A stretch of DNA of 64,000 nt from Gigantopelta aegis. Lineage: Eukaryota > Mollusca > Gastropoda > Neomphalida > Peltospiridae. Each line of letters opens with the position of its first letter. The first letter of the stretch is position 1. Positions 1 to 64,000 of this stretch are shown here, piece by piece. The position numbers and the translations under genes were made by a program. The notes under the pieces were generated by a model. That model was not told where the DNA came from, ran no database searches, and worked only from the letters and a program-made list of their open reading frames with translations. Where the stretch lies: positions 29,473,496-29,537,495 of the forward strand of contig NC_054709.1 of NCBI RefSeq assembly GCF_016097555.1. The letters run 5' to 3'.

Positions 1-357
1 GCACCCTGACAGTCAATCGCGCTAGTCGATTGTCAGGTCCTAGTTACGCCGTCTCGGCACGGACGCAATGATGCTCTGTCTATACGGGAGGAAAATACAA
101 CGAAAGACTATGAGATTTCTAACCACGGTGCGGTTTGATCGAATATATCATGGCTGTCTTAAAAATAATAAATAGTGTTTCAGATTTCTCTTCTTTTTAA
201 TTTTCTATTGAGAAGATTGTTTTCCAAGGTTGTTTTTGAGGTTTTGGGGGTCATTTCCAAAACAATGTTACTTTTCTTCTGATATCAAATTGAACTGAAA
301 TTATTATTTTTTTTAAAAAAGAAGAAAAAAAAGAAAGAAAGAAAAAAAAAGGTTATT

Positions 358-466
358 AGCTCGAGTAGCCTACGGTAATTTTAACGTTCGAGAGCTAGAC
401 AGACATTTAGACAGTCCAACTGTTCGTCTAGCTCTCAAACGGCAGAGTACTCGGGTTAGGTCCCTG
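358..466. mobile_element. Palindromic MITE
   Basis: Inverted arms CGTTCGAGAGCTAGACAGAC and GTCTAGCTCTCAAACG around a short loop; outer parts CTCGAGTAG and AGTACTCGGG also pair roughly. About 110 bp. No coding content. Confidence 0.6.
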
Positions 467-723
467 ATTAAACAGGGAGGTACGATATTTTATCATGCAG
501 CCATGCTTCCTATGACCTGATAACTCCTACATGATAATTCGAAGTATTATTGTGACACTGCCTGATAACACATCCGTTGCTAGCATGATAACCTTGGCGT
601 TGCTATATGCTATTAGATCACTAAGAAATGAATTCTGCGCATGTATGTTTTTTTTTTTTTTTTTTTTACATATTTTAAGGTTGGTTGTTTCCTCATTTTT
701 CAATCATGATACCAAAAAATATT

Positions 724-855
724 AGGTTACTATATTTTGATATCTGGTTATTTGACTCGGTTCGATAACGGCGTAAGAGGCTCAGTGAAGCTCGCCTGTT
801 ATACCGTTATCTAAACCTCGCCAAATAACCACGATATCAAAACGTAGTAACCTGA
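724..855. mobile_element. Palindromic MITE
   Basis: Arms AGGTTACTATATTTTGATAT with GGTTATTTG, and CAAATAACCACGATATCAAA with CGTAGTAACCT, around GATAACGGCGTAAGAGGCTC. About 130 bp, near full-length hairpin. Confidence 0.75.
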
Positions 856-1295
856 TATTCTGTACATAGGTATACCGATATATCTTTACTCAAAGGGTAA
901 ATGATAATGTACATGTATTACGAGACACCCCACGTGTACTCATATACTCGGTAATTTCCGTTTTTAATTTTTGTTTTCAGTCGATTCCAGTAGAGTATAT
1001 TGATTTGGTTGATCATCGGTTATTGGATGTCAAACTTTCTTATTTTTTTTGGATCCCACTGCTCCCTTTCGTTTCTCTCCTTTGAATTTCATCTCATTTC
1101 TTCCCGATCTGGCAACTCCTCCTGTCTTTCAACTTCTTTTGCCGTGCACCTCCACATCCCAGTCCGTCTCTCCAACCGCGACAAGTGCTTGTCTCTTGTG
1201 GCTATCTGTGCCACACCCCTGCCAGTCGATGCAACACCCATCGGTGTTGCATAGACTGGTACTAATCTAGAACGTCCAACGAGGACACGAACTTC

Positions 1296-1570
1296 CGTGC
1301 ATTAGTGCACATTGATTTATTAATTATCAGCCAAACAACTGGTACTTTCCACATATAGTCTTAGAGAGGAAACCCGCAATTTGTTTCCATTAGTAGCAAG
1401 GAATCTTTTATATGCACCATCCCACCGACAGGATAGCACATACTAAGGCCTCGGATAATTCAGTCGTGGTAACTGGCTGGAACGAGAAAAATCCCAACAT
1501 GCCCACAGAAGGGGATCGATCCCAGTCAGACCGCGCATCAAGCGAACGCTTTACCAGTGGGCTAAGTTCG
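1296..1570 (-). mobile_element. tRNA-headed SINE, type B (minus)
   Basis: Type B tail (GTGCACATTGATTTATTAAT), core (ATATGCACCATCCCACCGAC), head (GATCGATCCCAGTCAGACCG, ACGCTTTACCAGTGGGCTAA). The head directly abuts the (GAA)n tract. Confidence 0.88.
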
Positions 1571-1572
1571 CC

Positions 1573-1827
1573 TCAAGAAGAAGATGAAGAAGAAGAAGAA
1601 GAAGAAGAACAAGAAAGAAGAACAAGAAGAAGAAGAAGAAGAAGAAGAAGAAGAAGAAGAAGAACAAGAAGAAGAAGAAGAAGAAGAAGAAGAAGAAGAA
1701 CAACAACAAGAAGAAGAAGAACAAGAAGAAGAAGAAGAAGAAGAAGAACAACAAGAAGAACAAGAAGAAGAAGAAGAAGAAGAAGAAGAAGAACAAGAAG
1801 AAGAAGAAGAAGAAGAAGAAGAAGAAA
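1573..1827 (+). repeat. (GAA)n tract, ~250 bp, purine only on one strand
   Basis: Almost uninterrupted AAG/GAA with occasional AAC. It begins at the head of a SINE. Long GAA tracts can form triplex DNA (known from the human FXN locus). Its Glu- or Arg-rich open frames are not genes. Confidence 0.95.
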
Positions 1828-2305
1828 ACCAATTGATTTCGTGACATATGTTTTATTTCACATACATATTTTCAAGAACAATGCATAGAAAAAACAAATG
1901 AATATATACAATGAGCATATCACAAATTGCTTCCATTACATCTAAGTATACATATTGTCATTCAGGGTCGTAGGGAAATTATGTAAAGTGGGGTTGTTAC
2001 ACATCCGTTGGTGAGAACATCACGTGCTATTTTTGATAACACATGGTTGTTTACACACGTACGTGCGTTAACAATTTCAAGACATACGACTGGCTGCTCC
2101 TAGATGATGACCAGGTAACCACGGCCAAACAACCAATGAAAAAAAACAGTAGAAATAGATTACACAGTGACGTATAGTTAACCTGACAATCATGTGTCTG
2201 TGACGCGTAAGTTAGCTACAAGTGCAACGGCTGTAAATGACTTTTAGTCGAAAAAGATGTTACAGTTTGCTTAAAACCTGGGTTTTGAGGATATGTAAGA
2301 AATAG

Positions 2306-2453
2306 AATAATACATGCGTGTCCGTTAGATGCCAAGTATCTTACAACTCGTTGTTTAAAAACTATCAAACTCGCTTTCGCTCGTTAGATACATTTTAAAA
2401 CAACTCGTTGTGAGATAAATGGTATCTAACGGCCAGTCATGTATTATTCTCTA
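2306..2453. mobile_element. Palindromic MITE of the AGAATAATACATG family
   Basis: AGAATAATACATGCGTGTCC ... ATCTTACAACTCGTTG, then ACTCGCTTTCGCTCGTT, then CAACTCGTTGTGAGATAAAT ... CATGTATTATTCT. The same family is at 62,887-63,041, and its end is the unit of the 11.2 kb array. Confidence 0.85.
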
Positions 2454-2944
2454 TGTAGTTACACGCGTGTAAGACATAAATTTGTAAATGCTTTGTAAAT
2501 TCGGCCCTAAATGTTTTTGGGCATTAAGTAGGGGCACATGCGCACTCCCGTTCTTACGGCTCTGACATTATAACATCAACTACTTATATTTATACACCTT
2601 TACATTAAGGCTCTTCCAGATGTTATCACAGTTGTGACTAGGGCGTAAGATACATGTAGGTGTTAATATGAACAATGATAACTAATATATTTTCTGAGTA
2701 TTGGGAGAAACAGTCCCCCCCCACCCCCACACACACACCTCCCCCAACTCCACCCCAATCATTTCTGGAAGAGCCTAGTAACAAATTATAAGTATTGCAT
2801 ATTTTAGCAATTACCATTGCAACATCACAGATCAAAACCTTCATGGAAATCTATAACTTCATATTGCTATACCACATAACTTCTGTTGACATCAAACTAT
2901 ACTAAAAATATAACACACAAACATCAAAATTAAAAAATGGTGTG

Positions 2945-2947
<3 letters not shown>

Positions 2948-3011
<64 letters not shown>
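2948..3011. repeat. (TA)n microsatellite
   Basis: About 31 TA units. Another (TA)n of about 23 units lies at 61,870-61,915. Confidence 0.97.
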
Positions 3012-3014
<3 letters not shown>

Positions 3015-3097
3015 CAAACTATCGGTATATTGTTGTAACGATTGTCCCAACAGCAAAATTTAATACGACTAGCTAAAGGGTTTGCTTTCAACTAGAG

Positions 3098-3335
3098 ATG
3101 GGCGGGACGTAGCCCAGTGGTAAAGCACTCGCTTGATGCGCGGTCGGTTTAGGATCGATCCCTGTTGGTGGCCCCATTGGGCTATTTCTCGTTCCAGCCA
3201 GTATTCCACAACTGATGTAACAAAAGCCGTGAGAGAGATAACAGTCACGGTACACTGGCTGGAACGAGAAATAGCCTATTGGGCCCATCGACGGAGATCG
3301 ATCCCAAACCGACCGCGCATCAACACGACCAGTAT
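3098..3335. mobile_element. Head-to-head pair of SINE heads forming a palindrome
   Basis: Plus copy 3,098-3,227 (GGGCGGGACGTAGCCCAGTG ... CGTTCCAGCCAGT) and minus copy 3,232-3,335 (CACTGGCTGGAACGAGAAAT ... ACCGACCGCGCATCAA). The two would form a hairpin of roughly 100 bp. Confidence 0.87.
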
Positions 3336-3944
3336 AACATAAGGTCAATACTGACATCGGTACCAATGTTCATAAATAAATGTATGCTACTGCAATGGAT
3401 AAAGGGTCATACCCTAGTTTTTAAAGACTACAACATATTTTTCATTATTAAGAGTCGTTTATGATCACTGAAATCAAACATTACTTATATTTTATTGTTT
3501 AGATTATCCATTTCCGTACAACCGGAATGTTTCTAGTTATCCTGGTGTCGCGTTTTAGTTTATTTTTAAGGGTATTTCAACGTCACAGACTCTTGTTTCA
3601 CTCTGTAGTATCCAAATTTGTTACAGGTTTGTAAATTAACCAAACTTAGTGTTCATTTGTACGGGTTGAAACTAGAGTCTAGTTGAAAATTATGCCTTAG
3701 TGTTTAAAAACTACGGTTTGTCTCTTTAATGCTAATTACTCTTTTACGTCATTTTTCGCTAAATAGCTACAGCCTTATCCATGGTAGCCATACTGAGGCT
3801 ACCAATGCCATGCGTGTAGCCATACTGTGGCTAACTCTGATTCCATAGTTTGCTCACCACCACATTTTCGTGTCTAATTAATCTAATGTTGTATCCTTAG
3901 GAAAAGGAAAAAAAGAAGGGAAAAAAAGAGAGAATACTGCATGC

Positions 3945-4345
3945 ATAAATATAAATTAACTAACAACTAATATAAATTATGAATTTACAAAGATGATGAA
4001 ACATAATAAACAGTAGCAGTGAAAAAGAAATCTCAGAATCGCTGAGTAAAAAGGAAGAAAAAAGTATCATAAACATGAATTAACTAACTGTTGATATAAA
4101 TTGTGAATTTACAAAGATGATGAAATGCAACAAATACATATAGTTGCAGTGGGGGGAGACTTGAAAAGGAAATATCAAAATGGTGCGTAAAGAAGAAGAC
4201 GAAGAAGAAGAAGAAGAAAAAAAAAGTCTCAAACATAAATTAAATGACAGCGGATATAAATTGTGAATTTACAAAGATGGTGGAACACAATAACTAGTTG
4301 CAGTGGGGGACCTGAAAAGGAAATATCAAAACGCTGGGTACAAAA
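3945..4345. repeat. Diverged ~125-bp triplicate
   Basis: Three copies share TATAAATTGTGAATTTACAA, AGATGATGAAA, and GTTGCAGTGGGGG with AAAAGGAAATATCAAAA. Spacers carry A-rich and (GAA)n tracts. No gene seen. Confidence 0.8.
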
Positions 4346-4493
4346 AAAGAAAAAAAAAAGAAATAAAGAAGAAAGAAATAAGTCTCTCTCTTAGAAGTAT
4401 TGAAGTGTATTTCATGATGAAAAAACCACAAACCACTGACTGTGGTGAGTCATCCGTCCACCCATTTATTACAAACAGCAGATTCTCAAAAAT

Positions 4494-4755
4494 CTTGCGG
4501 TGTCGTGGTTAAGGCGGTCGGACATAAGGCTGGTAGGTACTGGGTTCGCAGCCTGATACCAGCTCCCACCCAGAGCGAGTTTTAATGACTCAATGGGCAA
4601 GTGTAAGGCCACTACACCGACTTCTTTCTCACTAACCACTGACAACTAACCATTAACCCTCCTTCCTGGACAGACGTTCCAGATAGCTGTGTGACCAAGA
4701 GAGCGTGCTTGAACCTTAATTGGATATAAGCATAGAAATAAGTCAAAAGAAAAAT
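4494..4755 (+). mobile_element. tRNA-headed SINE, type C (plus)
   Basis: Head GGTGTCGTGGTTAAGGCGGT, GGTACTGGGTTCGCAGCC (B box), body CCCAGAGCGAGTTTTAATGA, tail GCGTGCTTGAACCTTAATTG and AAATAAGTCAAAAGA. Confidence 0.85.
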
Positions 4756-4837
4756 CTCAGTGGTATTAAGTTGTGAATGACTCTCATCACGAAATGTTAG
4801 TTTACACAAATAAACGAATTGGACACTGCTTTTAACG

Positions 4838-4882
4838 GATGGATGGATGGATGGATGGATGGATGGATGGATGGATGGATGA
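4838..4882. repeat. (ATGG)n microsatellite
   Basis: About 11 units, shortly after the type C SINE at 4,494-4,755. Imperfect copies continue to 4,955. Confidence 0.93.
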
Positions 4883-5547
4883 ATAAATGACTGACTGAAT
4901 GGATTAGTTCGCCCATATAAATGAATTTGACACTGCTTTAAAATGGATGGATGCATTATACATGGATGAATGTTTAACATTACTCCAGTTACATGGAAAA
5001 AAGCACAAAAAACGAACACATACCCCCTCCTCATATTGGCATGACGATGAGACATTGTCATCAAAATTATACCCAATTCTCAACTACTTCACCCAATTCA
5101 CAGGCGTCGGAAATGGGAGAGGGGAGGAGATGAGGTGGAGGCATGGGACATGGTCCCTAACTCATAATGCATTGTCCACTCCAGTTGAACATCAAATTAA
5201 TATATAGCGCCCGCTCCCCCACCCCCAACCAGTTGTTGTTATCTCCCGATACGTATGCTAATTCTTCTACGCTTTATTCGATCTAGTCTTATAGTTAACA
5301 GTCATTATTTTGTACTATAGTCGTTTCATACAAGTCATTTTCCGTCCCTAACTGTTACCACAGTATTTTGTCATGGTCATTTTGTGCCATCTTCGAAACC
5401 TGACCATTCCAAAGATAACGTTACCTTCTAATCAAACTAAGGTATGACCAGAGTAAAGTGGCAGGAAATGATTATGGTACGAAATGGTACAATCAAGTAC
5501 GAAATAACTATAGTACAGCACATTTCATTTCAACTTATTTTCGTGCT

Positions 5548-5795
5548 TATATCCAATTATGGTTCAATCACGCTGTCCTGGGCACACACCTCAGCTATTT
5601 GGGCTGTCTTTCTGGGACAATGGGTTAGTTGTTAGTTGGTTAGTGGTTAGTGAGAGAGAAGAGTGTGTAGTGACCTTACACCCACCCATTGAGCCCTTAA
5701 GAACTCGCTCTGGGTGGGAGCTGGTACCGGGCTGCGAACCCTGTACCTATCAGCCTGTAGTCCGATGACTTAACCACTGCGCCACCGAGACCGGT
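5548..5795 (-). mobile_element. SINE type C (minus)
   Basis: CCAATTATGGTTCAATCACG tail, body TTAAGAACTCGCTCTGGGTG, head GATGACTTAACCACTGCGCC. Confidence 0.85.
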
Positions 5796-5809
5796 TGTAC
5801 AGCACAGAT

Positions 5810-5962
5810 ATAGAATACTAAACGAGCTTGCCTGTCATACCATTTTCATGAAATTAGTGAACAGTTTAGGTATCTGATGAGCGAAAGCGAGTCAGATACC
5901 AACACTGTTCACGAGTTTCATAAAAAATGGTATGACAGGCAAGCTAGTTTAGTATTTTGTTT
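5810..5962. mobile_element. Palindromic MITE
   Basis: Arms AATACTAAACGAGCTTGCCT with GTCATACCATTTTCATGAAA, and TTTCATAAAAAATGGTATGA with CAGGCAAGCTAGTTTAGTAT; centre GAGCGAAAGCGAGT. Almost perfect 150-bp hairpin. Confidence 0.85.
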
Positions 5963-5965
5963 ATT

Positions 5966-7715
5966 ACAAACCAACTGCAAAAAAAGAAAGAAAAACAACA
6001 GAAGTTGAGACCTACTACATGTTATTTTTATACGAATTGTGTCAGCAAGTGATTTACTTCACACTCGCGTCACGCCGATATGACCCTAGTTAGATATTGA
6101 GTGATTGTTATTACATGAGCAATATCTTACACTGGTGTGTAATAAATAACATTATCACACCCAAGTCGTTCTTCAATAGCATACTATGATATGAAGGGTA
6201 TACAAAATATACATATTACATGACACATATTGCGTACTACGGTATGATATATACACATACACACTAGTATGTCAGGGCTCAAAACTGGTAAAAAATATGG
6301 TGGCCCAAAAAATAATAATGGATGTTGGCAAATTATGGTAAGAGAACCACAAGCAAGATTTCAATATTTAATATTAATAGTGGCTCATATGTTATAGCTC
6401 TAAAGAAGATCGGCCACATATTATTTGGGCGACTAATGCCAATATTTGTTTATATTTAAATCGCCAAAACGGAACATGGGTCGAATCTGACGACCCGACC
6501 ACAGACCGTTTTGTGTCCTGGTATAGATACAATACAGAAATAAAAATGTAAATATAGAAATAAAAATGAAATACTAGATACCATTAAATCAAAACATTTT
6601 TCCCATCCTCTAGTTACATAATGCTGGACGGCCACCAAGTTAAACGATTGTAGTGGCAGATCTAAAAAAAAAAATCCCACATTTTTTTTACGTTGGAAAA
6701 TCCTTTCAGGAACATGACCACATATCATTGCCCCCACCCCCCTAAATGGGTTTTCTAGATCCACCACTGGACTGTTACTGTTTTATCACAGTTACTGAAT
6801 GACTAGAGTAAAACACATATCACAATTTGTATTAAGTAAATGCAGTTTGTACACAGAGGGAGATGAGGTGGCCAGTTAGGAAGAAACACACTAAATGTGC
6901 AAGATGTCATATACCTGTGTGACATATTATACTAGTCACATGTCAAGGGCCAGTATCAATTTTTACTTTACTATTTTAAAAAAAGAAAGATATTTTAACG
7001 TGTACTTATATATTCTGAAAACTTTTAAATATTTCAAGTTTATCATCGAGTGATAGTTCAATATGGCTAAGTCCATATTTGAAATCGATATGGCAATGAA
7101 ATGTTACCGACATCTTTTCGACACCAAAAAGGCAACATTACTTTTGCCTATTCTTTATTTTGCTAAATAACAAAAAAAAAATAATTTCAGAGAAAAGGGG
7201 TCAAACTTGTGCCCGATTATTTTGTTCTTTTTAAACATTAAAATACGTTTTCAATCATCCAAAGATACAACTTCCCAATATCAACGTCGTATGGTACTTC
7301 TGCATAACAGGCAAATGTCATTAACCTAGTAAAGTCTATCACAGATGTATAGCAATTCCAAACCAAGGAAGAAGAAAAAAATGTTTTGCTGTGAATCCAC
7401 AATGATTTTAAAGGCATACTCTCACGGAGTTAAGGACCTCATTTCTCTAAAAATGGACAATAAATAAAAATTACATTAATTGTTGCAAACCAAATCTCGC
7501 TATCGCATCACCTTAACTGAACCATGATGGAGTGAAATCCATGTCAATGCTCTCAGCAATTTTAGTTTTTTAATTATGGAACATCGCCATAATTCAATAA
7601 TTTTTTTTACAAAATATCATTACTAAATGGAGTATGGTAGTTATGAAGATGGATGAATAAAGTAAAATTTATTGACAAATCAAGTTATTTTTGTTCAGGT
7701 AATACTTTGTTAGAC
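5966..7715. other. No gene seen, repeat remnants
   Basis: AT-rich. A GGATCTAG-type MITE remnant lies at 6,650-6,770. No exon recognised on either strand; it lies beyond the 3' side of KLHL18. Confidence 0.5.
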
Positions 7716-7717
7716 CA

Positions 7718-7987
7718 TTAAATAGGTCAGTGGTCTGTGACAGTATGCCTTTAAATAGGTCAGTGGTCTGTGACAGTATGCCTTTAAATAGGTCAGTGGT
7801 CTGTGACAGTATGCCTTTAAATAGGTCAGTGGTCTGTGACAGTATGCCTTTAAATAGGTCAGTGGTCTGTGACAGTATGCCTTTAAATAGGTCAGTGGTC
7901 TGTGACAGTATGCCTTTAAATAGGTCAGTGGTCTGTGACAGTATGCCTTTAAATAGGTCAGTGGTCTGTGACAGTATGCCTTTAAAG
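7718..7987. repeat. 33-bp minisatellite (8 copies)
   Basis: TAGGTCAGTGGTCTGTGACA plus GTATGCCTTTAAA, nearly perfect. It encodes an 11-residue repeat (VCDSMPLNRSV) in one frame; this is a by-product of a period divisible by three, with no coding context. Confidence 0.95.
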
Positions 7988-8109
7988 CTGTACTTTTTTC
8001 TTTCTCATTTAAAATAAAAAAATAGCCCTCAAAGGAAATGTGTACATTGCAAATTTTGTTTTCTCATTTAGAACTATAAAAAAATTATCTGCCCAACCCT
8101 TCGAAATTG

Positions 8110-8325
8110 GTTTGAAATTCACTGCCTGCAACCCTTCTAAGTTCTTCATTGGCTTTTGAAATTCTCTGCCTCAAACCTTCTAAGAACTTCATGGCTTTTG
8201 AAATTCTCTGCCTCAACCCTTCTAAGTTCTTCATTGGCTTTTGAAATTCTCTGCCTCAACCCTTCTAAGTTCTTCATTGGCTTTTGAAATTCTCTGCCTC
8301 AACCCTTCTAAGTTCTTCTTCAGTC
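8110..8325. repeat. ~44-bp minisatellite (about 5 copies)
   Basis: CTTCTAAGTTCTTCATTGGC, TTTTGAAATTCTCTGCCTCA, ACC. Earlier copies are more diverged. Confidence 0.85.
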
Positions 8326-8855
8326 TTTTTCTCATAGTTAGCCCCTTAGGGTTTCTGCTATAGGGTAAAACGGATATGGTGCCATACCCACATTTTTGGC
8401 AGATTTTTTTTTTTTGGGGGGGGGGGGGGGACAAAATGAATTACTCCTATCAGTACTGTATGATTTTTTTAACCCTAATCATAAGCCATTTTATTTCTGG
8501 AGGAGGCCCCTCCCCCATACCCTCTGCTGATTGTGGTTGCATTCAATTCCATAGCGCAATACCCAAAAATTGATTTCTGGCAGAGACACTGCCCCTTATG
8601 CCAGCATTCTCCACAGACCCCTTGATATGTCCTCATCCAGTGTTCGAGATTAACGGTATCCCGATATCCCGGGGATGCCAGAAATTAATTTTGGATACCA
8701 GACTTCAAGAACCCAGTATCCCACAAGAATACCATATAATACTAAATTCTCAGGTGGGATACCAGATTTTGAAATGTTAGTATCCAACTGGGATACTGGC
8801 CAAAATTTTTAATCTCGAACACTGTCATCCCACACATTATTTAATTAACATTTCT

Positions 8856-9260
8856 GGGGCCTAATTCACAAGGGTCTCTTAGGCTCTGCTAGACAACAAA
8901 GCATCCTCTTTGTAAGTCTTTTAGCATAGCACTGCGAGATTGCGAAGCTGAGAGAGTTTAGTGAATTAGTGAAAAAAAAAAATAATAAAAAATCTGGGGC
9001 CTAATTCACAAAGGTCTCTTAGGCTCTGCTAGACAACTAAGTATCCTCTTTGCAAGTCTTTTAGCATAGCACTGCGAGATCGCAAAGTTGCGAGAGTTAA
9101 GTGAATTAGTGAAAAACAAAAAATCAAAAAAATTCTGGGGCCTAATTCACAAAGGTCTCTTTTACGCTCTAGGCTAGACAACAAAGGATCCTCTTTGCAA
9201 GTCTTTTAGCACTGCACTGGGAGATCGCAAAGTTACGAGAATTTAATGAATTAGGCCCCT
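8856..9260 (+). mobile_element. Three tandem copies of the GGGGCCTAATTCAC MITE
   Basis: GGGGCCTAATTCACAAAGGT starts at 8,856, 8,996 and 9,137, followed by CTCTGCTAGACAAC, CATCCTCTTTG, AAGTCTTTTAGCA; the last ends AATGAATTAGGCCCC, the inverted start. The two inner ends have lost GGCCCC to A-rich spacers. Confidence 0.82.
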
Positions 9261-9815
9261 GGTCTAGAATTCAGCACTAAATAAATATTATATGTATTGA
9301 ATTTTGTGTCTCAAATCTAGGCTCCTGGCTCCACAAACCAATGGTAGTACTACTTTAACTTTTCTCATTCATACCTACATATACTTATAGCAGTAATAAT
9401 TTAGCGGAAAACCTATTTCTTTTGTTTAGTTGAAAGGTCTACTAAGGAAAATATGGAAAGTAACTCTTACGCATAATGGTTTTGTTGATTATAACTTTGG
9501 AAATCAACTGACAGAGTCATTTGAGCACTTCTGATAGAGATAGAAGCTGCCAACAATGCCAAACCCCCCCCCCCCAAAAAAAAAAAAAACCCGGGTTGTA
9601 TGGGAAGGGGTAGGGGACTCTGTGGCAGATCCAGAAAACCAATTTAGGGAAGGCCCCAATGACATGATTCCTTGACTTCTCCAAGGTAAAAAAACCCCAA
9701 AACCTGAATAAAAATACAACTGTTGTAAATTTTAGAGGGAGGGTACAGGCCCCTGGATCAATCATTGGGACTATAAACTGACGTTATGTTGTATGGTTTC
9801 ACTGACTGGTGAACA

Positions 9816-10208
9816 TCACATAGAACAGTTTTCCATGGGGACGACGCCCACCCCGACCCCTCCCTCGTGGGCGCTCATGGATGACACAAACGACCAGGTG
9901 TCGGTCGAAGGGTCGTACATCTCCACACAGTTGAGGTTCGCCTGTCCGTCGTATCCACCAATCGCATACACTTTACCGTAGGTCGCTGCCACTGCAACGC
10001 GGCTCCGCTTGACCTTCATCTGCTTGACGTACTCCCATGTGTTGGTCGTGGGGTCATAGCGCTCGACCGTCTTGAGGAACATGGCGCCGTCGTAACCCCC
10101 TACGGCGTACAGCTGTCCATTGAGTGCTGCGACACCGAGACGACAGCGCTTGGAGTTCATGGAGGCCACAGTTCTCCACAGTCCCGTGGTCATGTTGAAA
10201 CACTCAAC
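9816..10208 (-). CDS. KLHL18: KLHL18 exon 11, last coding exon (Kelch 4-6)
   Basis: Residues 440-569 ([60 protein letters not shown]), ending in the family's HEGGVGVG signature plus VVPMENCSM and TGA. Acceptor CTATTTCCAG|GTTGAG. The acceptor and exon start are copied about nine times just upstream in the transcript. Confidence 0.95.
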   Translation of the reverse strand, partial: VECFNMTTGLWRTVASMNSKRCRLGVAALNGQLYAVGGYDGAMFLKTVERYDPTTNTWEYVKQMKVKRSRVAVAATYGKVYAIGGYDGQANLNCVEMYDPSTDTWSFVSSMSAHEGGVGVGVVPMENCSM

Positions 10209-12543
10209 CTGGAAATAGAGAGAAAAATTATGGTGACTCAGTCTTTATAGTTCAAGATTTTCCACAGTTCCCTCATGTTGAAACATTCAACCTGGAAATA
10301 GAGATAAAAAAGATGGTGACTCAGTCTTTATAGTTCATGGTTCTACAGTCCTGTCGTCATGTTGAAACACTCAAATTGGAAATAAAGAGGAAAATGATGG
10401 TGACTCAGTCTTTATAGTTCATGATTCTCCACAGTCCTGTGGTCATGTTGAAACACTCAACCTGGCAATAGAGAGAGAAACGCAGGTGACTCAGCCTTTA
10501 TAGTTCATGGTTCTTCACAGTCCTGTCGTCATGTTGAAACACTCAAATTGGAAACAGAGAGAAATGATGATGAATCAGCCTTTATAGTTCATGGTTCTTC
10601 ACAGTCCTGTCGTCATGTTGAAACACTCAACCTGGAAACAGAGAGAAATGATGGTGACTCAGTCTTTATAGTTCATGGTTCTCCAGTCCTGTCGTCATGT
10701 TGAAACACTCAACCTGGAAATAGAGAGCAATGATGGTGACTCAGTCTTTATAGGTCTCAGTTCTACATAGTCCAGTCGTCATGTTGAAACAATTAACCTG
10801 GAGAAAAATGATGGTGACTCAGTCTTTATAGTTCTTGGTTCTCCACAGTCCCATGGTCATATTAAAACACTCAACCTGGAAATAGAGAGGAAAACGATGG
10901 TGACTCAGTCTTTATAGAAACAGAGAGAAAAATGATGGTGACTCAGTCTTTATAGTTCATAGTTCAAGACAGTCATGGAACGAGACCTTGTTAATCTACA
11001 TGTTACCAGACATTTATATTTACATTATGACTATCAAATAATTTCACAGACATACTGATACTTGTAGGCTCCATTTTTATTTGGGGGGGGGGGGGCACTA
11101 GTGTTGGGAATCAGTTGAAATTTCATCATGGTTCATCAGTCATAATCTGTTTTCACCAACCGATCAACTTTCGATTACACAATCGCTTACAATTACATAG
11201 AGAATAATACACGAGTGACCGTTGGATACCATTTATCTCACGAGTAGTCTATATAGAGAATAATACATAAGTGGCCATTAGATACCATTTATCTCACGAG
11301 TAGCCTATATAGAGAATACTACATGAGTGGCCGTTGGATACCATTTATCTCACGAGTAGCCTATATAGAGAATACTACATGAGTGGCCGTTGGATACCAT
11401 TTATCTCACGAGTAGCCTATATAGAGAATACTACACGAGTGGCCGTTAGGTACCATTTATCTCACGAGTAGCCTATATAGAGAATACTACACGAGTGGCC
11501 GTTAGGTACCATTTATCTCACGAGTAGCCTATATAGAGAATACTACACGAGTGGCCGTTAGATACCATTTATCTCACGAGTAGCCTATATAGAGAATACT
11601 ACATGAGTGGCCACTGGATACCATTTATCTCACGAGTAGCCTATATAGAGAATACTACACGAGTGGCCACTGGATACCATTTATCTCACGAGTAGCCTAT
11701 ATAGAGAATACTACATGAGTGGCCGTTGGATACCATTTATCTTACGAGTAGTCTATATTGAGAATGCTACACGAGTGGCCATTGGATACCATTTATCTTA
11801 CGAGTAGTCTATACTGAGAATAGTACATGAGTGACCGTTAAGATACCATTTATCTTACAGCGAGTTGTTTTAAAATGCATCTAACCAGCGAAACACATGT
11901 ACTTGCATGAATTATACTTCTTATGTAACTGAATTTTAAACAAAATTAATTAATTAATGTCTTTAAAAAAAATACATTTATAATACAGGTACAAGTGCGA
12001 GGGGGGGGAAGAGGTTGGGTCAACCCACTCTTGATCTAGCAAATTTTAATTTTTTTCAATATATTTTCCAGGGAAGCATACTCGACCAGTTATAAACTTT
12101 ACTCATCACAGTCTAAAACCCTCTCTGCATAAATTGCAGTACACCAGATAGCCCATACCACAGCCTTTGATATACCAGTCATGGTGCACTGGCTAGAACG
12201 AGAAATAGCCCAATGGGCCCACCAACAATGATCGATCCTACACAGACCACACATCAGGTAAGCGTTTTACCAATGGGCTACTTCCCGACCCTTGGGGGCG
12301 GTTAGATAGAGAAGTTTGTTAAATTACTTACCCACCCCAGATGAGGGGATGGGAATGGGGGGGGGGGGGGGAGGGTGCAAAAGCAAAAATGGGACAATGG
12401 TTTAGGATCAAACAAAATAAGGCTGAAATGAAAATTATGTAGGGTAGGTTAGTTTAGAAGAAAAACAAGTATTAATTTATTTTTGAAACTTCATTCACCT
12501 CTACAGGTCGAGATAAATTTTCACCTACATATTAATAATGCTA

Positions 12544-12576
<33 letters not shown>

Positions 12577-15500
12577 AGGGCTAGTTTTTTATTTTGGTGG
12601 GCTAGTGGAATTTACAGCAGCAGATGAAGATGCCAGGTGGGTGCAGGGAAGTAGAAAGAAAAAGAAAGAAATGTTTCACTCAACACATTTTATTTATGGT
12701 TATATGGCGTTGGACATACGGTTAAGGACCACAAAGATATTGAGAGAGGAAACCCGCTATCGCCACGTAATGGGCTACTCTTTTCGATTGGCAGCAAGGG
12801 ATGTTTTATATGCACCATCCCACAGACAGGATAGCACATACCATGGCCTTTGATGTACCAGTCATAGTGCACTGGTTGGAGTGAGAAATAGCCCAATAGG
12901 CCCACCGACGGGGATGGATCAAAGACTGACCGTGCATCAAGTGAACGCTCTACCACTGGAATATGTCCTGCCCCCTGCCTATTAATGATATCCCTGGAAG
13001 ATACTTACAGAGTCAAAGATGGACAAGCCGTCATGTCCGCCACAAGCGTAGATTTCCCCGTGAAGAATGGCGACTCCGGCTGCACTGCGGTACTTGTGCA
13101 TGCTGGTCGACATCACCCAGCTAATATCAAAAACAGTTGTCATTAAACATTCAACAAAAACAGTTGTCATTAAACATTCGACAAAAACAGTTGTCATTAA
13201 ACATTCGACAAAAACAGTTGTCATTAAACATTCGACAAAAACAGTTGTCATTAAACATTCAACAAAAACAGTTGTCATTAAACATTCGGCAAAAAACAGT
13301 TGTCATTAAACATTCAACAAAAACAGTTGTCATTAAACATTCAACAAAAACAGTTGTCATTAAACATTCAACAAAAACAGTTGTCGTTAAACATTCGGCA
13401 AAAAACGTTAAAAACTTTGTCTAGTTTAAAGTGACAGACACTAGTTTTTAAACACTACTGCATATTTTTTACCTTTAAAACCGCTTTTGATAATATAAAT
13501 CAGGGCCTGTGCTTATAAAACTTCTGGAGTCCGGACTCAATTAGATGATAACCATATATGGAGTTTTTAGATTTGCGGGTGTTATCGTCTATTTGATCCC
13601 GCAAATGTCATTTTTGACCGAATGTGTTAGCCTGAGGTTAAAAAATTAAACATTTGCGGGCATCAGACCCCAGGTTTGTAAACTAACTAAACTTAGTGTC
13701 CAATTTCATGGGCTGAAACTGTAGAATATGCACCTTTAAGGACAACACTAAAAATGTGATTTATTAATTAGTAAAAACTATTTTTAAAAGTTTATATTTT
13801 ACAGGGTATAATCTACCATACATTTTGGGGCCGTGGAACAGCCCCTTCCCCTAACGTAAATTCCAAATCCAACACCTAACTTTTTCCCCATTACGACCCA
13901 ACAGTTTCCCAATTAAGATTTCCAAAGTTTCTCTATCATGGTCAATTGGTACTCATAATCCCCTTCACATCCCACTCAGCAAGCAATTCTTTTGTCTTGT
14001 AATTTGGTGTCAATTCCACGATGGCGTCAACCTTTTGTTGTTATGCATGACTGGGTACTGCCTGTCGATGTGCTATTGGCAGAATAGCGTTCTGCTTGGG
14101 AGGAGGGTGCTGTTTTGTTGTTATGCATGACTGGGTACTGCCTGTCGATGTGCTATTGGCAGAATAGCGTTCTGCTTGGGAGGAGGGTGCTGTTTTGTTG
14201 TTATGCATGACTGGGTACTGCCTGTCGATGTGCTATTGGCAGAATAGCGTTCTGCTTGGGAGGAGGGTGCTGTTTTGTTGTTATGCATGACTGGGTACTG
14301 CCTGTCGATGTGCTATTGGCAGAATAGCGTTCTGCTTGGGAGGAGGGTGCTGTTTTGTTTAGATAATAATACATGAGTTTTCAACATGACCACAGGACTG
14401 TGGAGAACCATGAACTATAAAGACTGAGTCACCATCATTTCTCTCTCTATTTCCAGGTTGAGTGTTTCAACATGACGACAGGACTGTGTAGAACCAAGAA
14501 CTATAAAGACTGAGTCACCATCATTTTCCTCTCTATTTCCAGGTTGAGTGTTTCAACATGATGACAGGACTGTTCAGAACTATGAACTATAAAGACCGAG
14601 TCACCATCATTTTCCTCTATTTCCAGGTTGAGTGTTTCAACATGACGACAGGACTGTGGAGAACCATGAACTATAAAGACTGAGTCACCATCGTTTCTCT
14701 CTATTACCAGGTCGAGTGTTTCAACATGACTGTCGAGATCCTCCATTAACTATAAAGACTGAATCACCATTGGTTATCGCTATTTCCAGGTTTAGTGTTT
14801 CAGCATAACGACAGAAGTGTGGAGAACCATGAACTATAAAGACTGAGTCACCATTATTTCTCTCTATTTCCAGTTTGCGTGCAGGCCTTGACCTGAAGGT
14901 TTTCCAGTCCTCTATGTAAACCGAACTATTTCCACGGTACGAAGTGAGTCCACTGTATTTTTTTTAAAGGCCTAATCATATAATGAAAACTTCAAAAGCT
15001 TCAAAATATTATTGAAACACTCCAAGATATTGAAAACGAAATGTTCCCTTACCCTTATTCGAGTGCTCTACCAATTAAGCTAAATCCTGACCCCATTTCT
15101 TCAATTTATAATTAGCTGGGTGCGGTATTTAACTCAGTCGGTTAAAGGCTCACCTGAGGTGCTCGTGTCACAGGATCGAACCACCTCGGTGGATCCTTTC
15201 AACTACATGGGTTTTTCTCATTCCAACCAGTGCAACACAACTGGTCAAAGGTTGTGGTATGTGCTTTCCTGTCTGTGGCAAAGATGCTAAGGGAAAAAAT
15301 GTAGCAGGTTTCCTCTGATGACTATGTGTCAGAATTACCGAATGTCTGATATCCAACAGCTGATGATTAATTAATCAATGTGCTCTAGTGGTGTCGTTAA
15401 ACAAAAGAAACTTCTTCCTAACTTACTTTTAAAAAAGTTTGTTTGTTTAATGACACCACTAGAGCACATTGGAAGGAAGGAAGGAAATGTTTTATTTAAC

Positions 15501-18500
15501 GAAGCACTCAACACATTTTAATTACGGTTATATGGCGTCAGACATATGGTTAAGGACCACACAGATATTGAGAGAGGAAACCCACTGTCGCCACTTCATG
15601 GGCTACTCTTTTCGATTAGCTGCAAGGGATGTTTTATATGCACCATCCTATAGACAGGATAGCACATACCATGACTTTTGATGTACCAGTTGTGGTGCAC
15701 CGGCTGGAGCGAGAAATAGAGCACATTGATTTCTTAATCACCGGCTATTGGATGTCTATCATTTGGTAATTTGGATGATTAATTAATCAATGTGCTCTAG
15801 TGGTGTCATTAAACAAAACAGACTTTAATTTTAACTAGCTTCTTCTTTTCGTTCGCTTGTTGACTACACGTCATGGCCAGCAGTGACTATGAACGATACT
15901 GTTCTCTGTAGATCACTTCTTGTGCCACACAGCTTCTTCTGGAGAGTTGTATTTGTCCAGGTAGTCTCCCTCAGTTGCTGTAGGTTTATGCAGTCTTGGA
16001 TGACATGTTCGGTCGTCTGTTCTGCTTCTCCACAGGAGCTCATGGAAGAAGGTACTAGCCAGAACCTCTTATACATATGCTGGATCAGCCTGTTGTGTCC
16101 AGTCCTTAGTCGGAAAACTTAGACCTGTTCCTATTTTAACTAGCTCTTAACAATTATTAGATTGTTATTACGATTTCACTTACACATTGTTCTTGGGGTC
16201 ATAGAGTTCCACAGATCTGAGAGAAGACACCCCGTCATACCCACCACACACAAACAGCTTTCCGTTGAGCGAGGCGGCACCAAGAGCACTGCAAAACAAA
16301 ACTGAATTACTGCAAATATCGATCATTTATTTTTGTTCATCTTATTTCATTATTACTGGTGTAATACATAATATATATGCATGGAAATATACAGCTGTAT
16401 TGTTTTGTGTTGCAATGTGTTCTATTGTTCATCACATTTTTATTAATTGTAGTGAGACACAGTGAACAATACTTATCATACTCCCAAAAAATCTATCTTA
16501 TGGCCCATTCCTTGACGTGGTGAGGTATCTTGCATGTCTCAATGACTCGGAGAGCTGTGCCAGCTGGAGCATCAGCTCCTGGTAGGGTCACCCAACTATC
16601 TCATGGGTCACCCAACTATCTCATGGTCCATTCCTTGACGTGGTGAGGTAGCTTGCATGTCTCAATGACTCGGAGAGCTGTGCCAGCTGGAGAATCAGCT
16701 CCTGGTAGGGTCACCCAACTATCTCATGGTCCATTCCTTGACGTGGTGAGGTAGCTTGCATGTCTCAATGACTCGGAGAACTATGTCAGCTGGAGCATTA
16801 GCTCCTGGTAGGGTCACCCAACTATCTCATGGGTCATACAACTATTTCATGGTCCATTCCTTGACGTGGTGAGGTAGCTTGCATGTCTTAATGACTCGGA
16901 GAACTATGTCAGCTGGAGCATCAGCTCCTGGTAGGGTCACCCAACTATCTCATGGGTCACCCAACTATCTAATGGTCCATTCCTTGACGTGGTGAGGTAG
17001 CTTGAATGTCTCAATGACTCGGGGAGCTATGCCAGCTGGAGCATCAGTTCCTGGTAGGGTCACCCAACTATCTCATGGTCCATTCCTTGATGTGGTGAGG
17101 TAGCTTGCATGTCTCAATGACTCGGAGAGCTATGCCAGCTGGAGCATCAGCTCCTGGTAGGGTCACCCAACTATCTCATGGTCCATTCTTTGATGTGGTG
17201 AGGTAGCTTGCATGTCTCAATGACTCGGAGAGCTGTGCCAGCTGGAGAATCAGCTCCTGGTAGGGTCACCCAAGCTGGACTGGTCAAAAGGTAGAGATTA
17301 GACTAATATGGACCGGACAGACAGGACGTGAGTTAAGAAAGACAACTGTCTAGGAAAAGCAGCTTGCATGTCTCAATGACTCGGAGAACTATGCCAGCTG
17401 GAGCACCAGTTCCTGGTAGGGTCAACCAAGCTGAACTGGTCAAAAGGTAGAGACTAGACTAATATGGACCGGACAGACAGAGGACGTGAGTCAAGAAAGA
17501 CAACTGTCCTGGAGAAGCAAACTCCAAAATCAAAACTGGGCTGGAGAGGCTCAGAATCCTAGCAAGGAAACTCTCCTAGGAGAAGGAAAACTCCAAACTC
17601 AAACCAAGTCCACTGAAGTTAGAGTACAGAAGCTATGCATCAGCATTAGCGTGGAAACCGAAAGGAAATGTCTGTACATGCACCAAGCTCTCTGATCATC
17701 ATCATCATACTCCCATAATTGTAAAGTAATAAACGCGACTGTCGAATGCTCACCTTCTCTTGCAGTTCATGGCTGCGACTTTCTTCCAGCGATGCGAGTC
17801 CGGGTCGAACACCTCCACTGTACACAGTCTCTCCGATCCGTTGTAGCCGCCTATAGCGTACAGAAGACCTGCCAGTCGGAAACAAGGAAGGTTCTATTAC
17901 TTTGGCACCAGACTGTACATCGACGCATGTCGCACCGTTTGATGTGACCAGTCAAGGGTTGTTAATCCTTGGTCACATTCATTTCAGTCATGCCAGAAAA
18001 TACTAATTATTATTTTGAATTTAACGAAACAGCACATTATCAACTACATGTACTTAATAATATTACATTTTTAACGAAACATTTGTTGAAATATTATTAC
18101 CGAAAGTATTAGGAGTTAACCTTCTGACTACAACAGGTGAGATATCTTGCCCAACGTCGTGCCAGTCGACATACTGTACACAGTGCATTGCCCAATACAT
18201 ATTTCCCAACATTTTGCACACGACACTCACCGGAAATGTTTTTTTTGCAAAAGGAAGCAATTTATTTGACAGCATACTAGCTTTTGTTTGTTGTTCTTCA
18301 ATAGAAAATACCGTAGATTTTTGAGTTCAAACAGTGGTTTTCGGCAAGTATTCTCGCTTGACAACAAAGGCGGCATGTCGCGGTTATTGTCAGGGATTGA
18401 TAGCTGATTGTGATAGCTAATTTGACAATACATTTGATCGTTTTACAAACAACGAAAATCACCAAATGTTGGGATATGAATCGTAGTTGTGGGGTTTTTT

Positions 18501-21500
18501 AATTCTGGTCAGAAAACCACTGTTATCAGGAATAATAGACATAAATACTGGACAGCTGGCCACAAATGCTGGTATGCAAACGTGACTTCATTTTTTTGGG
18601 CCTAATTTTAATCAACATTAACCGATGTAAAATAAATTTTAAATTATAAAAACGCATGAAAATAATACCTACCAATTCAAATATGAACTTTATTTTATGC
18701 ATTTGTAAATGAATACAGTGTGCGATTTTGGTTTAAAAACTTTAAGTGTCATAAGGTCTCCCTGTTTGCAAATCTTTAGAGCCTGCCAACAACCCAGTGA
18801 GCCCTGCCGTGCATCTCCAGTAGAACAGAAGATACGCTAAATGTTTGTGAAACCATGTAAAAGATCGCTAAATTTTGAAATAGATGTTGACTGTCATTTG
18901 AAGAATCATATTGAATGTAATTCGTAAAAATAACTTTTACGAGCCACGCAGGCTCATATGCTAGCCATGCTAGAGAGTCCTATATGATTTTTGTGAACCT
19001 CGAGCTCCCAGACTCTTCTCAAAATCACACACTGTGAATATATGTGAGTAAAAATTATAAACTTGTACCCACTCAACGTGGTTTTTGTCAAAAATTAATC
19101 CAGTAGTGTAAAGGTTGAAAAAGAGAAGAGGAAACAGAACACATACCATTGAGTACTGACACGCCCACTCTACTTCTCATTGTACTCATGGTCTAAAGGT
19201 TGAAAAAGAGAAGAGGAAACAGAACACATACCATTGAGTACTGACACGCCCACTCTACTTCTCATTGTACTCATGGTCTAAAGGTTGATAAAGAGAAGAG
19301 GAAACAGAACACATACCATTGAGTACTGACACACCCACTCTACTTCTCATTGTACTCATGGTCTAAAGGTTACAAAAGAGAAGAGGAAACAGAACACATA
19401 CCATTGAGTACTGACACGCCCACTCTACTTCTCATTGTACTCATGGTCTAAAGGTTACAAAAGAGAAGAGGAAACAGAACACATACCATTGAGTACTGAC
19501 ACACCCACTCTACTTCTCATTGTACTCATGGTCTAAAGGTTACAAAAGAGAAGAGGAAACAGAACACATACCATTGAGTACTGACACACCCACTCTACTT
19601 CTCATTGTACTCATGGTCTAAAGGTTAATAAAGAGAAGAGGAAACAGAACACATACCATTGAGTACTGACACACCCACTCTACTTCTCATTGTACTCATG
19701 GTCTAAAGGTTACAAAAGAGAAGAGGAAACAGAACACATACCATTGAGTACTGACACGCCCACTCTACTTCTCATTGTACTCATGGTCTAAAGGTTGATA
19801 AAGAGAAGAGGAAACAGAACACATACCATTGAGTACTGACACACCCACTCTACTTCTCATTGTAGTCATGGTCTAAAGGTTGATAAAGAGAAGAGGAAAC
19901 AGAACACATACCATTGAGTACTGACACACCCACTCTACTTCTCATTGTAGTCATGGTCTAAAGGTTGATAAAGAGAAGAGGAAACAGAACACATACCATT
20001 GAGTACTGACACACCCACTCTACTTCTCATTGTACTCATGGTCTAAAGGTTAATAAAGAGAAGAGGAAACAGAACACATACCATTGAGTACTGACACACC
20101 CACTCTACTTCTCATTGTACTCATGGTCTAAAGGTTAATAAAGAGAAGAGGAAACAGAACACATACCATTGAGTACTGACACACCCACTCTACTTCTCAT
20201 TGTACTCATGGTCTAAAGGTTACAAAAGAGAAGAGGAAACGGAACACATACCATTGAGTACTGACACGCCCACTCTACTTCTCATTGTACTCATGGTCTA
20301 AAGGTTAATAAAGAGAAGAGGAAACAGAACACATACCATTGAGTACTGACACGCCCACTCTACTTCTCATTGTACTCATGGTCTAAAGGTTACAAAAGAG
20401 AAGAGGAAACAGAACACATACCATTGAGTACTGACACACCCACTCTACTTCTCATTGTACTCATGGTCTAAAGGTTAATAAAGAGAAGAGGAAACAGAAC
20501 ACATACCATTGAGTACTGACACGCCCACTCTACTTCTCATTGTACTCATGGTCTAAAGGTTACAAAAGAGAAGAGGAAACAGAACACATACCATTGAGTA
20601 CTGACACACCCACTCTACTTCTCATTGTACTCATGGTCTAAAGGTTAATAAAGAGAAGAGGAAACAGAACACATACCATTGAGTACTGACACACCCACTC
20701 TACTTCTCATTGTACTCATGGTCTAAAGGTTGATAAAGAGAAGAGGAAACAGAACACATACCATTGAGTACTGACACACCCACTCTACTTCTCATTGTAC
20801 TCATGGTCTAAAGGTTGATAAAGAGAAGAGGAAACAGAACACATACCATTGAGTACTGACACACCCACTCTACTTCTCATTGTAGTCATGGTCTAAAGGT
20901 TGATAAAGAGAAGAGGAAACAGAACACATACCATTGAGTACTGACACACCCACTCTACTTCTCATTGTAGTCATGGTCTAAAGGTTACAAAAGAGAAGAG
21001 GAAACGGAACACATACCATTGAGTACTGACACACCCACTCTACTTCTCACTGTACTCATGGTCTAAAGGTTACAAAAGAGAAGAGGAAACGGAACACATA
21101 CCATTGAGTACTGACACACCCACTCTACTTCTCATTGTACTCATGGTCTAAAGGTTGATAAAGAGAAGAGGAAACAGAACACATACCATTGAGTACTGAC
21201 ACACCCACTCTACTTCTCACTGTACTCATGGTCTAAAGGTTACAAAAGAGAAGAGGAAACGGAACACATACCATTGAGTACTGACACACCCACTCTACTT
21301 CTCTTTGTAGTCAGGGTCTAAAGGTTGATAAAGAGAAGAGGAAACAGAACACATACCATTGAGTACTGACACGCCCACTCTACTTCTCATTGTACTCATG
21401 GTCTAAAGGTTGATAAAGAGAAGAGGAAACAGAACACATACCATTGAGTACTGACACGCCCACTCTACTTCGCACTGTACTCATGTCTAAAGGTTGATAA

Positions 21501-24500
21501 AGAGAAGAGGAAACTGAACACATACCATTGAGTATTGACACACCCACTCTACTTCTCACTGTACTCATGGTCTAAAGGTTACAAAAGAGAAGAGGAAACA
21601 GAACACATACCATTGAGTACTGACACACCCACTCTACTTCTCATTGTACTCATGGTCTAAAGGTTACAAAAGAGAAGAGGAAACTGAACACATACCATTG
21701 AGTACTGACACGCCCACTCTACTTCTCATTGTACTCATGGTCTAAAGGTTACAAAAGAGAAGAGGAAACAGAACACATACCATTGAGTACTGACACGCCC
21801 ACTCTACTTCTCATTGTACTCATGTTCTAAAGGTTACAAAAGAGAAGAGGAAACGGAACACATACCATTGAGTACTGACACACCCACTCTACTTCTCATT
21901 GTACTCATGTTCTAAAGGTTACAAAAGAGAAGAGGAAACAGAACACATACCATTGAGTACTGACACACCCACTCTACTTCTCATTGTACTCATGGTCTAA
22001 AGGTTAATAAAGAGAAGAGGAAACAGAACACATACCATTGAGTACTGACACACCCACTCTACGTCTCATTGTAGTCATGGTCTAAAGGTTACAAAAGAGA
22101 AGAGGAAACAGAACACATACCATTGAGTACTGACACACCCACTCTACTTCTCATTGTACTCATGGTCTAAAGGTTAATAAAGAGAAGAGGAAACAGAACA
22201 CATACCATTGAGTACTGACACACCCACTCTACTTCTCATTGTACTCATGGTCTAAAGGTTACAAAAGAGAAGAGGAAACAGAACACATACCATTGAGTAC
22301 TGACACACCCACTCTACTTCTGATTGTACTCATGGTCTAAAGGTTGATAAAGAGAAGAGGAAACAGAACACATACCATTGAGTACTGACACGCCCACTCT
22401 ACTTCTCATTGTACTCATGGTCTAAAGGTTACAAAAGAGAAGAGGAAACAGAACACATACCATTGAGTACTGACACACCCACTCTACTTCTCATTGTACT
22501 CATGGTCTAAAGGTTAATAAAGAGAAGAGGAAACAGAACAAATACCATTGAGTACTGACACGCCCACTCTACTTCTCATTGTACTCATGGTCTAAAGGTT
22601 AATAAAGAGAAGAGGAAACAGAATACATACCATTGAGTACTGACACACCCACTCTACTTCTCATTGTACTCATGGTCTAAAGGTTGATAAAGAGAAGAGG
22701 AAACAGAACACATACCATTGAGTACTGACACACCCACTCTACTTCTCATTGTACTCATGGTCTAAAGGTTGATAAAGAGAAGAGGAAACAGAACACATAC
22801 CATTGAGTACTGACACACCCACTCTACTTCTCATTGTATTCATGGTCTAAAGGTTGATAAAGAAAAGAGGAAACAGAACACATACCATTGAGTATTGACA
22901 CACCCACTCTACTTCTCATTGTACTCATGGTCTAAAGGTTAATAAAGAGAAGAGGAAACAGAACACATACCATTGAGTACTGACACACCCACTCTACTTC
23001 TCATTGTACTCATGGTCTAAAGGTTAATAAAGAGAAGAGGAAACAGAACACATACCATTGAGTACTGACACACCCACTCTACTTCTCATTGTACTCATGG
23101 TCTAAAGGTTAATAAAGAGAAGAGGAAACAGAACACATACCATTGAGTACTGACACACCCACTCTACTTCTCATTGTACTCATGGTCTAAAGGTTAATAA
23201 AGAGAAGAGGAAACAGAACACATACCATTGAGTACTGACACACCCACTCTACTTCTCATTGTACTCATGGTCTAAAGGTTAATAAAGAGAAGAGGAAACA
23301 GAACACATACCATTGAGTACTGACACACCCACTCTACTTCTCTTTGTAGTCAGGGTCTAAAGGTTAATAAAGAGAAGAGGAAACAGAACACATACCATTG
23401 AGTACTGACACACCCACTCTACTTCTCATTGTACTCATGGTCTAAAGGTTAATAAAGAGAAGAGGAAACAGAACACATACCATTGAGTACTGACACACCC
23501 ACTCTACTTCTCATTGTACTCATGGTCTAAAGGTTACAAAAGAGAAGAGGAAACAGAACACATACCATTGAGTACTGACACACCCACTCTACTTCTCATT
23601 GTACTCATGGTCTAAAGGTTGATAAAGAGAAGAGGAAACAGAACACATACCATTGAGTACTGACACACCCACTCTACTTCTCATTGTACTCATGGTCTAA
23701 AGGTTGATAAAGAGAAGAGGAAACAGAACACATACCATTGAGTACTGACACACCCACTCTACTTCTCATTGTAGTCATGGTCTAAAGGTTGATAAAGAGA
23801 AGAGGAAACAGAACACATACCATTGAGTACTGACACACCCACTCTACTTCTCATTGTACTCATGGTCTAAAGGTTGATAAAGAGAAGAGGAAACAGAACA
23901 CATACCATTGAGTACTGACACGCCCACTCTACTTCTCATTGTACTCATGGCTTCAGCAACAATCCATCGTCCAACGACCGGGTCAAAATATTCAACAGTA
24001 CTTAAAGAATCTCCTAGAGAATAAAAAAAGGAAAGAAAACTGCATTTTAGAATCAAAAGCTTAAATTTCATTTCAAATTATTTTCGAGCTTATACCCAGC
24101 TAAGGTTCAAGTACACAGGCCTGGGCACATACCTCAGCTATCTGGGCTGTCTGTCCAGGACAGTGGGTTAGTGGTGATGGGAGAGAAGAGGGTGTGCTGG
24201 TCTTACACCTACCCACTTGGTCGTTAAAACTCTTCCTGGGTGGGAGCCGGTACCGGGCTGTGAACACTGTACCTACCAGCCTTACACTGTATGTCTGATG
24301 GCTTAACCACGACACCACCGAGGCAAAGCAATCTTTTTTTCTAAAATTTTAAGCTGTAAGGTTAAACAATTTTTTTTAATTTCATACTTTTTTTTTATCA
24401 TACATTAAAATAACATTAATAGGTAAGATGCAATTTTCATTAATCTTGGACTTTGAAAAAGAAAACATGAAATTAAATGCAAAAACTTAAAAGCTTAACA

Positions 24501-27500
24501 GGTAAATGCAAAAATTGTTGCCAAAATCTAGCCCTTTAAATTTGTCAAATACCTTGCTTTTTATTAGATATAGATCCAAATGTAACAGTCAAAAATGTTC
24601 AATCAGAAAATACTGAAGAAATTCCTTAATAATTATTTGCAAGAAGCAAACTTTAAAATTGTGGTGACTCAGTCTTTTGAATATATTTGCCTTTCACTAA
24701 CATACAAACCTGATAACACAAGTCCACTGATAGTTAAATGATGGTGACTCTTGAATATATTTGCCTTTGACTAATACCACACACATCTGACTTTAGCAGG
24801 TCTCAACTTTATGGTGACTCAGTTTTTTAATACATTTGCCTTTCTCAACACACAAACCTGACAACACAACTCAACTGATAGCAGTTCTCAAAATGATGGT
24901 GACTTTTGAATATATTTGCCTTTGACTCATACCACACAAATCTAACTATAGCGGTTCTCAAATTTTTTATGGTGACTCAGTCTTTTGAATATATTTGTCT
25001 TTCTCAACACACACACCTGACGATGTCAGTCCACCGACTGCGTAGATGACTCCGGGGATGTCCGTGCAGCACCGCGGTCTTGTCTTGAACGTCTGTAGCA
25101 GCGTCCGTCGCTCCGGCATCAGGTGATAGTCACGAGCCTCATCCAGCAGATCTCTGGATAAAAAAAAGATAAAGACACCACTAGAGCAAACTGATTTATT
25201 AATCATCAGCTAAACATTTGGTAATTTTTACATATACATGTAGACTGGAAAACAATCTTTCTTATCTCAAACATTTATCAAACACTGATGTCTTTGTACT
25301 GTTTTGTATCTGCACTGTAGAGAACTTTGTACCTGCACTGTGATTAACTTTGTACTGTTTTGTACCTGCACTGTAAAGAACTTTGTACTATCTTGTACCT
25401 GCACTGTAAAGAACTTTGTACTGACTTGTACCTGCACTGTGAAGAACTTTGTACTGTATTGTACCTGCACTGTAAAGAACTTTGTACCGTTTTGTACCTG
25501 CACTGTAAAGAACTTTGTACTGACTTGTACCTGCACTGTAAAGAACTTGTACAGTTTTGTACCTGCACTGTAAAGAACTTTGTACTGTATTGTACCTGCA
25601 CTGTAAAGAACTTTGTACTGTTTTGTACCTGCACTGTAAAGAACTCTTGACAAGCTCCTCTGTTGCTACTTTGTCTGACAGATACTGGGGAGTCAGCAGC
25701 GGTAGTCGCACTCTGACCATCAACTCGGGTAGGTGTTCCTTCCGTTTGTTCATCACGTGTTTGACCCACGCCATCACCGCTTCAAACACCTACAGTTAGA
25801 AATGTGGCTTATTTATAAAAACAACAACAACAACAAGAGCATGGAAAGGACAGGGTGGGTCCTGCAGACTTTAATAAAGTTTGATAACAATGAGTCCTGG
25901 GCCAGTGCTTATAAAACCTTAGAGCCTAGACTGGTGTCAGCAGAAAATTTCACTAAATTATCTATTAAACTTTAAAAATTAGAGAAACCCAGTTATTTTC
26001 TACCAAAGGATCAATTATTTCGCCAAATTGAAATAATTAAATTTTCGTTACATTCTTTACCATATAACATCATCCAAATTGGTCCAGACGTAGCAATGGG
26101 AGTTTGTTCATTTCTCAATATACGCAAAAATTACGTCGTCAGGGAATGTCATAGCTGATGACGTCATTTTATATGGGTAAGTTGTCTTATTGAATATTAT
26201 TGTTTATGGACCAAAATAGCTCAAAATAAAGTATGAAGTTATAGTGTTATTATTAGCAAGCATGATTCTAATGTAATTATAAGTATTATCTGTTATTTCT
26301 TTTATGTTCATCGGAGAAAATGAACTAAAAATATCATACGCAAACTTATGTGAGAATGGCTTCACCATTTCACGGATGATTTTTTTTTTTCATACCCCGA
26401 TGAACGTAATAACTGACAATCCTTAAACAAAATTCGCTGGTTGTTTTTGAAATTTGCAAATTTTGCAAGTGCCAGAGCTAGACGTACTACACTGAAATCT
26501 CTAATAACGTGATAAGGGCCTGCTACACGATACGATAGAATCGGACCAAGTCACTCACACCAGTCAATCAGACCGACTGAAACGTGACGTCATTAAAAAA
26601 AACATCCTTGCTGTAACCAAGGTAAACAATATCATGTGTATTGATAAGGCGACTGTCCTAACGTTTCTGTCTTTATATAAATGACTGGACACACCCCACA
26701 AAGAGTTGTGCCCCTGATACAACTCTATGAGCTGTTGGGTTTGTGCCGACGACAAGCAACAGTTTTCCGCCATTACACTCAGAACGTGGAGTTTATCTGT
26801 GCCATTATCTGATTGGTCAATGTCACCAAACGTCCGATTCAAACGTATGAAAATAGAACAAGTTCTAAACTTCGACTCGTATGAGTGACTCGGGCTGATT
26901 CAATTGTATGACATGCCACACGTTACGATTTGATTGTTGGTGTTGCAATCCGAGTCACTCGTATTGTGTAGCAGGGCCTATACGCATACAATATGGATGG
27001 TGTTGCCATGGTATCCAAGTCTCAGACTCTAAAAATTCTTTATAAGCACTGGGGCTGGTTGCTGTTTCGAACCCTGTGCTGAAATTTCACTACTCTCTAG
27101 ATCATACACTGACCTGTTCCTCGTTGTTCACATTGAGTTCGTCTCTCGATATGATGTCAGTGAGGTCCGCGCGATCCAGACCCAGGAACTCCTCCGTGCC
27201 CGCCACCTGCTTGAAGCTGTTCTGTATGAATTTGTTGGCCGACTCGACGAGGTCCGAACACATGTACTGGTCAGCGAACGCCCGCACCGACAGACAGTTC
27301 TGTGGGTGAAGTCTGCAACATGTAATAATTTATATTGTGTTGGAAAATCACTAGGTTTTAGAAACAATAATTTAAGGCTTAATAAATAATTTGTCAAAGT
27401 TATTTGCTAGCCCTACATGTATGCACTTTTTCATAGACACACCACAACCCTTGATATATTAGTCGTAATGCATTGGTTGCGATGGAAAAAAATCTGATAA

Positions 27501-30500
27501 AGTAATCCACAATTGCAGTTCAATTTTACCTCAGAAGACAACAGCATTTACATCAGAAAATTTAGAGGAGCATGCATTTTGCTTCAGAAAAAGATTCAAC
27601 ATTGGTATTTTAAAAGAAAGTATGTTCAACTAAACAGCAAGAAATAGCGTATGAATATGTAAATAAGCTCTAGGGGAATCCCCCAAATTTCAGACCTCTT
27701 GTGCTTCTTTTATTGCCACAAATGGATTTGATTAGCCAATCAAATTCCACATTATATGCAGAGTGAATTAGAATTACATTTTTTTCAAAACTGTTTTAAT
27801 TAACAACACGACTGGGGCACATTGATTTATTAATCATCGGCTATTGGATGCCAAACATTTGGGAATTCTGACACGTAGTCATCAGAGGAAACCTGCTACA
27901 TTTTTCCTAACACAGCAAGGGATTTTTTATATGCACTCTCCCACAGACAAGAAAGCACATACCACGGCCTTTCACCAGTTGTGGTACACTGGATGGAACG
28001 AGAGAAAAAAACCTAATAAGCTGAATGAATCGACCGAGGTAGTTCAATCCTGCAATGCAAGTATCTCAAGCGAGCACTCAACCTGCCCAAAGAATTATAA
28101 ATAAAGAAGGAAATGTTTTGTTTCATGACGCACTCAACACATTGTATTTACGGTTATATGGCGTCAGACATATGATTAAGGACCACACAGATATTGAGGG
28201 AGAGGAAACCCGCTGTCACCACTTCATGGGCTACTCCTTTCAATTAACAGCAAGGGTTCTTTTATATGCACCATCCCATAGACAGGATAGCACATACCAC
28301 TGCCTTTGATGTACCAATCATGGTGCACTGGTTGGAGCGAGAAATAGCCCAATGGACCCACCGATGGGGATCGATCCCAAACCGACCACGCATCAAGCGA
28401 GCACTTTACCACTGGGCTACATCCCATCCCTAATTATAAATAATGTAAAAAAGAAAAAACTACCGTACCTTTCTTTGAGAAAGTCGCAGCATGCCTCCTT
28501 GACACTCTGAAGGTGTAGAAAGCTGGCGGCGATGAGCAGGGACTGAACATTGTTCTGGTCTAACTCAACCTTCCCCGTGTACGCAAAGTTCACCAGCGAC
28601 TCCAGAGCACTACAATTAAATAGTGGTGTAACAATACATCGAACTATCGATATGTTGCGATAATCAGTGCCTCGACAGCAATACATCGATGGTTAATTCA
28701 ACTATGGATAACTATCGCAATTGTTTGCTCAACTATCGATAGTTTCGATAGTATGCATAGTCAAATAATTAAGTCTACAACCAATGCATGATTTCACTAC
28801 CTAGTAACATTATTTCAAATAATAAAGTACAAACACAGACATACAGTTTTGCGAAATATCTATTCATATTATTGTTATCAAGTAATTTAAGAACTCGCAA
28901 TACTATTGCAATACTATCACAATAGTACTATCACTATTGCAACACTATCACAATAGTACTATCACTATTGCAACACTATCACAATAGTACTATCACTATT
29001 GCAACACTATCACAATAGTACTATCACTATTACAACACTATCACAATAGTACTATCACTATTGCAACACTATCACAATAGTACTATCACTATTGCAACAC
29101 TATCACAATAGTATTATCACTATTGCAACACTATCACAACACTATTATCACTATTGCAATACTATCACAATAGTATTTTAACTGTCACAATACTACTGCA
29201 ATGGTAAAACTGACCGCAATAGTCACCCTTACAATTAAAGGTAAGGTTTGTCTTGTTTAACGACACCACTAGACCACATTGACTAATTAATCTGACACTG
29301 TAACAAGGCTAGCAGATCCCAAACTGACCGCGCATCAAGCGGGCGCTTTGCTACTGGGCTATCTCCCAGTAGAAATGTTCGCCAAAGTATCTACGTATCT
29401 ACAATTTTAACAATGGCAGAAACCCTTTTATATTTTTAACATTTATCATTTATTTCGACAAATTAAAATAAAATTTGCCAATTGTTTCTGAAATTTGGTG
29501 AATGCCAGAGCTAGCCCTGAATCAAGTTTGTTTAACAACACCACTAGAGCACACTGATTAATTAATCATCAGCTATTTGATGTCAAACATTTGTTAATTA
29601 TGACTCATAGTCATCAGTTATAGTTTGTTTTGTTTAACGACACCATTAGAGCACACCTGTGATTTATTTTCTGGTCACTGAATGATGCAGCATGCTACTG
29701 TTTAATTAATTTATTAGAAGAGGCACATTTAAATATATACCATGAAACCGGACCTGAGCATACTGAAGTCCTGTCAAAACCAGCCAAATTTCATGGACCC
29801 AAATTTTCTCTTACTTAAACCATGTATTCAAACTGGGCCCGTGCTTATAAAACTTAAAGTCTAGACTTTAACGTAATGCTATTTGAATGGTCTTGCCATG
29901 ACGTTAAAGTCTGGACTTTATTAAAATCTAGACTTTAAGGTTTATAAGCACGGGGCCAGAACCTGTCAATTTCAAAACCGGATTGTTTTTATTTGCTCAG
30001 AAATATAAAATTCTTAATAATTAACCTGAACAAAGCGGCAGACCAGAATTTGTGTGTATATCAGGGCTTCTACTTCTAGAATTTCTACAAAATCCACTGG
30101 TAATGGGATCAGTGATTAAAAACATTTACTAGCCGCGATTAAAAATTCACTAGCCACGATTAAAAATTCACTAGCCCTACTTTACTATTAATACAATTTT
30201 ATCAGAAGTTTTAGTGACAGCAGTAAATTTTATCCAGCGGCCCAAAAATGCTCTTATTTATATCTCAACAACGGCACTGTTGTCAGCGCAGTCATTAAAT
30301 TTGAACCCTGTTGCACGATACTGAATTTTAAAATTGTATTCAAACTTTGTATAGATGATGTAAAACACGTCTTGTAGAAACCTGGCATGTTGCCATGGTA
30401 ACAGACTCACCTTGCATCAATGCCTTGCATGCTTATCTCGTCTTGCTTGGCTTCGACCATGTCGTGAGTAAACATTGCGTTAAAGTAGGGAATCGTGGCC

Positions 30501-33500
30501 GCCAGAATGATGCGATGACAGGAAAATTTCTGTTCTCCAACCTTCAAAAAATTTAAAGTCTGGTTAAGGACATATGGTTAAGGACCATACAGATATTGAA
30601 AGAGGAAACCGGCTGTCGCCACTTCATGGACTACTTTTTTCAATTACCATCAAGGGATCTTTTATACGCACAATCCCACAGACAGGATAACACTTACCAC
30701 AGCCTTTGATATACCAGTTGTAGGGCACTGGCTGGAATGAGATATAGCCCAATGGGTCCACCAACGGGGATGAATCCCAGACCGACCGCGCATCAAGTGA
30801 GCGCTGTACCACTGAGCTACATTCCACCCCAATATGGAGTTACTTGTACTTGAGAACTGCCAGTCCAAGCAAACAATCAGTGACAATTGGACGTTTGAGA
30901 CATACATTTTAAACTAGGTTTACTAGCAAGCACACGTATTTCAAATCAATTTATAATAATTATTGTTTACAACTAGCTATTACTACCTATGTTAATTTTT
31001 ATACACTTTAAACATTGTCGCCATGACAAAGTTTATGAAAAAAAACAGCAAAATATTTTAGTAATAAAAAAAAGTGTTTTACGTGACACCGACCAATTAA
31101 ACCACTCCTTGTAATGCTACAAATGCTAATGCTAATGTTTGGATATACACCCACCCACTCACATAATATTTGAATGGCCCCCGATGTCTAGGGCGGGCCG
31201 TAGCCCAGTGATAAAACACTCGTCTGATCCATGGCCGATCCCAGTCGGTGGGCCCGTTGGGATATTTCTCGTTCAAGTTGGTCGACTGGTATAGCAAAGG
31301 TTGTGGTATGTACATCCTCATATGTATGTTTTATACTGAATAGTGTCCATACATTGTTTAGTGTCCAACTCAGGATTATAGCCAGTCACTCAAAATAAAG
31401 ACAAAGGAAACGTCTTTATAGATGTATGCTATTGTCAAAATGCTGGCGTGTGACTGTTTTTCACAATTGGAAAAAAACAGGGCTTCATGAATTTTTTTAA
31501 AATCCACTAGCCATGAGATCAGTGATAAAAAATTTTTTACTAGCCATGATTAAATATTCACTAGCCCTACTTTACTTTAGTTAATACAATTTTACTAAAT
31601 TATAGTAATAATCCAATATGTGACCTAAAGAGGGAGATAGAACTTAAAAACACTAACATTGGAGGTTGGGGTGGGGTCAGGATATTCATATTTACAAAAT
31701 AGACTTAACTGCAACATTTGACAATTTTGTTTTTCACTATTTACTAGCCTACACTGAATATCACTAATCATGGGAGTGGGGCTACCATAATCTAGAAGCC
31801 CTGAAAAAAAAAACTCTTTCAGTTTCACGCCAACATGCTCCAAGACTTTTGTATTTTATCTGCAAGGGGCAGAGGGATGTATCATGTCGGTGCTAATATT
31901 ACATCAGTAGACAAATAGCATAAATAATTTACAATTTCTCCACTGAATATGTTTATAATAAAATCTGTAAACTTTGAATAATTGTATATATGTGAGAAAC
32001 AATATTTAATCCTCACCAGCACACACACTTTGTGGAAATGAACTCAACCATGTGACCTACATTTTACAACATTATGTGATATGACAAAATGCTCAAAACA
32101 TGACTACAATAGAAAGTAAGACTTGTTGTAGCTAGTGTAACACACCTACAGGAAGAAAACGTTTTATTTAACGATGCACTCAACATTTTGTATTTATGGT
32201 TATATGGCATCGGACATATATATGGTTAAGGACCATATATATATTGAGAGAGGAAACCCGCTGTCATCACTTCATGGGATACCCTATTTTTGATTAGCAT
32301 CAAGGGATCTTTTATATAGACAGACAGGATAGTACAAGTACATACCACAGCGTTTGATATACCATTTGTGGTACACTGGCTGGAGTGAGAAATAGCCCAA
32401 TGGCACACCGACAGGGATTGATCCCAGAACGACTGTGCATTAAGCGAACGCTTTACCACTGGGCTACGTCCCGCCCCGTCAAGTCTGAAAGGTCAGGGGT
32501 TCATCTATCTCTGCATCACGTCAGCGGGGATCGACCCTAGACCGACTGCACATCATATAAGCGCTTTACCACTGGGCTACAGCCAGCCCTAGACATCAGC
32601 AGCATTTCATTATTAGATTACAAGACGTAAACTGAATAATAAGTACATTTTAGCATATACTATATTATCATAAAGAACGAGATTAATTTTTTTTTATTTT
32701 GACTAAAATGCAAATATGTTACTGGTGAATATATATTTAGATTGGCGAAAGAAAATGAAGATTGGCGAATTTTTTGGTGAACAAAAATAGCCACCCACGG
32801 CTAGCCCTGATTTACTAATATGTAGCTGGTCACTTGTCTTTCTATATTTCAGTTGATGACACTATCTCACCACTGGGCTTGTGTTGGTGACATTATCTCA
32901 TTTATTTTATTAGTTCTGTTTATTCAAGTGTCATTGTGTCGCACTACTAGTAGGCGTAGTGGATTAAAAATAAATTCTAGAAGCCCTGATCAAGTCGGTC
33001 CTGTCAAATGTCGTTGAATCTCATTATCTGATGTCAAAGTCAACGTTGGGCTCAACATGTCCATGATACATCCTCCTATGGGATACGTCCGATCTGTCAA
33101 ATAGCAGGGCTTCTAGATTATGGTAGCCCCACTCCCATGGCTAGTGATATTCAATGTTGGGCTAGTAAATAACTACTATTGCCATGCCCGATGGCTAGTG
33201 AAAAAAAAAAATTGTCAAATGTCTATTTTGTAAATATGAATATCCTGCCCCAACCCCAAACCTAGTTGTTTTTAAACTCTCTTTCTCTTTAGGTGACATG
33301 TCTGATTATTACCATTATTTAGTTAAATTGTATTAACTTAAAGTAAAGTAGGGCTAGTGATTTTTTAATTCAGGCAAGTAAATTTTTTAAATCACTGATC
33401 CCATGGCTAGTGGATTTTATAAAAATTCTAGAAGCCCTGCAAATAGTCCAGTCCAGTTTAACCCTCCCACTGGTACTTGCTCCAAGGTTCCCAATCACTG

Positions 33501-34106
33501 GTTCCCCAATCGCATAATGGCATTACCAACGAGCCTTGGTGGTTAAGCCATCAGACATAAGGCTGGTAGGTACTGTGTTCACAGCCCGGTACTGGCTCCC
33601 ATCGGGACCCAGAGCGAGTTTTAATGGCTCAATGGTTAAGGCCACTACACCTTTTACTCTCTCACTAACCACTAACAAATTAAACAATTATGAATTAACA
33701 ACTAACCCACTATCCTGGACAGACAGCTCAGATAGCTGAGGTGTGTGGTTCCAGGACAGCGTGCTTGAACCTTAATTGGCTATAACCACGAAAATAAGTT
33801 GAAATAAAAATGAACAAACGAGCATAGTACTATGCCACGGGCTTTCAGTTGACAAGCATTTGCCAAAACAATAACAATCATAAATTGCAGGCTAAAAGTT
33901 TAAGTAAAAGAAAAAGTAAATCATAAATCATTGTAAAATGGATAAAAAATAATAATGCAATTATTAGCAGAATCAACGTAGTGCACAAAACAACTTGCCT
34001 TGAGTGTAACATCACAAAGCTTTCCTTGCTTTCTAATGTCAACAATAATTGGGAAGGCCGCAATGGGAAGATCTTCTTTGCAAAACACAACTCGATCGTC
34101 CGCCAT
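9816..34106 (-). CDS. KLHL18: KLHL18 orthologue, complete 11-exon gene (BTB-BACK-Kelch CUL3 adaptor)
   Basis: Eleven minus-strand exons join in consistent phase into 569 residues (hand splice), against 574 for human KLHL18. Residues 1-125 form the BTB domain ([34 protein letters not shown]). Residues 130-235 form the BACK domain ([24 protein letters not shown]). Residues 285-569 carry six Kelch repeats, each with a GG pair followed by a YD or FD motif and a W. The segment [16 protein letters not shown] is typical of KLHL18 and argues against KEAP1 or KLHL20. Family knowledge: the BTB binds CUL3 and the Kelch propeller binds the substrate; Aurora-A and UNC119 are reported vertebrate substrates. 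The start is the ATG at 34,106, followed by ADDRVVF and the conserved BTB start. Ten introns are found. Intron 1 needs a GC donor, and several introns carry tandem copies of their own splice junctions. It appears intact. Confidence 0.96.
10170..10980 (-). repeat. Tandem array of the KLHL18 exon 11 acceptor (~84-bp unit, ~9 copies)
   Basis: Each unit holds a pyrimidine tract and CTATTTCCAG|GTTGAG acceptor, the first 35-40 bases of exon 11 ([11 protein letters not shown]), then intron containing AAGACTGAGTCACCAT. Copies lie upstream of the real exon in transcript order, and at least six keep AG. Two have AA in place of AG. Splicing to a copy would add about 17 in-frame residues and then a stop, removing Kelch 5 and 6. 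Confidence 0.9.
11199..11895. repeat. 56-bp satellite made from one arm of the AGAATAATACATG MITE (~11 copies)
   Basis: The unit AGAATACTACATGAGTGGCC, GTTGGATACCATTTATCTCA, CGAGTAGCCTATATAG repeats from 11,199; the last copy passes into CAGCGAGTTGTTTTAAAATG, the MITE interior. It lies in KLHL18 intron 10. Confidence 0.92.
12140..12295 (-). mobile_element. SINE head and core fragment (minus)
   Basis: CACAGCCTTTGATATACCAG, ACGAGAAATAGCCCAATGGG, TTTTACCAATGGGCTACTTC. The tail is missing. In KLHL18 intron 10. Confidence 0.85.
12660..12975 (-). mobile_element. SINE type A (minus), near full length
   Basis: Tail AACACATTTTATTTATGGTT, TTATATGGCGTTGGACATAC, core, head ACGCTCTACCACTGGAATAT. In KLHL18 intron 10, close to exon 10. 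Confidence 0.88.
13009..13120 (-). CDS. KLHL18: KLHL18 exon 10 (Kelch 3-4), flanked by inverted arrays
   Basis: Residues 403-439 ([37 protein letters not shown]). Acceptor GATATTAG|C, donor CT|GTAAGT. Length 112 nt, so skipping it would shift the frame. A 27-bp minisatellite abuts its acceptor. Complementary arrays lie at 10.2-11.0 kb and 14.4-14.9 kb on either side. Confidence 0.94.
13128..13408. repeat. 27-bp minisatellite abutting the KLHL18 exon 10 acceptor (~10 copies)
   Basis: The unit on the plus strand is AAAACAGTTGTCATTAAACA plus TTCAACA. It ends about 8 bases from the exon 10 acceptor AG, so the array supplies the branch-site and pyrimidine region. On the transcribed strand each unit has TTTAATGACAACTGTTTTT. 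Confidence 0.93.
14033..14360. repeat. 80-bp tandem repeat, four near-identical copies
   Basis: The motif TTATGCATGACTGGGTACTG recurs exactly every 80 bases at 14,041, 14,121, 14,201 and 14,281. Copies look identical, so the array is recent. It directly adjoins the inverted exon 11 array in KLHL18 intron 9. Confidence 0.95.
14372..14880 (+). repeat. Inverted copy of the exon 11 acceptor array (~6 units)
   Basis: Same ~84-bp unit as the 10.2-11.0 kb array but on the opposite strand: plus-strand reading gives CTATTTCCAGGTTGAG and the exon 11 start. It lies in intron 9, while the forward array lies in intron 10, so exon 10 is enclosed by long complementary sequences. Confidence 0.9.
15118..15415 (+). 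mobile_element. SINE type B (plus), full length
   Basis: The head TTTAACTCAGTCGGTTAAAG with B box GGATCGAACC differs from the GTAGCCCAGTGG head of other copies. The tail is TTAATCAATGTGCTCTAGTG, GTGTCGTTAAACAAAAG. In KLHL18 intron 9. Confidence 0.87.
15432..15830 (-). mobile_element. Nested SINEs: type A inside type B fragments
   Basis: Type B tail (minus) at 15,432-15,470, type A (minus) at 15,476-15,717, type B (minus) at 15,718-15,760 and an inverted type B tail (plus) at 15,777-15,828. The arrangement shows insertion of one SINE into another. Confidence 0.75.
15842..16130 (-). mobile_element. LINE 3' end fragment with target duplication
   Basis: The minus strand reads [40 protein letters not shown], a typical zinc-knuckle C-terminus of non-LTR retrotransposon polyprotein, to a stop at 15,864. 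ATTTTAACTAGCT flanks both sides (about 15,829 and 16,132), so it is a 5'-truncated insertion. In KLHL18 intron 9. Confidence 0.8.
16184..16288 (-). CDS. KLHL18: KLHL18 exon 9 (Kelch 3)
   Basis: Residues 368-401 ([34 protein letters not shown]). Acceptor GTTTTGCAG|T, donor AATGT|GTAAGT, leaves in phase 2. Confidence 0.94.
16500..17520. repeat. ~104-124 bp tandem array in KLHL18 intron 8 (~9 copies)
   Basis: Units contain CCATTCCTTGACGTGGTGAG, ATGACTCGGAGAGCTGTGCC and CTCCTGGTAGGGTCACCCAA; some have an extra 20 bp (ATGGGTCACCCAACTATC). The last two units are longer and carry GGACCGGACAGACAG. It may be the 5' monomer region of a retroposon, but I cannot show that. Confidence 0.85.
17754..17868 (-). 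CDS. KLHL18: KLHL18 exon 8 (Kelch 2)
   Basis: Residues 330-366 ([37 protein letters not shown]). Acceptor CTGGCAG|GT completes Gly329 from exon 7 in phase 1. Donor AG|GTGAGC, leaves in phase 2. Confidence 0.94.
19109..23950 (-). repeat. 85-bp array of the KLHL18 exon 7 donor, 57 copies including the exon itself
   Basis: ACATACCATTGAGTACTGAC recurs every 85 bases from 19,141 to 23,900; 4,759 bases is 56 periods with one 84-bp unit. On the minus strand each unit reads a pyrimidine tract and CAACCTTTAG, then 46 bases copied mostly from exon 7 (ATGAGTACAATGAGAAG), then AATG|GTATGT and 39 intron bases. So each unit carries both a plausible acceptor and a donor. Three variant types (GATAAAG, AATAAAG, ACAAAAG) are interspersed, showing repeated rounds of amplification. 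Reading into a unit from exon 7 meets TAG within it. Confidence 0.95.
23906..24013 (-). CDS. KLHL18: KLHL18 exon 7 (Kelch 1-2); seed of the 85-bp array
   Basis: Residues 294-328 ([35 protein letters not shown]). Acceptor TTCTCTAG|GA, donor AATG|GTATGT, leaves in phase 1. The last 45 bases plus the first 40 intron bases are the template of the 57-copy array that follows it in the transcript. Confidence 0.94.
24070..24325 (-). mobile_element. SINE type C (minus), in KLHL18 intron 6
   Basis: CAAATTATTTTCGAGCTTAT tail, CTGGGTGGGAGCCGGTACCG body, TGGCTTAACCACGACACCAC head. Confidence 0.87.
24661..25040 (-). repeat. Diverged tandem copies of the KLHL18 exon 6 donor (~5 units of 70-82 bp)
   Basis: Units share GGTGACTCAG, TTTTGAATATATTTGCCTTT and CACACAAACCTGA. 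The real donor is the last unit. On the minus strand at least two copies keep a TCAG|GTTTGT donor after a GTGGACTTG-like exon 6 remnant. The copies are older than the exon 7 array. They share the 16-mer AAGACTGAGTCACCAT with the exon 11 arrays. Confidence 0.8.
25017..25153 (-). CDS. KLHL18: KLHL18 exon 6 (linker and Kelch 1 start)
   Basis: Residues 248-292 ([40 protein letters not shown]). Acceptor TTTTATCCAG|A, donor TCAG|GTGTGT, leaves in phase 1. The donor region has diverged tandem copies downstream (24,661-25,016). Confidence 0.94.
25293..25646 (-). repeat. 33-bp array of the KLHL18 exon 5 donor (11 copies including the exon)
   Basis: On the minus strand the unit is AGTTCTTTACAGTGCAG|GTACAAAACAGTACAA. 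Nine of ten extra copies keep CAG|GTACAA. The first two extra units are 33 bp without stops, so a downstream donor would add [11 protein letters not shown] once or twice in frame, between BACK and Kelch. One unit of about 31 bp then shifts the frame. Confidence 0.93.
25629..25789 (-). CDS. KLHL18: KLHL18 exon 5 (BACK end); its donor is tandemly amplified
   Basis: Residues 194-246 ([48 protein letters not shown]). The donor TGCAG|GTACAA is chosen because TGC AG joins exon 6 (A GAT CTG) to give [13 protein letters not shown], as in human CRDLVDEAKDYHL. Immediately downstream the last 17 exon bases plus 16 intron bases are repeated about ten times, so alternative donors abound. Confidence 0.92.
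25898..27055. mobile_element. Long-interior MITE with GGGCCAGTGCTTATAAA ends, containing a nested element
   Basis: Ends GGGCCAGTGCTTATAAAACC and TCTTTATAAGCACTGGGGC are inverted, 1.16 kb apart; no open frame inside. A second element (26,516-26,978) is nested within. Related ends occur at 13,503 and 29,834. In KLHL18 intron 4. Confidence 0.65.
26516..26978. mobile_element. MITE with GGGCCTGCTACACGATACGA ends (nested)
   Basis: Inverted ends GGGCCTGCTACACGATACGA and TCGTATTGTGTAGCAGGGCC with GAGTCACTC next to the right one; about 460 bp. No coding content. Confidence 0.8.
27114..27312 (-). CDS. KLHL18: KLHL18 exon 4 (BACK domain)
   Basis: Residues 128-193 ([20 protein letters not shown], then [20 protein letters not shown] and [12 protein letters not shown]). 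Acceptor ATGTTGCAG|A, donor CAG|GTCAGT, leaves in phase 0. It matches the human BACK core, including SRDELNV and EEQV. Confidence 0.95.
27800..28085 (-). mobile_element. SINE type B (minus), in KLHL18 intron 3
   Basis: GGGGCACATTGATTTATTAA tail, CAGACAAGAAAGCACATACC core, head TCAAGCGAGCACTCAACCTG. Confidence 0.85.
28103..28435 (-). mobile_element. SINE type A (minus), full length, next to KLHL18 exon 3
   Basis: GAAGGAAATGTTTTGTTTCA tail to GCACTTTACCACTGGGCTAC head. It lies 34 bases from the exon 3 donor. Confidence 0.9.
28469..28609 (-). CDS. KLHL18: KLHL18 exon 3 (BTB end, 3-box start)
   Basis: Residues 81-126 plus split codons ([40 protein letters not shown]). Acceptor AATTGTAG|T, donor AG|GTACGG. 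Enters and leaves in phase 2. Confidence 0.94.
28893..29212. repeat. 31-bp minisatellite in KLHL18 intron 2 (~9 copies)
   Basis: The unit is ACTATCACTATTGCAACACT plus ATCACAATAGT. It is preceded (28,625-28,760) by degenerate ATCGAT-rich sequence with several ACTATCGAT stretches. It has no link to an exon edge. Confidence 0.92.
29245..29670 (-). mobile_element. SINE type B fragments (three, minus)
   Basis: 29,245-29,372 has tail and head with the core deleted; 29,525-29,615 and 29,627-29,670 are tails only (TTTAACAACACCACTAGAGC, TTTAACGACACCATTAGAGC). Confidence 0.75.
29835..29957. mobile_element. Palindromic MITE, GGGCCCGTGCTTATAAA ends
   Basis: GGGCCCGTGCTTATAAAACT, TAAAGTCTAGACTTTAA, GACTTTAAGGTTTATAAGCA, CGGGGCC. 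A short relative of the 25.9 kb element. In KLHL18 intron 2. Confidence 0.78.
30062..30215 (-). mobile_element. CAGGGCTTCT MITE, partial copy
   Basis: CAGGGCTTCTACTTCTAGAA, then TAAAAATTCACTAGCC twice and CCCTACTTTACTATTAATAC; the other end is missing. Further end fragments lie at 32,800-32,820 and 32,950-32,990 (AATTCTAGAAGCCCTGA). Confidence 0.7.
30411..30541 (-). CDS. KLHL18: KLHL18 exon 2 (BTB)
   Basis: Residues 37-79 ([20 protein letters not shown], then [20 protein letters not shown]). Acceptor TTTTTTGAAG|GTT, donor AG|GTGAGT, leaves in phase 2. It aligns without gaps to human [20 protein letters not shown]. Confidence 0.94.
30555..30832 (-). mobile_element. SINE type A (minus), abutting the KLHL18 exon 2 acceptor
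   Basis: CATATGGTTAAGGACCATAC to GCTGTACCACTGAGCTACAT. The tail end comes within about 15 bases of the exon 2 acceptor at 30,541, so it forms the branch-site region. Confidence 0.85.
31190..31315 (+). mobile_element. SINE head and partial core (plus)
   Basis: GGGCGGGCCGTAGCCCAGTG, GGTGGGCCCGTTGGGATATT, GGTTGTGGTATGT, truncated 3'. Confidence 0.8.
31478..31802 (-). mobile_element. CAGGGCTTC MITE, full copy, opposite orientation
   Basis: 325 bp, with ends CAGGGCTTCATGAATT and TAATCTAGAAGCCCTG. The interior is the reverse complement of the 33.1 kb copy. It is flanked by A-runs, so the target duplication cannot be fixed. In KLHL18 intron 1. Confidence 0.85.
32150..32592 (-). mobile_element. SINE type A (minus) plus a second head fragment
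   Basis: 32,150-32,478 is a full type A; 32,515-32,592 is another head (TAAGCGCTTTACCACTGGGC). In KLHL18 intron 1. Confidence 0.85.
33105..33439 (+). mobile_element. CAGGGCTTCTAGA MITE, full copy
   Basis: 335 bp from CAGGGCTTCTAGATTATGG to AATTCTAGAAGCCCTG, with target duplication CAAATAG at 33,098-33,104 and 33,440-33,446. The 7-base duplication suggests a hAT-like mobiliser. It lies in KLHL18 intron 1. Confidence 0.9.
33525..33800 (+). mobile_element. SINE type C (plus), in KLHL18 intron 1
   Basis: CCTTGGTGGTTAAGCCATCA head, GGTACTGTGTTCACAGCCCG B-box region, CTTGAACCTTAATTGGCTAT tail. Confidence 0.86.
33999..34106 (-). CDS. KLHL18: KLHL18 exon 1 (start codon, BTB start)
   Basis: Residues 1-36, ending [14 protein letters not shown]. 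The donor reads AAG|GCAAGT, a GC donor with otherwise perfect consensus. The nearest GT, in GCAAGTTG, would leave phase 1 and not fit exon 2, which enters in phase 0. Upstream ATGs in frame (34,157) belong to the leader and lack similarity to the family. Confidence 0.93.
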
Positions 34107-34210
34107 ACTTACTGAATATTTGTTTTGTTGTTTTTCCAACCAAATACATTTGCGCACTATTTCCGGCGTAATTTTCGTTCGTGTTGTAAATTCTGTGATA
34201 TAACGTATAA
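34107..34210 (-). promoter_or_regulatory. KLHL18 5' leader and probable core promoter
   Basis: No TATA box is evident. On the minus strand there is a GCCGGAAAT ETS-type site, and the start codon sits in AGTATGGCGGAC, close to the YY1 motif AANATGGCGG often found over start codons of housekeeping genes. Upstream (34,232 on) is SINE sequence, so the promoter must be short. Inferred from motifs only. Confidence 0.35.
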
Positions 34211-34231
34211 ATTTACTCTAATAAGCGCCAG

Positions 34232-34740
34232 CCCTGGGTGGGACATACCCCAGTTGTAAAGCGCTGACGCGCAGTCGGTATAGGATCTTTCCTCGTTGGT
34301 GGGCCCATTCGGAAATTTCTCGTTCTATCCAGCGCATCATGACTAGTATATCGAAAGTCGTCGTATGTGCTATTCTGTTTGTGGGATGATGCATATAAAG
34401 GAAGGAAATGTTTTATTTAACGACGCACTCATCACATTTTATTTACGGTTATATGGCGTCGGACATATGGTTAAGAACCACACAGATATTGAGAGAGGAA
34501 ACCCGCTGTCGCCACTTTATGGGCTACTCTTTCCGATTAGCAGCAAGGAATCTTTTATATGCAACATCCCACAGACAGGATAGTACATACCACGGCCTTT
34601 GTTATACCAGTTGTGAAGCACTGGCTGGAAATAGAAATAGCCTAATGGGCCCACCGACGGGCATCGATCCTAGATCGATCGCGTATCAGACAAGCGATGT
34701 ATCACTGAGCTACGTCCCCCCCCCCCCCCCCCCCCCCCCC
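34232..34740. mobile_element. Convergent SINEs just upstream of KLHL18
   Basis: Plus head and core at 34,232-34,400 meet a minus type A at 34,400-34,740, tail to core; the minus copy's head ends in a C-run (34,716-34,740). They fill the space right behind the KLHL18 promoter. Confidence 0.85.
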
Positions 34741-34814
34741 GATGCACATAAAAAAAAGTCCATGCTACGTTTATGCTCTTTTTCAAATATTTAATGTTTT
34801 GCATTTTAATAGCT

Positions 34815-35003
34815 TCATTATGTCTTTCAGAAATGTGACTCTTTCATTAATGTCTGCACTATTTTTGTTAGTAAGTTTATAATTTTACAATGATGTTGAC
34901 CATCATATAACTGTATTGCTGGGGTGTCGTTAAGCATCCATTCGTTTGTCCATTCATTCATTCATTCATTCATTCATTCATTCATTCATTCATTCATTCA
35001 TCC
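34815..35003 (+). mobile_element. LINE 3' tail fragment, same family
   Basis: GCTGGGGTGTCGTTAAGCAT followed by (CATT)n matches the 3' end seen at 62.6 kb. No coding part remains. Confidence 0.7.
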
Positions 35004-35477
35004 ATTCATCCCAATAAACGCAATATCTGGGACCCGTTTTAAAGGAATAAACGCCAGTGTGTGTAATAGAAGAAATACGTTATGTCGCAGAGTCCTCTAT
35101 TTAGTTTCGTGCATTTTCTTCTTCTTTTAATACCACATAAATATGTAATAGTTAAACCTCCAGCTCTGTCATGTTTTGATGATTATTTTTCGTTCTCATA
35201 TTATTATAATCAACCTCCTTATCATCAATCATGTGACACATTCTCACTGTAGGCGCTAGCCCGTGTACTCTGACTGTAACAGAGGTAGATGTCGCTCTCA
35301 TTACCGTCCAAATGCCTGCCTAGTCAGTACTCATGCTATGTAGGCGCATGTGCAGGAATGTTAGGGGGGGGGGGGGGGGTCTAGACTGTGGCCAGCGAAG
35401 TTTATGGGGGATCAAGGTATTCTCACTCGGAAAAAAATGTTGAAAAAAGAAAATATGTTTGAGCAGGAGGTGGTTTC

Positions 35478-35478
<1 letters not shown>

Positions 35479-35516
<38 letters not shown>

Positions 35517-35690
35517 CCTACACACACACACACACACACATACACATAAAACATACACACACATACATAACACACACACACACACACGCACACATACATA
35601 CATAAAGACATACACACACATACATAACACACACACACACACACAACCTACACACACAGAGACACAGACACACACGCACGCACGCATACC
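35479..35690. repeat. (CA)n and CATA-rich microsatellite
   Basis: ACACAC runs broken by TACATAC and ACCTACACAC. Open frames here are artefacts. Confidence 0.95.
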
Positions 35691-35737
35691 GACCCCTACC
35701 CTGCACCCGCGCCTTTACTGTCTGCATCCACTAAAGA

Positions 35738-35860
35738 TACGACGGGGTGTAGCCCGGTGGTAGGTCGCTCGTCCCTGGTGCGATGGGATGTAGCCAACAG
35801 TGTTTCTCTCATTTCAACTAGTGTTCCACGACTGGTATATGAAACGGCGTGGTATCCATT
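35738..35860 (+). mobile_element. SINE head fragment (plus)
   Basis: CGACGGGGTGTAGCCCGGTG, CATTTCAACTAGTGTTCCAC, ACTGGTATATGAAACGGCGT. Confidence 0.75.
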
Positions 35861-35867
35861 GTCTTGC

Positions 35868-36038
35868 AGAGGCGGATCTAGGGTGGGGGAGGTAGGGGCC
35901 CGCCCCCCCCCCTAAATTTTGCGACTGTTAATTTTAATTTGTTTATGATCCCCTTCCAAACCTCCCACAAAGTTCTCTTGGCATTCCGTCTCATGTCATT
36001 GACACCCCCCCCCCAATGGATTTTCTGGATCCGCCACT
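35868..36038. mobile_element. GGCGGATC MITE with 7-base target duplication
   Basis: Ends AGAGGCGGATCTAG and CTGGATCCGCCACT, about 170 bp, flanked by GTCTTGC on both sides. Related ends sit at 6,650-6,770 (GTGGCAGATCTA, TAGATCCACCACTGG) and near 9,620 (TGTGGCAGATCCAG). Confidence 0.8.
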
Positions 36039-36085
36039 GTCTTGCCTATAAAATTACATATAAATAATACCTTGCTTATTATTAT

Positions 36086-36118
<33 letters not shown>

Positions 36119-36204
36119 GGGGGGGGAGGGGGGGGGTAAACATTGTGTGTCTGTCTCTCTGTCTCTGTCTTTCTTTTTTTCTCTCTTTAACTCTGATTAC
36201 CTCT

Positions 36205-36412
36205 TCTCGTCCCAACTAGTGACCCATGACTGGTATATCAAAGACCGTGGCATGTGCTGTCCTGTCTGTGGGAAAATGTACATAAAAGATCCCCTGTGGA
36301 TGGAAAACATGTAGCGGGTTTCCTCTGAAGACTACGAAAGGTTTACCAAACCGATAATTAATAAATCAATGTTCTATAGTGGTATTGTTAAACAAAACAA
36401 ACTTCACCTTTT
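36205..36412 (+). mobile_element. SINE type B (plus), headless
   Basis: GACTGGTATATCAAAGACCG, TGTGGGAAAATGTACATAAA, TTAATAAATCAATGTTCTAT, TGTTAAACAAAACAAACTTC. Confidence 0.85.
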
Positions 36413-36763
36413 TATTCATTCATCCGTTTATTCATTCATTTTTCTCTATCTGTCTACATGTAGGCCTATCACTCCGTAACTCGCTATGGTCCAACTAAAA
36501 CAATCAGCTGTTAACGTATTATATAGGCCTATATGTAACGTCGGAACCTAGGGTTTTTTTTTTGCTGCTGATGTCGATGTGTTTTGTTTGTTTTGTTTTT
36601 AACATGAAATTACAATGTATATGGCATAGCCTGTTTAAACGATACTTTTTTATTTCTAATGACACCGACGTCATAAATTAACAACTTTTATTTTCACTGA
36701 TAAACTGGCGTTTTGTACCATCTTTAAGAAACATTTTTACTTGGTTGCGTTCAGCAGTACCGA

Positions 36764-46088
<9,325 letters not shown>

Positions 46089-46434
46089 TTTCTTTTGACG
46101 ATTTGCTTTCAGAACGCTGAAGGTAAAAGTCGCCGTCTGTTTTGTTGTACGCTTTCTCACTTATTTTTTTTTTTTTATATTTATATACAGCCCATCAGTC
46201 GGTCGTCATCAGTTTATAGGAAGGAAATGGTTTATTTAACAACGCAGTTGTCGGTTTATCTTCTCTATTATTACAATCATTAAGTGTTATGTCAAATGTT
46301 AACGGCCGCAATGTCAATTTTATCTGTCAGGATTTACTGCTCCCCATCCCCCGTCTCCCCCCGTTTCCCACGGAACTCTATGCTGTTCATTCCATCGCTG
46401 GACAGAGGTGTCATTTAGCTCAGTCGGTTGAGTG

Positions 46435-46634
46435 NNNNNNNNNNNNNNNNNNNNNNNNNNNNNNNNNNNNNNNNNNNNNNNNNNNNNNNNNNNNNNNNNN
46501 NNNNNNNNNNNNNNNNNNNNNNNNNNNNNNNNNNNNNNNNNNNNNNNNNNNNNNNNNNNNNNNNNNNNNNNNNNNNNNNNNNNNNNNNNNNNNNNNNNNN
46601 NNNNNNNNNNNNNNNNNNNNNNNNNNNNNNNNNN
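46435..46634. other. Assembly gap (200 N)
   Basis: An exact run of 200 N, the usual placeholder for a gap of unknown size. The left edge is a tRNA-like SINE head (TTTAGCTCAGTCGGTTGAGTG), the right edge is the 70-bp repeat. Missing MRPL45 5' exons are unlikely to be here unless the real gap is large. Confidence 0.99.
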
Positions 46635-46702
46635 GGGGGTCTACCCAAAACTTTTTTTTCTTGGCAGGGGGTTTCCCCATAATAATTTCTCAATGTCAGT
46701 AT
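46635..46702 (+). repeat. 70-bp direct repeat, left copy (next to the assembly gap)
   Basis: GGGGGTCTACCCAAAAC, a T-run, GGCAGGGGGTTTCCCCATAA and TTTCTCAATGTCAGTAT recur at 49,147-49,216 with few changes. On the minus strand both copies encode RNYYGxTPxQEKKxVLGRP. Spacing between copies is about 2,515 bp. The left copy runs into the gap. Confidence 0.88.
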
Positions 46703-47949
46703 ATAAATTTAATTTTATGTAGTCTGCCCCAGTGTGACAAAAACATGTTCTCACTTTTCAAAATTATCTGACTGACAAATACTCCTGCCTCTGGGAAAAC
46801 ATTTGCCAGGTCCGCAGAATACCCCCCACTGAATACTTTGTCCTGGTATGTAGTAACAACACACTGAAACAACATGCTGTTGTATCATGGTGGACGTATG
46901 GCTGCTAGTGGTTACCCAATATGCCAAAGATACTCCAAATAGAGCAACAGTTTTGTGATAATCACTGAAGTAATTAGAAAATGTTTCCCACATTCCACAA
47001 TTTTCAACTTTAAAATCAAATGTAAAAATTGAGGTACAGGTGAGGTGGCCTGAAAATACCCCCCTGTATACAGTATGATATTACCAGGTTTAGCAATCAG
47101 TCAGACTTGGCCTAAAATAGAAATCTTTATTTAAACAAAACAATTCCAGTGTATCACACTAATAATTTTTCCCCCATTTAATACAGGCCAAATCAAACCA
47201 ATACAGTGACACTCCTCAAAGAGTTATCTCCCCTTGACCAGTCGTCAACATATAACCAAGTGACTTTCGTGAAGAGCAAAATGTCGGTATTCATGTTGGA
47301 GCAATAAAATTTATAAACCGAAAAATATTTTTTGTTCTTAAGGTTGCAGAGAAGTAAATTGACCAATGAGCGTCGTGTTGTCGACGAAGATAGTGCTTTT
47401 AAAATACACCCCCTATTTGAATAAAATAATTTATGAGTTTGAAAATAGGTAAGAAATTGGATCTTTGACAGGAATTGCACCTACATTTATGGTGCACAGT
47501 TGTGTTGAATGAGATCTCACTTTCCATGAGTGATTTGTACATACCGAGTATGAATACATGGTCGGGGTGGAGAGACTTCCTAGCAGCCGTGAAATGGCAA
47601 AATGGGGGGTGCCTCCAAAAATAAGAGATTTATTTCCAGATTTAGGTTGACATAACCCAGTTCAGACATACTTGCTGCTCAAAACAAGGACTGGCCATCA
47701 TCACTACATGTGTGATTCACCTGGGAAAATTCTCTTTTTCAATTTTTTTAAATTTATGTTAATATAGTGGACAGTGTGTTATGATTTACTTCGCTGCTAC
47801 CTGAAGACTCTTGACACATACCACTGGAATTCACACCACACTGGTTTCTAAGGTAATAATAACAATGTATTTGTATATTTCATAATTTTAATGGAGCCAG
47901 AAATTGGCTGCTTTAATTTTATAATTTATTACATAATCACTGATGTAAT
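46703..47949. other. Interior of the 2.5-kb endonuclease region, no gene recognised
   Basis: No domain recognised. The minus strand has an 80-codon open stretch (46,993-46,751) and a 95-codon one (47,480-47,193) without family resemblance. SINE and MITE sequence is notably absent compared with the rest of the window, which suggests one recent or constrained unit. Confidence 0.4.
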
Positions 47950-48053
47950 ATGACCACAACAACAACAAATGTTAAGGTTGAGGTGAACTCAAACTGGGTA
48001 TTCACTATGAAAAATCGTATATTGGCCAAGACTGAAAAGATGCCAAATATGGG

Positions 48054-48404
48054 ATGCGTAATTTGGACAGGCTGCCAAAAATGGACAAAAGAATGGATTA
48101 TAAAAAATATGGAGTTATTCGTGCAAAAATACCTGGTCGTCCAAAACACCAAACTTTTAAAGTACACCGACTCCAGTATATGCTCCACCACAATCACTTT
48201 GACATACCTCGTAGCATGGATGTATCGCATTTATGTCACCACTCCCTCTGTGTTAATATTGAACACTTGAGCCTCGAACCACATTATGTTAACAACAACT
48301 GTCAGCACTGTCTAAACATTGTCCCGAAACACTGCATCGGCCATCCAGGTTATAGAGACTGTTTTTCTTCTTCTTGGGGACAGGTATGTATGATCTGTTA
48401 GACA
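48054..48404 (+). CDS. I-PpoI-like His-Cys box (His-Me finger) endonuclease domain
   Basis: The 115-residue frame contains KVHRLQYMLHHNHFDIPRSM, VSHLCHHSLCVNIEHLSLEP, HYVNNNCQHC and HCIGHPGYRDC. Aligned by eye with I-PpoI, the catalytic His98 and Asn119 correspond to His59 and Asn80 with the same 21-residue spacing. Zinc ligands Cys100, Cys105, His110 and Cys125 correspond to Cys61, Cys66, His71 and Cys86, and a C-x2-H-x5-C set follows. A further Cys in GCVIWTG, typical of the domain start, lies just upstream in another frame (47,950-48,270). The gene is therefore either interrupted by an intron or decayed there. Family: zinc-binding loop of homing endonuclease. Host function unknown; a mobile-element origin is likely. 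Confidence 0.75.
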
Positions 48405-49208
48405 TGGTGGTACAACTTCGGAGTCAAGTACATTCTTCTTGTAGGTTGTTCTTGCAGTACTGTTGTTTGTCGTCATATTGCTGGTATCGAACCTTGCGGA
48501 GATATTTTCTTCGGGATCTGTACAGAGTAGGGTTTTTTTCCTAGTAGCATGATACCGGTCTTCACGTTCCCGAGCTTTCAGTTCTGCGAGGGCGTGTATT
48601 CTTCCAGTCAGTGGGGCTCCCACTAGTTGACATCTTGTAACAGTAGACTTTAGAATTCCTTTGTTGAGCATGTGGGCTGCACTATGTATTCTTGCTTCAA
48701 AGTTGCGATAGAATGTCACTTGTTTCGGATTTGTTCTAGTATAAGCCCGGTTGACGCTTTCTACTTTTTGAGTGTTTGTATTGAGTTTTGTTTTAAGAAC
48801 TGCAGTTTTGCCGAGTCGAAGTTCTAGGCATTTTCTTAGCAATTTCACTTTACCACAATGAAGAAGTTTATAGCCATCTAAGTCTTAATTGTTTTGTTTC
48901 AGGAAATCTTCCAAGGCATCGGGAACAGCTGGGTGAGGCCGAAGTAACCGCATATTGCCAGTCGTCCCCTGTGAATCGGTGACCACATATGAAGATGCAC
49001 CTCGACTCGTTGACGGCTTAGCCACTGCATCAAAGTCTTCCCTGGACAGCCTGGTACAGGTAGGTGATTTGGTGGCATTTGGGAGCAGTGTACTTTCTTT
49101 TTGGTGATGGAATTTGTGACCAGTTACATATACATTTTTTCTTTTAGGGGGTCTACCCAAAACCTTTTTTTTTTCTTGGAAGGGGGTTTGCCCATAATAA
49201 TTTCTCAA
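48312..49208 (-). CDS. Unrecognised minus-strand open frames opposite the endonuclease
   Basis: Two open stretches in succession: 49,208-48,885 (RNYYGQTPFQEKKKVLGRPP, KRKNVYVTGHKF) and 48,848-48,312 (KLLRKCLELRLGKTAVLKTK, lysine and arginine rich). Both lack frame breaks over 107 and 178 residues, which is long for this AT-rich DNA, and KVLGRPPKRKN resembles an AT-hook. I recognise no family. The 3' end overlaps the end of the endonuclease frame tail to tail. The first frame begins without an ATG inside the 70-bp direct repeat, so it may be an exon. Confidence 0.4.
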
Positions 49209-49216
49209 TGTCAGTA
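49147..49216 (+). repeat. 70-bp direct repeat, right copy
   Basis: Partner of 46,635-46,702, same orientation. It forms the start of the minus-strand open frame. Two copies in direct orientation fit either tandem 2.5-kb units, of which one is lost in the gap, or terminal direct repeats of one element. Confidence 0.88.
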
Positions 49217-50167
49217 TTGAAGAATCAAGAAAAAGCTGTTTAGAACCTTACAATCCAGCACGTTACTAAAATTGATAAATAGACTATTTGTAAAGTTATT
49301 TTTTTCTTTATCTATGTGAGCTCGCACAACACACGTACAACGTCAGGGAATTCCCACCGATTCACTAATGTACATGTAGTAGAGTTTCTTATTATGAAAT
49401 TAGGTTGTCCATCTGCAATTTTTGCGTTTGTTCCCCAATTAAATTGATATATTAAATGTACATGCAATTAACATTTAATTGACTAAATGTTACACTGTTA
49501 AAGAACAGTGAGTAGGTGCATGTGCAGGAAAATTTATAACGGGATCAAAGCAGTCTCAGGCTGAGTCTGTGTGTCGAACTTACATCGAGAGCGCCAAATG
49601 CCGGAATTTCAAAGGAAAACCGAGGGTATATCCTCTGGAAAATAGTGAAAATTAAATGTCCAGAAATTCAATGTACTGCATTCTACAAGTAAAATTCATC
49701 CTGAAAAATAGAGGGGTATAAATTGTTTTAATATTTAAAAACAAATAATCTCTTTAGTACACTCGTCCATCATAACTCTCCCCCACCCCCCGAAAAATAA
49801 ACAACAACAAACAAACAAAAGCAAACAACAACAATCCCACGAAATTAATGTTATTCACTGTGAAATCATTTACTCAAAGTAGCACATTTTCGATGATAAT
49901 TCTAAAGTAAAGTGTTTAAAGTTTTAAAAAAGATCATAAACTCATTTCCAATTTTCCTTCATTCCGATAGCAATTTTGTTTTTGACATTCACAAATTAAA
50001 GGAAATATTTTTTTTTAGTAATACAGGGCTTACAAGTGCTTTGTATGATGTGAAACTGTTTGACACCTACAGTTTAATTTTGATTTAAATTGTTTACATT
50101 TTGGAACAAGTTAAATTTTTTTTAGGCAAGTAAAATTTGAGAGGTACTTGCCCGGCGGGCAATTGAA
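49217..50167. other. No gene seen
   Basis: AT-rich, A- and T-runs. No MRPL45 5' exon recognised here on inspection of all three forward frames. Confidence 0.45.
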
Positions 50168-50179
50168 CATTTTAGGATA

Positions 50180-50946
50180 TGGCCAGCCCTGTGTACATTG
50201 TATTACAGACTGTGGCCAGCCCTATGTACATTGTATTACAAACTGTGGTCAGCCCTGTGTACATTGTATTACAAACTGTGGCCAGCCCTGTGTACATTGT
50301 ATTACAGACTGTGGTCAGCCCTATGTACATTGTATTAGAAACTGTGGCCAGCCCTGTGTACATTGTAATACAGACTGTGTGTACATTGTATTACAAACTG
50401 TGGCCAGCCCTGTGTACATTGTATTACAGACTGTGGTCAGCCCTGTGTACATTGTATTACAGACTGTGGCCAGCCCTGTGTACATTGTATTACAAACTGT
50501 GGCCAGCCCTGTGTACATTGTATTACAGACTGTGGCCAGCCCTGTGTACATTGTATTACAGACTGTGGTCAGCCCTGTGTACATTGTATTACAGACTGGC
50601 CAGCCCTGTGTACATTGTATTACAAACTGTGGCCAGCCCTGTGTACATTGTATTACAGACTGTGGCCAGCCCTGTGTACATTGTATTACAGACTGTGTGT
50701 ACATTGTATTACAGACTGTGGTCAGCCCTGTGTACATTGTATTACAGACTGTGGCCAGCCCTGTGTACATTGTATTACAAACTGTGGCCAGCCCTGTGTA
50801 CATTGTATTACAGACTGTGTGTACATTGTATTACAAACTGTGGTCAGCCCTGTGTACATTGTATTACAGACTGTGGTCAGCCCTGTGTACATTGTATTAC
50901 AGACTGTGGTCAGCCCTGTGTACATTGTATTACAGACTGTGGCCAG
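50180..50946. repeat. 33-bp minisatellite (about 23 copies)
   Basis: GGCCAGCCCTGTGTACATTG plus TATTACAGACTGT, with some shortened units. It makes long open frames in several phases on both strands (up to 279 and 258 codons), which are artefacts of the period. Confidence 0.95.
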
Positions 50947-50951
50947 AAAGA

Positions 50952-51085
50952 GTAGCCCATGTAGTGGTGACAGCGGGTTTCCTCTAAAAATCTGTGTGGT
51001 CCGTAACCATATGTCTGACGCCATATAACCGTAAATAAAATGTGTTGAGTGCATCGTTAAATAAAACATTTCTTTCTTTCTTTTT
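50952..51085 (+). mobile_element. SINE type A tail (plus), fused to the 33-bp array
   Basis: GTAGCCCATGTAGTGGTGAC, CCATATAACCGTAAATAAAA, TGTTGAGTGCATCGTTAAAT. It begins exactly where the 33-bp array ends. Confidence 0.88.
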
Positions 51086-51558
51086 TCTTTGCTCATTCTG
51101 ATACATCCCCGCCCCACCCTCAGAAAATTGGTATCATGGGTAGATGGGGTGAACAGTTTACTCAGGTGACCGTTTAGACCTATGGGCCTCTTGTTATAAT
51201 TCATAATGCCATGTAGAAAACTAGGTGTATACATTTTGCTGTTACAATGCAGTGTTCGAAATAAGTACTTGTCCTTTTGTCCTGACAAGTGAAAATCTGC
51301 TCGGAATAGCAAAATGTACCTTTGTGGTTGTCCAGTGGACAAGTAAAAATGTTCAATGCAGTTTAATTTTGAGAAATAAAAAATACGGTCCTTGTACTTG
51401 AATAAAACAAAACATTTATTTGGACAAGTAAAAATATTGCTGGACAAGTAGATTTCTCGATGTTCTTGTCCGGTGGACAAGTAGATTTCTCGATGTTCTT
51501 GTCCGGTGGACAAATGAAAAATTCTGCTTCTATCGCTGCAATTGATACTCTTTTTCAG

Positions 51559-51710
51559 GGGGTGAAAACAAAGTATAAAGAATTTGAGAAGAAGGGAAAA
51601 TCGTTTATGGAATTGCATAAAGTGCGACAGTTTGAAGAGGACTTTGACACGAAGGAATTTGTACAACAGGCGCAGGACATCATCATAGAGGCACAGGAAT
51701 GTTTGCAGGA
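51559..51710 (+). CDS. MRPL45: MRPL45 internal exon (first one found)
   Basis: GVKTKYKEFEKKGKSFMELH, FVQQAQDIIIEAQECLQ. Acceptor ACTCTTTTTCAG|GGG, donor CAGGA|GTGAGT, leaves in phase 2. The following exon enters in phase 0, so a 3n+1 exon must lie between. The donor lies in an 11-base target duplication of the adjoining retroposed segment. Confidence 0.85.
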
Positions 51711-54700
51711 GTGAGTTTAAAAAAAAATAGTTTAAGACATAGTCAGGCAATTACCACTGAACAAATTATGAAATTTGTAATTATTATTTACTTTGGTGTT
51801 ATATACATGTATATTAATATATTACGACATACAGCCATACCAGTCATAGTCAAATAATTATTATGGTTTATATAATAATAATACTTTATTTGTGAAGTCT
51901 TATGACGTCTGCACTTCATGAACCACTTGTGTGCGTGTCAGTGAGCATATGCTTAGTTATATGTGTATATTTGAAGTTTGTTTATTGATGGGATGGGGGT
52001 GGGGTGGTTGGTGGGTTTAGGTGGGGATGAGTGTATAAATAGAAAAAATATAATAGAACATATCTCGCAGACCCCATTTTTGTATAGTCAATTTTTTTGT
52101 TTAATTATTTTACATGTCTAGTCCAAAATTATAAACTATGAGAACTTGGGCTAAATAATATACAATCTTTTTTCTATCTGTATCATTAATATTCACACAT
52201 ACATGTATAACTTCGTGATAACAACAATTGTAAATACTGAATGAAAATTTTGATCTGTATACCTAAATGATAATGTTTAATTTTGTATTGTAACTCTGTC
52301 ACTTCATTCCTGTGGTTGGGACAGATAACAAATGTAAACGGGTTCTGTGAATAAATATTTAAAAAAAAAAAAAAAAAAAAAAAAAGGAGTGAGTTTTTAT
52401 ATCGAGGGCTCACAACCAAAACTTGGTTATGGCAGGCCCACAGATATCACGGAAACGATCGTTTCCTATACTGTGTCCCTAAAATCACAGAACCGAAATT
52501 TTGTTTCCCATGATTATATTGAGTACAAAATTCGACGAAAATAATATATATAATAATTTTTTAAAAACAGTATCTGATGGCTTCCCATAACAGTCCAATT
52601 TTATGGTAGCCCAATGGTAAAGCATTCGCTTGATGCGCGTTTGGTCTAGGATCCATACCTGTTGGTGGACCCATTGGGCTATTTCTCGTTCCAGCCAATG
52701 CTCCACAACTGGTATATCGAAGGCTGTGGTATGTACTACCCTGTCTGTGGGATGGTGCATATAAAAGATCCTTGCTGCTAATCGAAAAGAGTAGCCCATG
52801 AAGTGGCTACAGTGGGTTTCCTCTCTCAATATCTGTATGGTCCTTAACCATATCTCTGACGCCATATAACCGTAAATAAAATGTGTTGAGTGCGTCGTTA
52901 AATAAAACATTTCTTTCTTTCTTTCTGTTTTAGGAGATGGTGTTTGGCTTGGAGAACAAGACGTTCAGGTGGATGTTCGTCGAGTCGATTGAACCCCCGC
53001 GAGTAACACAGGTGCGCACACAGGAGGTGTTTGGAAAAGACAATCTGTTTGCGCAGATCACAGTCAGGATGCACACGAAACAGGTGGGTTAAACTTCGTA
53101 GGTATTTTACTTTTTCATATACATACTTACAGGATATTAAACAAGCTTCTATTTTGTATCGTGTTTGTGTTCTGACTGAAATCATTTTTAATTGTCATGA
53201 GCTTTAGCGAGTGACAATAAAAATTATTTCATGAGGGACATAAACATGATGTGAAATCATATGGTAGCGAGTTTAATATTCTTTTTATTATCCATAATCG
53301 ATCTTGATTTATATCACTCGACTCGTTTAGTGGACATTCCTGTATTGTAATGCGCCAATCGATAATGTAGAAGTGACGCATCACGTATCACTTTGATATG
53401 TAGCAAGATATTTTTAACCATATGGGTAATAAATGTGCCTACCTTTCTTTCACACCTAATAGCAGATTTTTTTTTTTGTGCTATCATTTATTCATCCGTT
53501 CGATCATTCATTCATTTATACTTATTTTCGAGCTTGCTGTCGTGAGAACCAACCTCAGCTATCTGGCCCATCTAGGATAGTGGATTAGTGGTTAGTGAGA
53601 GAGAAGTCGGTATAGTGATCTTAAACCTATCAATTGAGTCATTAAAACTCACTCTGGGTGGGAGCAGGTACCGGGCTGCGAACCCAGTACCTAGTAGCCT
53701 TGAGTCTGGTGGTTTAACCATGACACCACCACTATTTATTTCGCTTGTGTATATGTATTGCTTGCCTACGGTGTGATGGCCATAGGATCAAATTCTCTCA
53801 ATCAGCATGTTAGATTTTGTTTTCCATTCTAGCTAGTACTCCGTGATTTTCATATCATAGCACTGTGATATGGGTATTCCGTAACATTTTTAAAAGATAC
53901 CAATTTTTTACGCAAAATTTTAAAGTATATTTTTCCTGTGATATAATTTGATATTTTTGCGTATTATCACTTTGCATTGTTTTGTTTTTTTAATAAAATT
54001 AAATTAATGTAGAATTATTGTATTAATGTGATTCATTCATTCATTCATTCATTCATTCTCACTCATTCACTCACTCACTCACTGTTTCATTTGTATATAG
54101 AATCTATACGCCTTTATTTAAGCATGACCTAGCGTTTTCAGAGAGAATACATTATAGTAAACGAGTTGTCATAGGAGACGTTTTATATTTTAAGTGTGTT
54201 TTTTTATCATACATCTTAAGAGAATGAGGAGAGTATTCTGTTAATTAAACAAAAATTGGGACAATTTCTGCCAAAATAACTAAATGAATCAAGGGAATAA
54301 ACATAGCTACTTGAGACAAGGGAAAATGATGTCGCTATTTATAAATGAAACTTAATTATTATTATATACTCTGTCAAAAAAGAAACGCATAGGTGATAGG
54401 GAAAGAAGAAAAGTGTTTGATTTTACAAAATATCGTGTGTTTTTTTACAGTGTTTCTGAATGACCATGTTTGTTAATGTTCCTGGAATGGGACAGCATGC
54501 CCAAATGCACCCTAAAACAAGTTTAATGCATGTTCTTTCACGTTATGCGACAATTGCAGGAAGTCGGCGTGAAATGGTCAGATTTTGACGAATGCACATG
54601 AAACTCGGTGGGTGGGGGGTGGGAAGATTGGGATAGTGATGGGTATTTAAAGTCATTTCCATTTCGACATAGATGAGTTACAAGATGCCAAGACTAAGCC

Positions 54701-56967
54701 TGCCGAATCGAAGCATTGCAATAGGCCGCCTCCAGTTAGGTGAATCGCAGTCAGCAGTCGCACGCCACATGAACATCCATCAGAGCACCATTTCACGTCT
54801 CTGGGACATGTACCAGCAGTTTCAATCAACTGAAGACTGGCCCAGAAGTGGAAGACCTTGCATAACAACTGCAGCACAAGATTGCTACATCCAGGTTCTG
54901 CATTTGTGTCACCGAACTGCCACAGCAACGAACACTGCTGGACGCATACCTGGTTTGAGAAGGGTGTCTGCACAAACCATTCGGAACTGACTTCAAGAAG
55001 CTGACTTACGGGCTAGGAGACCGTATGTTGGCCCCGTCCTGTGACGTCAACATCAACATTTACGTGTTCGCTGGTGCACGAATGTACAGGGATGGAATTT
55101 GTGAAACTGGTGGTGAGTATGGTTCAGCGACGAGACACGTTTCCTTCTACAGCGACGTGATGGACGACAATGTGTTTACAGACGCCGCAGTGAACGTTTT
55201 GCCAACAACTGCATCGTCCAAGTTGACAGATTCGGTGGAGGGAGTGTCATGATGTGGAGAGCCATCTCATACACTGGCAGAAGTGAACTTGTGTTCGTAC
55301 AAGGCAACCTAACAGCCGTACACTACCGGGATGAAATTCTTCGCCGTCACATGCTTCCCATTTTGGATCGACAGAGAGAACACTTTCAGCATGACAATGC
55401 CAGGGCACATATGGCACATGTAACAATGGATTTCCTACAGAATGAGAACATTAATGTGCTGCCATGGCCATCAAGATCGCCAGATCTCAACCCCATTGAA
55501 CATCTATGGGACGAACTGGACAGACGTGTACGCCAGCGTGACCCAGAGCCTCAGACGCTTCCGCAACTGTCACATGCACTGCACAGGGCTTCTAGATTAT
55601 GTAGCCCCACTCCCATGGCTAGTGATATTTAGTTGTGGGCTAGTAAATAACTACTATTGCCATGCCTGACGGCTGGTGAATATTTTTTTGGTCAAATGTT
55701 GCATTTAAGTCTTATTTTGTAAATGAATTTCCTGCCCACACCCCAATCCCTTCAATGTTAGTGTTTTTAAGCACTATCTCCCTTTTTAGGTAACATATTT
55801 GATTATTACTAGTATTTAGAAAAATTGTATTAACTCTAAAGTAAAGTAGGGTTAGTGAATTTTTAATCATGGCTATCAAATTTCTAAAATCACTGATCCC
55901 ATGGCTAGTAGATTTTATAAAAATTCTAGAAACCCTGACTGCAGAATGAGAACATTAATGTGCTGCCATGGCCATCAAGGTCGCCAGATCTCAACCCCAT
56001 TGAACATCTATGAGACGAACTGGACAGACGTGTACGCGATCGTGACCCGGAGCCTCAGACACTTCCGCAACTGTCACATGCACTGCAGGAAGAATGGGCT
56101 AGGATTCCACGTGCCTGGATTCAGAGACTCATTCAGTCTATGCCAAGGATATGTCGCGCAGTGGTTGCTGCTGCTAGTGGCCACACAAGGTACTGATTTC
56201 AGCACCCTTGTGCGATGCTATTTGGTGACGAAAACGCCTCCACTGCCATCAGTTCATAGCAAGAACATTGTCACACACTCATGTCAAATTTGACTGATAC
56301 GATCACAAATAACAGAATTATGCCACTTTGTATTAAAGAGATAATTCCATGAATATTTCGCCAATGCGTTTCTTTTTTGACAGTATATTTCAGACATTTC
56401 TTATTGAAGTTTATACAAAATATATTCTGGACTAAGCAAGAGTATTTAAACTTAAAGTTTGGTTAAAGTATGCGACTACCTTTAAGAACTGATCATGAAT
56501 ATTTTGCTACATGTATTTATGCAATTATGAACAACACACGTTTTGCATAAGCCACTATGCAGAATCATACATTGTGGCACTGTCGATCTGCTAATCTTTC
56601 AAAATGCATGTCCCACAATATGGGATACAGAAATTATTCCATAAGTATCCCAGCCACTTCGGTCTTGCTCCTGGTATCCACCCATGTTTTAATGTGATTC
56701 ATTTTCTACTTGCAGATACTTGCGGTGTATGACCGTTTTGGCCGGTTGATGTACGGCAGTGACAGAATAGCGAAGGATGTCTTGGAGTATGTGGTGCTAG
56801 AGAAGCACATCGCTAACGAGTACGGCTTGTGGAGAATTCACAGCAAGATCATTCCGGACTGGATGCGAACACGCGAACCTCTCTTAAAGACATTTCGCAA
56901 ACCAGAGTTCTCTCCCTTGTCTGCTGAAGAAACCGAAGAAGACTCCTCGGTTGCTACGACCTCATGA
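51559..56967 (+). CDS. MRPL45: MRPL45, mitochondrial large-subunit ribosomal protein L45 (3' part)
   Basis: Three exons give the Tim44-like domain and C-terminus: KYKEFEKKGKSFMELHKVRQ, NKTFRWMFVESIEPPRVTQV, then AVYDRFGRLMYGSDRIAKDV and LEYVVLEKH, parallel to human MRPL45 (TVRWSFVESLEPSHVVQV, AIYDRFGRLMYG, DVLEYVVFEK). The protein is a mitoribosome component near the peptide exit and helps anchor the ribosome to the inner membrane (family knowledge). The N-terminal exons (transit peptide, the YVPPEGD region) are not recognisable between 46.6 and 51.5 kb. Exon phases show that one short exon (human DHDRLHTLVTEH region) is also missing. A retroposed segment sits at one donor and a SINE at the next acceptor. 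Confidence 0.9.
51720..52384 (+). mobile_element. Retroposed segment with poly(A) tail inserted at an MRPL45 splice donor
   Basis: The segment ends in GAATAAATATTT followed by a run of about 24 A. It is bracketed by GGAGTGAGTTT at 51,709 and again right after the poly(A) near 52,385. That is a target-site duplication covering the donor GA|GTGAGT. No open frame is recognised. It could be a LINE 3' end or a processed transcript end. Confidence 0.75.
52600..52925 (+). mobile_element. SINE type A (plus) whose tail forms an MRPL45 acceptor
   Basis: ATGGTAGCCCAATGGTAAAG head to TCGTTAAATAAAACATTTCT and (TTTC)n. The (TTTC)n tail runs straight into CTGTTTTAG|GAG of the exon at 52,934. Confidence 0.9.
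52934..53083 (+). CDS. MRPL45: MRPL45 internal exon (second one found)
   Basis: Exactly 50 codons: EMVFGLENKTFRWMFVESIE, PPRVTQVRTQEVFGKDNLFA, QITVRMHTKQ. Acceptor TTTCTGTTTTAG|GAG, donor CAG|GTGGGT, phase 0 on both sides. The pyrimidine tract is the tail of a SINE. Confidence 0.92.
53515..53735 (-). mobile_element. SINE type C (minus), in an MRPL45 intron
   Basis: TTATACTTATTTTCGAGCTT tail, CTGGGTGGGAGCAGGTACCG body, GGTTTAACCATGACACCACC head. Confidence 0.85.
54366..56387 (+). mobile_element. Tc1/mariner-like DNA transposon, decayed, with nested MITE
   Basis: Terminal inverted repeats: left CTGTCAAAAAAGAAACGCAT near 54,371, right ATGCGTTTCTTTTTTGACAG ending 56,383. The transposase lies in three frames: 54,673-54,990 (helix-turn-helix, LPNRSIAIGRLQLGESQSAV, RSGRPCITTAAQDCYIQVLH), a frame-shifted middle from 54,990, and 55,249-55,580 (MMWRAISYTGRSELVFVQG, DNARAHMAHVTM, WPSRSPDLNPIEHLWDELDR). 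A stop follows SAQTIRN, and the reading frame shifts around 55,020-55,250. A MITE splits the end, and 145 bp of the transposase is duplicated on both sides of it. It lies in the MRPL45 intron before the last exon. Confidence 0.92.
55584..55937 (+). mobile_element. CAGGGCTTCTAGA MITE nested in the Tc1 element
   Basis: Terminal inverted repeats CAGGGCTTCTAGA and TCTAGAAACCCTG, 354 bp, flanked by ACTGCA on both sides (55,578-55,583 and 55,938-55,943). The interior matches the copy at 33,105-33,439. Confidence 0.88.
56716..56967 (+). CDS. MRPL45: MRPL45 last coding exon
   Basis: ILAVYDRFGRLMYGSDRIAK, DVLEYVVLEKHIANEYGLWR, then the acidic tail EETEEDSSVATTS and TGA. Acceptor TCTACTTGCAG|ATA in phase 0. 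An AATAAA lies only about 10 bases past the stop (56,976); it may or may not be the polyadenylation signal. Confidence 0.93.
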   Translation: MLAVYDRFGRLMYGSDRIAKDVLEYVVLEKHIANEYGLWRIHSKIIPDWMRTREPLLKTFRKPEFSPLSAEETEEDSSVATTS

Positions 56968-57161
56968 TGTAGAAAGAATAAAAGTCACAACTGTAGCGGG
57001 ATATTTTGCAAAAATTTCTCTTCTGCTGAACTCAAAGTGTGGTCAATGTTTCATAGATTCGGCTGCAGTACTGTGTTTCAGAATGCTACAGTGGGTGGCA
57101 TGTAGGACTGTGGTAGAGCGCTCGCCTGAGGAGCTCAAGTGGCCTCTGGCCTTGTTCTATT

Positions 57162-57340
57162 TACAGTAAACCCAATCTAAACCGGACAACCTCAGGATCA
57201 AGAAAAATGTCCGGTTTTAAGAGGTATCTGGTTTAGAGAGGTTAATTCTATACTGATTTTTAAAAAGGTACTGTAAAAAAGGGTCTGGTTTTGAGGAAAT
57301 TCTGATTAACAGGGTCTGGTTTTGAGAGGTTTCACTGTAT
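57162..57340. mobile_element. pogo/Tigger-like MITE
   Basis: TACAGTAAACCCAATCTAAA at the left, GGTTTTGAGAGGTTTCACTG and TA at the right; the interior repeats GTCCGGTTTTAAGAGG-like motifs. CAGTGAAACC ends and TA flanks fit the pogo/Tigger group. Another end (CAGTGAAACCCCTCAAAACC) lies near 58,051. Confidence 0.6.
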
Positions 57341-57594
57341 ATGTGAGAATATGGCTAGAGTATGCAGTGTTAAAAACTGTCAATTTAAAAAAAAAATTGT
57401 TTACACTATTATTATTAATTAAAGAGACTACCAGTATGCTGGGTTTGCTAAAATGTGTTTGACCTTTGACATTTTGTAATGACTATTATTGCAATATTAA
57501 ATATATTTTGTGGATTGGAATATTAGTGTATTTATGTTCAAGGTTTTACTGGTTGTTATTTTATTTATAAATAGCCCAAACTGGATTTGGTATC

Positions 57595-57835
57595 CCAATA
57601 ATAAACACGACTGGTACATCAAAGGCCGTGGTATGTGCTATCCTGTCTATGGGATGGTGCATATAAAAAATCCCTTGCAGCTAATCGGAAAGAGTATCCC
57701 ATGAAGTGGCGACAGCGGGTTTCCTCCCTCAATATCTATGTGGTCATTAATTATATGTTCGCCGCCATATAACGGTAAATAAAAATGTGTTGAGTGCATC
57801 GTTAAATAAACCATTTTCCTTCCTTCTCAATAATA
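57595..57835 (+). mobile_element. SINE type A (plus), headless
   Basis: ACGACTGGTACATCAAAGGC to AATGTGTTGAGTGCATCGTT, AAATAAACCATTTTCCTTCC. Downstream of MRPL45. Confidence 0.88.
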
Positions 57836-57840
57836 AAATA

Positions 57841-59137
57841 AAGCTTGACCTACAGTCCGTCCCATACTTCTACAATTTTTTTTTGTTGTAAATAATTTCA
57901 GTTTTGTTTGACGTGAGAAGAAAAGTTAAAGTGTTTTGGAAATAACGAAAAACACACGCTATTTTTGTGTGCAATATAGAAAACAATCTGCTCAGAAGTA
58001 AATAACTTGAAGTAAATTCCATAGTATGAAAAAAAGGTGTTTAATATACAGTGAAACCCCTCAAAACCGTTATACACAGAACAAAATGGAAATTGTTGAC
58101 TCTTTTTGCCAAAACTGTTTTCCTTTCTTTCCCCTACGTTTACACAAATAAAAATTATATATGAAAAACATGTTTTGAAAACTAAACGCTGACTATGGCT
58201 GTAGCCTATATAGACGGACAGTCCGTGTAGATTTAATGACGTTTAAAGGTAAGGGATTAGTTTTATTCTAACCTAGCTAACCGATTTGAATACTATGGCT
58301 GTTTGTGCTTGTTTTTTGTCCTTTTTTTAAAGTATTTGGCTTCTCTGAAAAAGAACATTAATTTAATTATTTAACCATTAAACCTATGGCTTTATAATTT
58401 ATTATTAATTATTTTTTACATACCAAGATTGGTATGCAGGCCCGGGGTACCGGAGGAAGGGGCCTATGTCCCACACTTGAGGATGCAGATGTAAGGTTTT
58501 TTAAAATCCTGTTTTATGTAAATAAAGATAACAATATGTCTTGTTTCCCCCTACTAGAGACTGACCCCTTCACTGGAGGTTGTCCCCTCCAACCACTCCA
58601 GATACTGTTTTTCTATAGGCCTTATATATATATTCATATTCATATTATACAAAATGCATAAACCTGTTATAAACACATGCAAAAAAGAGAAATTAATCAT
58701 GTTCCGTTTCTTCGCATAAAGTGCCCCACCCTCAATTTCTTACGACGAATGACTTGATCTTTCTTTAGTGTTTTTTTTTATTATTATTTATTATGACTAT
58801 TTAATTATATTTTTTGAAAGCGACACCACCATGATGCCTACTGCCTCTTCCCAACGACTTTCAAAAGCAGACACATTTCTGCACTACTGATGTTCAGCGA
58901 CCCGTTCAGCCTCAAGGAAACTGTATCAGATGTACTCCCCGACATAACAAGAAGGTATCCTACTATTACAGTGCACATGGGGGAAACATATCTACGAGTG
59001 CTGTTTAAAAAATGGCCAATAACAACAACAATAACAATAAAACCCCAACAAAAACAAATAATAAAATATAATAAATAACACCCCCAGAACCCCCAACAAA
59101 TCCCCCCCCCCCCCCACACACACACACTGAAACAAGT
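57841..59137. other. No gene seen
   Basis: Contains a pogo-like end near 58,051 and a C-run with (CA)n at 59,101-59,127. No exon recognised. Confidence 0.45.
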
Positions 59138-59535
59138 GAGCACCGTGGTCTAGTGGATAAGCTGCTAGACAATCAAGCTGACAACAGTGGTTCAAATCCC
59201 GTCAAAGTTGGCTTATACTTTAATTAATCTTTTTCATCTATCACCCTCTACCTCTCATTCTCATGATCTCAATATAAAACATTCCGATTTTTTCCAAGCC
59301 AGTGCATCACGACTGGCATATCAAAAGCTGTGGTATGTACTACCCTGTCTGTGGGATGGTGCATATAAAAGATCCCTTGCAGCTAATGGAAAAGAGTAGC
59401 CCACAAAGTGGCGAAAGCGGGTTTCCTCTCTCTATATATCTGTGTGGTTCTTAACCATATGTTTGACACCATATAACCGTAAATAAAATGTGTTGAGTGC
59501 GTCGTGAAATAAAACATTTCCTTTATTTCCAATTT
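59138..59535 (+). mobile_element. SINE type A (plus) with an unusual tRNA-like head
   Basis: Body and tail 59,295-59,535 are type A. A tRNA-like stretch precedes it at 59,138-59,212 (GGTCTAGTGGATAAGCTGC as A box, GGTTCAAATCCCG as B box), separated by about 80 bases. The stem halves do not pair, so it is not a functional tRNA. Confidence 0.7.
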
Positions 59536-59540
59536 TTCTA

Positions 59541-61125
59541 TGATTTCAATCTGTTTTGGCACTCTCATCAGTTTATTCTGACTTTCTCTTCTGAACTGTC
59601 CACGTCATCACCTTCTTGAAATTTTCACATAGTATAGATATATTCTTATATTACTGGAATGCCCAAACAATCGTAGGTCACCGAACAAAATGTTGATCCA
59701 CGGACCATAAAGTGAATAGGTGTATGAATCACTATGACGTTTCCTTTTTTTCTTGTGTTATCTAATTAATTTTAAACTCTTGTAATACAACAAAGCGAAC
59801 AGTAGATGTGTTGCCTAAAATGACAACAAGCAGACACACAAGTACATATCTTCACTACTAAAACGGAGTTTTAAATACATTGGAACTAAAGGAAAAAGTG
59901 ACTTTTTAAAACTTTACTATTTACTTTACAATTGCATACAGAATCTAAAAGTCATTGCACCTTTTTAATTTTTGCACATATGGTAATGCTGGACGAATAT
60001 AAGATAATAAAAATATACTGTCACCGATAAAACCTTTTTTACAGTCAGAGTTTGAAATGCCCCAAACATAGATACAAATTCATAAAAAGTCCACCATAAA
60101 TCGTTTGAGCACTTTTGTTTTAAAAACAGTTTCATTTGAGTGATCAACTATGTTCTTAAAAACACAAACAGTACAAATAATATTATTTTCCATTTAAAAA
60201 AATCCATTGTATCTACTGAAACTGAAGTCATAAAATGATCTAGTCAAATAAATTACTCTAAGATGTGTGATAGTTTATTGAATAAGAAGACAAAATGAGT
60301 CCTGTGATTGCCGTCCATTTTATGACTAACATGGAAATACATTCTACATCTATTGAGAAAAAAAATAAAAATAAAAATAAAACGCTAACCGCCCCTCCCT
60401 CGAAAACCGTTAACTGGACTCGAGTACCCATGCAAGGAATAGAATAGGATAGGATAGGATATCATATCAACGTACCTATAGCCAATTAAGGTTCAAGCGC
60501 CGTGCAAGGAAGATAATTCTCATTTAAGTAGATTTTTTACGTCATTTTGCCTTATGCTTGCAGCCAGTTACATTACAGGGCTGTGAGAACGCGTGAATGC
60601 AATACAATGGCATGATTTAGCATCCATGTTCAGCGCTGGAATTAAGATGCACAAAGCTATTTAACTGTATTCCTTAGTCTCATTATCATCAAGTGTTGGG
60701 TACTTCGGTCCGGGTCGAGTTTGACCCTCGAGTACTCGAGTCCAATAGTTTGGACTCGTGGAGGGCCTACCACTAGGACAGTGCATGAACGGAACTGTGC
60801 AGTTTGTGGAAGTTGTGATTATGTGTAACGACGATCAGTCGCTTGCTATGATAAAAACTTTTCACCGTTTAACTTATTATTATTATTATTTTAAAATATA
60901 TTTGTTATATGGACTATAGCGAAATATTCAATGATATAAATGGTTTGTTATTGTAGCGAAATACCATTTAGGGCTTGAAAATATTTTCACATTTTCAAAT
61001 GTATGCAGATCAGTACAGAAAATGGCAAAACGTTAAACTGACCCGCGATGAAATTATTATTATAATCAACATTTTATTATTAAATCTGTGCTAATATCAT
61101 TTACGTTTATATTTATTAATATATA
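59541..61125. other. No gene seen
   Basis: AT-rich; only the dispersed repeat at 60,385-60,512 and CTCGAGTACTCGAGTC-type palindromes at 60,715-60,760 stand out. Confidence 0.45.
60385..60512 (+). repeat. Dispersed repeat shared with 44,770-44,875
   Basis: Both hold ATAGGATAGGATA, AACGTACCTATA, CCAATTAAGGTTCAAGC and CCGTGCAAGGAA; both also have CTCGAGTAC-type sequence nearby. A mosaic with a type C SINE tail. Confidence 0.7.
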
Positions 61126-61142
61126 ACTTATAATTGTTTGAA

Positions 61143-61358
61143 ATCGTTTGTTTTGTTTAACGACACCACTAGAGCACATTGATTAATTAATCATTGGCTA
61201 TTAGATGTCAAACATTTGGTAATTATAACATATAGCATCAGAGAAGAAATCCGCTACATTTTTCCATTAGCAGCAAGGGATCTTTTATATGCACAATCCC
61301 ACAGACAGGATAGCACATACCACGGCCTTTGATATACCAGTCGTGGTGCACTGGCTGG
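61143..61358 (-). mobile_element. 5'-truncated SINE type B (minus) with 17-base target duplication
   Basis: TTTGTTTTGTTTAACGACAC to GTCGTGGTGCACTGGCTGG. AACTTATAATTGTTTGA flanks both sides (61,126-61,142 and 61,359-61,375), so the head was already missing at insertion. Confidence 0.92.
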
Positions 61359-61869
61359 AACTTATAATTGTTTGACGTCCAAATATAAAAAAATAACGAA
61401 GAATTCGATGTACATAAAATTTTCCCATCCTTACCCATTTTATCTTCATTGTATAGTTGCTTGCAAGATGACTATATAGTCTCTTGTTATCTCTACGAAT
61501 TTATTTGTACAGTCACATGGTATATTTTGGCTTTGCTGTGTCAAGTGAATACAATAATTTAGCCACTTAATTTAATTAAACTATTGATACAAAACAATGT
61601 TTAACTTATTTAAATGCATATAAATGGCTAAATATTATTTACATTTTGTTCCTAAGTAGATTGGACGAAGAATAGAAAGCTAAACATTTCATTATTATTA
61701 TAATACCATATTAATAAGCACAAATTCACAAATTACTGAGGTAGAACTTGAACGTGAAGTGTTTTAATATGCCTCTATACCACTAGGGTTTCAGGCATGT
61801 CCGTCACGAGTTTGCAAAGAGCAGGTGAATGGAAACTGGCTTGTGAACAAGAATGCACAGATTCCATTG

Positions 61870-61918
<49 letters not shown>

Positions 61919-61924
61919 ATACTT

Positions 61925-62235
61925 ATACGTATTTTGTTTAACGACACCACTGGAGCACATTGGTTTATTACTCATCGGCTGTTGGATGTCAAACATTTTG
62001 TAATTTTGACATAATATATAGTCTTTGAAAGGAAACCCGCTACATATTTCCATTAGTAGTAAGGGATCTTTTATATGTATCACCCCATAGACAGGATAGC
62101 ATACGTCACAGCCTTTGATATACCAGTCGTGGTGCACTGGCTTTAACGAGAAATAGCCCAATGGGCCCACAGACGGGAATCGATCCTAGACCGACCGTGC
62201 ATAAAGTGAGCGCTTTACCACTGGGCTACGTCCCA
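61925..62235 (-). mobile_element. SINE type B (minus), full length
   Basis: TTTTGTTTAACGACACCACT tail to GAGCGCTTTACCACTGGGCT head. It abuts the LINE fragment at 62,237. Confidence 0.9.
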
Positions 62236-62236
62236 C

Positions 62237-62680
62237 CCTTGTGCCGTGCCCGTATTGGCCATACGTCTTTGACGCATTCATTTATTTTAAAGAAGGACCC
62301 TCCCCCTCAGTGTGAACATTGTCAGTGTACACTGACTGTGCACCGCATTTTGGTGGAGTGTGATCATCTGAAGCCGACGAGAAATGATATAATATTTATT
62401 TAGCAACAGAAATGTTTTGAAATGTTTTAAAATTTCACCCAGAATTAATTTTAAAGTTTTAAAAACATTTTGATTCCTATACAACATTTTAAAATATACT
62501 TTACCTTGATTTATGCATTGTATTATACCCCATCCCACAAAGCTCCTTACCCTGTGTTTTTATATAATTATATAAATACTATTTTCATGTACTACCTTTT
62601 GTGACACCCAATAGCCGATGTGTATTTCGGTGCTGGGGTGTCGTTAAACATTCATTCATTCATTCATTCATTCATTCACG
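62237..62680 (+). mobile_element. I-clade-like LINE 3' fragment (C-terminal zinc motif)
   Basis: CRARIGHTSLTHSFILKKDP, PQCEHCQCTLTVHRILVECD, HLKPTRNDI: the C-terminal CCHC-type region of the same LINE. It ends GACACCCAATAGCCGATGTG, GTGCTGGGGTGTCGTTAAAC and (ATTC)n. Confidence 0.87.
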
Positions 62681-62886
62681 CCCCGCCCACATAGCTTACA
62701 AAATGCATGTTAAAAATCCAATGAAGGTAACTGTGCGTCACTACTAGGGACAGGTTTTTTTTATTATTTCATCAGAAATTACATAAGTAACCAACGAGGC
62801 ACACTTCATGGCTGGTGCAGTGACAACAGAACCAGTATACCATCATGAATTCTCAGAAACTGTGCCAAAAAAACAGTTTATTCACA

Positions 62887-63041
62887 TAGAGAATAATACA
62901 TCAGTGGCCGTTAGGTACCATTTATCTTACATCGAGTTGTTTTAAAATGTATAAAAACAAGCGAACGCGAGTTTGGTACGTTTTTAAACAACGAGTTGTA
63001 AGATAAATGGTATCCAAGGGACACGAATGTATTATTCTATT
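62887..63041. mobile_element. Palindromic MITE of the AGAATAATACATG family, second copy
   Basis: AGAGAATAATACATCAGTGG, GGTACCATTTATCTTAC, GAACGCGAGTTTGGTACG, GTAAGATAAATGGTATCC, GAATGTATTATTCT. Full inverted arms about 65 bp long. Confidence 0.85.
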
Positions 63042-63127
63042 TCTTACATATCCTAAAAAAATCAGGTTTTAAGCAAATTTTTAAACATCTGACTGAAAGT
63101 TATTTAGCCTACAGCCCTTGCACTTGC

Positions 63128-63172
63128 CTGTAGTCCGATGGCTTAACCACTGCGCCACCGAGGCCGGTTTTT
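63128..63172 (-). mobile_element. SINE type C head fragment (minus)
   Basis: GCCTGTAGTCCGATGGCTTA, ACCACTGCGCCACCGAGGCC. Only the head remains. Confidence 0.75.
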
Positions 63173-63721
63173 CCTATCAAATGTTATAGCAAATAAGTCC
63201 AACAATCGGAGAAACCGGAATTCTTGTGAAGCTGAAATTTCGGAATCCACCTAGTATATTCTTGAATCTAGGGCTATCCCAAACTAAAATCAACTGTCAA
63301 AGTCTGTGCCTATGAAAGTGTATACGGACCTCTATGGCAGGGCCTGGACTATGTGGAAATTACCGTGAATACAATTTTTTTCCTTTGTCATTTTTTTTTT
63401 TTTTGCCGTGACTATTTTCGTCATTTCCAGGGTGGTACTACATTTATATTTACCGTCAAAACAACAGCACACAGTAATAACACAATGTAATAACAATAGT
63501 ATAATACAAGCATCAAACACCGATGCATATCAGTTTGTGGTTAGAAAATACGCCATACTATCTTATAAGACAATTAGGACCTCCTACGTCTGGGTCAACA
63601 ACACATACCACGCCCTTTGATATTCCGGTCGTGGGACACTGGTTTTATGAACATGAAAGTCAGATACATAATTATAGGAAAAAGCAGTATTATTTATACC
63701 CCATTCCCGGTTTCTTTTGTT

Positions 63722-63800
63722 AAAAGTGTAGGTGTATTCACCGATACATCTACACTTTTCCTCCAAAAGTGTAGGTGTATTACTATACACCTACACGACC
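63722..63800. repeat. Two tandem hairpins with AAGTGTAGGTGTAT arms
   Basis: AAAAGTGTAGGTGTATTCAC/CGATACATCTACACTTTT is one hairpin; GTGTAGGTGTATT/ATACACCTACAC directly follows. A degenerate third unit is AACTGTAGGAATATTCACCG to TAGATACACCT (63,803-63,835). Confidence 0.8.
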
Positions 63801-64000
63801 AAAACTGTAGGAATATTCACCGATTAGATACACCTCGTAAAGTGGGTATAAGTATTACATATTATGATTCTGACATGTTTTAAAACTTTTGATATGCTGA
63901 TTTCAGATTAAGATCTTTCGAACTGAATTAGTTTTATACATAATTTATGCGTTATTACTGCATTGAGGCACGGTGGTAGTCTGTAATAAAGGAGCAATTT

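Follow-up and report, generated by a model that had tools for sequence, protein, structure and literature searches.

How does the spliceosome choose the donor of the real exon when 57 near-identical donors stand in a row? KLHL18 of the gastropod Gigantopelta aegis, a deep-sea vent snail, raises this question, in a window that comprises the whole 64,000-nucleotide stretch of DNA analyzed here. The coding span of the gene (9816..34106, minus strand) holds 11 coding exons for a protein of 569 aa; the exon chain, with its splice sites, gives a single 1710-nt frame, and the product is 100% identical, with 100% query coverage, to the annotated G. aegis kelch-like protein 18, carrying BTB and BACK domains and six Kelch_1 stretches. 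Exon 7 (23906..24013, minus strand) measures 108 nt, the last 45 nt of which are copy 1 of a tandem array that covers the exon 7 donor and fills most of the 6037-nt intron 7. In the annotated protein, exon 8 follows directly on the first donor of exon 7, that of copy 1, which is consistent with undisturbed splicing; since this protein was predicted on the very contig and assembly analyzed here, the join is no independent proof.

For the array (19109..23950, minus strand), TRF reported a period of 85 bp, 57.0 copies, 97% matches and a score of 8914. The 57 tandem copies of the exon 7 donor claimed in a preliminary description of this DNA are thus real. Each unit combines 39 nt of the intron start with 46 nt from the end of exon 7, and the 45-nt overlap of array and exon shows that the unit spans the exon–intron boundary. 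The authentic exon end is copy 1, the outermost, and the remaining 56 copies are intronic; the junctions of the array with unique sequence are clean. All 57 copies contain ATG/GT, extended to GTATGT in 56 and to GTATTT in one, and TTTAG is present in every one of the 56 intronic copies, which bears out the proposal of up to 56 pseudo-exons with both splice signals. These pseudo-exons are 46 nt long in 55 cases and 45 nt in one, and the spacer between units is 39 nt in 56 of 56, as had been described.

The same description held that each unit carries an acceptor. This stands as far as the TTTAG is concerned, but it is not a copy of the exon 7 acceptor, because the intron that follows the last donor reads CAACCTTTACACTACTGG, without AG. 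Judging from the sequence, the unit TAG seems to have arisen at the tandem junction. With an AG in each copy, each is therefore a complete pseudo-exon.

The interspersed variant types noted earlier were also recovered: 24 unit types occur among the 56 copies, with 17 of the 85 columns variable. Neighboring units resemble each other slightly more than they do in shuffled orders (a value as low came up in 39 of 2000 shuffles), with no steady fall of similarity with distance; local exchange would predict a greater likeness of adjacent units. None of the four GT and AG columns varies. We do not take this as a sign of selection on the splice signals, because so few columns vary at all that zero of four is expected about four times in ten by chance.

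Taken together, a unit that spans the boundary, an authentic edge in the outermost position and splice signals in the copies are the anatomy of a mirage. Mirages, whose original description is cited as Canestro et al. 2002, are reported from amphioxus in Adh3, in the globins BflGb6 and BflGb9 and in troponin C, with similar imperfect repeats in PGBD5 (PMC3087553, PMC3902484). In the accessible text of these papers, as in the KLHL18 arrays, the repeats lie across an exon–intron boundary at 5′ or 3′ edges, the authentic edge lies within the cluster and many copies carry splice signals. Unit lengths are comparable as well (10–72 bp in amphioxus Adh3 and 150–160 bp in the globins, against 85 bp at KLHL18 exon 7), whereas copy numbers differ widely, with 57 at exon 7 against 6 units in one BflGb6 haplotype, 3 in the other and at most 7 in PGBD5. 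The host is a mollusc rather than a lancelet. Unlike the amphioxus mirages, the exon 7 copies each contain an AG, seemingly made by the junction, and KLHL18 differs from the amphioxus mirage genes in having three boundary-spanning arrays and an inverted one, known here from genome sequence. In the literature on boundary repeats that we searched, repeats called mirages came up solely for lancelets, where copies are few, and a VNTR that includes a donor was found in one human gene; boundary-spanning arrays in molluscs were not found in the literature searched, most subscription journals lying outside it.

We consider it probable that the exon 7 array is a mirage, with transcripts spliced mainly from copy 1. 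A tandem duplication would by chance have crossed the 3′ edge of exon 7 and founded a minisatellite, the number of units may then have grown within intron 7 by unequal exchange or slippage, and selection on the protein would have retained copy 1 as the real exon end. The KLHL18 transcript would most likely be spliced chiefly from this copy, because it alone is attached to the full 108-nt exon and to the pyrimidine-rich acceptor of exon 7 (16 of 17 pyrimidines), while the other 56 donors are those of pseudo-exons of 45–46 nt that follow 39-nt spacers. If an inner donor or a pseudo-exon were used now and then, the reading frame would nearly always run into a stop within a unit, and the mRNA would presumably decay.

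An alternative is that the array works as a brake: pseudo-exons and decoy donors would divert transcripts into nonsense-mediated decay, in a proportion that depends on copy number, or would lead to exon 8 being skipped, and the level of KLHL18 would be set in this way. The near-universal splice signals are in its favor, and so are the frames. In 55 of 56 copies, an included pseudo-exon would bring a stop once 7 codons of the unit have been read, and reading through the first spacer brings one after 20 codons; the earlier statement that a TAG is met at once thus holds for the stop but not for its immediacy, and fails altogether for one copy. For a 46-nt copy of consensus sequence, the stop precedes the last coding junction by 355 nt, and for this reason decay of such an mRNA would be expected. 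In the five pseudo-acceptors that were inspected, the pyrimidine tracts (14–15 of 17) exceed those of seven of the ten real acceptors (9–12 of 17), which also speaks for a brake. A point against splicing mainly from copy 1 is that the exon 7 donor itself is weak: it matches the U1 complement at six of nine positions, no donor of the gene scores lower, and six of the ten KLHL18 donors share this value. A yUnAy branch point 15–45 nt upstream was found in none of the five inspected pseudo-acceptors; three have a match 8–12 nt from the AG end and two have none within 60 nt. As five of the ten real acceptors likewise have no match at 15–45 nt, branch-point matches do not separate pseudo-acceptors from real ones, and we dropped a missing branch point as an argument against the former.

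A precedent for such a brake comes from human ABCA7, where a 25-bp VNTR in intron 18 includes the exon 18 donor (PMC5954066). The accessible text of that study reports that one-unit retention occurs, with a frameshift and a premature stop, and that with longer VNTRs exon 19 is skipped more often and expression is lower. Like the KLHL18 array, the ABCA7 VNTR is intronic and lies directly at an exon, its first two bases being the true donor GT; its unit, however, starts at this GT and excludes the exon end, whereas the KLHL18 unit takes the exon end in. For ABCA7, alleles, transcripts and expression were measured, while the KLHL18 array is known from one assembly. Against a brake, one-unit retention in ABCA7 is reported not to vary with VNTR length (PMC5954066), and the accessible text on amphioxus describes mirages as not interfering with regular splicing (PMC3087553, PMC3902484), although the globin authors allow that copied signals could act as cryptic sites. 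The intact GT and AG columns lend the brake no support either, as explained above. We therefore think a working brake unlikely, and minor leakage beside mainly correct KLHL18 splicing appears likelier than the control by poison exons or decoys that the preliminary description proposed.

KLHL18 contains other arrays besides that at exon 7. Three in all cross an exon edge, at exons 5, 7 and 11, and in each the true edge stands at the exon end. At the exon 5 donor, TRF reported 9.7 copies of a 33-bp unit (25326..25645, minus strand), in which ten copies comprise the true donor and nine further CAG/GTACAA sites. Of these extra donors, the first two would lengthen the protein in frame, by 11 or 22 aa, and the other seven would shift the frame; a degraded copy directly downstream of the array reads GTGCAGATAC and has lost its GT. 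At the exon 11 acceptor, the TRF array has 8.9 copies of an 84-bp unit (10171..10917, minus strand), and the eight decoy acceptors read CCAG in six cases and CCAA in two. Use of any of the six CCAG decoys would lead to a stop after 10–18 codons. An inverted copy of this array lies in intron 9 (14374..14881, plus strand, antisense to KLHL18) and is 90% identical, over 498 aligned positions, to the array in intron 10. The computed duplex of the two has an energy of −739.5 kcal/mol, against −180 to −209 kcal/mol for five mononucleotide shuffles, and it is possible that such pairing around exon 10 would favor skipping of that exon or formation of a circle. A further array, of 10.2 copies of a 27-bp unit (13128..13404, minus strand), is purely intronic and ends 7 nt upstream of exon 10. 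In the neighboring gene, a degraded array of 113–125-bp units (44039..44550, minus strand), supported by four alignments of units to the exon edge, lies at the acceptor of a thyroglobulin type-1-like exon (43911–44040, donor end read by eye), which matches PF00086 with an E value of 4.6e-4, just under the cut-off (20.0 of 20.6 bits).

The same chromosome was sampled in 20 evenly spaced stretches of 10 kb, and minisatellites occupy 15.7% of the 189,050 non-N bases covered. On this minisatellite-rich chromosome, the exon 5 donor and exon 11 acceptor arrays probably arose by an event of the same type as the exon 7 array. When nine seed units were placed at random in KLHL18 (units of at least 20 bp, overlapping TRF rows merged by hand, the inverted array left out as a copy of another), the mean was 0.33 boundary-spanning arrays, and three or more occurred in 0.3% of 100,000 trials; when the array at exon 7 was disregarded, two or more of the other eight spanned a boundary in 2.5%. 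We regard this excess as a hint of something beyond chance and not as proof, because the gene was noticed through one array and the overlap rule was chosen afterwards. A more far-reaching proposal is that exon edges were repeatedly turned into arrays (exons 5, 7 and 11, with the inverted array flanking exon 10), whose varying lengths tune productive splicing and which supply ready-made exons, one of them in frame; we hold this to be unlikely.

The exon 7 array is local: a whole-genome DNA search with two of its units returned at least 25 matches, a lower bound since the search skips very common words, and all matches listed fall inside 19109–23950. A dispersed repeat or introner-like element was rejected on the same ground. 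Short tandem duplications also create potential splice sites in potato RdRp, an example of intron gain by tandem genomic duplication (PMC4974935), and in Lipomyces stwintrons, where a donor was duplicated (PMC7138796). Unlike what the accessible text of these papers describes, no new intron is evident in KLHL18, where 39 nt separate the units, all inner copies sit within an intron that was already there and the 569-aa form is annotated. Intron gain by AGGT tandem duplication was likewise set aside, since the unit reads ATG/GT and TTTAG/ACC, the spacer is 39 nt and the annotated protein has no new intron. The link between minisatellites and splicing reported for C. elegans (PMC4039745) is of another kind: the repeats described in its accessible text are dispersed and lie close to alternative exons.

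Copy number and unit order could also be partly a product of assembly, through collapse, expansion or smoothing of the repeats. A published G. aegis genome, which we assume to be the present assembly, was built from PacBio reads with wtdbg2, Racon and Pilon (PMC7895826), short-read polishing can in our judgment smooth repeats, and one amphioxus mirage was, according to its authors, apparently misassembled in the draft genome (PMC3087553). Nevertheless, the 24 interspersed unit types, the clean junctions with unique sequence and the many other arrays along the sampled chromosome argue against an artifact, and the minimum read length of 8 kb chosen for the published assembly (PMC7895826) is enough to span 4.8 kb. 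We consider such an assembly effect very unlikely. It is more doubtful still, to the point of being scarcely credible, that an exon is being born from the sole 45-nt unit (21442..21486, minus strand), although it has CCTTTAG before it and GTATGT after it, has no stop and would in frame give a protein of 584 aa repeating 14 Kelch-blade residues, and although the globin paper proposes mirages as a source of new introns and exons (PMC3087553), since no other unit has changed in length, one such change easily fits the frame by chance, the insert would in our judgment lengthen a conserved propeller, and the unit is absent from the annotated protein.

The KLHL18 arrays are a large mollusc case of the repeats known from lancelets as mirages. 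With splicing mainly from copy 1 as the preferred reading, a further question is whether more copies bring more leakage or exon skipping, as is reported for exon 19 of ABCA7 (PMC5954066) in the case of skipping. Three boundary arrays in one mollusc gene, one of them of 57 copies, suggest that such arrays may arise generally where genomes are rich in minisatellites. Splice sites were duplicated on purpose in classic experiments, and the KLHL18 array is a natural version of them.

The KLHL18 coding chain comprises 11 exons on the minus strand and encodes a 569-aa protein in which BTB, BACK and six Kelch_1 stretches are recognised. The protein is identical over its full length to the kelch-like protein 18 annotated for the vent snail Gigantopelta aegis, which places the window in that species' genome. 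We also observed a GC donor at intron 1 (AAG|GCAAGT, 33993-34001). Exon 7 lies at 23906-24013 (minus strand), and its last 45 nt form copy 1 of a donor-spanning array at 19109-23950 (minus strand; period 85, 57 copies, 97% matches), which confirms the 57-copy, 85-bp array of the preliminary description. In the sense direction, each unit consists of 39 nt from the intron start followed by 46 nt from the exon 7 end. The intron-derived spacer runs from GTATGT through a pyrimidine stretch to CCTTTAG; its claimed length of 39 nt holds in 56/56, and TTTAG closes all 56, so that every intronic unit indeed carries an acceptor signal. The exon-derived part (the pseudo-exon) has the 46 bases attributed to it in 55 of 56 cases and 45 nt in the other. 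The donor ATG|GT is present in 57/57 copies, extended to GTATGT in 56 and to GTATTT in one. The 56 units fall into 24 types, with 17 of the 85 columns variable.

The unique intron past the last donor reads CAACCTTTACACTACTGG and contains no AG, for which reason the AG of the units seems to have been created at the unit-unit joint. When the unit was compared with the 1.15-Gb genome, all 25 matches listed fell inside the 19109-23950 array; the unit is therefore local sequence.

Exon 7 is not the only KLHL18 exon with such an array at its edge. The exon 5 donor lies in a 33-bp array with nine extra CAG|GTACAA donors. Use of the first or second of these would lengthen the protein in frame, by 11 or 22 residues, and the remaining seven would shift the frame; farther downstream, one more copy is degraded and no longer has its GT. 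The exon 11 acceptor lies in an array of 84-bp units (10171-10917) with CCAG kept in 6/8 decoy acceptors, whose use is predicted to give a stop after 10-18 codons. Because a copy of this array in intron 9 (14374-14881; 90% identity over 498 aligned positions) is inverted, the two flank exon 10 (13009-13120) as an inverted pair; they could pair in the transcript, favouring exon 10 skipping or circular RNA. A 27-bp array ends 7 nt upstream of exon 10. The neighbouring gene has a degraded acceptor array as well (44039-44550): it adjoins a thyroglobulin type-1-like exon (43911-44040, minus strand; Pfam score just under the family cut-off), and its units are diverged copies of that exon's acceptor edge. 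Elsewhere in the window, open frames resemble by eye a Tc1/mariner-type transposase (54673-55629, plus strand) and a reverse transcriptase (40847-41470, minus strand), and an N run at about 46430-46640 marks a gap or masked stretch.

In a simulation run after the data were seen, nine seed units placed at random in the gene yielded on average 0.33 arrays on exon boundaries, and at least three in 0.3% of 100,000 trials (post hoc); with the exon 7 array set aside, at least two of the other eight fell on boundaries in 2.5% (post hoc). The same chromosome was sampled in 20 evenly spaced stretches of 10 kb; these held 55 minisatellite arrays with units of at least 20 bp, which together occupied 29,686 of 189,050 non-N bases (15.7%). 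A share of about 16% is, in our judgement, unusually high, and with arrays this common on the chromosome, some must cross exon edges.

The preliminary description proposed that array copies act as poison exons or donor decoys lowering KLHL18 output, with a stop met at once on unit inclusion. The stop is present in 55/56 copies but comes after 7 codons, the common read-out being DHEYNEK. Read-through of the first spacer adds 13 codons and reaches the first unit's same stop after 20. For a consensus 46-nt copy this stop lies 355 nt upstream of the last coding junction, so decay of an mRNA carrying it would be expected. One unit (21442-21486, minus strand) has lost a base and, at 45 nt, is in frame; its inclusion is predicted to yield a 584-aa protein. 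The 39-nt spacer is far below any intron between KLHL18 coding exons, the shortest being 475 nt. Pyrimidines occupy 14-15 of 17 tract positions in the five pseudo-acceptors inspected, versus 9-12 in 7/10 real acceptors. None of these five pseudo-acceptors has a yUnAy match 15-45 nt upstream; since 5/10 real KLHL18 acceptors likewise have none, the branch point fails to discriminate between the two.

Tandem repeats spanning exon-intron boundaries are known in amphioxus Adh3 and globin genes as mirages. The authors describe splice signals in many copies, with the potential to serve as cryptic sites, and repeat numbers varying between haplotypes; in their view the data suggest that regular splicing is undisturbed (PMC3087553). 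A second study adds troponin C and PGBD5, reports that the Adh and TnC mirages generate no aberrant mRNAs, and mentions an unconfirmed exon placed inside the PGBD5 repeats by genome annotation (PMC3902484). The human ABCA7 intron 18 VNTR starts with the true donor GT; one-unit retention gives an out-of-frame mRNA and did not vary with VNTR length, blocking decay raised premature-stop transcripts, and longer VNTRs show more exon 19 skipping and lower expression (PMC5954066). A poison-exon role for the KLHL18 array, as put forward in the preliminary description, is possible and has a partial human precedent. The most probable reading of the exon 7 array is as a mirage of very large size, one of several minisatellites that span exon boundaries in KLHL18, and exon 7 is most likely spliced mainly at its first donor. 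Within the literature searched, five features appear to be new: the taxon, the number of copies, a unit that forms a complete pseudo-exon, the presence of one unit in frame, and the grouping of several boundary arrays in KLHL18.
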